Assembly: GCA_021825865.1 (NCBI GenBank)
Contig: JAKAFU010000014.1
Span: forward strand, 1-42,254
Origin: a bacterium
GTDB taxonomy: Bacteria > SZUA-79 > Acidulodesulfobacterales > Acidulodesulfobacteraceae
Reading direction: 5' to 3'
Length of the DNA: 42,254 nucleotides
Shown: positions 1 through 42,254 of the stretch, piece by piece
How positions within the stretch are numbered: the stretch's first letter is position 1
Layout: each line of letters starts with the position of its first letter
The notes under the pieces: generated by a model
What the model saw: the letters and a program-made list of their open reading frames with translations, nothing else
Told to the model about the DNA's origin: nothing
Databases searched by the model: none
Made by a program: the position numbers and the translations under genes

Positions 1-1673
1 TTGTCCCCATCAATGTCAATTTTTCTAAATGACTTTAAAGCGTCAATCCATGCTTTAAAATTAAAATATTTTCTTTCACTGTCAAATTTAGCCCCGTTTA
101 AATATGCTCTATAAATTATTTTTGATGTGAACCCATCCCCTCTTGAAATAAGTCCTTCAATAAAACTTATTTTTGGATCTTGATATCTGAAATTAACATT
201 TAAAGGTTTTAATAAATGCTTAAGATAATTGATTTTAAAATTTAATTCATCTTCGGTATTCATAGGGTGCCACTGAAAAGGGGTATGTGGTTTTGGAACA
301 AAATTATTTGCATTAACGGTGATATTTAGTTGTTTTGATATTTTCTTAATTTTTAATATTAGATTTTTTATACCTTCAATGTCGGAAAGTCTCTCATACG
401 GCAGTCCGAGCATAAAATAAAGTTTTAATTTATTAAAACCTTTTAAAACCAAATGTCTTACTTCTGATAATAGGTCTTCTTCAGAAATATTTTTATTTAT
501 AATTTTGCGCAATCTTTCAGTTCCAGCTTCTGGAGCAAGTGTAAAATTTGTTTTTTTAATTTCAGAAGTCTTTTGCAGTATATTTTCGCTTAAGCTGCCT
601 ATTCTCATAGAAGGAAAAGAAAATGATATAAGTTTTTCATTAGTAAATTCGGATAAATTATTTATTAAACTTTCAATTTCAGAATAATCCCCTGTTGAAA
701 GCGAAGATAATGAAATTTCTTCGAAACCTGTTTTATCGATTCCATTCTTTATAATGTCTATAACCGTTTCTTTTTTTCTTTCTCTTACCGGTCTATAAAT
801 ATATCCTGCCTGGCAGAATCTGCATCCGGACGAACAGCCTCTAGCAATTTCAACTGAAAACCTGTTGTGGACGGTTTCTATTGCCGGAACTAACGGATTA
901 TTAATGTAATTTATAGAATTTAAATCATAAATTATCGATTTTTTAATTTTATTTGATATTCCAGGAACATAAACTCCGGTTATTTTAGAAATTGTTTCTT
1001 TTATATATTGCCGTAAATCTCCAGATTCGGCAAAAGATTTATCGTTATTATTTTTTTTATTATCTGTTTCTTTCTTAATAATATTGATATGCTGTTTTTT
1101 GACATCTGCAACTGTTTTGCATATTTCTATGACAACTTCTTCTCCGTCGCCTATAATAAAAAAATCTATGAAATCATTTAGCGGAAGCGGATTAAAAGCG
1201 CATGGCCCGCCGGCTCCGATAAAAGGAACTGTAATATCTCTCAAATTTGACATTACCGAAATATCGGACAGCTCAAGCATATACAATATATTTGTATATG
1301 ATAATTCATATTGCAGAGAAAACCCTACTATGTCGAAATTTTTTACAGATACTTTTGATTCTAACGAAAAAAGCGGAAGGTTATGCTCAGTCATCTTGTC
1401 AATCATGTCTGGATACGGCAGGTAAACACGCTCGCATGCTATATTATCTTGTGAATTTAATATATCATATATTATTTCCATTCCTATATGGCTCATTCCC
1501 AATTCGTAAAAATCAGGAAAAGCTATTAGATATTTAAGCTCTGCAAGATTAAAATCTTTTTTTGAAACATTGCTTTCAATTCCTATATATCTTGACGGTT
1601 TTTGAACATAAGGCAAAATTTTTTCTTCTAAAGTCTTTTTTATCGGGTATGGAACCTTGAAAAATTTATTCAT
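1..1673 (-). CDS. TIGR03960-like radical SAM protein, 3' end cut by window edge
   Basis: The frame is open from ATG at 1673 to the left edge, giving about 557 residues without a stop, so the C-terminus lies outside the window. The N-terminal third looks like the B12-binding-like domain that precedes the radical SAM core in this family. The core carries the cluster-binding cysteines in ARGCSSGCRFCQAG, a CX3CX2C motif, followed by YRPVRER, which is typical of the TIGR03960 family. That family is usually fused to a C-terminal TIGR03936 domain, which would fall outside the window. The role is not firmly known; related proteins are linked to RNA or cofactor modification. An Asn/Lys-rich insert sits in the middle. 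Small + strand ORFs over this stretch are shadows. Confidence 0.88.
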   Translation of the reverse strand, partial: MNKFFKVPYPIKKTLEEKILPYVQKPSRYIGIESNVSKKDFNLAELKYLIAFPDFYELGMSHIGMEIIYDILNSQDNIACERVYLPYPDMIDKMTEHNLPLFSLESKVSVKNFDIVGFSLQYELSYTNILYMLELSDISVMSNLRDITVPFIGAGGPCAFNPLPLNDFIDFFIIGDGEEVVIEICKTVADVKKQHINIIKKETDNKKNNNDKSFAESGDLRQYIKETISKITGVYVPGISNKIKKSIIYDLNSINYINNPLVPAIETVHNRFSVEIARGCSSGCRFCQAGYIYRPVRERKKETVIDIIKNGIDKTGFEEISLSSLSTGDYSEIESLINNLSEFTNEKLISFSFPSMRIGSLSENILQKTSEIKKTNFTLAPEAGTERLRKIINKNISEEDLLSEVRHLVLKGFNKLKLYFMLGLPYERLSDIEGIKNLILKIKKISKQLNITVNANNFVPKPHTPFQWHPMNTEDELNFKINYLKHLLKPLNVNFRYQDPKISFIEGLISRGDGFTSKIIYRAYLNGAKFDSERKYFNFKAWIDALKSFRKIDIDGD

Positions 1674-1955
1674 ATAAAATAAAATTGTTTTATTAATTGA
1701 TTAATGACACCTTAATATTATACAATAAAGAAATGTGTAAATATATATAAAAAATTCGGCTAAATATTGATTATTGATTAAAGATATATAATCTATATTT
1801 TTAAGATTTGATTTTAAAGATATATAATTTAAATAAATAAATTGAATTAGATATTAAATTAAATCAATTAAAAAATAATTAAAAGCAAATAAATAAAAAT
1901 AAAAGAATACAAAAAATAATTAAATTAGTTAAAATTAAAAAGGTCGGCATAAAAT

Positions 1956-2669
1956 ATGAACAATACTATTCAGCTTATCGCAATTGCCGCAATTCCGGTG
2001 CTTCTGGCAATTATACTGCACGAAGTTTCTCACGGTTATGTAGCTCATCTGTTTGGAGACGACACTGCAAAAAACGCAGGCAGGCTTACACTTAATCCGA
2101 TTAAACATATTGACCCTTTCGGAACAATTCTGCTGCCTATTCTGCTTATTGTAATAGGTTCTCCTTTTTTATTCGGATACGCAAAACCGGTTCCAGTAAA
2201 TTTCAATGCGTTAAGAAATCCTAAAAAAGATACCGCTTTTGTTGCAGCAGCAGGTCCTGCAACAAATTTTATTTTGGCAATTATTTCATTTATTCTATTA
2301 AAAATAATTCTGTTTAATTATCCTATAATGAGTCTATATTTATTTGAATTTCTGCATACATTCAAATTTCAAAATGTTGCAAATACAGGTATTTTTTTTA
2401 AAGATTTTATCTATCCGGTTACTTTCATGCTTTTTGTAAGTATTATGATTAACGTTATTTTGGGTATTTTTAATTTAATACCGATTCCTCCTTTAGACGG
2501 CGGCAGAGTCGCCGTCAGTATACTTCCGGAACCGCTTTCTTCTTCTCTCAGCAGAATTGAACCGTTCGGAATTTTTGTCATATTGATTTTATTATTAATA
2601 GACCCGTATAATTTCTTTATAACAGGATTTAATTTTATCGTGAACAACCTAATTTTAAGAAATATTTAA
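1956..2669 (+). CDS. Site-2 protease family (M50B) membrane metalloprotease
   Basis: This 237-residue integral membrane protein has the zinc-binding HEVSH motif at residues 22-26 in the first membrane helix. The second active-site motif, NLIPIPPLDGGR, lies near residue 180 and supplies the third zinc ligand Asp. Several hydrophobic helices surround both motifs. The short length without a PDZ domain points to the YwhC/S2P-M50-like-2 subfamily rather than RseP. Its substrate is unknown. An AGG-containing site (aaaggtcgg) lies about 10 bases before the ATG. It is followed after 8 bases by scpA, a common pairing in bacteria, so the two are probably co-transcribed. Confidence 0.93.
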   Translation: MNNTIQLIAIAAIPVLLAIILHEVSHGYVAHLFGDDTAKNAGRLTLNPIKHIDPFGTILLPILLIVIGSPFLFGYAKPVPVNFNALRNPKKDTAFVAAAGPATNFILAIISFILLKIILFNYPIMSLYLFEFLHTFKFQNVANTGIFFKDFIYPVTFMLFVSIMINVILGIFNLIPIPPLDGGRVAVSILPEPLSSSLSRIEPFGIFVILILLLIDPYNFFITGFNFIVNNLILRNI

Positions 2670-2677
2670 ATTTTAAA

Positions 2678-3748
2678 TTGGAAAATAAAAGATTCAGTGC
2701 CGGCAGCATTACAGATGCAGAAAACAACGGCGGCAGCGATGATTATATCGTTGCAGATAAAGGAAATAGCCTCGTAAACAGCAGCAAAACAGAAAAATAC
2801 GTACCGAATACGGTAAAACTAGAATTTTTTGAAGGACCGTTAGACCTGCTTTTATCCCTAATAAAAAAGAAAAAAATTAATATTTACGATATTCCTATAA
2901 AAGAGATAACCGAAGACTATCTGAATGCCATAGGAATATCTGAAGACCGGTTTAAATCGGATAATAACGATAATAACGGCAAAGCTGTGCTTAATCCTGC
3001 AGGAATCAATATAGACATCGGAGGCGACTTTATCGTCATGGCAGCCCATCTCATATATATAAAATCATTAATGCTGCTGCCTAAAACTATTTTATCTGAC
3101 GAGTCGTCTTCCGAAAACGGAATAACCGGCGCAGACCCGCGGCATGAACTGGCAAATATGCTTATTGAATATCAAAAAGTTAAGGAAATTGCCTATTATC
3201 TTGATAATAAGCCTATCTTAGGCAGGGATGTGTTTAATATTAATATCAGCAATAATACAGGCGAAAATATAAATAATAATGATAATAATAGCGGCATCGC
3301 CGATAAATCCGGCAGTCTTTTATTTGAAGCCAATGTATATGCGCTTTCTAAAGCGTTTTACGGTATAGCGAAAGAAGCAGAAACAAGAATTGATTCTTAT
3401 GAATTAAAAAAAACGAAATTTTCTATAAAAGAAAAAATAATTGAGGTAGTAAATATATTGCAGGATTTAAAAATAATAAAATTTTCAGAACTTATATTAG
3501 TCTGCTGCAATGAAGAATTCAAAGATAATAATCAAAATTATAACAAAGATAATAACGGCTGCACCGGCAGCAGCATTTACGGCAGAAATAAGGAATTGTT
3601 TATAATATATTTTTTATCAATATTAGAAATGTCAAGACTTGCAATAATAAGGATAGACCAGGAAGAATATTTCGGAGAAATTTATATATCGTTATCCGAT
3701 GAAGATGGATTATTAAACTATGAATCAAAAATTGAAAATATCAGCTAA
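2678..3748 (+). CDS. scpA: Segregation and condensation protein A
   Basis: ScpA is the kleisin subunit that bridges SMC heads with ScpB in chromosome condensation. The family signature VKLEFFEGPLDLLLSLIKKK begins near residue 47, followed by DIPIKEITEDYL and the helical segment with AAHLIYIKSLMLLP. The C-terminal winged-helix region is recognisable. The only reachable start in frame is TTG at 2678, which adds about 45 low-complexity residues before the usual ScpA N-terminus; no clear ribosome binding site is seen. Asn/Asp-rich inserts near residues 92-100, 190-210 and 285-300 lengthen it to 356 residues, against about 250 usually. No scpB follows, although scpB normally lies directly downstream. 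Confidence 0.93.
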   Translation: MENKRFSAGSITDAENNGGSDDYIVADKGNSLVNSSKTEKYVPNTVKLEFFEGPLDLLLSLIKKKKINIYDIPIKEITEDYLNAIGISEDRFKSDNNDNNGKAVLNPAGINIDIGGDFIVMAAHLIYIKSLMLLPKTILSDESSSENGITGADPRHELANMLIEYQKVKEIAYYLDNKPILGRDVFNINISNNTGENINNNDNNSGIADKSGSLLFEANVYALSKAFYGIAKEAETRIDSYELKKTKFSIKEKIIEVVNILQDLKIIKFSELILVCCNEEFKDNNQNYNKDNNGCTGSSIYGRNKELFIIYFLSILEMSRLAIIRIDQEEYFGEIYISLSDEDGLLNYESKIENIS

Positions 3749-3799
3749 GTAAATATAATGATAATATATTAAATAAATTAAACTAGTATTTTCAATTTT

Positions 3800-3834
3800 A
3801 TAAAACGCCGGCATAACCTATTGAGCCGTTTTAT
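3800..3834 (+). terminator. Possible terminator after scpA
   Basis: An interrupted hairpin is visible: TAAAA and CGGC pair with GCCG and TTTTA around a 12-base loop, followed by a short T-rich run. It lies 52 bases after the scpA stop codon. The fold is imperfect, with an extra CGC on the left arm, so confidence is limited. Confidence 0.4.
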
Positions 3835-3963
3835 TTATTACGCGCTGAAATAACTTATTATTATGAGGCGTGCTTTATTGCAGCTGTTGTAAGCTGTTTA
3901 TATTACTTTACTTTATTTATTTTACTGTAATATTTATTGTATTTCAATTCTGTTATTCCTTTT

Positions 3964-4317
3964 TTATAATTTAAGCCTGCCGATAATATCGTCTAATCTT
4001 TCGGGTACGCCCATTTTAGTAACGGGCGGATGCTTTGAATTTCGTTTTTGAAATGCATGAAGAATTATCATGGTGTGATTAATTATGACATATACAATTC
4101 TATGATTTCTTTTAAATCTGTCGGCTAATTTAATTTTCCAGAATTTATCTCTCATATGTTTGATTTTTACCGTTCTGACTTCCGGAAACTCTTTAACGAA
4201 CATATCGATAGAATCGTAAATCTGTTTTTTTGTATTTTCATCCAGCGATTCGATATATTTTAATACAGGGCTTACGCCGTTTTCAGGAGAATAATATATT
4301 ACTTTTTCTACTTTCAT
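3964..4317 (-). CDS. RelE/HigB-type toxin (Gp49-like), no visible antitoxin
   Basis: This 117-residue protein matches the Gp49-like/HigB branch of the RelE/ParE superfamily, which are mRNA-cleaving ribosome-dependent toxins. The core pattern is visible: KYIESLDENTKKQIY near the N-terminus, KHMRDKFWKIKLADRFKRN in the middle strands, and the strand IILHAFQKRNSKHPP near residues 85-100. The usual C-terminal helix is present but altered (MGVPERLDD). The 214 bases downstream and 162 bases upstream hold no ORF long enough for a HigA or RelB antitoxin. It is therefore an orphan toxin, a domesticated RNase or a remnant. The ATG start follows family length. Confidence 0.85.
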   Translation of the reverse strand: MKVEKVIYYSPENGVSPVLKYIESLDENTKKQIYDSIDMFVKEFPEVRTVKIKHMRDKFWKIKLADRFKRNHRIVYVIINHTMIILHAFQKRNSKHPPVTKMGVPERLDDIIGRLKL

Positions 4318-4479
4318 TTTCGCCGACCGACTTATATTTATAAATAATTATACAATACCGATTGATTGTATGCATAGCATCAAAATTACCGATAATTACC
4401 CGACATCACAACGGTATATTGCAATAAACTTAATTGTCGAGCATTGTAAAGTTGCAAAGTGTATTGGTATTATGATAAA

Positions 4480-5610
4480 TTATTTTGCGCGGAACGATTT
4501 ATGTGTTTTTACGTTATCTGTTCTTACGGCAGATTTTTTAAAAGCGCCGATAGTTATTTTGCCTTTTCCGTCTGTATATTTCATATGCAGATTATTCTTA
4601 AGAATTATTTCTCCGCGTTTTTTTTCCTTATCTCCGGTGATATTGCTTCTGCTATTTTTATTTCCTTCCTTATACCCGTCTTTATATTTATTGTGAAATT
4701 TTTTGCCGTTCTTAAACTCTTCGGGATTTTTATAATAAATCTTATTTTTTGTATTTACAGACGTTGAAGTTACAGATTTTGAACTTGCAGATGCTGAATC
4801 GGATGCTGATGCTGATTTTCTTTGTTCCGCCTGCTCTGCCGTATTTACTGCTTCAGTTTCTTTTTTAAATACAAGCTCGGCAACATTTTTTTTTATTATT
4901 TTAAATTCGCCTGAACGCAAATCTCCAATTGGAAGACCGCCTATTTTAATTCTTCTCAATAAAATAATTTCTAAATTAAGAAATTCAAGAATTTTTCTTA
5001 TTTCTCTATTTTTCCCATTTTTTAAATCAATCAATAAAATATATTTATTTAAATTTTTTTTAACAACTTTTACACTGTGGGGTTTTAATAAACCCGCATC
5101 TTTCAAAAATACCCCTTTTTTAATTTTACTGAATATTTCAGGTGTAATATCGCCCTTAACTTCAACTATATATGATTTTATAACATTAAATTTCGGATGT
5201 GTCACCTTATATGCAAAATCTCCGTCGTTAGTCATAAGCAGCAGACCTTCACTCATAAAATCCAATCTGCCGACAGGAAAAACAAACTTGGCTATTTCAG
5301 GTTTATCTATTAAATCCATAACCGTTCTAAAACCTTTTTCTGATTTTCTGGAACTAAGAAACGCTTTCGGTTTATTAATCATCAGATAAATAAAATCCTT
5401 ACCGGACGCTCCTATGCGTTTTTCATCAAGCAGCACTATATCTTCAACTGATACGTTTGTTGCCAGCCGGCTAATTTTTTTACCGTTTACATTGGTTCTG
5501 CCTTCTCTTATTATTTCATCGGCTGCGCGTCTGGAAACTCCGGTATGCATGGCTATAAATTTATTTAATCTTACGGCTTGCTTCATGTCGTCATCGTTAT
5601 AACTTTTCAA
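4480..5610 (-). CDS. rluB: RluB/RsuA-type 23S rRNA pseudouridine synthase
   Basis: The protein converts a specific uridine of 23S rRNA to pseudouridine. An S4 RNA-binding domain occupies about residues 10-70. The catalytic motif GRLDFMSEGLLLMTNDG follows near residue 118 and contains the nucleophilic Asp, and the later KNGKNREIRKILE motif is also typical. The start is TTG, with GAGGA about 9 bases upstream; an in-frame ATG lies 8 codons later. Beyond the core (about residue 245) runs a tail of about 130 residues rich in Ser, Lys and Asn with no recognised domain. In many bacteria rluB sits with scpA and scpB; here it is convergent with scpA and the toxin gene lies between them. Confidence 0.93.
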   Translation of the reverse strand: MKSYNDDDMKQAVRLNKFIAMHTGVSRRAADEIIREGRTNVNGKKISRLATNVSVEDIVLLDEKRIGASGKDFIYLMINKPKAFLSSRKSEKGFRTVMDLIDKPEIAKFVFPVGRLDFMSEGLLLMTNDGDFAYKVTHPKFNVIKSYIVEVKGDITPEIFSKIKKGVFLKDAGLLKPHSVKVVKKNLNKYILLIDLKNGKNREIRKILEFLNLEIILLRRIKIGGLPIGDLRSGEFKIIKKNVAELVFKKETEAVNTAEQAEQRKSASASDSASASSKSVTSTSVNTKNKIYYKNPEEFKNGKKFHNKYKDGYKEGNKNSRSNITGDKEKKRGEIILKNNLHMKYTDGKGKITIGAFKKSAVRTDNVKTHKSFRAK

Positions 5611-5663
5611 TTATTATATTCCTCTGCTTTTCTTTTGGCTTCATTACTATTTTATAATTTAAT

Positions 5664-6440
5664 TTACAAGCTTCCTATTAACATGCTTTTATGTTTATTA
5701 TTATACACTAAAACTTTTACAATTTTAACATTTAAAATATTATTTTTAGCTTTTAGAGGACGGTAATAATATTCCAAAAAAATATTTCTGCCGATATGTC
5801 CGAAATTTCCTGTTCTTAAATTTAAAAATTGCTCAGCTTTTTTCTCGTCTACTTTAATGAAATTAAACTTTCCTGCATTAGTATTATCAACGGTTAAATT
5901 TTTAAACAGATAATAAATGTTGCCGTGTATCGACCTTATAAAATCAATGTTTCTATCCGTTTTCATACCATTTTGAATTTTTCGTCCTGAACCGTAATAT
6001 CTTAAATAAAAGCCGTGTTTTTTAAAATTATAGTTTCCTATATCTGCTTTAATATATTCCTTAAAATAATTGACGTGCGCAATATAATTTAATAATTTTT
6101 TAAATCTTATCTTATCTTTATAATATAATTTCTGCCATAAAAAGGCATTAAACCGGTCATGTTTATATTTTGAAGGATTAACAATCTTAATATAATCGGT
6201 AATAATTTTTTTAGTCAAAGGTTCATTTGAATATTTTACATATAAAGCATAAATGATAGGGTCTGAAGCATAAACAGCGCCTGAGTATCTTAGTTTACCG
6301 ACGTATGCCTTTTGTTTAACAGTTTGAAAATTAACGGCATCGGCCGGCTTAACGAAAATTAAACTAAAATTCGTAAAAAATGCAAAAAGCAATAGCCATA
6401 AAATTAAAGAAATTGCAGAAACCGAAAATTTATTTTTCAT
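5664..6440 (-). CDS. Exported protein of unknown function, last gene of the T4SS locus
   Basis: I do not recognise the family. The start at 6440 is chosen over an upstream ATG at 6530 because AGGTG lies 6-7 bases before it and it opens directly with a signal peptide: a Lys-containing start, a hydrophobic stretch LILWLLLFAFFTNFSLIF and a possible cleavage site at ADA. The mature part of about 225 residues is Lys/Tyr/Asn-rich with no obvious further membrane helix, so it is probably periplasmic or outer-membrane associated. It lies on the same strand as the T4SS genes but 461 bases beyond the VirB9-like gene, so membership of the operon is inference. It could be an accessory or exported substrate. 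Confidence 0.7.
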   Translation of the reverse strand: MKNKFSVSAISLILWLLLFAFFTNFSLIFVKPADAVNFQTVKQKAYVGKLRYSGAVYASDPIIYALYVKYSNEPLTKKIITDYIKIVNPSKYKHDRFNAFLWQKLYYKDKIRFKKLLNYIAHVNYFKEYIKADIGNYNFKKHGFYLRYYGSGRKIQNGMKTDRNIDFIRSIHGNIYYLFKNLTVDNTNAGKFNFIKVDEKKAEQFLNLRTGNFGHIGRNIFLEYYYRPLKAKNNILNVKIVKVLVYNNKHKSMLIGSL

Positions 6441-6752
6441 AATCAACACCTGTTTAGTTTTATTTAAAATTTTTTTATTAGAAATCCTATTGTTAGAAAT
6501 TTTATTGTTAATTGTTAAATTAGATTGCAATATAAAATATACAAAATAAAATTATATTTCTTAAACATATTATATGATTTTAATATAATATAATTTTACG
6601 ATAACATCAATAAAAAATTTTAGTTTGCTGTGATATATAATAAATCAACAGTGGGTACATAGCATATATTCTTTATAAATAATTATTTTTACCAACTATT
6701 TGCATTCGCTGAATTTATTAATTTAATTTACGGCAGTTATGAATAAAGATAT

Positions 6753-6975
6753 AAATAAAATATATAAAAGCATAATTACATATACTATATATCGTCTATA
6801 TTTAATTCGGCTTAATCAATTTTTATCAAATAAAATATGAACCGAAAATTTAAATCTGTTAAAAGAAGCAAATAAAATATATGAAAGTCTTACTTATTAT
6901 ATTATATACCACATATATTCAGCTTAACCAATTTTTTATTAAGCAAAAAATGAACCGAAAATTTTAATCTGTTAA
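6753..6975. repeat. Imperfect direct repeat, two copies of about 106-110 bp
   Basis: Copy A (6753-6862) and copy B (6870-6975) both begin with AAATAAAATATAT and end with AATCTGTTAA, and share most bases between, including ATGAACCGAAAATTT. They are separated by 7 bases. Copy B includes the last 74 bases of the VirB9-like gene; copy A lies in the downstream gap and its reading frame is interrupted by a stop. This looks like a local duplication of the gene's 3' end. Confidence 0.75.
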
Positions 6976-7951
6976 GCAGTTTAAATTTATATTTTTTATT
7001 TACTTCAAATACTGCGACATTTCTAATAATTTTATACGGCATATATCGTTTATTATGCGGCTGCTGGTTCATTATCATAATCTCCCTGATGCCTGTCGGT
7101 TTATATCCGCTAAAAAAATTGCCTCCTGTTTCTAAAAACAAATAAATATTTCTGATGAAAAATTTTCTGTCTGTTGTGTTTGTCAGCCTATATTGCAGAT
7201 AATAAATTTTTCCTATGCGGCTTAAGGAGTTTATTGTTAATACAATACCTTTTTTTCTTATTTTTTTATTAATTTTAATTTTATTGACGGATAAAACAAT
7301 ATTTAAAATTTCTTTTTTCTGTCTTTTTATATTTGAGCGCTCTTTATCAAGCAGATTTAATTTTCCGATATATTTCTTTTTTATAATATCTTCGTCTTTT
7401 TTAATCTTAGCTTTTATATAATTCGCTGCAAAAACATTATTGACCCGCTGCGTTAGATTTAAATCATAAGTCACATGCTTTGGTTTAGTAATTGTTAAAA
7501 GAACATTGATTAGACCGTATTTAGTCAATATTTCAAGATTAGTATTAATTTTATTATTATAAGTCATCGGTTTAATAAAGATTTGCTTTCCTACAATCTG
7601 TTCAGAAAAATCTGATGCCCTGCCAATAGCAACATTTAGCGGGATACATGGGAGCGTTATAATGCTTACGTAGCCTAATGCGGTATTCAGCTTATAGATT
7701 ATATCGGATTTTATGGCAAGCCTGTGCGTATACAGTCTATTTTTAAAACTGTATTTTATTAAACTTGAATAAGGCTGAGCGTTCGCAGCTTTACAATACA
7801 TATGAAAGTAAAAAATAGATGAAACTGATATAATAAATAAAAAAAAATAAAAATTTAAAAATCGCCGCAGCGAAGCGAAAGTATCGCGGTTATTTTTACT
7901 TCTTTTAATTTTTTTAATTCTTATAATTCTTATGATTTTTGTATTTCTCAA
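6902..7951 (-). CDS. VirB9/TraK-like exported T4SS core protein (divergent)
   Basis: This 349-residue protein has a basic N-terminus, a membrane or signal segment at about residues 31-52, and a stretch at about 85-160 resembling the VirB9 N-terminal domain: YKLNTALGYVSIITLPCIPL, then AIGRASDFS, then IFIKPM and NTNLEI. VirB9 forms the outer-membrane core of T4SS with VirB7 and VirB10. The C-terminal half is Lys-rich, with a strand-rich stretch that may be Ig-like. The start is TTG with GGGGAT 8 bases upstream, inside the end of the preceding gene one base away, so translation is probably coupled. Its place after virD4, rather than between virB8 and virB10, is unusual. The assignment is by pattern only. 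Confidence 0.62.
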   Translation of the reverse strand: MRNTKIIRIIRIKKIKRSKNNRDTFASLRRFLNFYFFLFIISVSSIFYFHMYCKAANAQPYSSLIKYSFKNRLYTHRLAIKSDIIYKLNTALGYVSIITLPCIPLNVAIGRASDFSEQIVGKQIFIKPMTYNNKINTNLEILTKYGLINVLLTITKPKHVTYDLNLTQRVNNVFAANYIKAKIKKDEDIIKKKYIGKLNLLDKERSNIKRQKKEILNIVLSVNKIKINKKIRKKGIVLTINSLSRIGKIYYLQYRLTNTTDRKFFIRNIYLFLETGGNFFSGYKPTGIREIMIMNQQPHNKRYMPYKIIRNVAVFEVNKKYKFKLLNRLKFSVHFLLNKKLVKLNICGI

Positions 7952-7952
7952 T

Positions 7953-8276
7953 TTAGTTATCCCCTATATTATTGTTCTTTAAATTTTCTAATTTATCGTG
8001 CATTTTAAGTTTTGCGCCAGTAACCTTTATTTCAAAAATTACTACGTATAAACCGTAAATGCCGCTGAAAAATAAATATAAATTAATTAAATACAAAACT
8101 GATATTGCCGTATAGTGCTCAAATGCGTAATTTGCAAATATGTAGAAACAATTTATATAATATTTAAATTTATCGTTTGAAAAATAAAATAAAGCAAATA
8201 GACCTGAAGCGCAAAGAAAAGCAATTTCAAGTATATCAAGCTCATCATCATTGTTATATTTTCTGAAATTATTCAT
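7953..8276 (-). CDS. Small membrane protein of the T4SS locus
   Basis: This 107-residue protein has about three hydrophobic segments (near residues 15-31, 38-52 and 58-84) and a polar, charged C-terminus. I do not recognise the family. Its stop codon almost touches the TTG start of the VirB9-like gene, and it follows virD4 by 93 bases, so it is very likely co-transcribed with the secretion genes. It could be an accessory inner-membrane subunit. Confidence 0.65.
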   Translation of the reverse strand: MNNFRKYNNDDELDILEIAFLCASGLFALFYFSNDKFKYYINCFYIFANYAFEHYTAISVLYLINLYLFFSGIYGLYVVIFEIKVTGAKLKMHDKLENLKNNNIGDN

Positions 8277-8369
8277 ATAAAAAAGATATTGATAAATATG
8301 TTTAAAATTTTTTGCGTCAGCCGTATCAATTATTCGTATTAATTATTCATATCAAAATAACCCTTATAT

Positions 8370-10124
8370 TTAGAAAAATAATAAGGATGAAGATATGCCT
8401 ATGCCCGGTCCTTTAATAGCTTTATCGGAATAAATTCTGTATATTGCCTGATTGAGTTTAAGATTTGCAAAATCATCGGTATCAAATGCGGGCATTTTTT
8501 CCATTGTTTTGCTTGTACCCTGCGATATCGTATTATCATCAGACAATAAACCGCCTATATAGGAGTTAAATCTTGCGCTGTCATCCTGTTCGGTTATATT
8601 TTCGGTAATTTTCGCTTTAAATTCTTTATCGCATATTTTTGACGCTTTTTCTCTTGAATAATCATCGCTCAAAGAAAGCCATACGGAAGACCTGATATTT
8701 CCTATAAGCGAATTAAGCTTTTCTTCTGAGCCAAGTTTTAATTTTAATGAACTATAACTTTGCGTTAGCATTATATTAATGGCTTTAGACTGCCTGCATC
8801 TTGCGAAAAATTCGCTGTCCGATTCAATATCGCCGGACGTTACATAGTTTTGATATTCGTCACATAGAAAAAGCACCGGTCTTGCCGTATTAATCTTATT
8901 ATTTATTACGGCATTATATACCCTGTTAAGCACAGTTCTGAAATAATCAAGCTTGAGCATAATTCCTATAGCGCGTCCGGTCAAACCGTATTGAGATTCC
9001 GGCATCCTCAGAATAATTATTTTCCCTTTATTTATCACTTCTTGAAAACCGGGAAAGTTTAAATCTTTTTCAGGCGCGCAGAATGTTTTCTTGTATAATG
9101 GTTTTATAAAATCTGAACAGACTCTTAATGATTCGCTTTTTATTATTCCTTTTGTTCTTTCATCAAGATTTTTATAATCGCTGCCTGAAAAATAATCTAT
9201 ATACATAATAAGATTGCCTTTGTCGGATTCATTTATTTTTTTTAAATCAATTAATTTTTTTGAATAATTAATAACATTAACCAGTTTTTCTTCGTCGGAT
9301 ATAATTTCATAAACGGCATCTAGCGTTACATATTTGAACGTTATTCTTAAAAGTCCTATTGAACTGGCTAACAAATTAATAGACTTATCTTTCCAGAAAC
9401 TGTCTTGTCTCCCGTCGTTAGAATTTAAATTTTCTAAAACTGAATATAATCTTTCCGCAATTATGGAAACATCTAAATTTGGATAATGTATCGGATTGTA
9501 AAAATATCCCGAACCCGGTTCTATAATAATTATATCGGAAGCTCTTCCATAGTTTTTTATTATATCTGCTGCGGTTTTCCAGAAATCGCCTTTGACATCC
9601 AGAATTAACGCGCCTATTTTTTTATCTTCTTCGTTTTTGCTGCAATTCAGCAGCTGATCTAAAAACGGATATGCGCATGAACTGGTTTTTCCGGTACCTG
9701 TTGAACCTATTATTATAAGTCCTGTATATAATCCGTCTTCGTTTAGCGTCAGCCAGTCGTATTTTTCTTTTCTGCTTCCGTCTTTATTATGTATCTCGCC
9801 GATTACTAATTTTAATTCATTGTCTTTAACAGGCCATAAATACGTATTAGTATTCTGCGCAATTTTTTTTATTTTTTTCTTTTTTGCCGGTTTTAAATAA
9901 ATATATTTGTTGTAGATTATATTTGAAAGCGAATAAGCCGAAAAAAACCACATAGTCAAAGGCAAAAATATTAAGACTAATTTTACGCCGTTAAAATAAT
10001 AAAAATAATAATTTAAATCTTTATTTGAAAAAAAACCTGAAAATATGAACAGATAGCAGATTTCTATAATAAATATAAAAAATGAAATAATAAGTTTGAA
10101 TGCCAAAATTTTATTTTTATTCAT
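8370..10124 (-). CDS. virD4: VirD4/TraG-type coupling ATPase
   Basis: Coupling proteins recruit DNA or protein substrates to the T4SS channel and energise transfer at the inner membrane. Two N-terminal membrane segments (about residues 9-32 and 47-64) precede the cytosolic ATPase. Walker A is GSTGTGKTSS at about 140-149. LILDVKGDFW follows near 175, then the Walker B region PVLFLCDEYQNY near 420 with the TraG-typical ARCRQSKAINIMLTQS. The length of 584 residues suits the family. A coupling protein often implies conjugation, but no relaxase gene is seen here, so the substrate may be protein or DNA encoded elsewhere. Confidence 0.92.
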   Translation of the reverse strand: MNKNKILAFKLIISFFIFIIEICYLFIFSGFFSNKDLNYYFYYFNGVKLVLIFLPLTMWFFSAYSLSNIIYNKYIYLKPAKKKKIKKIAQNTNTYLWPVKDNELKLVIGEIHNKDGSRKEKYDWLTLNEDGLYTGLIIIGSTGTGKTSSCAYPFLDQLLNCSKNEEDKKIGALILDVKGDFWKTAADIIKNYGRASDIIIIEPGSGYFYNPIHYPNLDVSIIAERLYSVLENLNSNDGRQDSFWKDKSINLLASSIGLLRITFKYVTLDAVYEIISDEEKLVNVINYSKKLIDLKKINESDKGNLIMYIDYFSGSDYKNLDERTKGIIKSESLRVCSDFIKPLYKKTFCAPEKDLNFPGFQEVINKGKIIILRMPESQYGLTGRAIGIMLKLDYFRTVLNRVYNAVINNKINTARPVLFLCDEYQNYVTSGDIESDSEFFARCRQSKAINIMLTQSYSSLKLKLGSEEKLNSLIGNIRSSVWLSLSDDYSREKASKICDKEFKAKITENITEQDDSARFNSYIGGLLSDDNTISQGTSKTMEKMPAFDTDDFANLKLNQAIYRIYSDKAIKGPGIGISSSLLFF

Positions 10125-10272
10125 TTGCTTTTGCGCTAAGCAATCAAGGATAAATGCCGATTATTTTCTTTTATTTAAAGATAGAATTAAAATGAATACT
10201 CAAAAAATTATTTTTATCGCAAGTAAAAATGCCGTTTCTTTTCTTTTATTTAGAAATAAAACACTGCCGATA

Positions 10273-11184
10273 TCAATTAATGGAGAAATTATACAAATGC
10301 TTATTAATTATGGCTTTAACCGTTCTTATATCCGAATAGTATGTCCACATAGACGATTCTATAGCCCTTATATCGTTTTCAGAAACGTATAATCTGTCTT
10401 CAAGCATGGCCTTTGCCTTTATAATTTTCACCGTATCGCGCCACCTCCGGTCGGAAACTATTACCTGCCTGTTTTTTAATTCTTCCCTGATGCCGAAAAT
10501 TAAATTATAAATATTTTCCCCTATATTTATTTTCCGTAAAGCTGTGATTATTTTCTTTAGTTCATCTAATGTTAAATTTATATTGCCGGATGAATATTCT
10601 TCGCTGAGTTTCAGCAGTTTCTTAAAATTATCCTCCCTTGCTATAGGCAGCACTTCTTTTCTTAATAAAAATCTGTCATATAAAGGCAGTAAATTAGAAG
10701 AAACAGTTCTGTCGGGCTTTTCATTAGAAGTTGCGAATAAACTGATAAGAGGTATATTTACAGGTTCAGGATTATATAATATTCTTTCGTTCATTATTGA
10801 CAATAGCGAATTAAGCGTTGATGTTTTGCCCTTAAAAAATTCGTCGATTAGCACAATCTCGCATTTATCTATACCATTGCCTTTATTTAAGGGGTTATCG
10901 GACAACAAATCATTTATTTCAGTGTGCGGGGTCATTTGATAATCAAACAATTTCATTCCGTTTATATGTTTTGTTAAAGCTTTTAATATAGCAGTTTTGG
11001 CAAGCCCGGGTTCGCCAATGAGAATCATATGCTGTTTGGCGATAATTGAAATTAAAATTGATTCTATAAGTTCATATCTTTCAAAAAAATATGCATCAAG
11101 ATTTCCTATTATAGAAATTATTTTTTCTCTTGCGCCGTCAATATCATCATAACTGTTAATATCTGTGTTTAAAAATCCGTTCAT
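10273..11184 (-). CDS. RavA/MoxR-family AAA+ ATPase inside the T4SS operon
   Basis: MoxR AAA+ proteins act as chaperone-like remodelling ATPases, often with a VWA-domain partner. Walker A is GEPGLAKT at residues 57-64, Walker B is EIVLIDEFFKGK near 109-120, and sensor 1 is in LFATSNEKPD near 149-158. The segment LYDRFLLRKEV resembles the RavA subfamily, as does the overall length of 303. It lies between virB10 (40 bases upstream) and virD4 (148 bases downstream) on the same strand. No VWA gene such as viaA is in the window. MoxR proteins are not standard T4SS parts. It may assist assembly or stand in for the missing VirB11 ATPase; that role is inference. Confidence 0.9.
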   Translation of the reverse strand: MNGFLNTDINSYDDIDGAREKIISIIGNLDAYFFERYELIESILISIIAKQHMILIGEPGLAKTAILKALTKHINGMKLFDYQMTPHTEINDLLSDNPLNKGNGIDKCEIVLIDEFFKGKTSTLNSLLSIMNERILYNPEPVNIPLISLFATSNEKPDRTVSSNLLPLYDRFLLRKEVLPIAREDNFKKLLKLSEEYSSGNINLTLDELKKIITALRKINIGENIYNLIFGIREELKNRQVIVSDRRWRDTVKIIKAKAMLEDRLYVSENDIRAIESSMWTYYSDIRTVKAIINKHLYNFSIN

Positions 11185-11224
11185 AGCAGTTTTATTTCAA
11201 AAATAATAAATTAACATTAATTAA

Positions 11225-12649
11225 TTAATTGCGCACCGCTCTCAAAAATATAACTTTTATCGGTGTTCCTTCAGGTAAAGTAATAGTCGTCTGCTGCGCC
11301 AATGACGCCATGGAATCCAAACCGTTTTGAGCCTGATTTAATTCATTCTGTGCAACATTTTGTCTTATCTGGTTTTGAAAAGTATAAGGATTTGAAGAAT
11401 TTACGGCGGAACCTCCTCCTGTAAACATTGCGGCTGCGCCCACTACCCCCTGAGCTAACGATGTCAGCGCATTCGCTTCATAATGATGATGAACATTCCC
11501 CTTTACGCCTCCGGAACCGTTCGGCATCATAGCTATGGCGTCTATATTCAGCGATGAACCGTCTGTTTTAATTATTCTGTTGAAATGTATATTAAGTCTG
11601 TTTATAGAATGTTTTATACTGACCATCCCAAAAAATTTATCGCCTTTTTTTAAAAACTGTTTATTTTTGTAATAATATGCGTTTGACAAAATTGCTATTA
11701 CCGGAACCTCGGTATTATATGAAAATATCTTATATTTAATATATGCGTTGACGACTGTTCCTATCGGTATCGCTGCTGCTGCCGGACTGTTTCGGATATT
11801 ATTATAATTAGTGTTTCCTTCGTCTTCTTTTTTATAAAAGTTAAAATTGCCGTTCATAATATTATTTTTAAACTGTTTATTTTTTTTCAATCCTCTTTCG
11901 CTGTTTAAAATTAATTCTTTATAACTTTGTTTAATAAAAACTACAATTTTTTTATTTATAGGCAATAAATTTTTTTTAACTGCTCTATTTTTATTTTGCC
12001 GATATTCATTATTCTTCAATTTTTTTAGCATTTCCATTTCTTTATAAAATTTTTTGCTGAATTTTCTGTTGTGTTCAGCCGGTTTATTTATTTTATTGCC
12101 GGAACCGTAATTAAATATGCGGGGGGAAAATCTTTTTTTATAATTTATAGTTTTATTTGTATAACCGTTTGCTTTTCCTGTTTCATTAGTAGGTTTCAGT
12201 TCAGACTTGTTAAAATATAAAAATTTGAACATAATAAAAAGCGCTATAATTATTCCTGTTATAATTATTATTCCGTTAAACGATTTTAAAAATGTAAATT
12301 TGCCGGTTTTATTTTTTAATTCCGGTGCAGAATTATATATATTATTTTCTGCTGTCGCATCTCCGCCGGCTGCCGAAGCTTCCCGTATTTCATTGAACGA
12401 TATATGGTGATTATTATCCGTTGATGCATCTTCAGCTGCCGAACTGCGGGCTGCAGATGTTTTGCGTGCATTATCATCATCGCTGTTATTATCATTATCG
12501 TCATCATCGTCATAAACATCGTAATCAACGTCATTACCGGCGTCATTACAGTCATCATCGCCGCATTTCTTATTTTTTGCATTTAGCTGTTCCTCATAAT
12601 TTAGCTGTTCCTCGGAGATAATGTGAGGATTATTTAATTCATCATCCAT
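11225..12649 (-). CDS. virB10: VirB10/TrbI-type T4SS protein
   Basis: VirB10 spans both membranes and links the inner-membrane ATPases to the outer-membrane pore. The N-terminal 130 residues are cytosolic, with a striking acidic Asp/Asn tract near residues 35-62. One membrane helix follows (GIIIITGIIIALFIMFKFLY, about 133-153 by pattern), then a Lys-rich linker. The C-terminal domain shows the typical order: TVVNAYIKYKIFSYNTEVPV, GDKFFGMVSI, an Ala/Gly-rich stretch around AQGVVGAAAMF (probably the pore-forming helical region), and the final strand TLPEGTPIKVIF. Length 474 is normal. It follows virB8 by 7 bases. Confidence 0.9.
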   Translation of the reverse strand: MDDELNNPHIISEEQLNYEEQLNAKNKKCGDDDCNDAGNDVDYDVYDDDDDNDNNSDDDNARKTSAARSSAAEDASTDNNHHISFNEIREASAAGGDATAENNIYNSAPELKNKTGKFTFLKSFNGIIIITGIIIALFIMFKFLYFNKSELKPTNETGKANGYTNKTINYKKRFSPRIFNYGSGNKINKPAEHNRKFSKKFYKEMEMLKKLKNNEYRQNKNRAVKKNLLPINKKIVVFIKQSYKELILNSERGLKKNKQFKNNIMNGNFNFYKKEDEGNTNYNNIRNSPAAAAIPIGTVVNAYIKYKIFSYNTEVPVIAILSNAYYYKNKQFLKKGDKFFGMVSIKHSINRLNIHFNRIIKTDGSSLNIDAIAMMPNGSGGVKGNVHHHYEANALTSLAQGVVGAAAMFTGGGSAVNSSNPYTFQNQIRQNVAQNELNQAQNGLDSMASLAQQTTITLPEGTPIKVIFLRAVRN

Positions 12650-12656
12650 TTTATTG

Positions 12657-13301
12657 CTACGCTCCGCCTAATTTTAATGTATTGAAATATACTACTTTTA
12701 AACCGAAAGGATATTGAATGCTTCTTTGTACTCTTTTTAATATCAGCTTATCTTCATAAGCTGCGCTGCTTTCAATATTTGAATTTGAATTAGCTCTTAC
12801 TGTTCTTATTATATAAAGCTTTAATTCATCGTGATTCACCGTCTGCCTTATAAGTTTAATTTTCTTATATTTAATCACGGAAGAAATATTAGCCTTTTCC
12901 ATTTTTTGTATAAACTTTTCTCTTATAATCATTTTTAGCGTATTTTCTCCATAAGATTTGCTCATTTTATTTAATGCTCTTGAAAGCTGCGTTTTAATAG
13001 TTATAGAATTAAATCCTGTAAATTCTCTTATAAAAGTTTTTGAAAAATAGACTATTTCGCCCATGCCTACACTGTTATTAAAAGGCAGATCTCTTAATAT
13101 CTTTGCGCTGCCTGCTTCAGAAACCCTTATAACAACCGGAACTCTGTTGATTTTATAAGTGAAATAAGCAGTAAAAAGAGCAACAGAGGTAATGATAGTC
13201 ATTAATACTATTACAATTTTTAAAGTAGTATTCTGGGCATTAAGGTCGCCCCATATTTCATAAAAGAATCTATTTTCGTTTTTTTTATTATCAAGATACA
13301 A
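12657..13301 (-). CDS. virB8: VirB8/TraE-type inner-membrane T4SS protein
   Basis: This 214-residue protein has a short cytosolic N-terminus containing the WGDLNAQN segment, one membrane helix at about residues 27-49 (IVIVLMTIITSVALFTAYFTY) and a periplasmic domain of about 160 residues. That layout and size match VirB8/TraE, which nucleate assembly of the T4SS. The start is TTG with AGGT 7 bases upstream, and the gene overlaps the end of virB6 by 11 bases, supporting translational coupling. Sequence similarity within this family is weak, so position between virB6 and virB10 carries much of the assignment. Confidence 0.82.
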   Translation of the reverse strand: MYLDNKKNENRFFYEIWGDLNAQNTTLKIVIVLMTIITSVALFTAYFTYKINRVPVVIRVSEAGSAKILRDLPFNNSVGMGEIVYFSKTFIREFTGFNSITIKTQLSRALNKMSKSYGENTLKMIIREKFIQKMEKANISSVIKYKKIKLIRQTVNHDELKLYIIRTVRANSNSNIESSAAYEDKLILKRVQRSIQYPFGLKVVYFNTLKLGGA

Positions 13302-14421
13302 TTGCTTTACCTGCCGTTATTAAAGTTTGTTTTATACCGGAATGATATCTGTCGCCTAATCCGTCAAAAATTTTTCCTATTAAAAAAGGCACTGAAACCG
13401 AAATTGATATCATTACCGTAAAAATAACAATATCTTCCGCAAAAGTGAACAGCCCTAATATCTGGCCTAATCCCGTTCCTGTAGATTGCATATTTGCGGA
13501 CATTATTTTTCCCAGCATAGTAAAAAAAATTAACTGCTCAAGACCAGTCGCTACACCCCAGAATGAGATTTCAACAAAGAGTTTCAGCCATTTTGAAAAA
13601 ACTCCTTTGGTATAAGGGATTATTTCAAATCCTATAATTATCGGAAATATTGAAAACAGCAGTCCTAGTATAACAAGCTGTATTAATGCCATAAAAAGCT
13701 GAATTCCCACATATAATATATTAAAAATGAACCAAAATATTCCCATTAAAACCGCGCCTGTCAGTGCGTGCAGAGCACCGGCAAACCACGATACCGGATT
13801 AAGATTCCAGCCTTTTTGCACGGAAGCCGTTCCGTTTGACGATATTGTAGGCAGCGATACCGAATGGAGACTTTTAACAATCGATGAATTTATCTGCGAT
13901 ACATTTTGACCTATACTGTATATATTCAATTTAATGATATAAAGCTGAATTTTATCGGCTAACGATAAAATATCCTGGGCAAAATTTGATAAACCGGCTG
14001 ATTTCCATGATAAAAAAGCGGCTGCTATTAATGCGGTTTTAAGAAACAGACCGTAGTAATTTGCCGATTGTCCGGTTAATTCTAATTTATAGGATTCCCA
14101 TAAAGAAAATACGATACCGGAAGCAAATAAAAAATAGAACAGATATGTCGTCAGCTGCACCAGACTCGAGTTTTTATTCAGCGCATCAGGAATAGAATCT
14201 ATTGACAGGATGGTTAAATCTTCCCCGTTGTTTAATTTCGAAATAGACAGCGATGATGAATTTAATTTAGAGCTATTCAAATTAGAACCGGAATTAGACA
14301 CTGAACCTGTTCCGGAACTGCCGCCGGCTGTCAAAGCCATTGCGATTCCGGTATTCAAAAATTCTGCCGTGCAAAAACATACGGCGGCAATCATGAAAAT
14401 TGAGAAATATTTTTTTATCAT
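13291..14421 (-). CDS. virB6: VirB6/TrbL-type polytopic T4SS protein
   Basis: The 376-residue protein begins with a signal-like segment and a Ser/Gly/Asn-rich stretch (about residues 32-65). At least five hydrophobic helices follow, for example at 90-108, 127-140, 217-260 and 325-345. This is the layout of TrbL/VirB6, the inner-membrane channel component. The Ser-rich region before the first conserved helix is typical of TrbL. It overlaps virB8 by 11 bases and starts 37 bases after the VirB5-like gene, so it sits firmly inside the operon. Confidence 0.85.
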   Translation of the reverse strand: MIKKYFSIFMIAAVCFCTAEFLNTGIAMALTAGGSSGTGSVSNSGSNLNSSKLNSSSLSISKLNNGEDLTILSIDSIPDALNKNSSLVQLTTYLFYFLFASGIVFSLWESYKLELTGQSANYYGLFLKTALIAAAFLSWKSAGLSNFAQDILSLADKIQLYIIKLNIYSIGQNVSQINSSIVKSLHSVSLPTISSNGTASVQKGWNLNPVSWFAGALHALTGAVLMGIFWFIFNILYVGIQLFMALIQLVILGLLFSIFPIIIGFEIIPYTKGVFSKWLKLFVEISFWGVATGLEQLIFFTMLGKIMSANMQSTGTGLGQILGLFTFAEDIVIFTVMISISVSVPFLIGKIFDGLGDRYHSGIKQTLITAGKAIVS

Positions 14422-14458
14422 AATATTTTCTAATATGTATTGTTTAGATGTTTAATGT

Positions 14459-15610
14459 TTATAATGTAGTGTCATTGTAAAAATTTAAATTTGGTTCATT
14501 GCTATTTTGCTCCATAAGTGAAGCGCCTATGTGCTCTTTTTTTATTTCTGAGGCAGATTTAGACAATTCAAGCTGCTTAAGCTGACTTTCAATATATCCC
14601 ATGTTCTTCAAATTAGCCGCATTTTCCTCTGCTATTAACGTCAGCACCGAACTCTGATAAGTATAGTAATTGCTGCTGTTTCCTAATGCGCCGCCAGCAA
14701 TTTCGTTTTCAAATCCATCCCCTTCCAATTCTGCTTTGTGCGCTCTTGCGGATGATATACCGGCATTATAAATATCAGATGCAGCGACATTACTTTCAAA
14801 CCCGTTTACATAATCCATACAATTTTGAGCCGCCGCTCCATCGTTAGAACCGCCGGAAGCGCTTCCGCTGTCCGTTAAATCCGGCTGGCAATTATAATTT
14901 ATAGAATTAACAGGTACCGCAGAAGTTATGCCGTCAGAGTTTAATATCAATGAATTTGCAAGACTTTGCGCGCTTCCCGATAAATCTTCTTTATTATGAG
15001 ATTCTCCGGAAACTATCTGCTGTATGCTGCCGTAAGAAGTATTCTGCAAAGAATTAAACGCGTTATTTTCTGAATTGATATTATCTTCTATTGAACCTGC
15101 CGGCTCGGTATTAACGGAAACGTCATTTGAGGTTAATCCCTGAGGTATCTGATTGAATGCGCTTTTAATCCGGCTGTTTAACGTATTTAAATTATTAATA
15201 GTATTTTGAACGGAGTCGGCTATATGCGTTAATTTATCATAATTTATAATAATATTCTGCTCAGCTTCCTGCATTTCAGATTCTGCAGCCGTAAGCGATT
15301 CAAATGATTGAAGAGCCTGCCCTATTCCAATTCCGGGAGTGGCAACCGGCATACCTGCAGATTGAGCGGAAGATGCTGCATTTCCGACTGTACTCATTAC
15401 CTCTGAGGCAGCGGAAGCAACTGAATTAATCTGACTTGTGATTAAACTCATGTCAGGCAGCGGCAAACCCAATGCATATGCTGTCTGAACGCAGATATAC
15501 CCCGACAAAACAATGGCGGAAACCGATAAGACAATTTTTTTAGAATTTAATTTAAAATTTTTAAAATTTCCGTTGAAAATTTTCTTATGATTTATAAACT
15601 CTGCAAACAT
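14459..15610 (-). CDS. VirB5/TrbJ-like periplasmic helical protein
   Basis: This 383-residue protein has a signal segment at about residues 27-47 (KKIVLSVSAIVLSGYICVQT, then AYA). The mature part is Ala/Ser/Asn-rich, with long predicted helices, a Ser/Gly-rich middle and a C-terminal helical stretch around YIESQLKQLELSKSASEIKK. Such helical exported proteins between virB4 and virB6 are VirB5/TrbJ, a minor pilus component. GGAGGT lies 8 bases before the ATG. Direct sequence similarity to VirB5 is weak, so the name rests on gene order, secretion signal and helical character. Confidence 0.7.
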   Translation of the reverse strand: MFAEFINHKKIFNGNFKNFKLNSKKIVLSVSAIVLSGYICVQTAYALGLPLPDMSLITSQINSVASAASEVMSTVGNAASSAQSAGMPVATPGIGIGQALQSFESLTAAESEMQEAEQNIIINYDKLTHIADSVQNTINNLNTLNSRIKSAFNQIPQGLTSNDVSVNTEPAGSIEDNINSENNAFNSLQNTSYGSIQQIVSGESHNKEDLSGSAQSLANSLILNSDGITSAVPVNSINYNCQPDLTDSGSASGGSNDGAAAQNCMDYVNGFESNVAASDIYNAGISSARAHKAELEGDGFENEIAGGALGNSSNYYTYQSSVLTLIAEENAANLKNMGYIESQLKQLELSKSASEIKKEHIGASLMEQNSNEPNLNFYNDTTL

Positions 15611-15714
15611 GAATATATACCTCCATATTTAAATTAGTTCAGTTTAGTATGCATTCTATAATAATCCGCATAATCCTTATCAGCCGGTATATGATATATT
15701 TAATAACAAAGTGT

Positions 15715-15731
15715 TCTGTTTATAAAACAGA
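15715..15731. other. Small hairpin between virB4 and the VirB5-like gene
   Basis: TCTGTTT and AAACAGA form a perfect 7-bp stem around ATA. It sits in the 170-base gap between the VirB5-like start and the virB4 stop. No T-run follows on either strand, so it is not a clear terminator. It might stabilise or mark processing of the transcript. Confidence 0.35.
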
Positions 15732-15780
15732 CAAATATATAATCGCATGATTTATTTATTTTTCGTTTTCGGTTTACGGT

Positions 15781-18348
15781 TTACTTTAAACCGTACGGAC
15801 CATTTGGATATTCGGATGCTAAAACTTCAAGTCTTTCTCTTAACGTTTTACCTGGGTATTGAGCCGCGATTTTATTTTCCAGTTCTTCATCTTCCGATGA
15901 TTTACAGTATAGCCAGTATTCAAAAGGGTCAGGCTTATTCATAATAACCGCTGCATCTTTTCCAAACTTTAGAAAATATTCGGCATAATGCCCTTTAACC
16001 ACTTTTAGATTTTTTACTGTTTCAATTTCTTTTTTGCCTAATCCGCAAATCCTTAAATCATCGGGGGAAACATCTGCATCAAGCTGACAGAAGATTTTAA
16101 CGGTAGAATTTTCAATTATACTTTTTCCTGCATTTCCGGTCTTTAAAAGGTCTGACGGTTCCTGAGTTATGCTCCATACCAACGACCCCCATTTTGCCGA
16201 TGTTTTATATAAATGCATAATCAGCTCCGCTATTTTAGGGTCGTTCATAAATTCCCAGCATTCGTCGTAAAAGAAAAATACCCTGGCATTTTTGTTGTAC
16301 ATTTTTTTAAAGGATAAATTTTTTATTACGGCAAAGACTATTTTTTGTAAATCTTCATGTCCTTTTAATTTTTGCAGGTCAAAAATAACTATTTTATTAT
16401 CCATATTTAAACCGCCTTTTCTATTTAGCAAAATACTATACGGAGAGCTTATATCCGTCCATTGAAAAAGATTTTTACCCATTTCCATGGCCCTTCTTTT
16501 GTCTTCGGCGTCTCTTGCCTCGTTATAATTAAATAAAACATTATTAATATCGGAAATAATCGGCATGTCATCTTCATCTTTTATGTAATCGTACGATGCC
16601 TGTATAGCCCTTGCAATAATCGTTTTATCATTCGGCGACAAACTTCTGTCCGGTTCTGCCATAATACCTATTATTCCTATTAAAAAAACCATAATATCGG
16701 GGTTAAATATTTCTTCCCCGCCAATATGTTTAATAACATATTTTTTTGGAGGAAAAGGATTCAAAGAGTATGTGCCGTCCATATCAATTTCAAAATAGTC
16801 GCCGTCAAAGAGCCTGCAGAATTTTCTGTATGTGCCTCCTATGTCAACCCCGATAATATGATAATTATCGCCTGATAAAAAAAAGTTAGATAAAAATCCG
16901 TTCAGCATAAACCCCTTGCCGCTTCTGGTTTTTCCAAAGATAACGCCATGTTTTGAAGGCAATCTGTTATTATATAAATCTAAATTGACCGGCTCCGACC
17001 TGTTATTTTTTAACGGTATGGAGCAATTTTCAGTTCCTCCGAATCCTTTATGCAGCGGAAAGAATGAAGCTGCAGCAGGAGAAAGCAGAGTTTTAAATCT
17101 TCTGTTGAAAAAAGACTGCCCCGGAAAAAATGATAAAAATAAATTATGATGTTCCATATTGTCTATTATTCCTTCCATAAAATTAAAATCTTTAAACGAC
17201 TGCAGGATTTTCAAAGACATATAGTCCAATTCCCGTAAACTTTTAGATTTTATTCTGGCGCACAAAGATATATTGACGGCCTTTTTTTGTAATTTTGATA
17301 TTTCGGCTAAAAACTCATCCATCTGGGATGTTATATTTGTCCCTTTATGGTCAACATAGCCGCCGTTGACGGCATCTGTTAAACTTGCTTTAATATTTCT
17401 TTCAGACTGAATTTTATTAACGATTTTTTCCTGCTCAGGTATATTAAAAGAGACCTGAATGTCAAACGGAAAAAATTTTTTTACATCATTTGATTCCAAA
17501 TTAAGTATTTTTGCTATGCCGAATGAATCAGTCTGCGAAGGAAGTTTATGCATATTAATAAATTTAAAGTAATAGCCGTCAATATAAAAATATTCTTTAT
17601 TTATTTCTGCAGGTGAAAATATTAGAGAACTTCTGAATGTTGCTTCATTCGGTATATTCTTATAAAACGGAGCGTCAATATGCAGAGCTCTTTGCGGATT
17701 AAGTTCGTTATAAAAATAATCAACTAATTCCTGATTAGACATTCTTTTTATTTTTATATTTAATCTTGCAGAAAAAAAACTTAAATTATTTTCAATATTT
17801 TCCATTTTTTTTAACATATACTCAAACTCTTTCTCTGCGCGGGCTCTTGAGTTTTTATTAAGCGCATCTTTTGGTTTAGCCGCAATCAGATTGGCTGCAA
17901 ATTGCGATAATCTTGAAAATAAATTTATATTATTGACAATGCCGGGTTTAAAACCGGATATTGTGCAAAAAAGAAATATATCTATTTTTTTAATTAATTC
18001 TGTATTAAGTGATTTAATCTTTTTTTCTTTTATAAATAAATATTTTTTAGGTGGGTGTGAATTATTTATATAATTTGATATAAAATTTTCGTCAGAATCT
18101 GATATTTTATATATCCATTGAAGCGAGATATCTTCGTTTAATAAATTTAATAAAATATCGTTAATATATGCAGTATCGTTAATTATTTCATCATTTGCCA
18201 GAAAATAATCGAATCCCTGTACGGCGAACCCGACGGTCAACGAACCGTCTATGCCGACAATAGTATCTTTAAATATGCTTAATAGATTGATATAATTATT
18301 TAAAGAATCATACTGATTTTGTTTTTTTAAAATATTATTTATTAACAT
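15781..18348 (-). CDS. virB4: VirB4/TraC-family T4SS ATPase
   Basis: VirB4 is the most conserved T4SS ATPase and drives pilus assembly and substrate transport at the inner membrane. The 855-residue length is typical. An N-terminal domain of about 450 residues precedes Walker A at 472-479 (GKTRSGKG). VDIGGTYRKFCRLF follows, then SLNPFPP, and the Walker B region VFFFYDECWEF is near residue 695. Next comes SITQEPSDLL, the Gln/Glu motif usual in VirB4 proteins. It follows the VirB3-like gene by 79 bases. The P-loop has Gly at the position where Ser/Thr is usual, a small deviation. Confidence 0.93.
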   Translation of the reverse strand: MLINNILKKQNQYDSLNNYINLLSIFKDTIVGIDGSLTVGFAVQGFDYFLANDEIINDTAYINDILLNLLNEDISLQWIYKISDSDENFISNYINNSHPPKKYLFIKEKKIKSLNTELIKKIDIFLFCTISGFKPGIVNNINLFSRLSQFAANLIAAKPKDALNKNSRARAEKEFEYMLKKMENIENNLSFFSARLNIKIKRMSNQELVDYFYNELNPQRALHIDAPFYKNIPNEATFRSSLIFSPAEINKEYFYIDGYYFKFINMHKLPSQTDSFGIAKILNLESNDVKKFFPFDIQVSFNIPEQEKIVNKIQSERNIKASLTDAVNGGYVDHKGTNITSQMDEFLAEISKLQKKAVNISLCARIKSKSLRELDYMSLKILQSFKDFNFMEGIIDNMEHHNLFLSFFPGQSFFNRRFKTLLSPAAASFFPLHKGFGGTENCSIPLKNNRSEPVNLDLYNNRLPSKHGVIFGKTRSGKGFMLNGFLSNFFLSGDNYHIIGVDIGGTYRKFCRLFDGDYFEIDMDGTYSLNPFPPKKYVIKHIGGEEIFNPDIMVFLIGIIGIMAEPDRSLSPNDKTIIARAIQASYDYIKDEDDMPIISDINNVLFNYNEARDAEDKRRAMEMGKNLFQWTDISSPYSILLNRKGGLNMDNKIVIFDLQKLKGHEDLQKIVFAVIKNLSFKKMYNKNARVFFFYDECWEFMNDPKIAELIMHLYKTSAKWGSLVWSITQEPSDLLKTGNAGKSIIENSTVKIFCQLDADVSPDDLRICGLGKKEIETVKNLKVVKGHYAEYFLKFGKDAAVIMNKPDPFEYWLYCKSSEDEELENKIAAQYPGKTLRERLEVLASEYPNGPYGLK

Positions 18349-18427
18349 ATTTTATTATTCTATTTATTGATTTAATATTAAATGTTATCTGTTAATTAAG
18401 TTATTTTTTTGTTTATTTTTTTAAACA

Positions 18428-18778
18428 CTAATATTTTTTCTCATATTTTTTTAATTTTTTGGATGGCAAGCCGTAATTTTCAATAATACTTTTTGTATCG
18501 GCAATATCTCGCTGCGGTTCTAAAACAAATAATTTTTTTGTTATAAAGAAATAATTTATTAATGTCGTTGTATATAAATCAGGTTTACCTTTTTTATATT
18601 TTTTAAGAAAAATAAACAGTAAAAGATCTAAAATAATTGCTGCAAGAATTATTTTCCTAAGCAGTAATATAATGCCCATGGTCAGAAAAATATATAATCC
18701 CCAGTCGTATAGCTCTAAACCTAATTTTGTTACTTTTTCATGAATACCTCTGTGTATTTTAAAAACTGTAAAACTCAT
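18428..18778 (-). CDS. VirB3/TraL-like inner-membrane protein
   Basis: This 116-residue protein has a short N-terminus with FKIHRGIHEKV, resembling the start of VirB3/TrbD/TraL proteins. Two hydrophobic helices follow (about residues 28-40 and 44-60), then a Lys-rich tail. VirB3 proteins work with VirB4 and are often just upstream of it, as here. The small size and position between the pilin-like gene and virB4 carry most of the evidence. Confidence 0.72.
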   Translation of the reverse strand: MSFTVFKIHRGIHEKVTKLGLELYDWGLYIFLTMGIILLLRKIILAAIILDLLLFIFLKKYKKGKPDLYTTTLINYFFITKKLFVLEPQRDIADTKSIIENYGLPSKKLKKYEKKY

Positions 18779-19014
18779 TTTTATTTATATATTTTTTAAT
18801 GAAATTTAATAAAATCTATAAAATTTAAATGAAAAACAAAATTTATCCGCATAGTTTTATTATATATATTATTTTTGCCTCCGGTTGCCGTAAATCCTCT
18901 TGCTTTAACAATGGAGAGAGTATGCCAAATTTTTAAAGAACCTTTCTGTACCGAAAGCCGGATTGTTAATTTAATTATATATATTGTATATGCCTCATGA
19001 GCATTGATTGCCGG

Positions 19015-19033
19015 GCTAATGTTAAACATTAGC
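19015..19033. promoter_or_regulatory. Perfect 19-bp palindrome between pilin and VirB3-like genes
   Basis: GCTAATGTT and AACATTAGC are exact inverted copies around a single A. It lies 42 bases after the pilin-like stop codon and 237 bases before the VirB3-like start. It could be an RNA hairpin that reduces read-through after the pilin gene, or a dimeric operator site. No U-run is evident on the minus strand. The remainder of the 296-base gap holds no convincing gene. Confidence 0.45.
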
Positions 19034-19074
19034 TTGTTAATTTATATGTGTTATTTGATGTCCGGTCAGTTATC

Positions 19075-19638
19075 TTAAGGCTGTCCGACCGTACTTGCGC
19101 CGTTTCCCGCGCCTATACTTATTCCGTTCGCAGCTCCTCCGGCATTTTGAACAATACCCAGGACTGCGCTAGTAATTGTAGGCGCCAGCATAACGCCGGT
19201 TCCTGCAGCCGCCGTTATAAAAGCTTTTCTTGCCGCATCCGGCTTATGCTGTTTTATATCATAAAATCCTTTAACTAATCCCAATGTCAAAGTTGCAGGG
19301 GCTAATCTGTAGCATATCCATGTAGTCGCCTCGTTTAATATCCCTGAGGCGCCGATTCCAAGCGAACCTTGATTTAAATTTATATAAGAATAAGCCGGAG
19401 AAGTAATTGATAAAATAGAAAATGATAATAAAAACGTTAAAAAAAATATTTTCTTGAACTTATAATAATGGGTAAAAGAATTATCCGTTTTATTATTTTT
19501 AAATAATCTTTTTCTTAAAACCGTATTACCTGTTATTAAGCCGTTTAATTTATTAACAAATTGTTCTTCAAAAAATCCCGATATAATTCCCGATTCCAAA
19601 CTGATTGACAATCGATTATACAAACTGATTATTTTCAT
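19075..19638 (-). CDS. VirB2/TrbC-like pilin precursor
   Basis: This 187-residue protein has an unusually long polar N-terminus (about 60 residues), a hydrophobic signal segment at about 65-83 (FFLTFLLSFSILSITSPAYS, a possible cleavage site), then a mature part with two hydrophobic helices: about residues 111-125 (TWICYRLAPATLTLGLV) and 141-163. A short Gly/Asn-rich end follows. This two-helix pattern after a signal peptide is that of VirB2/TrbC pilins. AGGAGG lies 8 bases before the ATG. It is the first gene of the T4SS locus. Confidence 0.75.
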   Translation of the reverse strand: MKIISLYNRLSISLESGIISGFFEEQFVNKLNGLITGNTVLRKRLFKNNKTDNSFTHYYKFKKIFFLTFLLSFSILSITSPAYSYINLNQGSLGIGASGILNEATTWICYRLAPATLTLGLVKGFYDIKQHKPDAARKAFITAAAGTGVMLAPTITSAVLGIVQNAGGAANGISIGAGNGASTVGQP

Positions 19639-19759
19639 TTCTTTAGCCTCCTGCGATTTATCTGATTATTATTTAATTTATGTGAAATTTTTTTGTCTTC
19701 ATAATATAACTTTATATCATTTAAATATTGCAGGATTATGTCGTTTCTGTTTCAATTTT

Positions 19760-19788
19760 ATTATTTAAATATTAAAATTATATTTCAA
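19760..19788 (-). promoter_or_regulatory. Candidate promoter for the T4SS operon
   Basis: On the minus strand a TTGAAA -35 box (19783-19788) is followed after 17 bases by AATAAT (19760-19765), a 5 of 6 match to the -10 consensus. It would give a leader of about 110 bases before the pilin-like start. The whole 300-base region between the divergent genes is very AT-rich, so chance matches are common. Confidence 0.4.
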
Positions 19789-19956
19789 TAACGCTGTATC
19801 TTTTTAATATTATTGATAAATTATAATTATAAATATAAATTTATCTTTTTTATTTTATTTTTTTATTCCAAATTGTCATAAAATTGTAATATTAAAATGA
19901 TATTATTAAATCCTTCCAAAAAATTTATTAAATAAAATATGACGATAGGAGAAGCC

Positions 19957-20178
19957 ATGAAAAATCCAAAAAAAAGAAGACGAAAAAAAGGAGAGCGTAA
20001 GAGCTATCAGCAATTTATTGATGAAATATACGAGAAATTGCAGGAAAAAAAAGAAATTGAAGAATTATACAAACGTGTTATAATATTTAAATCGAGCGAT
20101 GTGCTTGAAGAATTAAGAATCAGAAAAAAAAATACGGAGGCATTAGAAAAATATAATGGAAAATCAGACAGGCGATAA
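19957..20178 (+). CDS. Small basic hypothetical protein divergent from the T4SS
   Basis: The family is not recognised. ATG at 19957 is preferred to the ATG at 19939 because GGAG lies 5 bases before it. The 73-residue product begins with a strongly basic tract (KNPKKRRRKKGERKS) and continues as a charged, probably helical segment with many Glu and Lys. The basic start could bind nucleic acid, but this is inference. It overlaps the next gene by 23 bases and is transcribed away from the T4SS operon, so it might be a regulator or accessory gene of that locus. Confidence 0.6.
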   Translation: MKNPKKRRRKKGERKSYQQFIDEIYEKLQEKKEIEELYKRVIIFKSSDVLEELRIRKKNTEALEKYNGKSDRR

Positions 20179-20572
20179 CAATAACTACGTTGAAAATGAC
20201 GGTCAACACGGTTCGAATAACAGAAAAATAGATACAATCTTTAATGAAATAAAATCATACATTAACGATACGAAAGATTACGGTCTGAATGAAAACAAAA
20301 GAGATGAAGCATCTAGTATTATTTCTTTTACGGGAATGATTTTAGATGAATTGTCTAACTCAATAAAAAAGGCAAATTTATCTAATTTTAATCTTGAAAA
20401 AATTTCTGGTGAAGATTTAGATATAAAATTATCAAATTTATTAAGTCAGCTTAAACCTTATTATTTTGAAAAAGAAACCGGTGTGATGTTAGACGGACTG
20501 GCAGATTATTGCAATGATGTATTTATGGAACTCATGGCCGGACATTCATGCGCCGTGCCTGAAAAACATTAA
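20156..20572 (+). CDS. Hypothetical helical acidic protein
   Basis: This 138-residue soluble protein has an Asn/Gly-rich N-terminus and a helical body (IDTIFNEIKSYIND, then ISFTGMILDELSNSIKK), ending with MELMAGHSCAVPEKH. No signal peptide, membrane segment or known motif is visible. Its start lies 23 bases inside the previous gene, with CGGAGG 12 bases upstream, suggesting translational coupling. The family is not recognised. The pairing of a basic and an acidic small protein next to a secretion locus could indicate partners, but this is only suggestion. Confidence 0.6.
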   Translation: MENQTGDNNNYVENDGQHGSNNRKIDTIFNEIKSYINDTKDYGLNENKRDEASSIISFTGMILDELSNSIKKANLSNFNLEKISGEDLDIKLSNLLSQLKPYYFEKETGVMLDGLADYCNDVFMELMAGHSCAVPEKH

Positions 20573-20578
20573 ATAAAA

Positions 20579-20627
20579 CTATGCAAGCGTATATAAAAGC
20601 TGCCGACGGCGCGATTTATACGCATAG
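20579..20627. other. Inverted repeat just after the 138-residue gene
   Basis: CTATGC..GCGTATATAAA near 20579-20597 pairs imperfectly with TTTATACGCATAG at 20615-20627, and the loop contains GCCGACGGC, itself able to pair. It starts 7 bases after the stop codon. There is no following T-run, so it may be a transcript-end structure of another kind. Confidence 0.4.
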
Positions 20628-20824
20628 AACATACTTGTTTCAACTAATTACGATTAATTGCAATTAAAAAAAACGGCGACAGGAAACACTACGTTTTTAT
20701 AAAATATAAATATAGCATTTAAAGGGAAAAATTGTGCTTTTTAAAATATAAATACAGCATTTTAAAGACTTTTGGTTATACAAGGCATCAGCGTCAAACG
20801 TCAAAGTCATGAAAACAAAAAAAC

Positions 20825-20930
20825 AAAAAGGTCAGGTTTATTTTTTCTCATAAATAAAAAACCATTATTTGTCGGTAGTAATTATTATCAGCAGTATTTA
20901 AAGACACCGGAGAAATTTAATCTGACCTTT
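20825..20930. repeat. Widely spaced inverted repeat, possible REP/MITE-like remnant
   Basis: AAAAAGGTCAGGTTTA at 20825-20840 is matched in inverse by TTTAATCTGACCTTT at 20916-20930 (12 of 14 bases over the core). The 75-base interior holds no ORF. Terminal motifs of this shape occur on small non-coding mobile repeats, so this 106-bp unit may be one. It accounts for part of the 466-base gap before the aldolase gene; the rest shows no gene. Confidence 0.4.
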
Positions 20931-21038
20931 ATTTAAAATACGTTCGAATATAATAGTCTGCAATATTTTTTCAACGCTCTATTTAAAAAATATACACCTT
21001 AAAATAAGCGCATAGCGTATAATATATTTTTTGTGAAA

Positions 21039-21962
21039 TTAGGCTTTGCCTGCGCATCCTAAAATATCCATTCTTTCTTTTATTATATCTGTGACGTACT
21101 CCATTGCCGGACCGAAAATTTTTCTAGGGTCTATCTGGGACTTATCGAGCATAATACTTTCCCTCACCTTTGCCAGAAAAGAGATTCTTAAATCAGTATC
21201 GGTATTCACTTTATTTATGCCGTATTTAATTGCTTCTTTTAAAACATCGAATGGAACGCCTTTTGCTCCTTTTAAATCTCCGCCGAACTCTTCAAATTTT
21301 TTAGAAGCTCTTTCCGGGACCGATGATGCGCCGTGTAAAACAAGCGGAATACCTGTAAGCTCTTTTACTTTTTTTAATCTTTCAAAATCTAATTTTGCAT
21401 CGCCCTTAAATTTAAATGCTCCATGCGATGTTCCTATTGCCGGAGCAAGAAAATCTATTCCTGAAGATTCAACAAAATCTTTAGCTTCGTCAGGATTAAT
21501 CAAAACAGCATCTCTTTCTGCAACGGAAACATTATCCTCAATACCTTTTAATCTTCCAAGTTCCGCTTCTACCGAAATCCCGAGCGGTTTGCAGACGCTG
21601 ACTATCTGCTTTGTTATTTTCAGATTTTCTTCGAACGGATAATGCGAAGCATCAATCATGACAGAAGTAAAACCTGCTTTAATAGCAGCCAGAACAGAAT
21701 TAAGATTAGAGCCGTGGTCTAAATGAAGGGCAACAGGTATTTTTGTACTGTCGGCCAGCGTTTTCGTCATAGCATGCAGCATTTCAGCTCCTGCGTATTT
21801 AATAGCTCCTTCGCTCGCAGCAATTATAATAGGCGACTTTTCAGATTCTGCAGCAGAAAAAATAGCCTTTAAAAATTCCATGTCGTTAATATTGAAAGCT
21901 CCTACGGCGTAATTTCTTCTATTTGCATCATCAAGTATTTCTTTAGCCGATACTAAAGGCAT
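21039..21962 (-). CDS. fba: Class II fructose-bisphosphate aldolase
   Basis: The enzyme cleaves fructose 1,6-bisphosphate to glyceraldehyde 3-phosphate and dihydroxyacetone phosphate, using zinc, in glycolysis and gluconeogenesis. The 307-residue length fits the family. Conserved zinc and active-site segments are visible: VALHLDHG near 78-84, MIDASHYPFEEN near 102-113, VEAELGRLKG near 132-141, AIGTSHGAFKF near 175-185, LVLHGASSVP near 207-216 and INKVNTDTDLR near 251-261. GGGAGGT precedes the ATG. Tagatose-bisphosphate aldolase is a close relative and cannot be ruled out by sequence alone. It is separate from the T4SS and follows ppk1 by 146 bases on the same strand. Confidence 0.93.
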   Translation of the reverse strand: MPLVSAKEILDDANRRNYAVGAFNINDMEFLKAIFSAAESEKSPIIIAASEGAIKYAGAEMLHAMTKTLADSTKIPVALHLDHGSNLNSVLAAIKAGFTSVMIDASHYPFEENLKITKQIVSVCKPLGISVEAELGRLKGIEDNVSVAERDAVLINPDEAKDFVESSGIDFLAPAIGTSHGAFKFKGDAKLDFERLKKVKELTGIPLVLHGASSVPERASKKFEEFGGDLKGAKGVPFDVLKEAIKYGINKVNTDTDLRISFLAKVRESIMLDKSQIDPRKIFGPAMEYVTDIIKERMDILGCAGKA

Positions 21963-22108
21963 ATTACCTCCCGTTAATATAATTAGTTAAATTAGATAAG
22001 TTTTATTTATAATTTAAATCATTTCATATGTATGTATTTTTTGCCGAAAACTTTTTTTGCCGCCGTTGTTAATTACGGCATTTTTAATTATATCATATTT
22101 TTTTGTTT

Positions 22109-24307
22109 TTAATTTTTGAAAATTTCGCCTAATTTATTCTGGCAATCAAAGTAATTAACTGTTTTCTCTTTTTCTTCAGCCTCTTTTCTATCATTTGCAA
22201 TACCGCCGTCTATTGAACTATATTTATTTATGCCGGTTAAATAAAACTCTGCAATTTTATTATGAAGTTCATCCTGTTTATCGTTACGAGCCGCAGCTCT
22301 GTCATATTTTACGTATCTTTCTTGTTGAAGTACCCATGAGTTATAATTGTCCCTCATATTGCAGTCTAAAATTGTCATTAATTTTTCCTTTGCGTCGGCA
22401 TCTTTAATTTCTAATAACAATTCAATTCTTTTATCCATATTTCTTTCCATCCAGTCTGCGGTGGAAATAAATGTTTTTTCTTCCCCTCCCGCATAAAAAT
22501 ATAATATTCTGGGGTGCTCAAGGAATCTTCCCACCATGCTTTTTACTATTATATTTTCGCTGATATTTTTTATACCGGGTACTAAACAGCAAATGCCGCG
22601 TATGACCATAATTATTTTTACGCCTGCTCTTGATGCCTCGTATAGTTTTAATATAATTTTTTTATCTGTAAGAGCATTGACCTTAACGGCTATTTTTGCA
22701 TTTAACCCTTTATGCGCATTAATAATTTCTCCGTCGATTAATTCAATTAATCTGTTTCTTATCATCCCGGGAGAAACGGTGATTCTTTTATAATTTCCGA
22801 ATTCAGAATATCCCATTAAACTATTAAATAAATTAGAAATATCCGAACCTATCTGTTCGCCTGCCGTTAAATAATCTACATCGGTGTAAATATTAGCGGT
22901 TATTTCATTGTAATTTCCGGTAGAAATATGACAGTATCTGACGATTTTTTTATTTTCTTTTCTTACTATTAATAAATTTTTAGTATGCAGTTTTAATTCA
23001 AGAAACCCGTATGTTACTATGCAGCCGGCATCTTCTAATACCTTTGACCATTCAATATTCTTTTCTTCATCAAATCTGGCTTTAAGTTCAATTATAATAC
23101 TTACCTGTTTCCCTTTTTTCGCCGCATTTATAAGACTTTTTATAATGGAGGAATCTTTATTCGTCCGATAAAGTGTCATTTTAATGGCAATTACATTAAT
23201 GTCATTCGATGCAATTTCCACTAATTTTGAAATAATACAGAAGCTGTTGTAAGGTCTGTATAAAATAATATCTTTATTTTTAATTCTTTTAAAAATAGAA
23301 GAATTAAGATGGATATCCGAAGGAAAATATTGTTTAAAAGGTTTATATAAAAACTGCTTTCTGTTTATATTTAATTCGCTCAGGCAGCTTAAATCAATCG
23401 TATATTTTATATTCAATACGTCTGTGCCGCTAAAATTTAATTTTGATTTAAGGAATGACATTGCGTTTAAATCTAAAACAGAATTGGTTTCAACCCTTAC
23501 GACATCTCCTTTTTTCCTTTTAGAAAGTTCAAATTCTATAGTCTCTAACAGGTCTTCGGCATCCTCCGCTATATCAAAATCAGCATTTCTGGTAATTCTT
23601 ATAATATTAGTATTTTGAATTGTATAACTGCTGAATATCCTGTTTATGAATTTAAGTATAATATTTTCGGCAAATATTATGTATAATGTATTATTATAAT
23701 TAATTTTGTATATTCTCTTTAAATTTTCCAATACAATTATTGCGTAATATTTATTTCCTCCTTTGTGGAGTTCTGCGAATATACTGACTAATTTATTATA
23801 TACAAACGGAAATGGTTTCGCCGGTCCTATAATCACCGGTGAAATTGCAGGCATTATTTCCTGCAGCCATATTTCTTCCGCTAGATCAATTATGTCTGAA
23901 TCAATTTCATCGGGTGTCAAAATAAAAACAATTTTTTTAGATTTAAAAGTTTTTACTAATTTCAAAAATATATTCTGCTGCTTGTCTATAAGCTGCTGCG
24001 CTAATCTGTTAATAAGCTGCAGCAATTCCGGCGGAGCAGGTTCGTTAACAATACTTTTTGAAACATACCCTGCGTCTATAACCTCCTTGACGCCTGCAAC
24101 CCTTATCATATAAAATTCGTCGAGATTTGATGAAAAAATGGATAAAAATTTTAATCTTTCCAGTAAGGGAACATTTTGACTATCGGCTTTGGACAGTACT
24201 CTTTCGTTAAAATAAAGCCAGCTGATTTCTCTGTTTATAAAAGGATAGCTATTAATATTTAAAAATTCAGATGATTTTTTTTGTAAATTTGGATTTACTT
24301 TCAACAT
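22109..24307 (-). CDS. ppk1: Polyphosphate kinase 1
   Basis: PPK1 makes polyphosphate from ATP reversibly. The 732-residue protein shows the family's order: the N-terminal domain with FINREISWLYFNERVLSKA, the long helical domain, and the two phospholipase D-like catalytic domains. The autophosphorylated His lies in the segment LELKLHTKNLLIV, followed by RYCHISTGNYNE. IRGICCLVPGI and STADWMERNMDKRIELL follow in the C-terminal domain. It is 208 bases downstream of the degenerate Ppx gene and on the same strand, so it forms part of a polyphosphate gene block. No strong ribosome binding site is visible before the ATG. Confidence 0.96.
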   Translation of the reverse strand: MLKVNPNLQKKSSEFLNINSYPFINREISWLYFNERVLSKADSQNVPLLERLKFLSIFSSNLDEFYMIRVAGVKEVIDAGYVSKSIVNEPAPPELLQLINRLAQQLIDKQQNIFLKLVKTFKSKKIVFILTPDEIDSDIIDLAEEIWLQEIMPAISPVIIGPAKPFPFVYNKLVSIFAELHKGGNKYYAIIVLENLKRIYKINYNNTLYIIFAENIILKFINRIFSSYTIQNTNIIRITRNADFDIAEDAEDLLETIEFELSKRKKGDVVRVETNSVLDLNAMSFLKSKLNFSGTDVLNIKYTIDLSCLSELNINRKQFLYKPFKQYFPSDIHLNSSIFKRIKNKDIILYRPYNSFCIISKLVEIASNDINVIAIKMTLYRTNKDSSIIKSLINAAKKGKQVSIIIELKARFDEEKNIEWSKVLEDAGCIVTYGFLELKLHTKNLLIVRKENKKIVRYCHISTGNYNEITANIYTDVDYLTAGEQIGSDISNLFNSLMGYSEFGNYKRITVSPGMIRNRLIELIDGEIINAHKGLNAKIAVKVNALTDKKIILKLYEASRAGVKIIMVIRGICCLVPGIKNISENIIVKSMVGRFLEHPRILYFYAGGEEKTFISTADWMERNMDKRIELLLEIKDADAKEKLMTILDCNMRDNYNSWVLQQERYVKYDRAAARNDKQDELHNKIAEFYLTGINKYSSIDGGIANDRKEAEEKEKTVNYFDCQNKLGEIFKN

Positions 24308-24515
24308 AAAATTTTATTTTTTATAATAATTGCTTATTGTAAGGACGAATATAGCGCCTTTAATATGTTTTATTTTATTTGAACGATAGCAGCCGTTGTC
24401 AGTATTAGATATTATTACAAAAGATATAGCATGAATAATTATGAATTGTATTGTAGCTTATGGAATTATAAATATAGACTCGTGATTATTGATTAAGGAT
24501 TATAATTATTAATTG

Positions 24516-26294
24516 TTATTGAAAATCAATATCTGTTTCAAATTCAATATTTACACCGAAAGTCAGCTTAAACAAATTGCTTTTCTGATAAAACGAAAGA
24601 TATTCTAAATAAGGATATTTTTTAGCCAATGATTTTATTATAATACAATTTGAATCGATTATTACACTAAAATCGTCTATAAACTGGCTATGGCTTGCAT
24701 CCATAGAATCGGCTATTCTTAAAATACTTGCCAGCTTATATATGATTAATTTTTTTTCAATTGAAAAGTTAGAAAGCAGATTATTCGTATTATCCGCGTT
24801 GACTATGCCTATAGCTCTTGAATCCCAGTAATAATCACCAAAATTATAGCCGAAATTATTTTTATAATTTTGATGATAATTATTATTATTCTTATTAATG
24901 TTCCTATTGCCGAAAATATTAGCGTTATTAACGCTTTGATTCTGATTATCTAAAACCGGCTTTTTATAATAGTCATTTTGATTTTTATTTTTAGCGCCTG
25001 TTAATTTGTCGGTTAAATAGTTATTGTCGTCGTCATGCTCGGCATTTTGATAGATTTCTTGCTTTTCTCTATGCATCAGCACTATTAAAGCCGTCATATC
25101 TATAAACTCTTTTGATATGCCGGGGAAATCTATCGTTTTAATGATATTAAAAGAATGCTGTTCATGATTTTTTGCTTCTATCATATAACCTATATCGTGC
25201 AGAACGGCAGCCGCCTCTAAGAGTTTTCTTTCTTTTTGTTTTAAAGAATGAATTGTTTTGAGATTATCGAATAGTTTCAGAGCAAATTTTGTTACTGTTT
25301 TTGAATGATTTTTATCATACGAATATTTTTCTCCTATATGATACAGCGTATTTTTAAATCTATTTTGCAAATCTGCATCTTTTATCGTTCTGGAATAAAA
25401 CAAAGACATGGAATAAGGAAAACTATTTCTTGTGAACAGAAATTTCTTTACTTTTGCAAAATCCATTATTTTTAAATAAGTTATTAATGTAGGTATTAAA
25501 ATTTCAACCTGCTGCTCTCTTAATTTAAATTTTTCGGTTATTTCATAAAAATTAAGCTCTTTTATCTGGCTATATGCAGATTCTAAATCTTTTCTGTCTA
25601 TCGCATCTTTATTAGGTTTAAGCATATCAGTCAGGACTGCTATGGAGCTGCCTGAACTTATCATATGCCGGATGCTAATTTTTTTAACGCTGATGTTTTT
25701 TAGCGTCAGTACCATTTTGTTAATATCCTGTTCATAAGCTTTATGCTGTTTTTGATAAGGAATATCTTTGAAAATCTGTGTGAGCCTAAGATTGCCGTAT
25801 GGAAAGGCTTCTGAAAGCATAAGCTTGTCTTTTTTCAGGATGTTTATAAATATATTTCCGCTTGAAATATTCGTAAATAAAATGCCGTCTTCTTCATAAG
25901 CGGATATTTTAGGTATTGCCTGTTTAACCCCGAGATATTTAAGGTATATCTCGTCTGACGGTTCTAGAATTTCCAATTCTATGCCGGTATTATTTTTGAT
26001 ATAGTCAATAAAAAAATATTTATTTAACGCTTCCCTGACGCCGCTTGTACAGAGAGCTTTGTAGCTTTTCCATAAATCGTATTCGTCAAGTTTTTTAGCG
26101 AATCCTTCCAGAATTTTAACGGATTTGTATATATTGTCTAAGGAAATATAACCGTGCGAAAATGTATCTTTGCCCAGAGGAAGCGATTTTACAAGATATT
26201 CTATAGTCCTTTCCTTTTTTCCGGAATATTCGCTTATATGCATCCTGAATGCGCTTGTGCTTATATTTATAATTGCAAAATTTTTAATTTTTAT
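24516..26294 (-). CDS. Degenerate Ppx/GppA-like protein with HD domain, non-ATG start likely
   Basis: The gene is a diverged paralogue of the Ppx/GppA gene just upstream. The first ATG is at 26243, but the frame upstream encodes KNFAIINISTSAFRMHISEY, which aligns with KNLAVIDIGSNSVSLQISEI of the paralogue, so translation must start earlier. GGAGGT at 26304-26309 is 9 bases before an ATA (26292-26294) that overlaps the paralogue's stop; ATT at 26288 aligns with the paralogue's ATG. The phosphate-binding motifs are lost: DIGSN is NISTS and DIGGG is NISSG, and the catalytic Glu region NEEA is SDEI. The HD motif (LLEAAAVLHDIG) is kept. An Asn-rich insert of about 70 residues interrupts the HD domain (about 398-470 from ATG). 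Confidence 0.82.
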   Translation of the reverse strand: MKIKNFAIINISTSAFRMHISEYSGKKERTIEYLVKSLPLGKDTFSHGYISLDNIYKSVKILEGFAKKLDEYDLWKSYKALCTSGVREALNKYFFIDYIKNNTGIELEILEPSDEIYLKYLGVKQAIPKISAYEEDGILFTNISSGNIFINILKKDKLMLSEAFPYGNLRLTQIFKDIPYQKQHKAYEQDINKMVLTLKNISVKKISIRHMISSGSSIAVLTDMLKPNKDAIDRKDLESAYSQIKELNFYEITEKFKLREQQVEILIPTLITYLKIMDFAKVKKFLFTRNSFPYSMSLFYSRTIKDADLQNRFKNTLYHIGEKYSYDKNHSKTVTKFALKLFDNLKTIHSLKQKERKLLEAAAVLHDIGYMIEAKNHEQHSFNIIKTIDFPGISKEFIDMTALIVLMHREKQEIYQNAEHDDDNNYLTDKLTGAKNKNQNDYYKKPVLDNQNQSVNNANIFGNRNINKNNNNYHQNYKNNFGYNFGDYYWDSRAIGIVNADNTNNLLSNFSIEKKLIIYKLASILRIADSMDASHSQFIDDFSVIIDSNCIIIKSLAKKYPYLEYLSFYQKSNLFKLTFGVNIEFETDIDFQ

Positions 26295-27829
26295 TTTACG
26301 GTTACCTCCTTTTTAGTTATAAATTCCAGAAAATTTTTTTTATCTATAGCGCTTTGAATTTCCAGAGAAAAGTCGGCGTCTTTTGAGTTTGATTTTAACA
26401 TAATTTTAATTGAATCGTCGTCAACTTTCACATCAATATTTTTAACAGCTGATTTATGAGAATTATCAAGCGCATCTGCTATTCTGAGAATCGCCGAACA
26501 TTTTTGAATAAGTTCCTGATTTTTGCTTGAAAGTTCCGCATAGCATTTCTGGCTTTTTTTCGGAAAACTCTTTCTATGATAACGTGCAATATTAGCTATT
26601 ATTTTAATTTCATTAGAACTGTATCCTATAAAATCAGAATTTTTTATTAAATAGTATGAATGTTTGTGGTGGTCGTAATAAGAAATATAGCTGCCCACAT
26701 CATGAAGAAGCGAAGCTGCCTCCAATAGTTTATAATCATCCTCTTTTAATTTTAAAATCTCTTTTAATTGCATAAAAAGTATTTTAGCAAGTTTTTCTGT
26801 CTGCCGCGCGTGTTCTTCTTCGAAAAAAAATTTAGAGCCTATTTCTAAAATGCGAGAAAGTCTCACATCGGCATTTTCCTGAAAATGCATTCTTATACCG
26901 TGATTATTTAATGTATCAATAGTCAAACCGTTTTTGAGTCCGCCTTTAATAGTAAAAAAACCTTCACAATTTGTTTTAGCTAGGAGCATTTCCGCAATTA
27001 AGGCTGCAGGCTGTATTATATCAGTTCTCTGAGTATCTATTCCTTTAATGTTATTTCTTTCTTCAAATGTTTTATCTTTAAGTTCATTTAAAAAAAATTC
27101 AATAAATTTTTTATCGACAAAATTTACGTTTTCGTCTCTTAAATGCTCTCTTTTATTGTATATAGACGCAATATTAGTTATAGTTCCGCCGGTAAAGATT
27201 AAAGTATCTATATCTTTATTTATTTTTTTATAAATACCTGCATCTTTGAATGTTTTTTCAATATGTTTCATTAATTTTTCAATTTCATTATTTTTCGGAG
27301 GATTGTTTTTTAAAAAATCATTTTTTAATCTTAGCATTCCCAAAGGAATACTGTGTAGGTCGGTTATTTCACCTTCTTTAGATATAATAAGTTCCAAAGT
27401 GCCGCCCCCTATGTCTACCGTAAGAGCGTTTAACTTGCTCATCTGAAAATTAGCCGAAGCATAAAGGTCAACAATTCTGGCTTCCTCATTTCCGTCAATA
27501 ACTTCTATATCAATGTCAAATTTGTCTTTTGCCATATTAACAACATCTTTACTATTAGAAGCATCCCTGAAAGGAGCCGTAGCTACGGCTCTTATATACG
27601 GTTTTTCTTTTTTATCGGTTTTTTTATCTATTAAAACTTTCATTTTTTCTAAAACGGTCATAATTGATTGAATTGTAGAGTCTGAAATAACTCCTGTTTT
27701 AAAAACATCTTCGCCTATCCTTATAGATTCTTTATAATCTTCTATTATATCGTAAGATTTTCCTTTAATTTCTGAAATCTGCAGACTGACAGAATTGCTT
27801 CCGATATCAATTACCGCTAAATTTTTCAT
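26291..27829 (-). CDS. ppx: Exopolyphosphatase / pppGpp phosphatase with HD domain
   Basis: The family hydrolyses polyphosphate or pppGpp. The 512-residue protein has the actin-fold phosphate motifs VIDIGSNSVSLQI (residues 6-18), DGNEEARI with the catalytic Glu (112-119), VDIGGGTLELII (138-149) and IFTGGTITNI (211-220). A C-terminal HD domain follows (LLHDVG at 374-379, then HHKHS and ARYHRK), as in many longer Ppx/GppA enzymes. AGAGGA lies 6 bases before the ATG. Its stop overlaps the probable start of the degenerate paralogue. Substrate preference between polyphosphate and pppGpp cannot be read from sequence; the neighbouring PPK genes favour polyphosphate. Confidence 0.92.
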   Translation of the reverse strand: MKNLAVIDIGSNSVSLQISEIKGKSYDIIEDYKESIRIGEDVFKTGVISDSTIQSIMTVLEKMKVLIDKKTDKKEKPYIRAVATAPFRDASNSKDVVNMAKDKFDIDIEVIDGNEEARIVDLYASANFQMSKLNALTVDIGGGTLELIISKEGEITDLHSIPLGMLRLKNDFLKNNPPKNNEIEKLMKHIEKTFKDAGIYKKINKDIDTLIFTGGTITNIASIYNKREHLRDENVNFVDKKFIEFFLNELKDKTFEERNNIKGIDTQRTDIIQPAALIAEMLLAKTNCEGFFTIKGGLKNGLTIDTLNNHGIRMHFQENADVRLSRILEIGSKFFFEEEHARQTEKLAKILFMQLKEILKLKEDDYKLLEAASLLHDVGSYISYYDHHKHSYYLIKNSDFIGYSSNEIKIIANIARYHRKSFPKKSQKCYAELSSKNQELIQKCSAILRIADALDNSHKSAVKNIDVKVDDDSIKIMLKSNSKDADFSLEIQSAIDKKNFLEFITKKEVTVK

Positions 27830-28195
27830 AGGAATCCTCTTTAATTTTTGATTATTATTTATTTTTTCATCATTTTATTTTGTTGTATTATACGATTATT
27901 TAACCGTGCTCTTAGTATTTATATAATTATCAGCTTTATTATCCCTAAACTGTGTACTTGCGTCTATTAATTTTATTTATCTTAAGACAAACTAATTATT
28001 ATTAATTACAGTTATATAAACTCTTGATTCTAAACCTGTTATTAATTAATATTATCTGCAATTTATTTCTCGGAGGTCATTGATTTTCACTTTTTACTAA
28101 CTTTTATATTTAAACATATTTAATGTTACAACGGCGTTACAATTTTATTACATTTTTGTTACATTGCTGAATAGGCGGGTAAAATATTTACTACG
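27830..28195. other. Gene-free stretch between ppx and ppk2
   Basis: These 366 bases are AT-rich and contain no ORF with a plausible start and ribosome binding site on either strand. I see no RNA gene and no strong hairpin. The ppx ribosome binding site lies at the left end. Transcription from PPK2 into ppx is possible but not shown. Confidence 0.5.
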
Positions 28196-29065
28196 CTACT
28201 TTACAAGTTCTTTACGAATAAGCAGTAATTCGGCACGCCGTTCAGCGCTTATTTTAGGATAAGACATTTTAAGTCCTTTCATGGTATCAAGAAGTATTTG
28301 AGATACAATAAGTCTTGCCGTATGCTTATCATCAGCGGGAACAATATACCACGGTGATTTTTTTGTGCTGGTATTACTGAGACATTCTTCGTAGGCATTC
28401 ATATAGGAATCCCAAAACTTGCGCTCTTTAATATCTGCCATACTGAATTTCCAGTTTTTATCCGGTTCGTCAATTCTTGCCAGAAAACGTTTGCGCTGCT
28501 CTTCCTTAGATAAATAGAGAAAAAATTTTATAATATGTGTACCGTTAGTGTAAAGGTGATTTTCCATATCATTTATTGAACGGTATCGCTCATGCCATAT
28601 TTTGGCATGGTTTTTAGGACTGTCGAAAATTGCTTCATTAATTAGCATATCCGGATGCACACGTACTATTAAAACTTCCTCATAATAAGACCGATTAAAA
28701 ATCCCTATGCGTCCGCGTTCAGGTAAATTACGCGTTGTACGCCAAAGAAAATCATGCTGCAGCTCTGACGCGCTGGGAGATTTAAAACTGAAAACCTGAC
28801 ATCCTTGCGGATTGATTCCGGACATTACATGTTTTATAGCACCGTCTTTGCCGGCAGCATCCATAGCTTGGAAAATTAATAATATTGCATGTTTTCCGCG
28901 TGCATAGTGAAGCTGCTGCATCTCACTCAGTTGCGATACATGGTCTTCCAGAAATTTTTTGTATTTCTTATTAGATTTATACGGAGGTTCAATATAAGAA
29001 GACCATTTTGATAAATCAACTTTATCACCCTCTTTTACTAAAAAATCTTCTGATTTTATTTTCAT
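28196..29065 (-). CDS. ppk2: PPK2-family polyphosphate:nucleotide phosphotransferase
   Basis: PPK2 enzymes move phosphate from polyphosphate to AMP or ADP. The 289-residue protein has the Walker A-like [16 protein letters not shown] at residues 65-80, the class signature [16 protein letters not shown] near 83-98, [21 protein letters not shown] with the Walker B-like end and [10 protein letters not shown]. The NPQGC and FKSPS pattern is characteristic of the TIGR03709-type (class III) group, members of which phosphorylate both AMP and ADP. It is on the same strand as ppx and ppk1, though separated by 366 bases. Its role here is probably ATP regeneration from stored polyphosphate. Confidence 0.94.
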
Positions 29066-29225
29066 TTAATTTAATTAAATTAATTTTTATTTAAATTTAA
29101 TTTAAATAAAACTTCCGATAAAACTTATAGATATATTTAAAAATTTAATGTTTATTAAGAATTTCGTAGATTTTCCTAAAACACTATTAAAATACGCTTA
29201 TTTGCTGCTGTATTATGCTGTACAC

Positions 29226-29321
29226 TGGCGGAAGCGTATGGGAATCGAACCCACCCCGCCCTTATTGGGGGCGGCGACTGATTTGAAGTCAACGAGGGGC
29301 ACCAGCCCTCTATCCGCTTCC
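29226..29321 (-). tRNA. selC: tRNA-Sec (anticodon TCA), CCA encoded
   Basis: The RNA begins GGAAGCGG and ends CGCTTCC-G-CCA. The anticodon loop CTTCAAA carries TCA. It has an extended 6-bp D stem (GAGGGC with GCCCCTC), a long variable arm rich in G and C, and the GGTTCGATTCC T arm. The total of 96 bases, including encoded CCA, is typical of selenocysteine tRNA. The discriminator is G. No selA, selB or selD gene is in the window, so selenoprotein synthesis must involve genes elsewhere. Confidence 0.93.
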
Positions 29322-29382
29322 TGATAATTATCAAAATATTTTCTATTACCCATAATACATACAAAAAATTATTGCCATTCTA

Positions 29383-30057
29383 TCATTTATTACCTGGGCC
29401 ATTCTGCGGTCCAGGTCCTGGAGGAGGTCCTACTGACGGTCCCATTGGCGGAGCCGGAGGCGGTCCAAAAGGCTGTGGTCCGGGTCCTGGCTGCGGTCCC
29501 ATTGGCGGAGCCGGAGGGCCTGAAGGTCCTGGAGGAGGCGGTCCAAAGGGTTGCGGTCCGGGTCCTGGCGGTGGTCCAACTGGCGACGGCTGCCCTGGAG
29601 GAGGTCCCATTGGCGGAGCCGGAGGGCCTGAAGGTCCTGGAGGAGGCGGTCCAAAAGGCTGCGGTCCGGGTCCTGGCGGAGGAGGAGGTGGCATTATTGG
29701 AGGTCCCGGTGGCATTACGGGCGGTCCTGAAACCAACGGCCCCGGCAGCATATAAACATAAGAAGGCGAGAGCGGATACCATGGACCTGTCGGATATAAA
29801 CCGTAATACCAATTATTAGCCGCCCACATATAAAACATACCGTTAGCGCTATAAATATAATTTTGATAAGATGGAGAAAAAAACGCATTAACCCCGCTTC
29901 CTATACTGAAATTTATATTTGGCGTGCTTATGCTAAACATAAACCCATCGGCATAGACTTTTTTTGCGTTATTGTTATTAAACAAAATAAAAGAACACAA
30001 TATAAAACCGATAGATAGATAAAATAAAAAATTTTTCTTTAAAGATAAATATAAAAT
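29383..30057 (-). CDS. Exported Pro/Gly-rich repeat protein, probable ATT start
   Basis: Function is unknown. The first usual start codon in frame is TTG at 30000, but the frame upstream encodes KKNFLFYLSIGFILCSFILF followed by NNNNAKKVYA, a good signal peptide. ATT at 30055-30057 has GGAGG 8 bases upstream at 30066-30070 and would start it. The mature part begins with an aromatic segment (MFYMWAANNWYYGLYPTG near residues 73-90 of the full form), then about 110 residues of Pro/Gly repeats such as GPQPFGPPPPGPSGPPAPPM. The region is GC-rich unlike its surroundings because of Pro and Gly codons. It may be a surface or periplasm-spanning protein. Other-frame ORFs here are shadows of the repeats. 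Confidence 0.72.
   Translation of the reverse strand: MLYLSLKKNFLFYLSIGFILCSFILFNNNNAKKVYADGFMFSISTPNINFSIGSGVNAFFSPSYQNYIYSANGMFYMWAANNWYYGLYPTGPWYPLSPSYVYMLPGPLVSGPPVMPPGPPIMPPPPPPGPGPQPFGPPPPGPSGPPAPPMGPPPGQPSPVGPPPGPGPQPFGPPPPGPSGPPAPPMGPQPGPGPQPFGPPPAPPMGPSVGPPPGPGPQNGPGNK
29498..29679. repeat. Internal 74-bp repeat in the Pro-rich gene
   Basis: Nearly identical 74-base copies at 29498-29571 and 29606-29679 both begin CCCATTGGCGGAGCCGGAGG and lie 108 bases (36 codons) apart, so the frame is kept. A shorter related unit lies at about 29457-29497. Such repeats are prone to length change by slippage or recombination. Confidence 0.85.
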
Positions 30058-30562
30058 TTTATCTTCCTCCTTTTTTTAAAATAAATAAAATAATAATATT
30101 CCTTTTTTTTATAGACTTGATAACAGCCTATAGCAGATTTAAATAACCCATTGAAATTGTAATTAAAACTTTTATAAATATAAATTAAACTATTATACTC
30201 CGTTATTGTTACACATTATAATATTATACTGCCGGCATAACAATGAAAATAATTACTATTCCCACTCATAATAAAATATATCATAATTAACGCAAAAGTC
30301 AATTCCCGTATTCAATCTATCAACCCATAATATCAAATTGTTTATTGATAAAGCAGCGTATAGCTTGCCTGTTTTTTTATTAAATAAAAAACGATAATTT
30401 TATTGTGCGTTTGAATTTATTTTAACATAATATATAACCGTATGCAATTTTGAGCTACATATGTAATAAACAATTAAAGATAATAAAATTTTAAAAAAAC
30501 GCAAATTGTGTTATAATATATATATAATAAAATTAATTATTAATATTATTAACAAATTACAT
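30058..30562. other. Gene-free stretch before the membrane-anchored gene
   Basis: The left end holds the ribosome binding site of the Pro-rich gene. The rest is AT-rich with no convincing ORF. On the + strand TATAAT at 30512-30517 is a perfect -10 box about 46 bases before the chosen start of the next gene, with a weak -35 match (TTTTAA at 30489-30494). Confidence 0.45.
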
Positions 30563-31249
30563 ATGGAACGGTGGACTCTGGGCGGTGATAGCTCTTCGGA
30601 TATTAATAAAAATAAAAAAAAAGACGAAGAGGAGATTAATTTTATATTGGACGGTTTTAACGAGAATAGCAATGAACAAAATAGCGGAATGAATCAATCG
30701 TCAGCTTCGAATGACAGTAAATCCCAAAAAAGAAATTATAACAGAGATAAAGAGGCTAAACACTTATCAAACCAAAAGATATTGTATGTTTTTTTATTTA
30801 TAGCTGCTGTTATTTCTATATATTATGTTGTTAAAACATTTTATCCAAACAATAATATACATATAAAAATTTTTAATTTGAAAACAAAACTTTACAGATC
30901 TAAAATACTGCCTGAAAATAATCTGCTAATAACCGGATTTTTATCAAATAATAACAAATTTCCGATAGGATTTGTAAAATTAAAATGCAACCTTTACAGC
31001 TCTAAAAATATTATTCTAGCTACAAAGTACGTCTATGCAGGAAATTTCATAAATATCAACAAATTGGAAACCATGTCTAACACATCAATCAATAGAGCAT
31101 TTCAAGATAAAAACGGAAAAAGCATGTCAGATTTAGAAATATTGCCGCAGCGCCCTATAAAATTTATGGTTGTTTTTCTTAATGTGCCCACCGATACTAA
31201 AAATTTTTCAATAACGGTCAGTCATTTTTATGCTATCAGAAAAAAATAA
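30563..31249 (+). CDS. Membrane-anchored protein, DUF3426-like
   Basis: I chose ATG at 30563 because the GTG at 30506 lies on top of a probable -10 box; neither has a clear ribosome binding site. The product of about 228 residues has a Ser/Asn/Lys-rich cytosolic N-terminus of about 75 residues, one membrane helix (ILYVFLFIAAVISIYYVV) and a C-terminal domain with ITGFLSNNNKFPIGFVKLKC, AGNFININKLETMS and RPIKFMVVFLNVP. That pattern of strands resembles the DUF3426 extracytoplasmic domain, but the zinc-ribbon start usual in that family is missing. Function unknown. It is convergent with tatA. Confidence 0.7.
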   Translation: MERWTLGGDSSSDINKNKKKDEEEINFILDGFNENSNEQNSGMNQSSASNDSKSQKRNYNRDKEAKHLSNQKILYVFLFIAAVISIYYVVKTFYPNNNIHIKIFNLKTKLYRSKILPENNLLITGFLSNNNKFPIGFVKLKCNLYSSKNIILATKYVYAGNFININKLETMSNTSINRAFQDKNGKSMSDLEILPQRPIKFMVVFLNVPTDTKNFSITVSHFYAIRKK

Positions 31250-31379
31250 AACATAAATAACTGCAATTAGTTCTTTTAATGAACCATATTCATTCTCATT
31301 TTTGGCAAATCAAGAAAAAATAAAACATAAAAAAGAGAGAGTAAAAGAATTAGCAGTATTTAATTAATGCGGAACGCTT

Positions 31380-31652
31380 TTACGCTTTTTTTACTTTTAC
31401 GCTTCGTTTAGACGAAATTTTTTTTGAAGCTGTTTTTTTAGTTAATTTTTGAGGACTATGCGCTATCTTTTTAACCTGCCGTTTGGAAGGCTCCGGAGTT
31501 ACATCTATCTCATCTTGTCCTGACGCGCTTCTTTTAAAATTTTTTATCGCTTTTCCTATACCGCTTCCTAATTCAGGTAATTTGCCTACTCCAAACACTA
31601 AAACCACAACTAATAACAATACAAAAATAGCAATAGGAGAAAAACCAAACAT
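31380..31652 (-). CDS. tatA: Sec-independent translocase TatA
   Basis: TatA polymerises to form the pore for folded proteins. The 90-residue protein has the N-terminal membrane helix ([15 protein letters not shown], about residues 7-21), the hinge [20 protein letters not shown] with conserved FG-like turn and Leu-Pro, and a basic Lys/Ser-rich tail. GGAGGT lies just before the ATG. TatB and TatE are close relatives; the short length favours TatA. No tatC is nearby, so the Tat genes are dispersed. Confidence 0.92.
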
Positions 31653-31886
31653 TTTTTATACCTCCATTTCCATAATAAATAGCAATATTATTTGATATTA
31701 GCTTAATAAAATGAATTTAATTCTTCGCAATTTATAATTAAAATTAATAAAATTTAAAATTATTATTTATTTTTAAATAATTCTAATGTGGCGATCAAAT
31801 ATACTGCAAGAATAGCTTTCATTGCTTTATATTTTATATATTTATTATTTTATATAAACTAAAGAGATATTATGATAGCCATCAAC

Positions 31887-31976
31887 TGGCGGAGAGGGAG
31901 GGATTCGAACCCTCGATAGACTCACATCTATACATGATTTCCAATCATGCTCCTTCGGCCTCTCGGACACCTCTCC
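31887..31976 (-). tRNA. tRNA-Ser (anticodon GGA), CCA encoded
   Basis: The RNA begins GGAGAGG and ends CCTCTCC-type acceptor strand with discriminator G and encoded CCA. The anticodon loop in ATGATTGGAAATCAT carries GGA. The long variable arm (TATAGATGTGAGTCTA) is typical of serine tRNA. The T arm GGGTTCGAATCCC is standard. Length is 90 bases. Confidence 0.95.
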
Positions 31977-32199
31977 TTATAAAAATTGTTTGTTTCCCGA
32001 CAGACTGTTATAAAATATTTTATTTATTGCCAACATTTTTGTAATGTTAAATTTTTGCAATATTAAATATTACTTAATAGATTAACATTTATTAATAACC
32101 AATTTCAAGTTTATTTTTATTTATTTTTGCATTGAATTTTTTGTTAACATTTAAAACACTCGACCGGATCATCTCTTTGTTAAAAAGGAGAATAGGCAA

Positions 32200-32256
32200 A
32201 TGTTATTAATAATTATTATTAAAATTTTTATTGACATTATTTATATTTATTGTTAA
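32200..32256 (+). CDS. Possible 18-residue hydrophobic peptide
   Basis: GGAG lies 9 bases before ATG at 32200, and the frame encodes MLLIIIIKIFIDIIYIYC before TAA. Size and hydrophobicity resemble type I toxins of the Ibs kind or an Ile/Leu-rich leader peptide. The alternative is chance: AT-rich DNA readily yields Ile codons, and a promoter-like TTGACA lies inside it. There is no conservation evidence in hand. Confidence 0.35.
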   Translation: MLLIIIIKIFIDIIYIYC

Positions 32257-32259
32257 ATT
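32231..32259 (+). promoter_or_regulatory. Candidate promoter upstream of rfaE2
   Basis: TTGACA at 32231-32236 is a perfect -35 box, followed after 17 bases by TAAATT (32254-32259), a 4 of 6 match to the -10 box. A transcript would start near 32266 and carry the long hairpin before rfaE2. Confidence 0.45.
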
Positions 32260-32288
32260 AGAAATATGTATTCTTTTTCTCCATTTTT

Positions 32289-32328
32289 CCCGCATTATTA
32301 AATAAATTATTTTATTTAATAATGCGGG
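32289..32328 (+). terminator. Perfect 18-bp hairpin with 4-base loop
   Basis: CCCGCATTATTAAATAAA pairs exactly with TTTATTTAATAATGCGGG around TTAT. On the + strand TTTCTATTTT follows, as expected for intrinsic termination; on the minus strand A residues follow. It stands 98 bases before rfaE2. It could end a short upstream transcript or act as an attenuator in the rfaE2 leader. Other parts of the 450-base gap between tRNA-Ser and rfaE2 hold no larger gene. Confidence 0.7.
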
Positions 32329-32426
32329 TTTCTATTTTAAATTATTAACAAACAAATTTATTTTCATAGTTTTATATTAATAGTTTTACATTTAATTAAT
32401 ATTTTTTCCGGCAATAAATTTCAATA

Positions 32427-32912
32427 ATGGATAGAATTATTAATAATACAGACGTCTTAAATAAATTAATTGCCGAATTAAAAAATAAATCAAAGAAAAT
32501 AGTTTTTACCAACGGCTGTTTCGATATTATTCATGCGGGACATGTTGCATATCTCAACGAAGCAAAGCAATTAGGCGACATTTTAATAGTCGGTCTCAAT
32601 AGCGATTCGTCTGTCAAAAAGCTCAAAGGAAACAATAGACCTATAGTTACTGAAAGTGACCGGGCATACATAATTGCAAATTTAAAACCTGTTGATTTTG
32701 TCGTCATATTCAGCGATGACACACCATACAATTTAATCAACAAAATCAAACCGAATTACTTAGTAAAAGGCTCAGACTATAAAAATCAAGAAATAGCAGG
32801 AGCAGATATAGTCAAATCATATGGAGGACAAGTAGTTCTTATAGATTATGTCAATGGAAAATCTACTACTAATATAATTAATAATATAAAAAATGCTATC
32901 CCCTCGCCGTAA
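32427..32912 (+). CDS. rfaE2: D-glycero-beta-D-manno-heptose 1-phosphate adenylyltransferase
   Basis: The enzyme makes ADP-heptose for the lipopolysaccharide inner core. The 161-residue protein is a stand-alone cytidylyltransferase-like domain: FTNGCFDIIHAGHVAYLNEA with the HxGH-like nucleotide motif near residues 28-47, GLNSDSSVKKLKG near 57-70, and KGSDYKNQEIAGADIV near 115-130. These match the RfaE2/HldE C-terminal domain group. The kinase domain (RfaE1/HldA) is not fused and is not in the window. The 3' end overlaps the YIP1 gene by 17 bases in convergent orientation. ATG at 32427 has no strong ribosome binding site. Confidence 0.94.
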   Translation: MDRIINNTDVLNKLIAELKNKSKKIVFTNGCFDIIHAGHVAYLNEAKQLGDILIVGLNSDSSVKKLKGNNRPIVTESDRAYIIANLKPVDFVVIFSDDTPYNLINKIKPNYLVKGSDYKNQEIAGADIVKSYGGQVVLIDYVNGKSTTNIINNIKNAIPSP

Positions 32913-33528
32913 TTATTTTAATTATAAAAGTTATCATAATTAAAGATATAAAAATGTAAGGAAGCAAAACTATAATAATTGATTTGGCAGTCGAAATGTC
33001 ATCAGTTTTTTTAATCCCTATCGCCGTGAGAGCAAAAAACCATGATAAAATTATATTATAACCGAATATCGGCATTATCGAAAAAATATTAACGCCCGCA
33101 GTGTAGCAAATTATCCTGAACGTATATCTAAAATGTTTTTTACCGCCGAACAGAAGAATAAAACCATGCAGAATAGCACCTAGCAGCAATAAAAATAAGC
33201 TGTATAAAATTCCGAAAAATAGTAATAATATTAGAATTCCAAAAATTATAAATAAAGTAATAGTATCTTTATGCGCAAATAATAATGGAATTTTCGGCAA
33301 AAATGAATAATTTGAATAAAAACCGATTTTAAAGAAAAATATTTCCCAAAAAAACGAGAACACAAGATTAATATATCCGAAAATAACCGCATAAAAATAT
33401 GGATGCAGCACATTATCGCTTGAAGTTATCTCCCCAAAAAAAATTTCAGGAGAAAAAAGAGATTTTCTCCATGTAAGAAAAAAAGCCTTCAAAAATCCTT
33501 TTTCTTTGATTTTATCAAAATCTATCAT
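32896..33528 (-). CDS. YIP1-family integral membrane protein
   Basis: This 210-residue protein has five or so hydrophobic helices and a typical Yip1 start: a short amphipathic segment FLLTWRKSLFSPEIFF-like (AFFLTWRKSLFSPEIFFGEI near residues 15-34), then membrane helices. The glycine-rich segment LLLGAILHGFILLFGGKK near 117-135 and YTAGVNIFSIMPIFG near 148-162 match the family pattern. Function in bacteria is unknown. AAGGAAA lies 7 bases before the ATG. The gene is convergent with rfaE2 and overlaps it by 17 bases. Confidence 0.82.
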   Translation of the reverse strand: MIDFDKIKEKGFLKAFFLTWRKSLFSPEIFFGEITSSDNVLHPYFYAVIFGYINLVFSFFWEIFFFKIGFYSNYSFLPKIPLLFAHKDTITLFIIFGILILLLFFGILYSLFLLLLGAILHGFILLFGGKKHFRYTFRIICYTAGVNIFSIMPIFGYNIILSWFFALTAIGIKKTDDISTAKSIIIVLLPYIFISLIMITFIIKIITARG

Positions 33529-33612
33529 GAATTTTTCCTTATATAGGATTAAAAATAAATATATTTACAGTCAAACTGTTATTACTTACTTATTATTTAT
33601 TTATTTACTTAT

Positions 33613-33666
33613 TTATTGTCTATTTATCTATTTAATTACTTATTGTCTACTTATTTATTTAATTAT
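33613..33666. repeat. Tandem duplicate of 27 bp, AT-rich
   Basis: Two adjacent 27-base units (33613-33639 and 33640-33666) both begin TTATTGTCTA and share TTTAATTA near the end, with a few mismatches. Related TTTATTTA units surround them. It lies in the gap between YIP1 and cimA and encodes nothing convincing. Confidence 0.65.
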
Positions 33667-33794
33667 TTTCTCACTCATGAGCCGGCAATAAATAAACATA
33701 TTTATTTATATTAACTGTAAACAGAATATATGATTAATTTAAAAATTATATAAAATAAAAAATTATTTAAATACAGCGATAAACTTAAAACCGG

Positions 33795-35444
33795 TTAAAT
33801 ATTTTCTTTAATTAATTTATAATTAATGCTATCTGCTAACGCTTGATAGCTCGCCTCTATAATATTTTCAGATACTCCGATAGTCGTCCATTTTGAAGCT
33901 TTATCGGAAGATTCTATAAGAACCCTCACGAAAGACCCTGTGCCTGATTTCATATTACGTCCGTTTATTACTCTGACTTTAAAATCAGACAGTTTCATTT
34001 CATTTAGCACAGGATAAAATCTTAACAAAGACTTTCTCAAAGCATTATCCAAAGCATTGACCGGACCGTTTCCGAAAGCAGCCGTATGCTCAATTCTTCC
34101 GTTAATATTAAGTGTGACGGCTGCTTCGCTTAAGATGTCATAGCTGTTTTCACCGCATTCGGCGGCGTTTTCTAATAAATTTTTCTCCATCACGACCTTA
34201 AATGAGAGAAGTTTAAAATAATTATTATATTTTTCAGACGAGTATTTGTTAAGAAGCATCTTAAATGAACCGTCGGCACTTTCAAAATTAAATCCGTTAT
34301 CTTCCATTTCCTTAATTTTATTAAGCAGTGCTTTTTCCTGTTCTTCATTTATACGGCTTAAATCAAAACCGAGTTCTTTTGCTTTAGCCTCGATATTTCC
34401 TTTGCCGGATAGGTCAGAAATTAAAAATCTGCGGGTATTGCCGACCGACGAAGGGTCTATGTGCTCGTAAGACGACGGGTTTTTAAGAACCGCATTTGCG
34501 TGTATTCCCGCTTTGTGAGCAAATGCACTTTCCCCGACATAAGGTTTATTTTTAACAGGAATATTGTTAGATATCTCGTCTATAAGATGAGATACTTTTG
34601 TTAAATCTTTTAATTTATTTTCAGGAATACAATTTAGTCCTAATTTTAATTTAAGATTCGGTATTATAGACGATAAATTTGCATTCCCTGTCCGTTCTCC
34701 ATAACCGTTTATAGTTCCCTGCACATGGCTGACGCCGCATAAAACCGCAGAAAGAGTATTGGCAACGGCGCAATCAGTGTCATTATGTGCATGAATGCCT
34801 AATCTATTAACATCAATATTATAAAAATCAGATAGTTTATTAATTATATTTAAAATTTCATGGGGCAGCGTGCCTCCGTTAGTGTCGCACAACACAACCT
34901 TTTCAGCTCCGGAAGATAATGCCGACTGAATAGTTCTCACTGAATATTCTTCATTATTTTTAAAACCGTCAAAAAAATGTTCCGCGTCAAAAAAAACGAC
35001 TTTTCCGTTTTGTTTTAAAAAATCTACGGAGTCGGCAATTAATTCTAAATTTTCTTCGCATGAAGCTTTTAGAATTTCTTTAACATGTAAATCCCAAGAT
35101 TTACCAAAAATAGTGACGTATTTAATATCTAAATCGGACAATGTTAAAAGACCGGCATCGGAAGATGCTTTGCAATTTTTCTTTTTAGTACTGCCAAAAG
35201 CGGTTATTTTAGAATTTATATATTTTTTCTTTGACGATAATTCAAAAAATTTATTATCTTTCTGGTTTGATAAAGGATAACCGCCTTCTATAAATTGCAC
35301 CCCAAGCTCATCGAGAATATCCGCTATCATTAATTTATCATCTAAGGAAAGAGAAAAACCTTCGCCCTGCGTCCCGTCTCTCAGGGTCGTATCATAGATT
35401 TCGATATTTCTATTGACATTTTTATTTTTCAAGATTTTTTCCAA
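33795..35444 (-). CDS. cimA: (R)-citramalate synthase
   Basis: CimA condenses pyruvate and acetyl-CoA to citramalate, the first step of the threonine-independent route to isoleucine. The 549-residue protein has the DRE-TIM barrel start IYDTTLRDGTQGEGFSLS near residues 16-33, VLCDTNGGTLPHEI near 181-194, GIHAHNDTDCAVANT near 214-228, and FAHKAGIHANAVLKNPSSYE near 309-328. A LeuA-type regulatory domain is at the C-terminus, so isoleucine feedback is probable. The length and the DGTQGEG motif distinguish it from LeuA. The start is TTG with no clear ribosome binding site. It follows lysC by 108 bases on the same strand. Confidence 0.94.
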   Translation of the reverse strand: MEKILKNKNVNRNIEIYDTTLRDGTQGEGFSLSLDDKLMIADILDELGVQFIEGGYPLSNQKDNKFFELSSKKKYINSKITAFGSTKKKNCKASSDAGLLTLSDLDIKYVTIFGKSWDLHVKEILKASCEENLELIADSVDFLKQNGKVVFFDAEHFFDGFKNNEEYSVRTIQSALSSGAEKVVLCDTNGGTLPHEILNIINKLSDFYNIDVNRLGIHAHNDTDCAVANTLSAVLCGVSHVQGTINGYGERTGNANLSSIIPNLKLKLGLNCIPENKLKDLTKVSHLIDEISNNIPVKNKPYVGESAFAHKAGIHANAVLKNPSSYEHIDPSSVGNTRRFLISDLSGKGNIEAKAKELGFDLSRINEEQEKALLNKIKEMEDNGFNFESADGSFKMLLNKYSSEKYNNYFKLLSFKVVMEKNLLENAAECGENSYDILSEAAVTLNINGRIEHTAAFGNGPVNALDNALRKSLLRFYPVLNEMKLSDFKVRVINGRNMKSGTGSFVRVLIESSDKASKWTTIGVSENIIEASYQALADSINYKLIKENI

Positions 35445-35552
35445 CTTATCAATTTTATAATTAATATATTATTGCTATTAGAATTTATTTTATTATTTAT
35501 TTTATTATTTTAATTATTTTTTGCAATTTATTGTTCCTTGTTTTGCTATAGT

Positions 35553-36785
35553 TTACAATTTATTATTTATTCCAAGGTTAAAAGTCTCATGCAATATCCT
35601 CGTTGCAAGTTCTGCGTATTTTAATTCTACTATACATGATATTTTAATTTCAGAAGTAGAAATCATCATTATATTGATATTTTCTTTGGAAAGAGCAGAA
35701 AACATTGTAGATGCCGTTCCGAAATGATTTCTCATTCCAACCCCTATTACAGATATTTTAGCAATTTTATCATCCGAGAGCACTTCTTTCGCATTAAGTT
35801 TAACAGCCATATTTTGAGTAATTTCCAAAGCTTTTTTGAGGTCTTTTTTAGTAACGGTAAACGTTAAATCCGTTAATCCTTCAACCGAAATATTCTGAAT
35901 TATCATATCCACGATTAGACCTGCATCAGCTATACTTGAAAATATAGCCGCTGCAATACCGGGTTTATCGGGAATACCTCTGATAGATAACTTTGCTTCA
36001 TCTTTATCGCAAGCAACGCTTGAAACCTGTAATTCTTCCATACTATCCTCTTTACTTGAAAATTTAATTTGCGTCCCCGGTCCGTCAATGAAGGTTGATT
36101 TTACAAATAGATTAACTTTATATTTCATTGCAAACTCAACCGAGCGAATTTGCAGAACTTTAGCGCCTAAACTGGACATTTCAATCATTTCATCAAAATA
36201 AACCACATCTAACCTTCTTGCTTCCGGAACAATAGAAGGGTCAGAAGTATAAACGCCTTCAACATCTGTAAAAATATCGCATCTTTCCGCATTTAAAGCG
36301 GCTGCAATCGCAACTGCCGTAGTATCTGAACCGCCTCTTCCAAGGGTTGTTATACATCCGCAATCATCAATCCCCTGAAAACCGGCGATTACGACTATAT
36401 TGTTATTCTCTAATTGTTTTTTTATATTTTCGGCGTCAATAGAAAAAATTCTTGCATTGCCGTAAGTCCCGTCTGTCTTTATTTTTACCTGATGTGCAAG
36501 CATGGGAACAGCCTTATACCCTTCGTTATTCAAGGCTATTGACAGTAATCCTGCGCTAACCTGTTCTCCTGTGGAGATTACCATATCAGTCGCCAAATTA
36601 TTATGCGTTCCGCCAATTTCAAGAGCAAGACTCAACAGTCTGTTTGTTTCGCCGCTCATCGCGCTGACTACTACAACAACATCATTATTATTATTTTTTT
36701 CACTGATTACGCGGGACGCAACTTGCCTTATCCGTTCTACGTTTCCCATCGAAGTTCCGCCAAATTTTTGCACTATAAGGGACAT
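35553..36785 (-). CDS. lysC: Aspartate kinase
   Basis: The enzyme phosphorylates aspartate, the first step toward lysine, threonine and methionine. ATG at 36785 is preferred to TTG at 36791 because GAGG lies 7 bases before the ATG and only 1 base before the TTG. The kinase domain shows KFGGTSMGNVERI at the N-terminus, GRGGSDTTAVAIAAAL and DIFTDVEGVYTSDPSIVP. Two ACT-type regulatory segments follow in the C-terminal half (IRGIPDKPGIAAAIF, and the ISVIGVGMRNHFG segment). Length of about 410 fits the monofunctional class. It follows lpd by 11 bases, so the two are co-transcribed. Confidence 0.95.
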   Translation of the reverse strand: MSLIVQKFGGTSMGNVERIRQVASRVISEKNNNNDVVVVVSAMSGETNRLLSLALEIGGTHNNLATDMVISTGEQVSAGLLSIALNNEGYKAVPMLAHQVKIKTDGTYGNARIFSIDAENIKKQLENNNIVVIAGFQGIDDCGCITTLGRGGSDTTAVAIAAALNAERCDIFTDVEGVYTSDPSIVPEARRLDVVYFDEMIEMSSLGAKVLQIRSVEFAMKYKVNLFVKSTFIDGPGTQIKFSSKEDSMEELQVSSVACDKDEAKLSIRGIPDKPGIAAAIFSSIADAGLIVDMIIQNISVEGLTDLTFTVTKKDLKKALEITQNMAVKLNAKEVLSDDKIAKISVIGVGMRNHFGTASTMFSALSKENINIMMISTSEIKISCIVELKYAELATRILHETFNLGINNKL

Positions 36786-36796
36786 AAACAAACCTC

Positions 36797-38227
36797 TTAT
36801 TTTTTAAACATTCTAGGATTATATTTATGAATAGCTTCTCCTATAGAATCCAATATTGCCTCCGGAACTATCTCTGATAATGTCGGATGAGAATGAATAG
36901 TAAACTCGGTATCATTTATATTTCCGTTAAAATGCATTATAGCGGTAATTTCAGCTATCAATTCAGGCATATCTGCCCCGATTCCCGTAGCGCCTATAAT
37001 CCTGCCTGTTTCTTCTTCCGTCAGTACTTTCAAAAAACCTTCTTTCTCTTCCATAGCAAGAGCCATACCGTTTGCTGCATACGAAAAACGTCCGACCCTG
37101 TACTTCATATTTTCTAATCCTTTGTCGCCTTCTTTCAGTCCTACCGTGCCGATAGGCGGACTAACATAAATAGACCAAGGCAGAGCGGAATAATTTTTTT
37201 CAATCTTTCTGCCGGCAATATTTTCAGAAGCGATAATGCCGTCGTAAGACGCCTTATGTGCCAGCATAGGACCGTCTATAACATCACCGCAGGCATAAAT
37301 ACCCTGAATATTTGTCTCGTTATGCGCATCGGTTTTTATTTTACCTTTAACGTCTAATTCTACGCCTATTTCTTTCAAACCTAAACTGCCTGTATTCAGA
37401 TTCCTTCCTATAGAAACTAATACTTTTTCCGCTTCAATATTTTCGCCGGTTTTTAACGAAACAACGGCTCCCCTGCCGCCGGCTGATATATTGGCGACTT
37501 CGACGGATGTCCTTATTTCAATATTTTTTGACGTCAAGATTTTATGCGTAAATTTAGAAATTTCTTTATCTTCGGTACTTAATATGGACGGCAACAGTTC
37601 AAGCATAATAATTTTAGAATTAAATTCATTAAAAATATTTGCAAATTCACATCCTATAACGCCTGCTCCAATAATAGCTATATCCTTAGGCACCGATTTT
37701 ATATCTAATATCTCGTCTGAAGTTATAATATTTTTGTGGTCAATATGAAATGCAGGAATCATTGCGGGAGACGAACCCGTTGCAATTATAATATTTGAAG
37801 CCGCTATTTCTATTTCACTATCATCATTATTTTCTTTAATTTTAATTACCGCTGTAATATTGTTTTTTTTTACAGGAGCCGATACTATAAAAGCAGTTCC
37901 GTTAAAAACGCTGACATTTCTGGCTTTAAGAAGTTTGCCGACCCCTCCGACCAATGTAGAAACTACTTCATCTTTATAATTTATTATATCTTCATAATTG
38001 TAATTATATTTATCAATATGAAAGCCGCTCACTCCTGATTTTAGACTGTTTAAAAATTTAGCTTTTGAATATAATGCCTTAGTAGGAATACATCCCCTGT
38101 TTAAACATGTTCCTCCAAGCTTATCCTTTTCAATTACAGCGACTTTCATACCGTTAAGAGCCGATTTTAACGCTGCGACATATCCCGCAGGTCCTCCGCC
38201 TATAACGCAAATATCAAAATTTTCCAT
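36797..38227 (-). CDS. lpd: Dihydrolipoyl dehydrogenase
   Basis: The enzyme reoxidises lipoamide in 2-oxoacid dehydrogenase or glycine cleavage complexes. The 476-residue protein has the FAD-binding CVIGGGPAGYVAALKSA near residues 7-23, the redox disulfide GGTCLNRGCIPTKALY near 38-53, the NAD-binding AIIGAGVIGCEFANIF near 185-200, GIYACGDVIDGPMLAHKA near 309-326 and the C-terminal IHSHPTLSEIVPEA with the catalytic His and Glu near 443-456. None of its complex partners is in the window. It is followed closely by lysC. Confidence 0.95.
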   Translation of the reverse strand: MENFDICVIGGGPAGYVAALKSALNGMKVAVIEKDKLGGTCLNRGCIPTKALYSKAKFLNSLKSGVSGFHIDKYNYNYEDIINYKDEVVSTLVGGVGKLLKARNVSVFNGTAFIVSAPVKKNNITAVIKIKENNDDSEIEIAASNIIIATGSSPAMIPAFHIDHKNIITSDEILDIKSVPKDIAIIGAGVIGCEFANIFNEFNSKIIMLELLPSILSTEDKEISKFTHKILTSKNIEIRTSVEVANISAGGRGAVVSLKTGENIEAEKVLVSIGRNLNTGSLGLKEIGVELDVKGKIKTDAHNETNIQGIYACGDVIDGPMLAHKASYDGIIASENIAGRKIEKNYSALPWSIYVSPPIGTVGLKEGDKGLENMKYRVGRFSYAANGMALAMEEKEGFLKVLTEEETGRIIGATGIGADMPELIAEITAIMHFNGNINDTEFTIHSHPTLSEIVPEAILDSIGEAIHKYNPRMFKK

Positions 38228-38277
38228 GATATTCTTTCCCCTATTTATTCATTTATTTATTATTAATTATTTATTAA

Positions 38278-38772
38278 TTATTTTTTTTCGATAATTATCT
38301 CTCTGTATAAATTTTCTTCCGTAAACTTACTGTCTGCATCTTTGACAGTTATACTTACTTCAAAATAATAATTTTTTATAATATTTGTATAATCAAAATC
38401 TATTTTATCTCCCCATTCCGCTATTGTAATTGAATCGGATGATAAAGAATCAAAAAAACCTGAATTTTCAAGGTCATATACATTTTTTAATCTGTAAAAA
38501 TCAAAATGGTCAATGATTGTTTCTTTATTGCTTTTATCTCTACCGCAAAAATACCTGTTCATTAAGCTAAAAGTGGGACTGGTTACGATATTACCGCTAT
38601 CATTAGCATGGCAAAAATATTTAACCATGCCGGAAACAAATTTTGTTTTTCCCGCCCCTAATCTTCCTTTTAAAAGAATAAAATCTCCGCAGGACACCAT
38701 ACTTCCAAATTCTTCCGCTATTTGTTCCGTTTCTGCAGGCAAATTTGATAAATATTTTAATGGTAAATTCAT
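38278..38772 (-). CDS. tsaE: tRNA threonylcarbamoyladenosine ATPase TsaE
   Basis: TsaE works with TsaB and TsaD to make t6A37 in tRNAs that read ANN codons. The 164-residue protein has Walker A in LLKGRLGAGKTKFV near residues 33-46, the family motif VTSPTFSLMNRYF near 62-74, DHFDFYRLK near 88-96, and ITIAEWGDKID near 115-125. Its length fits. It is 1 base after the CBS-protein stop and 50 bases before lpd, so it is in the same transcription unit. Confidence 0.94.
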   Translation of the reverse strand: MNLPLKYLSNLPAETEQIAEEFGSMVSCGDFILLKGRLGAGKTKFVSGMVKYFCHANDSGNIVTSPTFSLMNRYFCGRDKSNKETIIDHFDFYRLKNVYDLENSGFFDSLSSDSITIAEWGDKIDFDYTNIIKNYYFEVSITVKDADSKFTEENLYREIIIEKK

Positions 38773-38773
38773 T

Positions 38774-39238
38774 TTATTTTATATTTTTATCCGTCATAGA
38801 TTTTATTATATCAAATCGTGAAACTATCCCTTTTAATTTATTGTTATCGTCTACAACGGGTATGGAATAAAATTTTTTTTCGGTGATTATACTGGCGATA
38901 TCATATATAGATTCATTTTCTTTGATTGATAAAACTTTATTGGTCATAATGTCTTTGACTTTTGAACCCGTTATTTTATTTAAATCTTCTTTAAAATGTT
39001 TAGAACTCTGAAGATAAAAAATACTGTCAAATATACTGAAAACAGTGGGTATATGAAGACTTGCATCCTGATATACAAGATCTGTTTCCGATACTATGCC
39101 TATCAGTTTGCCTTCATCGTCTACTACCGGCACCGAATTAATTTTTTTGTCTATAAATAGGTTAGATAAAGTTTTTATATCGGTATCTTTCTTCACTGTT
39201 ATTAAATCTGTGCTCATTATATCTTTGGCGGTAATCAT
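38774..39238 (-). CDS. Protein of two CBS domains
   Basis: This 154-residue protein consists of two CBS repeats and nothing else. The first runs from ITAKDIMSTDLITVKKDTDI through INSVPVVDDEGKLIGIVSET, the second from VKDIMTNKVLSIKENESIYD through FYSIPVVDDNNKLKGIVSRF. CBS pairs bind adenine nucleotides and act as regulatory sensors. The target protein is unknown. It lies between nnr and tsaE on the same strand. Confidence 0.93.
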   Translation of the reverse strand: MITAKDIMSTDLITVKKDTDIKTLSNLFIDKKINSVPVVDDEGKLIGIVSETDLVYQDASLHIPTVFSIFDSIFYLQSSKHFKEDLNKITGSKVKDIMTNKVLSIKENESIYDIASIITEKKFYSIPVVDDNNKLKGIVSRFDIIKSMTDKNIK

Positions 39239-39366
39239 AATAATTTCGCTCCAGGAATTGTTGATTAAATTTATATTATAATATTTTTATTCATTTTATT
39301 TAACTTAACATCATATTTGTTATTATATTGATTCATTCAAGTATCTTTTTATTTTTATTTGCTCGT

Positions 39367-40986
39367 TTATTTTCTATAATTTTCAGTATTATTATTTCTT
39401 AATAATCTCACGGCATTCGGTATATTTAAAGCTATTTTAACTGCGCCGGCGCCTGATTCGCCGTATTGCTTCCGAAGATTATTTGCAGAATATACCAACA
39501 AATATGAGGATAAACAGATTGATTTATATAAATCAAGACCCTGAGCTATAAAAGAACCTATTAAACCGCTTAAAACGTCTCCGCTGCCGCCGCTTGCAAG
39601 CAGCGGACTGTGTTTATACTGAATTGCTTTATCTTTTAAATTATTGCTGAACGCAAACATGCTTGCCCCTTTTAACAATAAATGCACTCCGTATTCTCCG
39701 ACAAATTCTTCTCCGATTTTTACGGGTTCTTTTTCTATTATTTTTCTGTCTATTTTAGTAAGTCTTTCCATTTCTTTATAATGAGGCGTCAATACGATAT
39801 TTTTATTTTTCTGTGTTAATTTTTTAAGAATATTCATATCTTCGGAAATTAAATTTAATCCGTCGGCATCTATAACAATAGGGACTTCGATTAATTCGAG
39901 AATATTATATAAAAAATCAGCCGTCTCTTTTTTTAATCCGATTCCAGGACCTATGACAACCGCAGTTTTGTTTTTTAACAGGTTTTTTGAAATATCACCG
40001 GCTCCGTTAATATTAAAACAGCCTGAACCGTCGTTAATCACCGGATAGGTCATTATTTCGGATGTTTTAATTTCTAAAATATGATTAAGCTCGTAAGGCA
40101 CTGCTAAAGTTACAAGACCTGCACCCGCTTTAAATGCCGCCAAAGAGGACATGTAGGCAGCTCCGGTTTTTCCCGGACTGCCGGCTATAATTAGCACATG
40201 ACCATAGTCAAATTTTGTATTAGAAGGCATTCTTTCCGGCAAATAAGAAGCAATCTTTTTTTCTTCCAAAATTTCGATATCGGCATGGCAGCTGTCTAAT
40301 AGCGCGCGCGGATGATTTATATCTATCAGTATCGTTTTATCAGGTAAATTTAATTTTTCGCCTTCATTCAGATAAAATCCTGTTTTTAAACCTCCGAAAG
40401 TAAATATTTTTTTAATATTATTTTTTATGCCTGCCCCCATATAACAACCGCTATCGGTATTAAAACCGCTGGGATTATCTAAGCATATAACATCAAAATT
40501 GTTTTTGCTTTCTATGATTTCTATCACATTTTCATAAAAACCGGTAACATCCCTATTTATGCCTATTCCAAAAATAGCATCGATAAGTATATCTGTATTG
40601 TTTAATAATTCCGATAACATATTTATATTATTTTCATTGACTACTTGAATTATTTCAACATTTAATTTTATTAATATTTCAAGATTTAATTTGGCAATAC
40701 CGGTGTAATTACTCGGCTCGGCAAGTATAATTACTCTTACGCTATATCCCGCATTAAATAAATATCGCGAGAACACAAAACCGTCCCCTCCGTTATTACC
40801 TTTTCCGCAGATGACGGAGATTACGCAATCTTTATTTAATACGTTTTTGTTATTAGGGTAAACTTTAACAAATTTTCTAAAACAGCCCGAACCTGCATTT
40901 TCCATTAAAACTGCTTCAGAATATCCGAAATCTGAATATGTTTTAGAATCTATCTGCTTTAAATTTTCTGAATAGTATGATTTCAT
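39367..40986 (-). CDS. nnr: Bifunctional NAD(P)HX epimerase/dehydratase
   Basis: The enzyme repairs hydrated NADH and NADPH: the N-terminal half epimerises and the C-terminal half is an ADP-dependent dehydratase. ATG at 40986 is chosen because the family starts at a sequence like MKSYYSENLKQIDSKT; a TTG at 41028 would overlap acpS by 14 bases. The epimerase half shows VLMENAGSGCF and VICGKGNNGGDGFVFSRYL. The dehydratase half shows VLIIAGSPGKTGAAYMSSLA, VVIGPGIGL, IVIDADGLNLI, LTPHYKEMERL and LLASGGSGDVLSGLIGSFIA. No clear ribosome binding site is seen for either start. It follows acpS in the same transcription unit. Confidence 0.93.
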   Translation of the reverse strand: MKSYYSENLKQIDSKTYSDFGYSEAVLMENAGSGCFRKFVKVYPNNKNVLNKDCVISVICGKGNNGGDGFVFSRYLFNAGYSVRVIILAEPSNYTGIAKLNLEILIKLNVEIIQVVNENNINMLSELLNNTDILIDAIFGIGINRDVTGFYENVIEIIESKNNFDVICLDNPSGFNTDSGCYMGAGIKNNIKKIFTFGGLKTGFYLNEGEKLNLPDKTILIDINHPRALLDSCHADIEILEEKKIASYLPERMPSNTKFDYGHVLIIAGSPGKTGAAYMSSLAAFKAGAGLVTLAVPYELNHILEIKTSEIMTYPVINDGSGCFNINGAGDISKNLLKNKTAVVIGPGIGLKKETADFLYNILELIEVPIVIDADGLNLISEDMNILKKLTQKNKNIVLTPHYKEMERLTKIDRKIIEKEPVKIGEEFVGEYGVHLLLKGASMFAFSNNLKDKAIQYKHSPLLASGGSGDVLSGLIGSFIAQGLDLYKSICLSSYLLVYSANNLRKQYGESGAGAVKIALNIPNAVRLLRNNNTENYRK

Positions 40987-41014
40987 TATAATAAAATTAA
41001 ATTTATTGTATAAA

Positions 41015-41410
41015 TTATATATTTTCAATTATTACAATAGCTATAGCTAAACCGTTATCATGAGAAATAGATAAATTTATCGTGCCTATTTCAATATTAT
41101 AAGTATCTGAGATAAATTTTTTTACTTTATCATCTACGAACAAAAAAGGAGCTCCGCTTTGCTTATTAGATATTTTTATACAAGTTAACGGAATAGAAAA
41201 AAGTCCTATATGCAAAGATTTTAAAAAAGCTTCTTTAGCTGCAAAAAAACCGGCTATTTTTTGCTCAATATTACTTTTATTCTTAATTTTATAAATATTA
41301 TTTAATTCAGTTGACGAAAATACCCTATTTAAAAATCTATCGCCGTAATTTTCTACCAGATATTTAATTCTTTCTATGCCTACGATGTCAATACCTATCC
41401 CGCTAATCAC
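41015..41410 (-). CDS. acpS: Holo-[acyl-carrier-protein] synthase
   Basis: AcpS attaches 4'-phosphopantetheine to acyl carrier protein. The 131-residue length fits. The magnesium-binding motifs are visible: GIGIDIVGIERI near residues 4-15 and AGFFAAKEAFLKS near 52-64. ISISHDNGLAIA-like sequence (LSISHDNGLAIAIV) follows near 112-125. It lies 25 bases after pdxJ, a common bacterial pair. Confidence 0.95.
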   Translation of the reverse strand: MISGIGIDIVGIERIKYLVENYGDRFLNRVFSSTELNNIYKIKNKSNIEQKIAGFFAAKEAFLKSLHIGLFSIPLTCIKISNKQSGAPFLFVDDKVKKFISDTYNIEIGTINLSISHDNGLAIAIVIIENI

Positions 41411-41435
41411 CTATAAAATCCTTTAATTGTTTTTA

Positions 41436-42170
41436 TTATCCGCAATGTTTTGTTAATTCAGCTGCTTTAAGGATTTCAAGCATTTCCTTGACGGCGTTAT
41501 TAAGGCCTGCAAATATAGCGTGCGCTACGATAGAATAGCCTATATTGAGTTCATATATTCCTTCTATTTCGGCTATATCTCCGGCATTTTCATAATTTAA
41601 TCCATGTCCCGCATTTACGCTAAGCCCTGCGCTCAAAGCAAACTCTGCCGCTTTTTTAATTTTCGCCAGTTCTTCCTGCCGTTTATAAGGGTCAAGATAT
41701 TGCGCATATTTTCCGGTATGAATCTCAATAAAATTAAAATCGGCTTTTGTTGCAGCTTCAATTTGAATTTCTTCCGGTTCGATGAATGCCGATACGTTTA
41801 TATCCTTAGACCTGAATTTATTATTAATTATTTTGTACTTTTCAATATCGAGAGCGACATTAAGACCGCCCTCCGTGGTCAGTTCCTGTCTTTTTTCAGG
41901 AACAAGCGTAATCGACCTTGGAATTACATCAAGCGCTATGGAAATTATTTCATCGTTTGCAGCCATTTCCAAATTTAATCTTTTCGTCTGTTCAGAAATT
42001 AATCTTATATCGCTTTCTTTTATATGCCGCCTGTCTTCCCTTAGATGACAAGTTACATTAAAAGCGCCGGCTTCTAAAACAGTAAAAGCAGCATAAAGAG
42101 GCGACGGAAAATCCCCTGCGCGCGCATTTCTGAGGGTCGCAATGTGGTCAATGTTAACGCCTAATTTCAT
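41436..42170 (-). CDS. pdxJ: Pyridoxine 5'-phosphate synthase
   Basis: PdxJ condenses 1-deoxyxylulose 5-phosphate with 3-amino-2-oxopropyl phosphate in the DXP-dependent route to vitamin B6. The 244-residue protein has LGVNIDHIATLRNARAGDFP at the N-terminus with conserved His and Arg residues, HLREDRRHIKESDI near 42-55, FIEIHTGKYA near 145-154, LSVNAGHGLNYEN near 180-192 and LNIGYSIVAHAIFAGL near 209-224. It is the first gene of the minus-strand metabolic series; its upstream region (42171-42254) is very AT-rich and probably holds the promoter. Confidence 0.96.
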   Translation of the reverse strand: MKLGVNIDHIATLRNARAGDFPSPLYAAFTVLEAGAFNVTCHLREDRRHIKESDIRLISEQTKRLNLEMAANDEIISIALDVIPRSITLVPEKRQELTTEGGLNVALDIEKYKIINNKFRSKDINVSAFIEPEEIQIEAATKADFNFIEIHTGKYAQYLDPYKRQEELAKIKKAAEFALSAGLSVNAGHGLNYENAGDIAEIEGIYELNIGYSIVAHAIFAGLNNAVKEMLEILKAAELTKHCG

Positions 42171-42254
42171 ATAAATTCAAAAACCTCCGAATAAACAATT
42201 ATAAATAATTGTTAAATATATAAAATATATATAAAAAAATTAAATAAAACATAA

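Follow-up and report, generated by a model that had tools for sequence, protein, structure and literature searches.

A type IV secretion locus of the Acidulodesulfobacterales, probably fixed in the chromosome, with a MoxR/RavA-type ATPase in the place of VirB11

Background

The role of VirB11 in type IV secretion systems (T4SSs), as a switch between pilus building and export, is incompletely understood, and many T4SSs have no VirB11. The bacteria-killing T4SS of X. citri, which is chromosomal and relaxase-free and includes VirD4, has VirB11, unlike the locus described here. In the MPF_T (P-type) plasmid R388, virB11 lies directly behind virB10, the place taken here by a gene for a MoxR/RavA-type AAA+ ATPase. 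VirB11 is lacking in ComB of H. pylori (PMC12857230).

The host is a relative of Candidatus Acididesulfobacter (Acidulodesulfobacterales, SZUA-79 lineage), from an acid-mine lineage of uncultured bacteria; a search of open-licence papers found no report of a secretion system in it, and the founding paper on the order is silent on secretion. Its genome assembly (1.9 Mb, 74 contigs, 90.5% completeness) encodes only one VirB4. The window, i.e. the whole 42,254-nucleotide stretch of contig JAKAFU010000014.1 that was analysed, contains the T4SS locus at 5664-19638 (- strand).

Comparison with described systems

The locus shares with the MPF_T systems (R388 Trw, pKM101) the order virB2-B3-B4-B5-B6-B8-B10, the VirB9 fold and the VirB10/TrbI domain, and in its sister genera a VirB1-like transglycosylase (SLT) and a lipoprotein extend this likeness. 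It differs from them in having no relaxase and no VirB11 (the window genome holds no match of VirB11 grade), in the moxR gene behind virB10 and virB9 behind virD4, and in a VirB4 that is nearer to TraC by HMM. With the MPF_F system (F plasmid Tra) it has in common the absence of VirB11 and a VirB4 that scores best on the TraC-F model, but it lacks the TraU/TraN/TraW/TraF/TraH/TraG set, has a gene in the VirB5 position, and is set by the VirB4 tree outside both F TraC and the F-type-like systems of the same lineage. The F-type-like conjugation loci that the host lineage also carries (group 4) look different, and classification as an F-type conjugation locus was considered and dropped. The likeness to the bacteria-killing system of X. 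citri includes a VirB9 fold match.

Outside the lineage, the closest VirB4s that the search returned belong to Myxococcus plasmid pYRE and to genome G061 (profile 2e-97 and 5e-107, respectively), which have a similar core order; the stretches examined there contain no detectable MoxR. Of about 356 genomes sampled beyond the family, none matched the VirB8 profile, and the VirB9 profile gave two weak matches; with its own VirB4 clade, the system is indeed divergent, as had been proposed from the sequence alone.

Gene order and subunits

All genes of the order virB2-B3-B4-B5-B6-B8-B10-moxR-virD4-small membrane protein-virB9-DUF4852 were recovered on the - strand from open reading frames and family HMMs, in agreement with the sequence-only reading. 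VirB4, VirB10 and VirD4 exceed family cut-offs, VirB9 is recognized by fold, and VirB6 and VirB8, like VirB3, by weak HMM matches and position, which together describe a VirB/VirD4-class core with its coupling ATPase. VirB2, VirB3, VirB5, VirB6 and VirB8 are putative assignments, drawn from weak matches, position or both. By VirB4 phylogeny the locus belongs to group 1, which forms one clade (support 100) with group 2 (about 48% identical to group 1) and group 3 (about 33%); relatives of this VirB4 include those of Candidatus Acididesulfobacter diazotrophicus AP1 (L017, same genus, 87% identity) and SZUA-79.

The first gene of the operon encodes a putative exported VirB2-like pilin (19075-19638, 187 aa) that is conserved in groups 1 and 2, has no Pfam match and was assigned by position and exported-protein features. 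Next come a VirB3/TraL-like protein (18428-18778, 116 aa; PF07178 TraL, E=0.004, below cut-off), conserved ahead of VirB4, and the VirB4/TraC ATPase itself (15781-18348, 855 aa), which scores 108 bits on P-loop_TraG (6.5e-31) and 185 bits on TraC-F-type (1.8e-54). Between virB4 and virB6 lies a gene for an exported protein in the VirB5 position (14459-15610, 383 aa), conserved in groups 1-3, likewise without a family match and assigned by position and exported-protein features. The VirB6/TrbL-like membrane protein (13291-14421, 376 aa) was identified by position and a sub-threshold match (PF04610, E=0.05), and its profile matches a Myxococcus plasmid gene beside the virB4 of that plasmid. VirB8 (12657-13301, 214 aa; PF04335, E=0.0037, below cut-off) is conserved in groups 1-3 and has no match among PDB sequences or in IMG/VR. 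VirB10/TrbI (11225-12649, 474 aa) is above the cut-off of PF03743 (4.7e-16, 60 bits).

Behind moxR, the VirD4-type coupling ATPase (8370-10124, 584 aa; TraG-D_C and TrwB_AAD_bind above cut-off) possesses Walker motifs, has no match among PDB sequences and, at 63-95% identity across six genera, is among the most conserved subunits. Its 3' end (window 8370-8460, -) contains one extra base relative to three relatives, altering the last residues, which is either real or an assembly error; a possible assembly error may also account for the virD4 of Candidatus Acididesulfobacter diazotrophicus (G002) being split in two frames (L102:10691-12471). Among plasmid proteins, the best relative of VirD4, at 33% identity, is an isolated coupling-like ATPase adjoining an integrase on an Agarilytica plasmid (L156:18972-20921) that has no annotated T4SS. 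A small protein (7953-8276, 107 aa), predicted from its sequence to span the membrane with two helices, is always encoded between virD4 and virB9 in group 1.

The gene behind virD4 (6902-7951, 349 aa) had been called a displaced VirB9-like gene, and its AlphaFold model (mean pLDDT 77) confirms the product as VirB9: the leading Foldseek matches are TrwF/VirB9 of R388 (E 3e-8), VirB9 of X. citri and F TraK/outer-membrane core, and the N-terminal domain fits at 1.9 A with 26% identity. No open reading frame with a lipobox, as would be expected of VirB7, was found on the sense strand of the locus in a search of the window. The reported absence of VirB1 and VirB7 stands for this locus and fails for the sister genera, which, like group 2, carry a lipoprotein gene and an SLT transglycosylase gene (PF01464, up to 91 bits) behind virB9. 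The VirB7-like and VirB1-like genes are therefore best read as lost locally, in the window's genus only; SLT genes are also present elsewhere in the window genome. In several relatives (L048:1421-3183, L044:16924-18329, L051:825-2582), an insertion spot between the SLT gene and the DUF4852 gene, or behind the SLT gene, is occupied by DNA methyltransferase and restriction-like genes.

The last gene (5664-6530) encodes an exported DUF4852 protein (PF16144 in 13/13 orthologues, best 4.7e-9), a probable member of the locus that follows virB9, or virB9 with the lipoprotein and SLT genes, in most genera. Its structure model is unusable (pLDDT 41), and the domain was not found in a search of open-licence papers. 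Upstream of virB2, two small divergent open reading frames, u1 and u2 (window 19939-20572, +), occupy the same place in several genera and are possible regulators.

A MoxR/RavA-type ATPase in the place of VirB11

The gene in the VirB11 position (10273-11184) had been labelled AAA+, which is correct as far as it goes; the label passed over both its identity as a MoxR/RavA ATPase (bpMoxR 1.3e-26, 93 bits; AAA_lid_8 1.4e-15) and its one-to-one tie to this T4SS clade. RavA is its best match in the PDB (1.1e-49), with which it shares the AAA+ core and lid domain, but it is shorter (303 versus about 498 aa) and no VWA/ViaA partner gene was found in the operon by open reading frames and Pfam. The Walker A, Walker B, sensor 1 and arginine residues are invariant in groups 1-3, as in an intact ATPase. 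The gene lies directly behind virB10 in groups 1 and 2, and behind virB6 and an SLT gene in group 3.

Unlike other MoxR/RavA proteins, this one occurs only in T4SS loci in the genomes examined. By MoxR profile search, in which several partial matches within one frame count as one, the number of MoxR genes equals that of VirB9 genes in 28 of the 30 family genomes, and both exceptions are at contig breaks (in G012 the start of a group-3 locus is close to a contig end, in G024 the locus is spread over contigs). MoxR is absent from the genomes that lack the T4SS (G014, G027, G029), and four others (G000, G003, G009, G010), searched at E up to 1e-3, contain no other convincing MoxR, only weak matches in larger AAA proteins. 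Thus, MoxR accompanies only this T4SS clade, one per copy, throughout the 30 family genomes, and this exclusive partnership is the unusual point of the locus. Of the MoxR matches on plasmids, four were inspected (Listeria, Brevibacillus, Streptomyces, Pseudanabaena); the stretches viewed show no annotated T4SS genes, and a VWA gene adjoins three of the four. No link of MoxR/RavA to T4SS was found in the literature, although open-licence papers are a weak basis for such a negative.

The absence of VirB11 proposed earlier was confirmed genome-wide: matches to the VirB11 model in the window genome reach at most 58.5 bits and cover the ATPase core of PilB/GspE-like frames of 400-620 aa, versus 162-202 bits for real VirB11s of relatives. 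Three relatives (G001, G013, G029) encode VirB11 on the same contig as a relaxase.

Conservation and chromosomal fixation

Group-1 VirB4 is encoded by 26 of the 30 family genomes, including 20/20 of those with completeness >=90%. The order virB2-B3-B4-B5-B6-B8-B10-moxR-virD4-small membrane protein-virB9 is invariant in all loci uncut by contig ends; with over 15 such independent loci, this constancy greatly exceeds chance. The flanks, too, recur across genera (the fructose-bisphosphate aldolase gene on one side, DUF4852-mqn-ThiG-RluB-ScpA on the other). In the window these are represented by a class II fructose-bisphosphate aldolase (21039-21962, -; PF01116, 2.4e-101), shared in genera g1 and g5, and an RluB-like pseudouridine synthase recognized by Pfam (4480-5610, -), shared in g1 and some genomes of g4, g5 and g6. 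A Gp49/DUF891 toxin-like gene (window 3964-4317, -) has dN/dS of 0.03-0.06 and a place conserved in the genus. No tRNA borders the locus, as previously noted: those of the window are at 29.2 and 31.9 kb, the former (29226-29321, -) being a predicted selenocysteine tRNA.

The rpoB and VirB4 trees have 9 of 14 splits in common (mean 0.19, maximum 2 with shuffled labels); the conflicting rpoB splits have support of at most 80, and some conflicting VirB4 splits are well supported. Every T4SS gene is under purifying selection, with dN/dS of 0.05-0.27, like the flanking genes (approximate values from pairwise Nei-Gojobori comparisons within genus g1). A degenerate ICE was rejected, the genes being constrained and conserved.

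Searches with three relaxase families (PF03432, PF08751 and PF03389; MOBP, MOBF and MOBQ-type) gave no match in the window genome, upholding the earlier report of a missing relaxase, and none in ten genomes with the locus, of which four are 97-100% complete and at least three have uncut loci. A self-transmissible conjugative element would be expected to have one. Presence in all well-assembled genomes of the family, constancy of site and order, tree congruence with rpoB, purifying selection and the ten relaxase-free genomes strongly support the earlier suggestion of a chromosomally fixed system.

Some elements of sister groups 2 and 3, which share this MoxR, also encode a MOBF relaxase, a coupling protein and ParAB. 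In G003 and G021 (group 2) and in G004 (group 3), some 20 kb separate the relaxase gene from the T4SS and ParA/ParB-like genes are present; G003 and G004 also have a recognized coupling protein, and integrase-like genes occur near group 3 loci. The loss of mobility therefore cannot be dated. Group-2 loci (L058-L060, L108) are followed by what read as type IV pilus-like genes (secretin-like, pilin and GspE/PilB-like).

Proposed function

The locus probably encodes a non-self-transmissible VirB/VirD4-class T4SS that is fixed in the chromosome and vertically inherited in the Acidulodesulfobacterales, with MoxR in the place of VirB11. MoxR/RavA-type proteins form hexamers. In the assembled machine, VirB9 and VirB10 would form the outer core, joined in sister genera by the VirB7-like lipoprotein; VirB6, VirB8, VirB3 and the VirB4 ATPase would form the inner machine; and the very conserved VirD4 would load the substrate for active export. 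MoxR may act in the cytoplasm as a remodeller with its client on the T4SS, which would serve to move the machine on from assembly to export or to remodel one of its components. Retention of VirD4 without a relaxase favours a protein substrate over DNA release: protein secretion is plausible, delivery to other cells having about an even chance of being correct, and DNA release being about half as probable.

A system for DNA release or uptake, like the gonococcal GGI or H. pylori ComB, would agree with a fixed chromosomal T4SS that has no obvious effectors and, as in ComB (PMC12857230), no VirB11. It is nevertheless unlikely, since ComB has no VirD4, here among the most conserved subunits, and the GGI encodes a relaxase, of which none was found in the window genome with the three families searched.

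Less probable still is a helper T4SS, a conjugation machine without a relaxase in cis that mobile elements use in trans. Relaxases are present in many family genomes, and groups 2 and 3 include elements that pair one with a coupling protein; those elements, however, have their own T4SS, the group-1 genes are constrained (within genus g1), and ten genomes, at least three with uncut loci, keep the locus with no relaxase of the three families. Moreover, group-1 VirD4 does not match PF02534 and scores 24 bits on TrwB_AAD_bind, versus 234 for the coupling protein near the relaxase of G003. That MoxR is a bystander chaperone, unrelated to the T4SS and in the operon by accident, would suit the altered gene order in group 3 and the known assistance of MoxR proteins to unrelated complexes, but purifying selection, invariant catalytic residues and a count of one MoxR per T4SS copy over three VirB4 groups, with no further copy found in the genomes, make this the least likely reading.

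The stronger proposal, that the MoxR/RavA ring functionally replaces VirB11 as a dedicated third motor in a T4SS clade kept by one lineage as a core non-conjugative export machine, is tentative and somewhat less likely than its opposite; F-type, ComB and Gram-positive systems also do without VirB11, and MoxR is thus not necessarily a replacement. In either case, an AAA+ ring unrelated to VirB11, in its place and one-to-one with the machine, is a natural test of the job of that motor. The fixed, non-mobile T4SS favoured here gives an uncultured, environmentally important lineage a conserved secretion system, and points to an ancient, immobile export machine whose engine has been rebuilt.
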